From a virus: 20,300 nt of DNA. A program made the position numbers and the translations under genes. This document shows positions 1-20,300 of this stretch, piece by piece; the stretch's first letter is position 1; each line of letters starts with the position of its first letter. The stretch spans positions 1-20,300 of the IMG/VR virus record IMGVR_UViG_3300030090_006578. The stretch is one strand, 5' to 3'. The notes beneath the pieces were generated by a model. The model was not told where the DNA came from. It worked only from the letters and a program-made list of their open reading frames with translations, and ran no database searches.

Positions 1-16
1 TTTTTCTTTGTAAACG

Positions 17-46
17 AGCCTCCATCTTGCGTGGGGGTTTTGTTTT
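17..46 (+). terminator. Probable rho-independent terminator
   Basis: CCTCCA (19-24) can pair with TGGGGG (32-37) around a 7-base loop, with one G-T wobble, and the stem can be extended outward by weak pairs. It is followed by TTTTGTTTT (38-46). A TAA at 11-13 just upstream could be the end of a preceding gene lying outside the window. Hairpin and T-tract are visible; function is inferred. Confidence 0.55.
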
Positions 47-52
47 ATGAGA

Positions 53-60
53 ACTAATTA
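53..60 (+). promoter_or_regulatory. ACTAATTA element upstream of gp13-like gene
   Basis: This AT-rich octamer lies 25 bases before the start codon, between the terminator and the GGAGG ribosome site (66-70). The same core, ACTA(A/T)TTA, recurs upstream of the sheath, tube and tape measure genes. It could be the -10-like part of a phage late promoter. The pattern is seen in the sequence; the promoter role is inference. Confidence 0.3.
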
Positions 61-77
61 CACATGGAGGACTTTAT

Positions 78-1379
78 ATGCCTATCAATATGAATCCGCA
101 GTCACAAACTAGTGCGGTTATATTACCTGCCTCTGGCGCTTCAACGCCAGCCGCCGGCCAAACTGTTAAATCTGCATGCCCATTTGGTATTTATACTGGT
201 TCGCTCGATTTTATTACGGGCGCCGCAAATCAAGTGGATTATGTGTATAAAAAGCTTGGCGGGGATGTGGTCGATATAGAGCTTACAGTTGATAACGTTT
301 ATGCAGCTTATGAAGAGGCTGTTTTGGAATATTCGTATATTATTAATCTTCATCAAAGTAAAAATTCTCTTTCAAGTATGCTTGGTCACACAACCGGAAC
401 ATTTAATCATAACGGAGAAATCAACTCTACCGATGGTGTTACTAATGGAACAAATGTGCAACTAGCGTACCCTAGATTCCAGTTTGCGTCCGCCAAAAAA
501 GTTGGCGATGGTATGTCGCAAATTGGCGGTTTGGGCGGCACGATAAGAGAATATTCTGGCTCATTTGCGCCGTCTGTCGATCAACAAGATTACGATCTTC
601 AAAAAATTATTGAAGATGCGTCATCTTCTGGCGAGGATGATAGTGGTCAGACCGTAGATTATGCCGGAAAAGTTGACAGCAATCAAAGAATAATTATTTC
701 AAAAGTTTATTTTGTTTCTCCTCGCGCTATGTGGCGTTTTTACGGCTATTATGGCGGTGTTGGCGTAGTAGGTAATTATTCCACGTATGGCCAGTTTGCT
801 GATGATTCAACATTTGAAATTATTCCTACATGGCAAAACAAAATGCAAGCTATTATGTACGAAGACTCAATTTACACAAGAACATCGCACTATTCATACG
901 AATTAATAAATAACAAGTTGCGACTTTACCCGACCCCAAGCTACTGGTCGATGCAGTTAGATAGAATTTGGTTTAGGTTTTATATTGAAGAAGGACCTTG
1001 GAAAGAGCCCGATGGATACCATGACGGCACCTTGGGAATTAATAATATGAATACGCTGCCTTTTGAAAACCTTCCTTATGAAAACATTAATTCTATGGGC
1101 AAACAATGGATACGTAAATATGCGCTAGCCTTGTGCAAAGAGATGTTGGGACAAGTTCGTGGAAAGTTCACCACAATACCAATCCCAGGCGAGAGTGTCA
1201 CATTAAATCACGCCGATCTGCTTGGTCAGGCTAAAGAAGAACAAGAACAACTCAAAACAAGTTTAACAGAGCTACTGGCCACTATGGAATACCCTGAGCT
1301 TGCTAAGAGAGATACAGAATTGACTGACGCAACCACCGCAACGTTTAAAAACTCTCCATTACCAATATTTGTAGGATGA
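78..1379 (+). CDS. Neck protein, T4 gp13-like
   Basis: Probable head-closure (neck) protein that sits under the portal once the head is packed and helps receive the tail. The N-terminal third has the gp13 signature around residues 58-88 (LGGDVVDIELTVDNVYAAYE, then an aromatic stretch), matching T4 gp13 'LGAPIINVELTPDQIYDCI'. Residues about 341-365 (KQWIRKYALALCKEMLGQ) match T4 'NRWVKDYATALAKELNGQ', followed by a PGESVTL / PGGVTI match and a charged helix. The protein ends PLPIFVG where T4 ends PFGILVG. At 433 residues it is longer than T4 gp13 (309), the extra sequence lying mostly in the middle. The ATG has a GGAGG site 8 bases upstream. It is followed after 6 bases by a gp14-like gene, the same order as T4 13-14-15. 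The family match comes from remembered sequence. Confidence 0.8.
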   Translation: MPINMNPQSQTSAVILPASGASTPAAGQTVKSACPFGIYTGSLDFITGAANQVDYVYKKLGGDVVDIELTVDNVYAAYEEAVLEYSYIINLHQSKNSLSSMLGHTTGTFNHNGEINSTDGVTNGTNVQLAYPRFQFASAKKVGDGMSQIGGLGGTIREYSGSFAPSVDQQDYDLQKIIEDASSSGEDDSGQTVDYAGKVDSNQRIIISKVYFVSPRAMWRFYGYYGGVGVVGNYSTYGQFADDSTFEIIPTWQNKMQAIMYEDSIYTRTSHYSYELINNKLRLYPTPSYWSMQLDRIWFRFYIEEGPWKEPDGYHDGTLGINNMNTLPFENLPYENINSMGKQWIRKYALALCKEMLGQVRGKFTTIPIPGESVTLNHADLLGQAKEEQEQLKTSLTELLATMEYPELAKRDTELTDATTATFKNSPLPIFVG

Positions 1380-1385
1380 TAACAC

Positions 1386-1874
1386 ATGGCAAATGAATGG
1401 GATCGACCTGAAAATCCGCCACCACCATTATTTCTTGGCAAGAAAGAGCGCGATTTAGTAAAACAGGTAAATGATGAACTTATCGAAAAGGTTATCGGAC
1501 AACAGATCCTTTATTATTCGATCGACATGGAAACAACAAACTTTCACGAATTATATGGAGAGGCGATTGAAAAAACGTACCTGCCACCAGTTAGAGTATA
1601 TGCACTTGTCGAATGGAAAACGGAACAAACCGAATATTTGGCGGGAGCAGGGATAGATAGAATGTGGGAAATTACTGTGCATTTTCACAAGCGAAGATTA
1701 ACTGAAGACCAGGATTTGTTTGTAAGAGAAGGAGATTTTGTTTTGTACGGAGATCATTACTATGAAATAGTTCAGTTATCTGAGCCCAAACTGCTATTTG
1801 GCCAAACCGGTAACGAATTTGAAATTGCAGCTGAATGTAAGCGCGCAAGAAAGGGGCTTTTTGATGCTACCTAA
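1386..1874 (+). CDS. Neck protein, T4 gp14-like
   Basis: Probable second neck protein acting with the gp13-like product in head-to-tail joining. Several segments line up with T4 gp14: residues about 40-60 (GQQILYYSID, then HELYGEA) match the 'ECYYVPRE...LIFGED' region; WEITVHFHK resembles 'DEVTLSINPNLF'; and EGDFVLYGDHYYEIVQLSEP then FGQTGNEFEIAAE resembles '[36 protein letters not shown]'. At 162 residues it is shorter than T4 gp14 (256), lacking the long C-terminal extension. The start ATG follows an AGGA at 1373-1376. The last 11 bases overlap the next gene, suggesting translational coupling. Confidence 0.72.
   Translation: MANEWDRPENPPPPLFLGKKERDLVKQVNDELIEKVIGQQILYYSIDMETTNFHELYGEAIEKTYLPPVRVYALVEWKTEQTEYLAGAGIDRMWEITVHFHKRRLTEDQDLFVREGDFVLYGDHYYEIVQLSEPKLLFGQTGNEFEIAAECKRARKGLFDAT
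1851..1856 (+). promoter_or_regulatory. Ribosome binding site deciding the gp15-like start
   Basis: AAGGGG lies 7 bases before the ATG at 1864. It favours this ATG over a TTG 66 bases upstream (1798) that lies in the same open frame but well inside the gp14-like gene and has no comparable site. Confidence 0.6.
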
Positions 1875-2754
1875 TAATTTTGATTTTGCGATGTTGCCAA
1901 CGGGCAGCGCAGACTACTCATTAAAAGAAATTGGAATGCTGTCCTCTACTATTGAAGACATAGATTACGCAATTGTATCTTTTATTAAAGAAGATTTAAA
2001 AATGAGATCTACAACAAACGATGGATTTAATGAGGTACCAGTTTTATGGCAAACACCAGAAAGAGCCTATCAAATCAAAAACGATAAAAATTTGAGAGAC
2101 AAAAGTGGCGCCTTAAAACTACCTGTTATTGGTGTCGAGAGAACTGGAATTACAAAAGACCCCACTCGTAAAGGATCTTTTCAGGCGCATACATATTCTT
2201 CTGATAAAGATGGCCGCGCTGGCCGCTATGTTATAGCTAAGCGAATAGTCCCAGACAAAACTCGTAATTTTGCCGTTGCCACTAATACTAGAAATGCGCA
2301 AAAAACTGGAGGCACAAAGCAAAGATACTATCCCAGAACAAATCAAAAAGTAGTTATCCAAACTTTATCCGTACCTATCCCGGTGTACGTTAATGTTGAT
2401 TATAAAATTGTAATAAAGTCTGAATATCAACAACAAATGAATGAGCTTATTGCTCCTTTTATAGCGAGAACAGGCCAAATTAACGCATTTGTTATGCGTA
2501 GAAACGGTCACCTTTATGAAGGTTTTATTGACCAAGGCTTTACACACTCTAATAATGTTGCAGATTTGGGTCAGGACTCAAGAATGTTTTCATCAGAAAT
2601 AACGATCAAAGTATTAGGATATTTAATCGGAGAAGGCAAAAATGACGATCGCCCTATTGTTAGAGTAGACGAAAATACAGTCGAGATTAGTTTTCCACAA
2701 GAACGCGTTGCCCCAATCGGCGTTCCGAATATTTTTGGCGATATTAAGAGTTAA
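1864..2754 (+). CDS. Tail sheath stabiliser / tail completion protein, T4 gp15-like
   Basis: Probable tail terminator that caps the last ring of sheath and tube and provides the head-binding face of the tail. From the ATG at 1864 it is 296 residues (T4 gp15: 272). Matches to T4 gp15 include EVPVLWQTPERAYQIKND (near residue 58; T4 'IRVPITYASKEHFMMKLN'), PIPVYVNVDYKIVIKSEYQQ with LIAPFI (near 170-190; T4 'PIKMIYELSIFTRYEDDMFQIVEQILPYF'), and SSEITIKVLGYLIG with a following acidic and proline stretch (near 243; T4 'IEWSLTFEVNGWMYPP'). It overlaps the gp14-like gene by 11 bases. In T4, gp15 is followed by the terminase genes 16 and 17; here the sheath gene follows directly, so packaging genes must lie elsewhere. 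Confidence 0.78.
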   Translation: MLPNNFDFAMLPTGSADYSLKEIGMLSSTIEDIDYAIVSFIKEDLKMRSTTNDGFNEVPVLWQTPERAYQIKNDKNLRDKSGALKLPVIGVERTGITKDPTRKGSFQAHTYSSDKDGRAGRYVIAKRIVPDKTRNFAVATNTRNAQKTGGTKQRYYPRTNQKVVIQTLSVPIPVYVNVDYKIVIKSEYQQQMNELIAPFIARTGQINAFVMRRNGHLYEGFIDQGFTHSNNVADLGQDSRMFSSEITIKVLGYLIGEGKNDDRPIVRVDENTVEISFPQERVAPIGVPNIFGDIKS

Positions 2755-2862
2755 AATAATTTATCACTTCCTGAAGTTTGTTTTGGAGACTTTTGGGATT
2801 AAAAATACTATTTAATTAATGATTGCGCTATCATTTGCAAGAAATTATAAGAGGAAAGCAAA
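2755..2862 (+). promoter_or_regulatory. Intergenic leader before sheath gene, with ACTATTTA element
   Basis: This is the longest clear gap in the window. It holds a very weak inverted repeat (ACTTCCTGAAGT, 2767-2778) followed by TTTGTTTT, too short to call a terminator. It also holds ACTATTTAATTAAT (2807-2820), which matches 13 of 14 bases with 7736-7749 upstream of the tape measure gene, and a good ribosome site (GAGGAAAG, about 2851-2858). The sheath is normally among the most highly made virion proteins, so a promoter here would be expected; that is inference. Confidence 0.35.
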
Positions 2863-5800
2863 ATGTCAGTAAAAAGTTTCAAGTTCGTATCTCCTGGAGT
2901 GTTTATCAACGAGATTGATAATTCATTTATCCCAAAGTCTGCACAGGCCATCGGCGCCGCTGTTATCGGCCGATCTGAGCGTGGGCTAGGGATGACTCCC
3001 GTTAAAGTGGAATCATATTCAGATTATGTAAGAGCGTTTGGAGACACCCAAGGTGGCGGTGGTCTTGCCGGCGGTGCTAACGATGTATACCGAGATGGTA
3101 ACTTTACAACTGCTATGTATGGAACATATGCCGCCCAAGCTTACTTAAGAGCTAATGTGGCGCCTCTTACATATGTTAGACTTTTAGGACAGCAAAGCAC
3201 TAATAATGATTCAGATGGCGGCGCCGCTGGCTGGAAAACATATTATGATGTTTCAAACTGGGCTGATGACGAGGATGGCGGAAGATTCTCCACAAACGGC
3301 GGTGCTTATGGTATGTGGATTTTCAGTTCAGGATCTACCGTAGATTGTGGAACTGGAAGCTTAGCAGCCGTTTTTTACCTTGAACAGGGTGCCGTCGCAT
3401 TAAACGGAACAATGAGAATTGCTAGTAATGGTGGCCCTGATTCAACTGACTATGCTGCAGCTGATACAGTAACATCATCAACAGGTGTAATTATTGGTTC
3501 AGATAGTTCAGGAAACTTTACTTTAGTGTTTAGCGGCTCAAGTTACGCGGAAGATAAGATTTCAATCAACTTTGATGATACATCAGATAATTATATTCGC
3601 AAAAAAATCAACACAAATCCAACTCTTGTTACAGCATCAAATGGCTCTAACATGGACTTTTATCCAGGTGCGACTGAGAAAAACTATTGGCTCGGTGAAA
3701 CATTTGATCAGAAAATTAGAGACCAAGGTCTTGCAGGTGTTGAGGCTCAAGCAGTTATTCTGCCTTTGCAAAACGCTACAGGAAAGGGCGCCCACAATAT
3801 GAAGGGCCAGGCCTCTCGCGAAGCAGTCGCGGGGTGGTTTATTGGCCAAGACCTTGGCGCCGCAGCATCTTTTGTGCCTTTCAATCAGCAGAAGTTGTTC
3901 CGCTTAAAAGGCCGCGGGCACGGTGAATGGCTGCACAAAAATGTCAAGGTCTCAATAACGAACATTAAAGCCTCTACCTCAAAATCCCGCCAATATGGGT
4001 CTTTCTCTTTGCTTCTAAGACATATTTCAGACACAGATAGCAGAGTCGTAACATTAGAAAGATTTGACAACTGTAATCTTGATCCAAGTTCCCCAAACTT
4101 TATCGCTAGAAAAATTGGCGATAAATACCTTTCCTGGGATGATACAGAAAGAAGATTAAAAGAATATGGCACGTATGAAAACAGATCCGAATATGTTTAT
4201 GTTGAGATGAATCCAGATGTGGATGCTGGTGTTACAGATGCAACATTACTTCCATTTGGATACTTTGGACCTCCTAAATATAGAGATATTTTTCAAATTA
4301 GTGGATCCGGTGGACAAGCGACAGCAGGTGACGCTAACCACACAGATCCTTACTGGAAGGGTCTTAAAAATAATTCATATATAACTGCTTCCAGTCCCGA
4401 TTATGGACACAATAGTGACTCAACTAGTGCCGTAAATGTTATTTCAGGCGCTTTTGCAGCTGCACTTTCAAAAGGCGGCGCCAACACCCAATTGTCCGAT
4501 GGGGCAATTAACTCATATACAGGCTCATTTACATCAGGGCACGTAAGATTAAGATTATCAGCTTCTGATGGCGGCCTATCTAATCCTACAGACGCCTATT
4601 TTGGAATGCAAACAACGCGCGAAAGCGGAAGCACACTTTACGATCATAGCGTGCCCGATTTCCACAGGCTTCTTTATGCATCCTTCCCGGATGATCCTGT
4701 TGCCGCTGGGTATTATGGTACCACAGGAATTGAGGCATGGTCTTATGTCTTCTCTCTTGACGATGTTGTGTCCAAGAACACTCAGCAGTTTTATTATCTG
4801 TCTGGATCTCGCGCTCGCGAGGCTTCATACACCACAAGCAGCTATGAAAACCTTCTAGATGCGGGATATAACGCCTTTACAGCTCCTTTCTGGGGAGGTT
4901 TTGACGGGCTAGATATTCACTACCCTGACCCCTTCTATAACGCCGGAATGTCAAGTAACTCTACAGACGATAATGATTATGCATATTACACTCTTAAGAG
5001 AGCTATCGACACACTAGCAGATCCAGAGTATGTTGATATGGACTTATTAACTGTCCCCGGCTTAACCTTGGATAACTTAACAACTCACATGGTAAGAGTG
5101 TGCGAGGAAAGAGCGGATACTTTAGCGTTAATTGACCTTGCAGATGTATATCTTCCATTCTGCGAAGGATCTTACACCTCTAGAAGCACAAAGGCTTCCC
5201 GTGTAGCTACAACACCAGATTCTGCCGCAAGCGCATTAAGAGATAGAGATATCGATTCTAGCTATGGCGCAACTTTCTATCCATGGGTGCAGACACGGGA
5301 TGGGCTCACAGGCCAGATGCTTTGGGTGCCTCCCACAGTTGCTGTATTAGGCGTTCTCGCCAGTTCGCAAGCAGCTACAGATGTATGGTTTGCGCCCGCA
5401 GGATTTAATCGCGGAGGCCTTACAGATGGGGCTGCCGGAATTCCAATTACTGGAGTTACTGAAAGATTAACGTCCAAGCAAAGAGATACGTTGTATGAAA
5501 ACAACATCAATCCTATTGCCTCATTCCCATCAACAGGAATCGTTCTATTCGGACAAAAAACTCTTCAGAACGACCAGAGTGCACTTGATAGAATTAATGT
5601 ACGACGACTTGTCATCTTCCTTAAAAAGCAGATTTCGATTCTTTCAACACAAATTCTCTTTGAGCAAAACGTGCAGTCGACTTGGAACAGATTTATCGCA
5701 CTAATTGATCCTTTCTTGGCTAATGTTCAGACCAGATTTGGTATTACTGATTACAGGCTTGTTCTTGACGACAGCACTACAACCCCTGACTTGATTGATC

Positions 5801-5904
5801 AAAACGTGCTTTATGCTAAGATTATGGTCAAACCAGCGAGAGCTATCGAATACATCGCAATTGACTTCGTAATCATGTCAACAGGAGCATCATTTGATGA
5901 CTAA
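2863..5904 (+). CDS. Tail sheath protein, T4 gp18-like, enlarged
   Basis: Contractile sheath subunit that polymerises around the tail tube and drives its penetration of the cell envelope on contraction. The N-terminus (SPGVFINEIDNSF, then IGAAVIGRSERG, residues about 10-40) is the classic sheath opening. The KNYWLGETFDQ stretch near residues 274-284 is also typical. Residues about 818-1013 form the conserved C-terminal domain, including GRGGLTDGAAG-like GFNRGGLTDG, NNINPIASFPSTGIVLFGQ, RINVRRLVIFLKK, and a closing beta strand IEYIAIDFVIMSTG. At 1013 residues it is much longer than T4 gp18 (659). The extra material, rich in Gly, Ser, Asp and Tyr, lies mainly between about residues 110 and 260 and between 470 and 800, where sheath proteins carry variable surface domains. 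It has a strong ribosome site and is followed by the tube gene after 64 bases. Confidence 0.92.
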   Translation: MSVKSFKFVSPGVFINEIDNSFIPKSAQAIGAAVIGRSERGLGMTPVKVESYSDYVRAFGDTQGGGGLAGGANDVYRDGNFTTAMYGTYAAQAYLRANVAPLTYVRLLGQQSTNNDSDGGAAGWKTYYDVSNWADDEDGGRFSTNGGAYGMWIFSSGSTVDCGTGSLAAVFYLEQGAVALNGTMRIASNGGPDSTDYAAADTVTSSTGVIIGSDSSGNFTLVFSGSSYAEDKISINFDDTSDNYIRKKINTNPTLVTASNGSNMDFYPGATEKNYWLGETFDQKIRDQGLAGVEAQAVILPLQNATGKGAHNMKGQASREAVAGWFIGQDLGAAASFVPFNQQKLFRLKGRGHGEWLHKNVKVSITNIKASTSKSRQYGSFSLLLRHISDTDSRVVTLERFDNCNLDPSSPNFIARKIGDKYLSWDDTERRLKEYGTYENRSEYVYVEMNPDVDAGVTDATLLPFGYFGPPKYRDIFQISGSGGQATAGDANHTDPYWKGLKNNSYITASSPDYGHNSDSTSAVNVISGAFAAALSKGGANTQLSDGAINSYTGSFTSGHVRLRLSASDGGLSNPTDAYFGMQTTRESGSTLYDHSVPDFHRLLYASFPDDPVAAGYYGTTGIEAWSYVFSLDDVVSKNTQQFYYLSGSRAREASYTTSSYENLLDAGYNAFTAPFWGGFDGLDIHYPDPFYNAGMSSNSTDDNDYAYYTLKRAIDTLADPEYVDMDLLTVPGLTLDNLTTHMVRVCEERADTLALIDLADVYLPFCEGSYTSRSTKASRVATTPDSAASALRDRDIDSSYGATFYPWVQTRDGLTGQMLWVPPTVAVLGVLASSQAATDVWFAPAGFNRGGLTDGAAGIPITGVTERLTSKQRDTLYENNINPIASFPSTGIVLFGQKTLQNDQSALDRINVRRLVIFLKKQISILSTQILFEQNVQSTWNRFIALIDPFLANVQTRFGITDYRLVLDDSTTTPDLIDQNVLYAKIMVKPARAIEYIAIDFVIMSTGASFDD

Positions 5905-5968
5905 AACAACGAATAAACATTTTGAGACACTAATTAAAATGTATCACGCATATAGGAGATTTTAGAAA
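5905..5968 (+). promoter_or_regulatory. Intergenic leader before tube gene, with ACTAATTA element
   Basis: The gap contains ACTAATTA at 5929-5936, preceded by TTTTGAGAC (5920-5928). The leader of the first gene has a similar TGAGA-ACTAATTA arrangement (48-60). The ribosome site AGGAGA (about 5954-5959) precedes the ATG. No hairpin is evident. A late promoter is possible but unproven. Confidence 0.3.
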
Positions 5969-6577
5969 ATGCCATTCTGGACAACTGATCACAGCGCAAA
6001 CGCGGAAATTAATGATCCAAAAAGAAAATTTAGATTTATTGTTACGCTCGATGGCGTTGACGTAGACGGCGGTCAAGCTTGGTTTGCTAAAACAGCCAAC
6101 AAGCCAAGCTTTACAATTGCCACAACTGAGCACAAGTATTTAAACCATACTTTTTACTATCCTGGTTCTGTTACCTGGAATGATGTTGAAATTACCCTTG
6201 TCGATCCGGTTGATCCTGATATGGTTGCAACGTTATCTGATATAGTTGAAAGATCGGGCTATGTTCTTCCTAATGCAGCCGGCGATTTGACCACTATGTC
6301 TAAGGCCAAAGCATCAAACGCATTAGGCGCTGTAACAGTAACACAGCTTAATTCTGATGGCGACGGCATCGAGACTTGGACTTTAAAAAACGCCTTCATA
6401 ATTGATTTAAAATTTGGCGACTTAGAATACGGATCAGATGATATTACCGAACTAAGTATGACTCTTAAATATGATTGGGCCACGTGCACGGTTGCCGACA
6501 CCGGCGGCTCTAAGGCTAAGAACGGAACAGCTGTTGGTGCTACTGATAAGTTCTTCGGTACCGTTGGTAACGTATAA
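5969..6577 (+). CDS. Tail tube protein, T4 gp19-like
   Basis: Major tail tube subunit that forms the rigid inner channel for DNA passage. It is 202 residues (T4 gp19: 163). It shows the usual beta-rich pattern: RKFRFIVTLDGVD near the N-terminus, KPSFTIATTEHKYLNHTFYYPG (residues about 49-70, read as two adjoining segments), SVTWNDVEITLVDP, and a C-terminal FIIDLKFGDLEYGSDDITEL followed by SMTLKYDWA. These match gp19/VgrG-like tube proteins in which the hairpin 'N..FYYPG..TW..I.LT.VD' is conserved. A Gly/Ala/Lys-rich tail follows residue about 175. Position between sheath and gp26/tape measure genes supports the call. Confidence 0.9.
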   Translation: MPFWTTDHSANAEINDPKRKFRFIVTLDGVDVDGGQAWFAKTANKPSFTIATTEHKYLNHTFYYPGSVTWNDVEITLVDPVDPDMVATLSDIVERSGYVLPNAAGDLTTMSKAKASNALGAVTVTQLNSDGDGIETWTLKNAFIIDLKFGDLEYGSDDITELSMTLKYDWATCTVADTGGSKAKNGTAVGATDKFFGTVGNV

Positions 6578-6600
6578 AACAAATTTGATAATTAAATAGA

Positions 6601-6606
6601 GAGGTG
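6601..6606 (+). promoter_or_regulatory. Ribosome binding site supporting a TTG start
   Basis: GAGGTG, with GAGG six bases before TTG at 6611, supports that TTG as the start of the gp26-like gene. The next in-frame ATG falls inside the conserved domain (near residue 67) and would delete the LPSKGKFYP signature. Confidence 0.6.
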
Positions 6607-6610
6607 TATA

Positions 6611-7471
6611 TTGTCAAGAAATAAAGATCGCACCGGAAACACCGGTCCTTCTCACGACACACCAATAATCCCCACAACTCAAGACACTACTAGTGATGGT
6701 GGATTTTCGTTTGTCGTGCCAACCGATTTTGTGGATTTGCCGTCCAAAGGCAAGTTTTATCCAGAACATCACCCACTACATAATGTCGATAGCTTAGAGC
6801 TGCGACAAATGACTGCAAAAGAAGAAGATTTGCTAACTTCTAAGACTCTTCTTAAAAAAGGTGTCGCAATTGATAGATTGCTGGAGAGCCTCATAGTCAA
6901 TAAAAAAGTTAAAGCCGATAGCCTGCTTGTTGGTGACAGAAATGCTTTAGTTATAGCCATTCGAATATCTGGCTATGGAGAGCAGTACACAACTCAAATT
7001 ACATGCCCATCATGCACGCATGTTCAAAACAAGACATTTAATCTTTTTGAGATTAAAACACAAAATGAAACAAACTTGTCTGCTCTTGATGTTATTGATA
7101 ATGGCGACGGCACTTTTACAACTCAGCTGCCAAAAACTAAATTAAATGTTAAGTTTGGTTTGCTTACTGGAAAGCATGAGAAAAATTTAATGTCTGGTAT
7201 GAAAATGGATAGACAAAACAATAAACATGAGAGAGCGATAACAAGGCATTTAAAAAATATTATTAGATCTGTTAATGATAATAGCTCAGCCGAAGCGCTC
7301 AATTACTTAATCCAACACATTCCATCGATGGATTCAAGACATTTACGTCTAGCTTATAAGTCCGCATCTCCTAACGTCGAACTTAGAGATATGTTTGTTT
7401 GCGAGAACTGTGATTTCGACCAGGAGATGGAGGTGCCGCTGACTGCGGACTTTTTTTGGCCTGACCGATGA
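6611..7471 (+). CDS. Baseplate hub / tail assembly protein, T4 gp26/gp51-type
   Basis: A 286-residue protein of the T4-type baseplate family usually annotated as gp26 or gp51 (hub assembly). The signature is clear: DFVDLPSKGKFYPEHHPL (residues about 38-56), LRQMTAKEEDLLTSKTLLKK, then LLVGDRNALVIAIRISGYG. Two Cys pairs, C132-P-S-C135 and C264-E-N-C267, could form a zinc-binding ribbon. It starts at TTG with a GAGG site. It sits between tube and tape measure genes, where most tailed phages have tail assembly chaperones made as a short and a frameshifted long form. The gene ends in DFFWPDR immediately after a run of seven T (7451-7457), from which a +1 or -2 shift would continue for 81 further codons in the next frame. 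Confidence 0.8.
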   Translation: MSRNKDRTGNTGPSHDTPIIPTTQDTTSDGGFSFVVPTDFVDLPSKGKFYPEHHPLHNVDSLELRQMTAKEEDLLTSKTLLKKGVAIDRLLESLIVNKKVKADSLLVGDRNALVIAIRISGYGEQYTTQITCPSCTHVQNKTFNLFEIKTQNETNLSALDVIDNGDGTFTTQLPKTKLNVKFGLLTGKHEKNLMSGMKMDRQNNKHERAITRHLKNIIRSVNDNSSAEALNYLIQHIPSMDSRHLRLAYKSASPNVELRDMFVCENCDFDQEMEVPLTADFFWPDR

Positions 7472-7703
7472 ATATTCAGAGTCTATATACGAACAATTTT
7501 TCTTTTTAAAGTATCATGGCGGTTGGTCTTTTGCAGAAGCATACAACTTGCCTGTGCCTTTAAGAGAATGGTTTGTAAAAAGACTAATTAAACAATTAAA
7601 AGATGAAAAAGAGGCCGCTCGCCAGGCAAGCAAAAGCCATGGCTCTAATTCACAAACATTAACTCCGTTTAATCAACCCCCGCCTCCTAAGATGATGGGT
7701 TGA
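7443..7703 (+). CDS. Small frame without canonical start; likely frameshift extension of gp26-like gene
   Basis: This open frame follows and overlaps the gp26-like gene in the +1 (equivalently -2) frame. It opens after a TGA at 7440-7442 and ends at TGA 7701-7703. Before its conserved-looking body (LTDEYSESIYEQFFFLKYHG, then WSFAEAYNLPVPLREWFVKR) it has no ATG, GTG or TTG; the first are TTG at 7548 and GTG at 7554, already mid-body, and ATG only at 7692. The body resembles the short proteins next to gp26 in other T4-like phages, with a 'YHG..s..e.y.mP...R.w...' pattern. Expression by ribosomal frameshift at the T7 run would give a fusion of about 363 residues (+1) or 364 (-2). Alternatives are initiation at CTG 7443 or CTG 7461. 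The C-terminus is Ser/Asn/Pro-rich. That this region codes is well supported; the expression route is inference. Confidence 0.65.
   Translation: MRTFFGLTDEYSESIYEQFFFLKYHGGWSFAEAYNLPVPLREWFVKRLIKQLKDEKEAARQASKSHGSNSQTLTPFNQPPPPKMMG
7451..7457 (+). other. Candidate programmed frameshift site (T7 run)
   Basis: The zero frame reads GAC TTT TTT TGG CCT GAC CGA TGA. A Phe-tRNA on TTT 7454-7456 can slip one base forward onto another TTT (7455-7457) with perfect re-pairing, continuing GGC CTG ACC GAT GAA. A two-base backward slip also re-pairs perfectly and adds one Phe. The zero-frame stop is only 12 bases past the run. Phage Mu uses a -2 shift and lambda and P2 use -1 shifts for their tail assembly chaperones. 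Confidence 0.5.
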
Positions 7704-7704
7704 T

Positions 7705-7730
7705 AAAAACGTTTGCTTTGCGTTTTTTTT
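7705..7730 (+). terminator. Possible weak terminator before tape measure gene
   Basis: AAAAACG (7705-7711) pairs with CGTTTTT (7721-7727) around a 9-base loop, and the T run continues to 7730. The stem has only two G-C pairs, so it is weak, and the A/T-rich arms may simply reflect composition. Its place directly after the TGA at 7701-7703 fits attenuation before the tape measure gene. Confidence 0.35.
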
Positions 7731-7735
7731 ATAAA

Positions 7736-7749
7736 ACTATTTACTTAAT
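7736..7749 (+). promoter_or_regulatory. ACTATTTACTTAAT element before tape measure gene
   Basis: This 14-mer differs at one base from 2807-2820 in the sheath leader and carries the ACTAWTTA core also seen at 53-60 and 5929-5936. It begins 31 bases before the ATG at 7767. TATAAAAC at 7730-7737 is also a partial match to the T4 late promoter TATAAATA. A promoter role is inferred. Confidence 0.3.
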
Positions 7750-7766
7750 ATACGTGAGGATTGTTG

Positions 7767-10583
7767 ATGGCTGATTTTGCCGATATTGTCAAAGCTATAA
7801 AAAATGCTAACGAGAGCGAAAAGAAAGCTCTTAGAAAGGCGCTCGGATCCGAAGGTGGCCCAGCCAAAGTAGATCCTTCTCAGGACTATAAAAAACAAGC
7901 TGAGGATCTTGAGGCATATATTAAAAAAATGGAGGCCTTGGGAAATTCTACTCAAGCCCAAGTTCTCAAAGCTCAGGCGATTGTTGAGCAGAAAGAACTA
8001 GAAGTAAGAGCAGCGCAACAGGCGATACAATTAGCGGAAAAGTTTGAGCCTCAATTAGCGAAAAATCTTGAGATAGCAATAAAAAATCTAGAAGCTGCAG
8101 AAAGCACGATCGCAGCGTTTGAAAAAACAGCTAGCAGAATACAAGAAAATAATGCCCATGCCAAAGCTTTTGGTAGCACACTAGTTGGTGCTATCGCTCC
8201 GTTTCAAAAGCTCAACTTTACCGGCACTCTTTTTGAGATTGGCCAAGGCTTTTTTAGCGCAAAAGAAGGCGCAAAAGACTTTTTTAAAGAATTAACTTTA
8301 GGGCTTATTGATTCAGTTGTCGGTGGGCTCTTCGATATGGCCATGCAATTGGATTCTATGGAATCCAATATTCAACGTGCTACAGGTGCCTCAAAGGAGT
8401 TCGCGCAAGGTATGGTTGATGGCTCAGATGCGATTGCACAATATTATGTCAGCACCGAAGAATTTGAAAAATCTGTAGTGGGCCTTTATGGAACGATGAC
8501 TGAATTTTCAGGACTTGAAAAAAGCTTGCAAATTCAATTAGCTGAAACTGCCTCAATATTAGGCAAATATGGAGTAAGCGCAGAGGAAATGGGCCAAGCA
8601 TTTCAATTTGCAAATAAAATTATGGGTCAGAGCGCTAGCCAAGCAGCAGCTACCGGTCGTGAAATAGCAGCTATGGCTATGGATATTGGCGTTCCTGTCG
8701 ATCAAATGATGCAAGACTTTAACACGATGATGCCAGAATTGGCTAAACTAGGGCCGACAGCGAGCGATTCGTTTAAAGCACTAGCGAGAGAGGCCAAAAA
8801 GTCAGGTCTTGAAGTCCAGAAGATTTTAAACTTAACAAATAAGTTTGATACGTTTGAAGACGCCGCAGAGATGACCGGTAAACTTAACGCTGCACTTGGC
8901 GGCAACTTTGTAAATGCGATGGATATGATGACAGCAACAGATCCAATTGAAAGATTTGAAATGTTAAAAGACTCACTTGATAATGCTGGATTAAGCTTTG
9001 ATGAGATGTCGTATTATCAAAGAAAGTTTTTTGCTGAGCAAATGGGTCTCGACAGCGTAGGTGATTTAGCTCTTATGATGAGTGGAAATATGAGCGGCCT
9101 TAAAGATGAAGTTGGAATGACATCTTCAGAATACGAAGAGATGGCAGAAAAAGCCGCAGAACAAGCAACTCTGCAAGAAAAATTCCAAGGAACGCTGCAG
9201 CAAATAATGAGAGATCTTATTGACTCTGGATTTTTAGAATATATTCACGAAATGTTTGACGAATTTAGAAAGTCTGGCGGTAAAGACGGAGTGATAGCAG
9301 ATTTTGTCGACACAGTAAAAGACATAGCAACCGTAATAAGAGACATGATATCGTCTGATTTGTTTAAGTGGATGGTTGAAAATATTGATTTAGTAATTTA
9401 TGGATTTATGACCTTCAAAGGTATTCAGATGGTTAGTTATGTTGGCTCCTTAGCCAAAGGCCTGAAAGGTCTTGTCAGCGGAATTGCGGGAGCAGCTGGC
9501 AAACTAAAGGGGCTTGCGAAAGGGGCCTCGGATGTTGCCGAAAATGTCACCAAAGCAACTGACGCTGCAGCAAATCTATCCGATGCGGGCAAGGAAATAG
9601 TCGACAGCGGCGCCGTTGATACTGTGAAAGATATGGCTGGAGGTGCTACAGATTTAGCAGATGCCGCACCAGAAGCTGCAGCTGGTCAACAACTTATGAA
9701 TGTGCAAACTGCCGAAACGGGCGTGGTCGCTAAAATTGCTTGGCCAGAAATTCTTGCTTTAGGCGGCGCCCTTCTTCTTATGGGCGCGGGTGTTTACTTA
9801 GCTGCTATCGGAATGGCTGAACTAGTTAGAGCTTTTGAGCCTTTTGAAGCAGCCGAAATTTTATCAATTTCCTTGGCTCTTCTTGTGTTTGGCGTAACAC
9901 TTGCAGGACTGGCCTATATTATGTTTGGAGCCCTGCCAGGATTAGCAGTAGCATATCCGGTTATTTTAGCGCTAGGGGGTGCATTTTTATTGATGGGCAT
10001 AGGAGTTGGTATTGCGGCATTCGGGCTTTCATACTTAGTTGATTCATTTGCGAATCTAAGCGCTGATAAAATTCTAGCGACCTCGGTTGCGTTCCTTAGT
10101 TTAGGTGCAAGCCTGTGGGGTTTAAGTTTAGCTCTTAATGCTCTGGGTAGTCCTTTGGCATTCTTAGGCTTGGCTGTGTTAACGGGCGTTGTGTTAATTT
10201 TGACAAACGCTATGGAAGACTTACTTACTATAATTGGCACTCTCGATGAAGGCGCACTTAAGCCTTTGGGGGCAATATTTGAAGCGATGGGGGGCGCTGA
10301 TACTAAAAATATTGAAACAGCTACCAAGCAATTTAAAGAAATTGCCAAAGTTTTAAAAGAAGATATGGCTGATGTTAGTGTAATAACAGAAATGACCGAA
10401 ATGCTAATTGAACTTAAAAATGCGGGCAACGTACTATCTAAAATGTCAACCAGACAAACTTCTAAAGAAAGAAGCGTTCAAATGACAATAACACTTGATG
10501 CTGCTGCAACCGATAGCTTGCTAAATGGAAAGACCGCCGAAGGCACAGCAATTTTGGCAGCAAAAGCGTATGGACAACAATAA
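7767..10583 (+). CDS. Tail tape measure protein
   Basis: Sets tail length by spanning the growing tube, and is probably ejected ahead of DNA. The start is ATG 7767, chosen over in-frame TTGs at 7761 and 7764 because GAGGA (7756-7760) is six bases upstream of the ATG; this gives 938 residues. Residues about 45-130 are a Gln/Ala/Lys-rich predicted coiled coil. The middle is helical and Met/Gly-rich. Residues about 560-660 are a Gly/Ala/Lys-rich linker. Residues about 657-817 are strongly hydrophobic, with several potential membrane-spanning helices arranged as two tandem 71-residue repeats (from residues 663 and 734). The C-terminus is charged. Size, helical make-up, hydrophobic late segments and position after the tube/chaperone genes all fit. 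At about 0.15 nm per residue the tail would be near 140 nm; that is an extrapolation. Confidence 0.88.
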   Translation: MADFADIVKAIKNANESEKKALRKALGSEGGPAKVDPSQDYKKQAEDLEAYIKKMEALGNSTQAQVLKAQAIVEQKELEVRAAQQAIQLAEKFEPQLAKNLEIAIKNLEAAESTIAAFEKTASRIQENNAHAKAFGSTLVGAIAPFQKLNFTGTLFEIGQGFFSAKEGAKDFFKELTLGLIDSVVGGLFDMAMQLDSMESNIQRATGASKEFAQGMVDGSDAIAQYYVSTEEFEKSVVGLYGTMTEFSGLEKSLQIQLAETASILGKYGVSAEEMGQAFQFANKIMGQSASQAAATGREIAAMAMDIGVPVDQMMQDFNTMMPELAKLGPTASDSFKALAREAKKSGLEVQKILNLTNKFDTFEDAAEMTGKLNAALGGNFVNAMDMMTATDPIERFEMLKDSLDNAGLSFDEMSYYQRKFFAEQMGLDSVGDLALMMSGNMSGLKDEVGMTSSEYEEMAEKAAEQATLQEKFQGTLQQIMRDLIDSGFLEYIHEMFDEFRKSGGKDGVIADFVDTVKDIATVIRDMISSDLFKWMVENIDLVIYGFMTFKGIQMVSYVGSLAKGLKGLVSGIAGAAGKLKGLAKGASDVAENVTKATDAAANLSDAGKEIVDSGAVDTVKDMAGGATDLADAAPEAAAGQQLMNVQTAETGVVAKIAWPEILALGGALLLMGAGVYLAAIGMAELVRAFEPFEAAEILSISLALLVFGVTLAGLAYIMFGALPGLAVAYPVILALGGAFLLMGIGVGIAAFGLSYLVDSFANLSADKILATSVAFLSLGASLWGLSLALNALGSPLAFLGLAVLTGVVLILTNAMEDLLTIIGTLDEGALKPLGAIFEAMGGADTKNIETATKQFKEIAKVLKEDMADVSVITEMTEMLIELKNAGNVLSKMSTRQTSKERSVQMTITLDAAATDSLLNGKTAEGTAILAAKAYGQQ
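9753..10178 (+). repeat. Tandem internal duplication in tape measure protein
   Basis: Two hydrophobic protein repeats of about 71 residues lie head to tail. Unit 1 (residues 663-733) begins LALGGALLLMGAGVYLAAIG; unit 2 (from residue 734) begins LALGGAFLLMGIGVGIAAFG. Both continue with a 'LV..F....A..IL..S.A.L..G..L.GL' pattern. The DNA copies have diverged, so the duplication is old and is visible mainly at protein level. The units would each supply two hydrophobic helices or hairpins. Confidence 0.7.
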
Positions 10584-10595
10584 GGAGATATGTAA

Positions 10596-11702
10596 ATGGC
10601 TGATAAAATAATTTTTGATGCTACAAAATTTGATAGAGCTAATGATGACGAAAACTATGGTTATTTTACTGATGGATCGGATGCATATGCTAATCGAGGA
10701 ATGGTTATTGGGTTTCATCACGTTCCAAGTGGTAAAGAAATTTATTTTAAAGCTGCACTTAGGGCCTATAACGAAAGCTATAATAGCGATTGGGTGAGTG
10801 AAGCCGTGTATGGTAGAGCAGATCCTATCAGGCTGTTCAAACAGACAGAAAGATCAATTTCTTTATCTTTTGTTGTGGCTGCGGCAAGCAAGGGAGAGGC
10901 TTTTGAAAATTTAGCAAAGGTTGGAGATTTAATTAAGTTTTTATATCCTTATTATTCTAACGTGGCTGATGCCACTACCATCGGACAGTCGCCTCTTGTT
11001 AGAATCAAGCTAATGAACCTTTTATCCAATACCCAAGGCTCAGGAACAAAATATTCAGGATTAAGCAAGTCTGGTAACTCATCTGCGGCTGAAGGACAAT
11101 TAGGGGCAATCACAAATATTGCAGTTAATCATAATTTAGAAAACAACGAATCTGGCGTTATTGAGGTTGGAGAAAAAGATAGCCCGGCTATAATATTGCC
11201 TAAATTAATTGAAATTAACTTAGATTTTAGCCCAATTCATGAAACCCCCCTTGGATGGGGGCCAGATTCTGAAACTACGTTCGGAAACCAAGTTAACGGC
11301 AGCGGATTTCCTTACGGTCTTGACCTAGAAGGCAGCAAAGCCAAAACTAGCAAATCACTTAAAGATATTCAAAACGAGAGCGCTAAATTGTTCGATCAGC
11401 GGATTGCAGCAATTGCAGCACTAGGTGCTTCTGACACCGATGATGGAGAAGATCCAGGCGAAGAGCCTGATCCCGATTCTGTAGCATCGGGCGATGCAGC
11501 ACTAGCAGGTGCCAAGGCGGATGCGGTGGAGGCCGCTATCCAAGGAATTACTCAGCCTGCCCGGCAATCATTGCCCATGGGAACGATGACTAGAGATGAA
11601 TACTACCTTGAATATCTAGGTCAAGGGTATGATTCGGATCTGGCAGAAGTATTGGCAGACGAGGCTGTTAGCGTGGATGTAAGCTCGTTGCTTGAAGAGT
11701 AA
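10596..11702 (+). CDS. Baseplate protein, possible tail-tube cap (gp48/gp54-like)
   Basis: A 368-residue protein directly after the tape measure gene, with AAGGAG overlapping the previous stop. ERSISLSFVVAAASKGEAFE with LIKFLYPYY (residues about 87-125) resembles T4 gp48 'TKVFTWDLTPRSTEDLMAI...IYQYFNYF'. GAITNIAVNHNLE ... PKLIEINLDFSPIHE (about 168-213) resembles the gp48/gp54 closing strands 'IQSIRFDKTP...PSTFTLEITMREI'. That layout suits a gp48/gp54-type protein that nucleates the tail tube on the baseplate. After about residue 255 comes a family-specific tail with an acidic linker (DTDDGEDPGEEPDPD, near 277-291) and a predicted helical end. The resemblance is short and remembered, so a different tube-initiator or hub-connecting baseplate protein is possible. 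Confidence 0.5.
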   Translation: MADKIIFDATKFDRANDDENYGYFTDGSDAYANRGMVIGFHHVPSGKEIYFKAALRAYNESYNSDWVSEAVYGRADPIRLFKQTERSISLSFVVAAASKGEAFENLAKVGDLIKFLYPYYSNVADATTIGQSPLVRIKLMNLLSNTQGSGTKYSGLSKSGNSSAAEGQLGAITNIAVNHNLENNESGVIEVGEKDSPAIILPKLIEINLDFSPIHETPLGWGPDSETTFGNQVNGSGFPYGLDLEGSKAKTSKSLKDIQNESAKLFDQRIAAIAALGASDTDDGEDPGEEPDPDSVASGDAALAGAKADAVEAAIQGITQPARQSLPMGTMTRDEYYLEYLGQGYDSDLAEVLADEAVSVDVSSLLEE

Positions 11703-11713
11703 GGAAGTTAAAA

Positions 11714-12043
11714 ATGAACAGATATACAAGAACTGCACAAGTTAATAACACAGGCACATACTATAAAGAGCTAAGACGAGGCCGTAGAAAGATTGTTCAC
11801 TACGATACGCCTGAATTGAAAAATCCTACTTTAGCCGATCGAGTCAAGCTCAAAACCACTACACACATATGGAGGTATGGTGATAGACTATACAAATTAG
11901 CTGATCAATATTACGGAAATCCAGAATATTGGTGGGTTATCGCTTGGTATAATGCAACTCCCACAGAGGCATCACTTAAAACAGGCCAAGTTATTCGCAT
12001 TCCTATAAATTTAATTGAGACGTTGACCGTACTCGGGGTTTGA
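11714..12043 (+). CDS. Small LysM-like baseplate wedge protein, gp53-like
   Basis: A 109-residue protein. Residues about 52-82 (YGDRLYKLADQYYGNPEYWW and then VIAWYN) combine the LysM pattern with the T4 gp53 segment 'RPEELANAIYGNPQLYWVLLMCN'. A closing strand, KTGQVIRIP (near 89-97), completes the LysM fold. Such small LysM proteins are widespread in contractile tails (T4 gp53, P2 gpX types), where they link hub and wedge parts rather than bind peptidoglycan. The N-terminal 50 residues are basic. The start has an AAGGAAG ribosome site that includes part of the preceding stop. It ends 3 bases before the next gene. It is much shorter than T4 gp53 (196). Confidence 0.75.
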   Translation: MNRYTRTAQVNNTGTYYKELRRGRRKIVHYDTPELKNPTLADRVKLKTTTHIWRYGDRLYKLADQYYGNPEYWWVIAWYNATPTEASLKTGQVIRIPINLIETLTVLGV

Positions 12044-12046
12044 TAA

Positions 12047-15000
12047 ATGGCTGACGAAGTAATTGAAAATTTAGCAGCTGCAGAAAAAGGTGTCGCAGAA
12101 AGTGTTGATGCGATGATCGAAAAATTGCCAGATTGTATGAAGAAGCTTCACCGAGACTGGGAGGCCCTGCAGACAGCTTGGGCCGATTGGAATGAATTGA
12201 TGCACGTAACATATAAAAAATCATCAAGCGGCACATCCAAATATATAGACAAATACAATTTTAAGCTTCACTGGCTTCCATTTAATAAAATGACAAGTTG
12301 GCTTTCTACAGGCATGGCTAATTTAACAGCACAAATGGGCAAAATGCCGTCAGCCTCCGATGTAGCGGGTCTTGAAAATCTCCCTAGCGGGCAAATAAAT
12401 AGCTATTGGGATACAATAAAAGCAGCAAATCATTATTCTGCGTTTGATTATTTAAATATCGCGATGCGCACTACGTCAGATTACTCTTGGAACTGCAAAG
12501 GAACTCTAGCGGGAGAGTTACAACCAAAACCAACTATTAATACGAGCCAACTTGGTAAACAAGTTGCAAATTCAGGCGGCGCCAATTCGTATTATATATA
12601 TAAGCCCGCCACAATTACTGCGGATTACTCAGATGTTGGATTCTCGTATGGTAGCGATTATCTTGGTACACACCCATATATGTGGTGGGAAGATCCGGTT
12701 ATGAAACTTTCAGTTTCTGAAGCAGGTGGGGGCACCGCGCTGACTCAAAAGCTCACAGAGCAAGTAAAAACAGACGGATGGGCCACTAGGACGCAATATT
12801 CGTGCGATGTGCTAAATAGTGTGATGTCCACCGCCGGCATGGTTCGGCACAAGTTTACCGAAACCGACAAAGAAGGCGGAGGAAAATGCCAGACAGGAAT
12901 GTCAAAAAAATGGGATTTCACGCGGCACAAGACAGGGGCATGCCATAACGTTTCAGAAAACCATCATACTAGTGAAAACGTCAACAACCCTACACATGCG
13001 CAATTCTCCACAATACATTTTTGGAAAACATACGTGGGCAGGTTCTTTAACTCTGAAGGTGCTTATAAAAAACTTACCGAAGAATCTAGCTATTATGCAA
13101 GCTCAGATCTTGATTCAGACCATACTTATTTGAGCCTTGCTGGCCTCAGTATGTGGGAAAACTCATGGATATTGCCGGCCTTTCTTATTGGCAATTTTAA
13201 TAAAATGGAGCCACTTTACTTTTTTTGCTCAAACGAAAAGCATGAACAAATGTATAACAGCTATAGCACTCGATATCGCATGGTGGAAGAATATGGAAAC
13301 TGCAATAATTACCTGCCGGGCTCTTTTTACAAACGCTCAGGCCCTGTATGGACAGAATACGATGCGAATGCGAACAGCAGAGGCCTGACTTCTTTCACAG
13401 GCGCCCATGCTTGGTTGAAATCAGGTTATACTTACGTTGGCCACGACGGTACCGGCGGCATTGGATCCTCTGGCGGTGTCTATAATGCAAATCGAATAGA
13501 ATTTGATCACGGGTACACATCTTTTAAGGATAAACCCTATGATGGTTTTGTTTTCGGCAAACAAGCTCAGTGGTTTAACAGAGATACTGGACAATATGAA
13601 AGTGGAGGCAAGTGGACCACCTCGCCGCTTGAAGATTTAGTTACAATATATTTTCAACTAAAAAAGGCGTTTTGGGACATGCGTGATTCTGTTGGGTGTA
13701 TTCTAAATTTAGACGTAGATATTTTAGAATCAAAAAGCGACTTAGCGCTAGTAGCAGATGATGTTGTTAATGATCCAAAAGCTACTTCTGATCAGAAAGA
13801 GAAAGCTAGAGAGGCTCTCAAGAATCTTAAAGAGACGGACGATGTTGCCAGGCTTTCTTCTACCTTCAATAAAAATTTAATTTTTCGCGAACAATGCTTT
13901 TTGATGGCCTATCTTCCAAATCTATCAAAATATCACAAAACCATAAGCGCTGCTGGTATTGCCGGCAAGCCTACCGAAATAACTGTTGCCAAAGCGGCAA
14001 TAACAGCAAAAGTCACTGATGAAGCGTTTGCTTTAATAGCAGAAGTAGACGAAGAGCTTGCACTAGTTGCCTCTGATTTGTCAGTAGGACCTACATACGT
14101 AGACGTTGCCGATGAGTACCTGGGAACAGGAGCCGGCGCCGCTGCTATCGCACAGAATCCCGCCCTTGTAGATGATGTTATGGGTAATGTTTTGGAAATG
14201 ACTTTAGGAGAAGGCACCGTCGACAAGCTCAAAAGTTTTGGAGTACCAGTTGAGATTGAATATCTCGGCACTATGGCAGAGGATATTGTAGAAAAAGAAA
14301 ACATTATCCATAGAAAGCCGTTGCCTACAAGCGACTCAAACGCCAGCATTTTACTGGACTCCAAAAGTCCGTATGCTTTTATGAATGCACTTGCGGTTGG
14401 CGGCACGCAAACATTTTTGCACAACTTATCGGTCGACGAAATATCAAACCTGCAGCCCATGATAAGCCTTTATAAAATTGAATTTGATCCAGAAACGAAC
14501 GAAGAAGTTCCCATTAAGCTAGTCTTTGATTCCTTCGCAAATACAAAAACACCACAACCTGTTGAAACATTACTGCAAAACAAAGACAAAAGAGGTTTTG
14601 GCACAGGTATACAATCCTTTAATTTTACGTATGCAGGTAGTAACCCGTTTGCAGTTAAAAAGAGCATTAGAGCTGAATTAAAGATTTTTTCAAACTCTTT
14701 TGATGAATTATTACAAATGCGCGACAACAAATATAGATACGTTGATTTGGCTCTTAAAACATCTAACACAGGCGTAGATTCAGCTTGTATTGATACCCAT
14801 CTTAATTTACAAAACGAAAATATGGCTAAATTAAACTTTAGGCTTAGAGCAATAGTTGGCTGGCAACTACCAGCTGGACAAAAATCTAGTAACTTTAGTT
14901 CGAATCTAACTAAGGCAATTGAAGATTCTTTTGTAACATTAAACTTGGTGCCTACTGTTCATGATTTTGATTTTGATGATATGGGCAGAGTTGTTTTTAC

Positions 15001-17056
15001 GATTAATTATCTTGCTTATATTGATGAATTTATGGATCAAAACGAGTTTGATATTTTTTCTGGAAACCACGAAGTAAAAATTAGTCAAACCGAAAGACGT
15101 TTAAGTTATAATAAACTCAAAAAAGCGTGCAAAAAAGACAAAATAAAATTATTGAAAGAAAAAAATATTTCTGCAATTGATGACGAAAAAAAATTATTAG
15201 TTAGCTCTTTAATGAAAGGTTTAATCGAACAAGATAAAGTATATTATATTAATCAAGATTACGATGAAATTAGAGACTTTGCGGCTGCAGGACCCTTTTT
15301 CTCAGCAGCCTCGACAGCACAGGTTATGACGAATGAAGAACTTAATCAATCTCTTGGGACCTCTATTGATAGCGCTTTACAGAAATATAGTACAATTAAT
15401 GCTGAGGACAGCCTTGATAAAGTGCGCGTGGGCTTGATGGCGGTTGATCCTAATCAGGTATCTATACCGTTTTTTTATGTTTCTGATTTGTTAGATTATA
15501 TTTTGCAAACTCTTTCTAAATCATTAAGAGAAATTGGCAATAAATTGTCTGCGAAAGTTGGCGTATCGCCAATTGATGTGAAAGAATATATCAGCGACAA
15601 AGAAGAGGCCCTTGAGAAAGCGAAAGAGACCCTGAAATCCCAGCAGCTCGCAGCAGCCGCCGCTGAGGTCATCCCAGAGAACCCTTTGGCTTCGGTTTCC
15701 ACACCAGATCTCGGGCTCAGCGACCTCACGCTTTCCGCTCTTCCAGGAAGCTCTTTGGCTTCAGTTTCCGCTGCTGGAAGCCTTGATCGAAGTCTCTTGC
15801 CTGAAGAACTGCGTTTTCCAGAATATGAATCTAGTTTAGATAGTGCGGCCGACAGCCTTACAACAACTACACCGGCCACAGAGAAGTTCAATACTGCGCT
15901 TGCAGGCCATACCAAAGCGAAAATTGAAGAAAAAGAGAAAGAACTAGAAACTTTAAAAACAAGAGAGGGGGCTGCAGAACTTGCGATCGCTAGACAAAAA
16001 GCTTCGGGTGGCGTTGGAGAAGGGTTTGATCCCTGCGAAATGATGGAAGAGGCTGTTAAATATAAAAGGTTGGCAAAAGAATTTTCAAAGTTTAGATTAG
16101 TATTGGGTCCGGTTGAAATTTTTGATGTTAAAAACGACATTTCAGCTCACACAATCAATATTGGAGATTTTCCAATATCAGTAAAATACTTTGTTGAGTT
16201 TTTAACTGAAAAGTTAGCTAAAAAGCAAGAGTCAACATATTCGATTGCCAATTTTTGTAACGATTTTTTCAATAACTTAATAAGAAACTTTTTAAATGAC
16301 GATTCGTGTTTTACCGGCGTCAATAGCTCACTAAAAGTATCCTTAAACGCTGCTTCTGTGACTGCTTATTCTACCGATAGCACTAGTGATACAATCACAC
16401 AATTAGCACGTAAGATTGATGCCAGAAGATTTACAATAGACCAAATCAAATCCAGTTCAAGAAGAATTTTAAACACGTCTGGCAATCGCGATTCTGACAC
16501 AGCTGCCGGATTTGCTAGCGAGTTTAATTATTTAATGTTCTTCGCCGGCAGAACAAAACCTACTACTGATATGAAGGGCAACAAATCTTCCGATTCGGCA
16601 AAAGGAATCATGCATTATGAGCTTGGTCGAGATAGAGGAATTGTAAAAAACATTAAATTAACAAAAACTCAAACACCGGGACTACAAGAAGTTAGATTTG
16701 AACAAGACGGTTATGATGGATTAAGGCAGCTTAGAGTTGTATACGATGTCAATATTGATACGTATGCTGATGTGCATGCGTATCCGGGAACATATATTTT
16801 TGTTAATCCCATCACATTTGCCCCTACCAGTAATCTGACGCCGTGCGATCCTATGAACTTGACTGAATATGGTATTGGCGGGTACTATATGATTGTTTCT
16901 TCGGAACATCAATTTGCACCGGGCACAGCTAACACTAAAATATTTGCTAAATGGGTGAACGAAATTTCTGGAAAAGGTCCAAAGTGTTCAGAGTTGGCCG
17001 GCGGAAAACGACTGAGGAAGTGTAAAGCAGGAGCTGATCCATTAAGAGGAGGATGA
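12047..17056 (+). CDS. Giant baseplate / hub structural protein (1669 aa)
   Basis: Probably the central baseplate protein. Three zones can be read. (1) Residues 1 to about 640: rich in Trp, Tyr, Ser, His and Cys (CDVLNS, GKCQTG, GACHNV, FFCSNE, GNCNNY), unlike anything I recognise. (2) Residues about 760-1005: SKSPYAFMNALAVGG, ISNLQPMISLYKIEFDPETN, and AELKIFSNSFDELLQMR with VDLALKTS, resembling the hub-type domains of marine T4-like phages. (3) Residues about 1338-1655: VLGPVEIFDVKN, QEVRFEQDGYDGLRQLRVVY, IFVNPITFAPTS, GIGGYYMIVSSEHQF, which read as a gp27/gpD-like hub strand set. Zones 2 and 3 are separated by an Ala/Ser/Leu-rich linker (about 1185-1252) of markedly higher GC and a coiled coil (about 1282-1325). 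The C-terminus is basic. It starts at ATG 12047 with a weak GGGG site, three bases after the previous gene. Confidence 0.6.
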   Translation: MADEVIENLAAAEKGVAESVDAMIEKLPDCMKKLHRDWEALQTAWADWNELMHVTYKKSSSGTSKYIDKYNFKLHWLPFNKMTSWLSTGMANLTAQMGKMPSASDVAGLENLPSGQINSYWDTIKAANHYSAFDYLNIAMRTTSDYSWNCKGTLAGELQPKPTINTSQLGKQVANSGGANSYYIYKPATITADYSDVGFSYGSDYLGTHPYMWWEDPVMKLSVSEAGGGTALTQKLTEQVKTDGWATRTQYSCDVLNSVMSTAGMVRHKFTETDKEGGGKCQTGMSKKWDFTRHKTGACHNVSENHHTSENVNNPTHAQFSTIHFWKTYVGRFFNSEGAYKKLTEESSYYASSDLDSDHTYLSLAGLSMWENSWILPAFLIGNFNKMEPLYFFCSNEKHEQMYNSYSTRYRMVEEYGNCNNYLPGSFYKRSGPVWTEYDANANSRGLTSFTGAHAWLKSGYTYVGHDGTGGIGSSGGVYNANRIEFDHGYTSFKDKPYDGFVFGKQAQWFNRDTGQYESGGKWTTSPLEDLVTIYFQLKKAFWDMRDSVGCILNLDVDILESKSDLALVADDVVNDPKATSDQKEKAREALKNLKETDDVARLSSTFNKNLIFREQCFLMAYLPNLSKYHKTISAAGIAGKPTEITVAKAAITAKVTDEAFALIAEVDEELALVASDLSVGPTYVDVADEYLGTGAGAAAIAQNPALVDDVMGNVLEMTLGEGTVDKLKSFGVPVEIEYLGTMAEDIVEKENIIHRKPLPTSDSNASILLDSKSPYAFMNALAVGGTQTFLHNLSVDEISNLQPMISLYKIEFDPETNEEVPIKLVFDSFANTKTPQPVETLLQNKDKRGFGTGIQSFNFTYAGSNPFAVKKSIRAELKIFSNSFDELLQMRDNKYRYVDLALKTSNTGVDSACIDTHLNLQNENMAKLNFRLRAIVGWQLPAGQKSSNFSSNLTKAIEDSFVTLNLVPTVHDFDFDDMGRVVFTINYLAYIDEFMDQNEFDIFSGNHEVKISQTERRLSYNKLKKACKKDKIKLLKEKNISAIDDEKKLLVSSLMKGLIEQDKVYYINQDYDEIRDFAAAGPFFSAASTAQVMTNEELNQSLGTSIDSALQKYSTINAEDSLDKVRVGLMAVDPNQVSIPFFYVSDLLDYILQTLSKSLREIGNKLSAKVGVSPIDVKEYISDKEEALEKAKETLKSQQLAAAAAEVIPENPLASVSTPDLGLSDLTLSALPGSSLASVSAAGSLDRSLLPEELRFPEYESSLDSAADSLTTTTPATEKFNTALAGHTKAKIEEKEKELETLKTREGAAELAIARQKASGGVGEGFDPCEMMEEAVKYKRLAKEFSKFRLVLGPVEIFDVKNDISAHTINIGDFPISVKYFVEFLTEKLAKKQESTYSIANFCNDFFNNLIRNFLNDDSCFTGVNSSLKVSLNAASVTAYSTDSTSDTITQLARKIDARRFTIDQIKSSSRRILNTSGNRDSDTAAGFASEFNYLMFFAGRTKPTTDMKGNKSSDSAKGIMHYELGRDRGIVKNIKLTKTQTPGLQEVRFEQDGYDGLRQLRVVYDVNIDTYADVHAYPGTYIFVNPITFAPTSNLTPCDPMNLTEYGIGGYYMIVSSEHQFAPGTANTKIFAKWVNEISGKGPKCSELAGGKRLRKCKAGADPLRGG
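15601..15780 (+). other. GC-rich, repeat-bearing linker inside giant baseplate gene
   Basis: Counting by hand, the three 60-base rows 15601-15780 contain 35, 35 and 34 G+C (about 58%), against 15 of 60 at 15481-15540 and 17 of 60 at 16201-16260. Within it CTTTGGCTTCGGTTTCC (15684-15700) recurs as CTTTGGCTTCAGTTTCC (15753-15769), in frame, 69 bases apart, encoding the repeated peptide (P/S)LASVS. It encodes an Ala/Ser/Leu/Pro-rich flexible segment. The reading frame is intact throughout. Confidence 0.7.
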
Positions 17057-17057
17057 A

Positions 17058-18305
17058 ATGGGGTTTTATAAAAAATCAAATGTAGATAAAGTATCCAATT
17101 TATATTATGAAAGATTTTTGTATACTGAATTTATGAAAGACTTAAATCAAAATAATATTATAAATTTTTATTTTGGAGAAAAATACTTGTTCGGAAGAAT
17201 CGATCACTATTCAACACCAATTGTGCTAAGAGATTTGAATTCTATGAAAAGCTTAAACAACCCAGCAGATACATCCTCTAAAGTTAGAGTCGTCAATTTT
17301 GTTGCAGATGCCTTTAATGATTTTAGTAAAGACTTTCAAAGATGTTTAATCAAAGGACAGATTAGCCCCTCAGACAAATACTTGTCGGAGATAAAAGTCT
17401 ACAAAGCCTATCAAAATCCATATCTTCTTTATAAAAAATACATTAAAGATTTTATCAATAGCATAGACAAATCAATAAAATCTGACAATATTCTTTTTAA
17501 AGATTTCGATCGGTTCGCTAATATATTTATTGATATTTTAACTAGAGGCGAGGGCGTATCTCGATATCCGTTTACGACATCTGCGTATATAAAAAGCCGG
17601 CTATGCCCGATGAACGTATCTGGGCTTGTTATTGAAATTGCTGACGAAAGCTTTTCTGATGACGATAATAAAGTTGAACAATTTGTCAAAAGCCCAAACT
17701 TTCAATTTTACTTACAAGCTTGCAACAATCACGGTTTCATGGTCGATATGAATGCGCCATGGCGAATGGTTGCTGACATAGGAACACCCGTCATGCGCGC
17801 CCGCGCTGCTGAATATAGCCTTACGAAGCCAAATAATCCAGTCGGCTTTTTAATATCATCGTTTTATGTTAATGAATACAGCAACTGTTATGATAAGTTT
17901 AAAAGACATCTTTATCAAATTTATAATTTAACAAAGCCAACCGCAATTCCAATCACTAATTATTGTGAAAATGGTGTTAGAAAAACAACGCTTTCGTATC
18001 CTGTTTCCTACGGAACGTATGAAAATTTTTTGTTAAAAGTTCCAGAAGAGCAGTTGCTAGAGATGTATTTTATGGTTAGATTTTACGAAGAGGAGTCTCA
18101 TTTTTCTGATGTTGAAAAGAAACACTTGATGAGGGAATTAATTAAATATTATCGCGCCAATAGATTAAGCACCACTTTGTTTATTTTTGAAAGAATTTTA
18201 AATAAAACATTTGACTATGTGGGCTCAATAACGTATATTATTAAGAACAGCGAACAACACGAAGAAGAGGCTAGCCAAGCCGGAATTATTGGAGGTGGTT
18301 ATTGA
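17058..18305 (+). CDS. Unrecognised phage protein, possibly virion-associated
   Basis: I do not recognise this 415-residue protein. It is rich in Tyr, Phe, Lys and Asn, with no signal peptide or membrane segment. Notable segments are YYERFLYTEFMKDLNQNNII and FYFGEKYLFGRIDHYSTPIV near the N-terminus, PFTTSAYIKSRLCPMNVSGL (about 173-192) followed by an acidic stretch, NFQFYLQACNNHGFMVDMNA then PWRMVADIGTP (about 214-245), and a helical C-terminus ending in a Gly-rich tail (GIIGGGY). The strong GAGGAGG site (17046-17052) overlaps the end of the baseplate gene, and the polymerase gene overlaps its stop by 4 bases. Position suggests a baseplate or tail-associated component, but the neighbour downstream is enzymatic, so the role is open. 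Confidence 0.55.
   Translation: MGFYKKSNVDKVSNLYYERFLYTEFMKDLNQNNIINFYFGEKYLFGRIDHYSTPIVLRDLNSMKSLNNPADTSSKVRVVNFVADAFNDFSKDFQRCLIKGQISPSDKYLSEIKVYKAYQNPYLLYKKYIKDFINSIDKSIKSDNILFKDFDRFANIFIDILTRGEGVSRYPFTTSAYIKSRLCPMNVSGLVIEIADESFSDDDNKVEQFVKSPNFQFYLQACNNHGFMVDMNAPWRMVADIGTPVMRARAAEYSLTKPNNPVGFLISSFYVNEYSNCYDKFKRHLYQIYNLTKPTAIPITNYCENGVRKTTLSYPVSYGTYENFLLKVPEEQLLEMYFMVRFYEEESHFSDVEKKHLMRELIKYYRANRLSTTLFIFERILNKTFDYVGSITYIIKNSEQHEEEASQAGIIGGGY
18291..18295 (+). promoter_or_regulatory. Ribosome binding site supporting a TTG start of the polymerase
   Basis: GGAGG lies six bases before TTG 18302, which overlaps the previous stop as TTGA. This is a standard coupling arrangement and makes TTG the likely start. 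Confidence 0.6.
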
Positions 18306-19477
18306 TATTCCAGGCACTTGACGACAAGTCAGAATGTATTGGAATTTATGCTGACGGCAAATTGTCGTTTGAAAATTTTCCAGAAAATTTAACAAAGACG
18401 TGGCGCTACAGCGCATCCATCACAGATCCATCGGTAGAGTACGCCTGGATACGCGCTGGAGGGCGCAATATTACCGATTGCTGCCCTGAAGATTTATGTA
18501 ATGAACTTCAGGCTACAATAAGAAAAATGAAGGCTTATTTAAAGTCATTTAAGATTGCCAAGGTCAATATGGCTGACCATTGCGTGTTTGATTTGATTCC
18601 TCACGATTTTCTTGTGCAGTTCTGCGAGATTAAAAATAAAATTACAGAACATGTGTTTGAAACCTACGAAAAGCCAAACAATTACGAACACCTAGATGGC
18701 GTTTACAAGCTTCTTCATAAGATCCGTTATCAGAAATTAAATCTTAACAGCGATGATTGCAAGCATTTGTTTTATTCTTCGATGAATCGTCAAAAGATTC
18801 AAGAATTAATGAAAAACTATAGACGTATTGATTATAATATGTTCGGGACTGTCACAGGTAGGCTGTCTACTCATCCTGAGTCATTTCCTATATTGAACAT
18901 CAAAAAAGATTTGCGCCGACTTATCAAGCCTCATAATGACTTAATGATGAGCCTTGATTATAATGGAGCCGAGATCCGCACGCTGTTAGATTTGTGCGGT
19001 CAGCAGCAGCCTGAATATGACATTCATGAATGGAATGTACAGAACGTCATTAACGATCTTACGATGACGCGAGAAGAGGCAAAGTTATATTTCTTTGCAT
19101 GGCTTTATAATCCTGAATCAAACGATATTGAATCAAGCTACTATGATCGTGAAAAAGTTCTTGACAAATATTATAAAAACGGATACATTCACACACCATA
19201 CGGGCGCAAAATCAAGGTGGAACAGAGAAAGGCTTTGAATTACTTAATCCAAAGTACAACTGCAGATCGCGTGCTAGAAAAAGCTGTGTTGATTGATAAA
19301 ATGCTTGAGGGCAAAAAGTCATTTATTTCACATATTGTTCATGATGAAATTGTAATTGATTATAGTGATGAGGAGCGCAATATGGTAATCGGTATCCGAG
19401 ATATTTTTGAAGATGGCTACTTGGCTAATGTGCGAGCCGGTAAAGATTATTACAATTTAAATGAGTTAAAGTTATGA
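18302..19477 (+). CDS. Minimal family A DNA polymerase (palm/fingers only)
   Basis: Template-directed DNA polymerase of the Pol I (A) family, by motif. TGRLS (185-189) precedes the NIKKDLRRLIKP stretch. Motif A is D219-YNGA-E224-IR, matching DYSQIELR with catalytic Asp and steric-gate Glu. Motif B is R257-EEA-K261-LYF-F265-AWL-Y269, matching the spacing of Pol I R754, K758, F762 and Y766. TPYGRK and Q317-STTAD follow; motif C is H347-D348-E349. All catalytic positions are kept. At 391 residues it is far shorter than a Klenow fragment (about 605): the finger helices after motif B are cut down (about 78 residues to motif C rather than about 115). The first 180 residues show no recognisable 3'-5' exonuclease motifs. 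It starts at TTG with GGAGG six bases upstream, overlapping the previous stop by 4 bases, and its own stop overlaps the next ATG. An exonuclease could be encoded elsewhere as a split polymerase. Confidence 0.82.
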   Translation: MIFQALDDKSECIGIYADGKLSFENFPENLTKTWRYSASITDPSVEYAWIRAGGRNITDCCPEDLCNELQATIRKMKAYLKSFKIAKVNMADHCVFDLIPHDFLVQFCEIKNKITEHVFETYEKPNNYEHLDGVYKLLHKIRYQKLNLNSDDCKHLFYSSMNRQKIQELMKNYRRIDYNMFGTVTGRLSTHPESFPILNIKKDLRRLIKPHNDLMMSLDYNGAEIRTLLDLCGQQQPEYDIHEWNVQNVINDLTMTREEAKLYFFAWLYNPESNDIESSYYDREKVLDKYYKNGYIHTPYGRKIKVEQRKALNYLIQSTTADRVLEKAVLIDKMLEGKKSFISHIVHDEIVIDYSDEERNMVIGIRDIFEDGYLANVRAGKDYYNLNELKL

Positions 19478-20300
19478 TTTCGATCGTTGGTCTTGGTAAC
19501 GCTGCATCGCGTATTGCTGAGAAATTTAAGCAAACAAAAAACTATAATGTTTATCTATTGAATAGTGATATTGAAAGAAAAACAAAGTATAAATTTAAAC
19601 TTAAATCTTTCGAAACTCCTGAAGAGTATGAAGAGAACATTCCAGACGTTAAGAAATTTTTTCAAAATATAGATGAACACATACAGTTTATAATCGTTGG
19701 CTCCTCTTATAGTTCAAACTATTCGCTCGGTGTTCTTGAACAGCTGAAAGACAAAAAAGTAGATGTTTTCTATGTTCAGCCTGATACTGAACTGATGACA
19801 GGCATACCGAAGCTTTTAGATAAGGTCGTATTTAGCATCTTGCAGGAGTATGCACGCTCAGGGTTGTTGAATTCATTTACTGCAATTTCAAACGCTATGG
19901 TAGAAAAGTCTATTGGAAATATTCCAATCAAAACTTACTATGAAAAGATAAACGAATCTATCTTTTCTACAATTCATTATATTAATTATTTTAATCATGC
20001 AGAGCCAGAGATAGGGATGACCTCCAAGCCGCTTGAAATAAATCGCATTAGGACTTATGGGATTTTAAATGTAAAAAATCTTCAAGAAAAATGGCTTTTT
20101 GAGCTTGACATGGAGCGCGACCTGTGTTATTATTTATGTATCAATAAGGACAGATTAGAAAACGAAGGAGGATTGCATAAAAAAATTGTTGATATGCTTA
20201 AAAGTAAACCAAAAAATGCATTTCGACGTATATCTTATGCAATTTATGAAACAGAATATAAAGATTTTGGGCTTTGCGTTGCCCACACTAACGCAATTCA
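19474..20300 (+). CDS. Partial gene: possible tubulin/FtsZ-like nucleotide-binding protein
   Basis: The gene starts at ATG 19474, overlapping the polymerase stop as ATGA, and stays open to the window edge (275 codons seen). It opens with a beta strand and Gly loop, MISIVGLGNAASRIAEKF, then YNVYLLNSD, as in FtsZ (GVGG.G.NA..., then 'aiNTD'). After an acidic stretch comes FIIVGSSYSSNYSLGVLEQL and then VDVFYVQPDTELMTG, at the place of the FtsZ GGGTGTG loop and the following 'vvTkPF.fEG'. FTAISNAMVE (N140) and YYEKINESIFSTIHYI then resemble the T6 loop and helix H7. The glycine signature itself is not kept, so GTPase activity is uncertain. A generic Rossmann-fold protein is the main alternative. 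The family link is inference from layout, not a search. Confidence 0.4.
   Translation, partial: MISIVGLGNAASRIAEKFKQTKNYNVYLLNSDIERKTKYKFKLKSFETPEEYEENIPDVKKFFQNIDEHIQFIIVGSSYSSNYSLGVLEQLKDKKVDVFYVQPDTELMTGIPKLLDKVVFSILQEYARSGLLNSFTAISNAMVEKSIGNIPIKTYYEKINESIFSTIHYINYFNHAEPEIGMTSKPLEINRIRTYGILNVKNLQEKWLFELDMERDLCYYLCINKDRLENEGGLHKKIVDMLKSKPKNAFRRISYAIYETEYKDFGLCVAHTNAI

Follow-up and report, generated by a model that had tools for sequence, protein, structure and literature searches.

A compact family A DNA polymerase at the head of a phage replication module, a probable accessory gap-filling enzyme of uncultured marine phages with T4-like tails

The gene at 18302..19477 (plus strand) encodes a compact family A DNA polymerase, hereafter PolA (391 aa, TTG start), and it is the first gene of a replication module, not the end of the tail genes that precede it. 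The window, that is, the whole stretch analysed, is a complete 20.3-kb IMG/VR record and a linear fragment. We consider it probable that PolA is an accessory polymerase of the divPolA1 type (Yutin et al. 2024, Virol J 21:200; PMC11348598) in a large lineage of uncultured marine phages with T4-like tails, in which DnaE is the replicase and PolA would fill gaps together with a separately encoded 5'-3' exonuclease, FEN. The family is kept in 140 examined relatives.

The open reading frame is intact, stops at 19477, and is preceded by a ribosome-binding site, GGAGG, at 18291..18295 (plus strand), 6 nt before the TTG. Pfam DNA_pol_A (PF00476) matches the product (49.4 bits, cut-off 34.3, E = 4e-13), PHROG assignment places it in PHROG 17, DNA polymerase, and a PDB profile search matches Taq at 1e-10. 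Alignment with E. coli Pol I locates the active site, all on the plus strand. Motif A, D219-Y-N-G-A-E224 (18956..18973), holds the catalytic Asp and the steric-gate Glu (D219=D705, E224=E710). Motif B, the O-helix (19070..19108), corresponds residue by residue (R257=R754, K261=K758, F265=F762, Y269=Y766) and forms a helix at 257-268 in the AlphaFold2 model. The Q-helix, N313-x3-Q317-x4-D322 (19238..19267), supplies Q317=Q849, and motif C, H347-D348-E349 (19340..19348), corresponds to H881-D882-E883. A TGR motif at residues 185-187 (18854..18862), in the primer/template contact region of Pol I, is invariant in a 36-sequence alignment. The original prediction of a 391-residue family A polymerase with intact motifs A, B and C is thus borne out, and so is the compression of thumb and fingers that it described: 38 residues separate motifs A and B versus 49 in E. 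coli Pol I, 48 separate the motif B Tyr from the Gln versus 83, and approximately 184 precede the TGR motif versus approximately 343 in the Klenow fragment. Structure prediction, proposed as a check, agrees. The AlphaFold2 model, built on 36 relatives, has a pLDDT of 92.4 and a pTM of 0.90, and Foldseek returns Pol I large fragments (E ~1e-11, probability 1.00). Only about 100 residues precede the thumb helices in this model, and a Pfam scan of the protein found no 3'-5' exonuclease domain, in line with what had been noted. The protein is the polymerase core only, lacking the FEN and 3'-5' exonuclease domains of full bacterial Pol I (PolA1). We conclude that it is a genuine family A polymerase with a Pol I-like palm, short fingers and a truncated thumb. 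It is minimal and apparently enzymatically active, and it is apparently not the replicase.

PolA is a conserved family, not a fragment. A first scan of IMG/VR gave 99 relatives and a profile scan at least 545. Across the 140 loci examined, which include 110 distinct proteins, PolA length ranges from 389 to 415 aa. R187 of the TGR motif is invariant in 110/110 of these proteins, as are the active-site residues, except that S replaces E349 in 3 proteins and N313 in 2. An N-terminal motif outside the active site, FQxxDDKxxCxG, is likewise invariant in the family. Near pairs give a dN/dS of 0.018-0.034, a ratio that is approximate with dS near saturation. We rejected a broken or truncated gene because of the 140 intact relatives and a dN/dS of about 0.02, and a host or prophage origin because no relative could be confirmed among 84,980 bacterial and archaeal species genomes. 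Many uncultured aquatic phages carry a compact PolA besides their main replication polymerase.

Upstream of PolA, the window contains T4-like tail genes (2863..17056, plus strand), consisting of sheath (2863-5904), tube (5969-6577), baseplate (6611-7471) and then large unknown tail-side proteins up to 17056. The sheath, at 1013 aa, is above the usual T4-like size, and at most about half of it aligns with known phage sheaths. The 1669-aa tail-side protein at 12047-17056 is without a known domain and has relatives of about 880 to 1770 aa. The last tail-side gene (17058..18305, plus strand) encodes 415 aa of unassigned function, with no Pfam family and no convincing PHROG. It lies directly before PolA, is present in 113/113 loci with room for it, and its stop overlaps the PolA start. 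PolA had been placed inside a tail gene cluster; it does adjoin the tail side, but it sits at the boundary, where it starts the replication genes.

Because the window ends one gene after PolA, the rest of the genome was judged from relatives, and the module downstream of the window is inferred from relatives with 43-93% identity. Where contigs reach, the tail-side genes and the 415-aa unknown are followed by PolA, an FtsZ-fold protein (TubL), a gp32-type SSB, RecA, FEN, DnaB and NrdJ, and DnaE completes the module. SSB is found downstream of PolA in 89/89 and RecA in 39/39 loci with room, then FEN, DnaB and NrdJ; FEN has a gene of its own, about 3-10 kb beyond PolA. In the longest relative, G001 (195.7 kb, linear), Pfam identifies gp32, RecA, UvdE, 5_3_exonuc, DnaB and DnaE, along with a class II RNR, Cpn60, ClpP, IMPDH and an SbcCD-like protein. 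Its region 114548-130248 (L089) brings together Cpn60, two ClpP-like proteases, IMP dehydrogenase and DnaE. Another, at 34713-51458 (L084, L085), carries apparent sugar-nucleotide, glycosyltransferase and methyltransferase genes, assigned by eye from ORF starts and possibly concerned with surface polysaccharide. The UV-damage endonuclease UvdE (Pfam 2e-57) lies between RecA and FEN at 137825-138817 of G001 (L090 4825-5817); its presence in 12 relatives suggests an optional light-repair gene. UV repair as the main role of PolA was rejected, since UvdE occurs in only these 12 relatives as against 54 with both RecA and FEN.

The sequence comparisons indicate that the replicase of the window lineage is a family C enzyme, DnaE. 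It was found in 12/20 long contigs, and the remaining 8 break off 1-13 kb past PolA, short of or near the point at which DnaE would be expected. All 12 contigs that reach far enough thus carry it (12/12); the window itself ends earlier. The DnaE of this lineage aligns with Thermus DnaE at E = 1e-104. The original prediction had called for a search for a second polymerase and had expected a family B replicase elsewhere in the genome, but Pol B (PF00136) occurs in 0/17 relatives, and we rejected it for the window lineage. A second Pol A was also not found in 17 relatives, and the long Pol A of Flavobacterium phage immuto shows no specific kinship to the compact one (hhalign E 0.04), which argues against PolA being the broken paralogue of a full-length enzyme. 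The parallel search for a separate 3'-5' exonuclease, of PolA type (PF01612) or DnaQ/RNase_T type (PF00929), found none in 13 relatives, among them records of 196 and 136 kb. Searches for a ligase found neither an ATP-dependent one in 13 relatives nor an NAD-dependent one in 7. RM378, considered as a model for a split Pol A, was rejected because its record gave no match to Pol A and instead carries a 532-aa frame of family B.

Comparison of tail sheaths led to two cultured phages, Microcystis phage Mel-JY01 and Flavobacterium phage immuto, in each of which a compact PolA occupies this boundary and precedes SSB-RecA-FEN-DnaB. The arrangement recurs in 80 IMG/VR loci, as far as the loci reach. 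In Mel-JY01 the protein is WWT39333.1, annotated 'hypothetical protein', 408 aa (L166 22398-23624; PP395634.1 50397-51623). It scores below the Pfam DNA_pol_A thresholds and aligns with the window clade by hhalign at E = 1.7e-9. We judged kinship of the Pol A palms by profile comparison instead of a tree, as about 200 alignable residues at 25% identity leave a tree unable to resolve it. The window clade profile matches the immuto compact PolA (MW353175-MW353177) at E = 7e-12 over 281 columns, Mel at 6e-9, E. coli Pol I at 2e-9 and T7 at 1e-6, and the Mel and immuto compact profiles match each other at 2e-32. On position and this moderate profile match, the compact enzymes of the two clades are probably orthologous. 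D228, D365, K267, F271, Y275 and Q334 are invariant in 60 sequences of the Mel clade, both metal-binding Asp included (60/60), and the Mel/immuto sister clade likewise retains K758, F762, Y766 and Q849 of Pol I. Four positions are replaced, E710->H, R754->Y, H881->Y and E883->A, invariantly within the 60 and in common with immuto; because of these changes, canonical dNTP selection may be dispensable for the function common to both clades. In Mel-JY01, the interval from compact PolA to SSB holds a 428-aa protein (L166 24406-25692) matching S-adenosylmethionine lyase (Pfam 4e-10), a family of phage anti-restriction proteins. Replicases differ by lineage: Pol B in Mel (6/7 records searched), DnaE in the window lineage and, in immuto, a long exonuclease-bearing Pol A. 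The replication module stays fixed while the main replicase swaps among families A, B and C, and PolA marks its start. An accessory polymerase kept through replicase exchanges points to a task beyond the replicase's ability.

Judged from its neighbours, the most likely role of PolA is proofreading-free gap filling with the separate FEN, and among the options in the original prediction gap filling would also be the likeliest. In bacteria, gaps at Okazaki fragments are filled by Pol I, and species that lack the canonical enzyme almost always have a stand-alone FEN (PMC12926913). PolA would be made early and would fill short gaps behind the fork, relieving DnaE at RNA primers or at excision or recombination gaps. 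FEN would remove the 5' flap or primer, so that the two proteins jointly might stand in for the polymerase and 5' nuclease domains of single-chain bacterial Pol I. The nick could then be sealed by the host ligase, which we propose because no phage ligase was found. The gap-filling reading is weakened by the active-site replacements in the sister clade and by the missing ligase, and a function in recombination or priming would be expected to produce identical traces.

Such a role, in which forks would be started by PolA extending short primers or the D-loops made by RecA, DnaE would then take over, and Okazaki gaps would not be the main task of PolA, is a possibility to be taken seriously, though clearly the less probable one. 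SSB and RecA are the nearest known neighbours of PolA, and T4-type phages use recombination-dependent replication (PMC7824862). The sister clade's changes at the steric gate and among the dNTP-binding residues suggest a special substrate, and for divPolA2, another divergent form, Yutin et al. consider a repair role or an RNA polymerase (PMC11348598). However, the module also includes FEN and DnaB, the window clade retains the canonical steric-gate Glu and all dNTP ligands, and PolA has no priming domain.

The gene directly after PolA raises a further alternative. TubL (19474..20298, plus strand, cut by the contig end) is a predicted FtsZ/tubulin-fold protein with degenerate GTP-binding loops, as judged by AlphaFold2 (pLDDT 91), Foldseek (a TM as high as 0.75 with B. 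subtilis FtsZ) and motif conservation. It has no Pfam or PHROG match and no tblastn match in 50,697 phage records. The PolA stop overlaps the TubL start by 4 nt (ATGA) in 138/140 loci. This overlap, the active-site side chains replaced in the sister clade, and the invariant N-terminal motif away from the active site would all suit a PolA that acts as a scaffold and has no need of catalysis, for instance one that binds the translationally coupled FtsZ-fold protein. We find that unlikely, as the catalytic residues are nearly invariant in 110 proteins with a dN/dS of ~0.02, the sister clade retains both metal-binding Asp, and in the sister-clade genomes examined the next positions after compact PolA hold other genes, not an FtsZ-fold gene. 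More tentatively than gap filling itself, and with considerable doubt, it could be speculated that PolA and the co-translated TubL join in a single complex, in which a filament or scaffold would hold the gap-filling polymerase while it finishes the lagging strand behind the DnaE fork with FEN, SSB and RecA. If true, a DNA polymerase would here have a tubulin-fold partner of its own.

A polymerase linked to tails, packaging or end processing and expressed with late genes had been suggested. In its favor, PolA adjoins the tail side, and the preceding tail-side gene overlaps it, stop codon on start codon. The main evidence against it comes from sigma-70 promoters. Within the end of the upstream 415-aa gene, a consensus match of the sigma-70 type, TTGACT-17-TATATT, lies at 18211..18239 (plus strand; -35 at 18211-18216, -10 at 18234-18239). 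A single consensus match means little, and a plain sigma-70 scan of the window is no richer than shuffles; the case rests on recurrence at varying distances in divergent relatives. We scored upstream 120-nt regions for TTGACA-(16-18)-TATAAT with at least 10/12 matches, using one sequence per 80%-identity cluster. Sites precede PolA in 39/46, SSB in 41/45, DnaB in 19/19, FEN in 7/25, RecA in 8/35 and TubL in 1/48 regions. On the tail side, they were found in 0/17 (tape-measure-like), 0/23 (g149), 0/24 (up1425) and 1/39 (up415), a total of 1/103 regions. The background is 1-4% in shuffles (3.5% for PolA) and 9.3% in windows inside two coding sequences. A T4 late promoter, TATAAATA, was not enriched before PolA or the tail genes. 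The expression signal of PolA in the window lineage thus appears early-type. The argument is limited to the window clade, since the compact PolA of the Mel-type sister clade has a promoter in 7/49 and is not enriched. The strict downstream partners of PolA are replication genes, and in cultured immuto and Mel-JY01 the SSB-RecA-FEN-DnaB series likewise comes after PolA. With an early-type promoter at the head of this module, the proposed coupling to late tail genes or packaging has very little left in its favor.

Hardly any probability remains for PolA as half of a split proofreading polymerase, another suggestion made at the outset: such splits are known in phages, e.g., a split Pol III core (PMC7824862), and PolA has no exonuclease domain, but neither a DNA_pol_A_exo1 nor an RNase_T/DnaQ protein was found in 13 relatives of up to 196 kb, where a very divergent exonuclease could escape detection. 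The one respect in which Pol I is split here is that FEN has its own gene. Equally remote is PolA as the main genome replicase with DnaE for repair, for although it heads the replication module and Yutin et al. find the context of the regular polymerases less telling (PMC11348598), PolA is compact, without proofreading and truncated in the thumb, and every contig that extends far enough holds a full-length DnaE, with a full Pol B or long Pol A in its place in related lineages.

Among known systems, the window lineage differs from the T4-type family B replicase system in having no gp43-like polymerase (PF00136 in 0/17 relatives). It shares with bacterial Pol I, Klenow and Taq the palm, motifs A, B and C, the O-helix and the dNTP-binding residues; unlike them, its PolA is about 60 residues shorter in palm and fingers, has a reduced thumb and no 3'-5' exonuclease, and leaves FEN to a separate gene. 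A Pol A this small and exonuclease-free may be of interest to enzyme engineers. Like divPolA2 of the barbaviruses, it is an accessory Pol A without exonuclease encoded beside another replicase, but as described by Yutin et al., divPolA2 has a different N-terminal domain and a variable gene neighbourhood (PMC11348598). Mel-JY01 WWT39333.1 occupies the same position before SSB-RecA-FEN-DnaB-NrdJ, yet falls below the Pfam threshold, has altered motifs and is accompanied by a Pol B replicase.

The closest system is divPolA1, described by Yutin et al. from 14 phages, including immuto, as having a catalytic palm, a truncated thumb and an inactivated exonuclease with all three catalytic Asp replaced. 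The same paper gives these phages a regular Pol A, B or C elsewhere with chaperonin genes near it, conserved replication genes downstream of divPolA1, and genomes of 155-190 kb (PMC11348598). The window clade agrees with that description in the palm and truncated thumb of its compact PolA, in which no exonuclease domain was found, in the regular replicase besides it and in the replication genes downstream, and as with GroEL in the regular-polymerase region, Cpn60 lies at 114548-116125 of G001, ~11 kb from DnaE. It departs from immuto in keeping the canonical E710/R754/H881/E883, where immuto has H/Y/Y/A, and in having the FtsZ-fold gene directly after PolA. By sequence, then, we assign the window protein to divPolA1; the comparison was with immuto, and the three GOV records of the paper may be its nearest published relatives. 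What appears new beyond the text of that paper available to us is the evidence on promoters, the FtsZ-fold gene in strict coupling, the division into two motif clades and the size of the marine DnaE lineage. divPolA1 is thereby extended from the 14 published genomes to hundreds of environmental contigs, and its two clades, separated by active-site residues, make its function testable.
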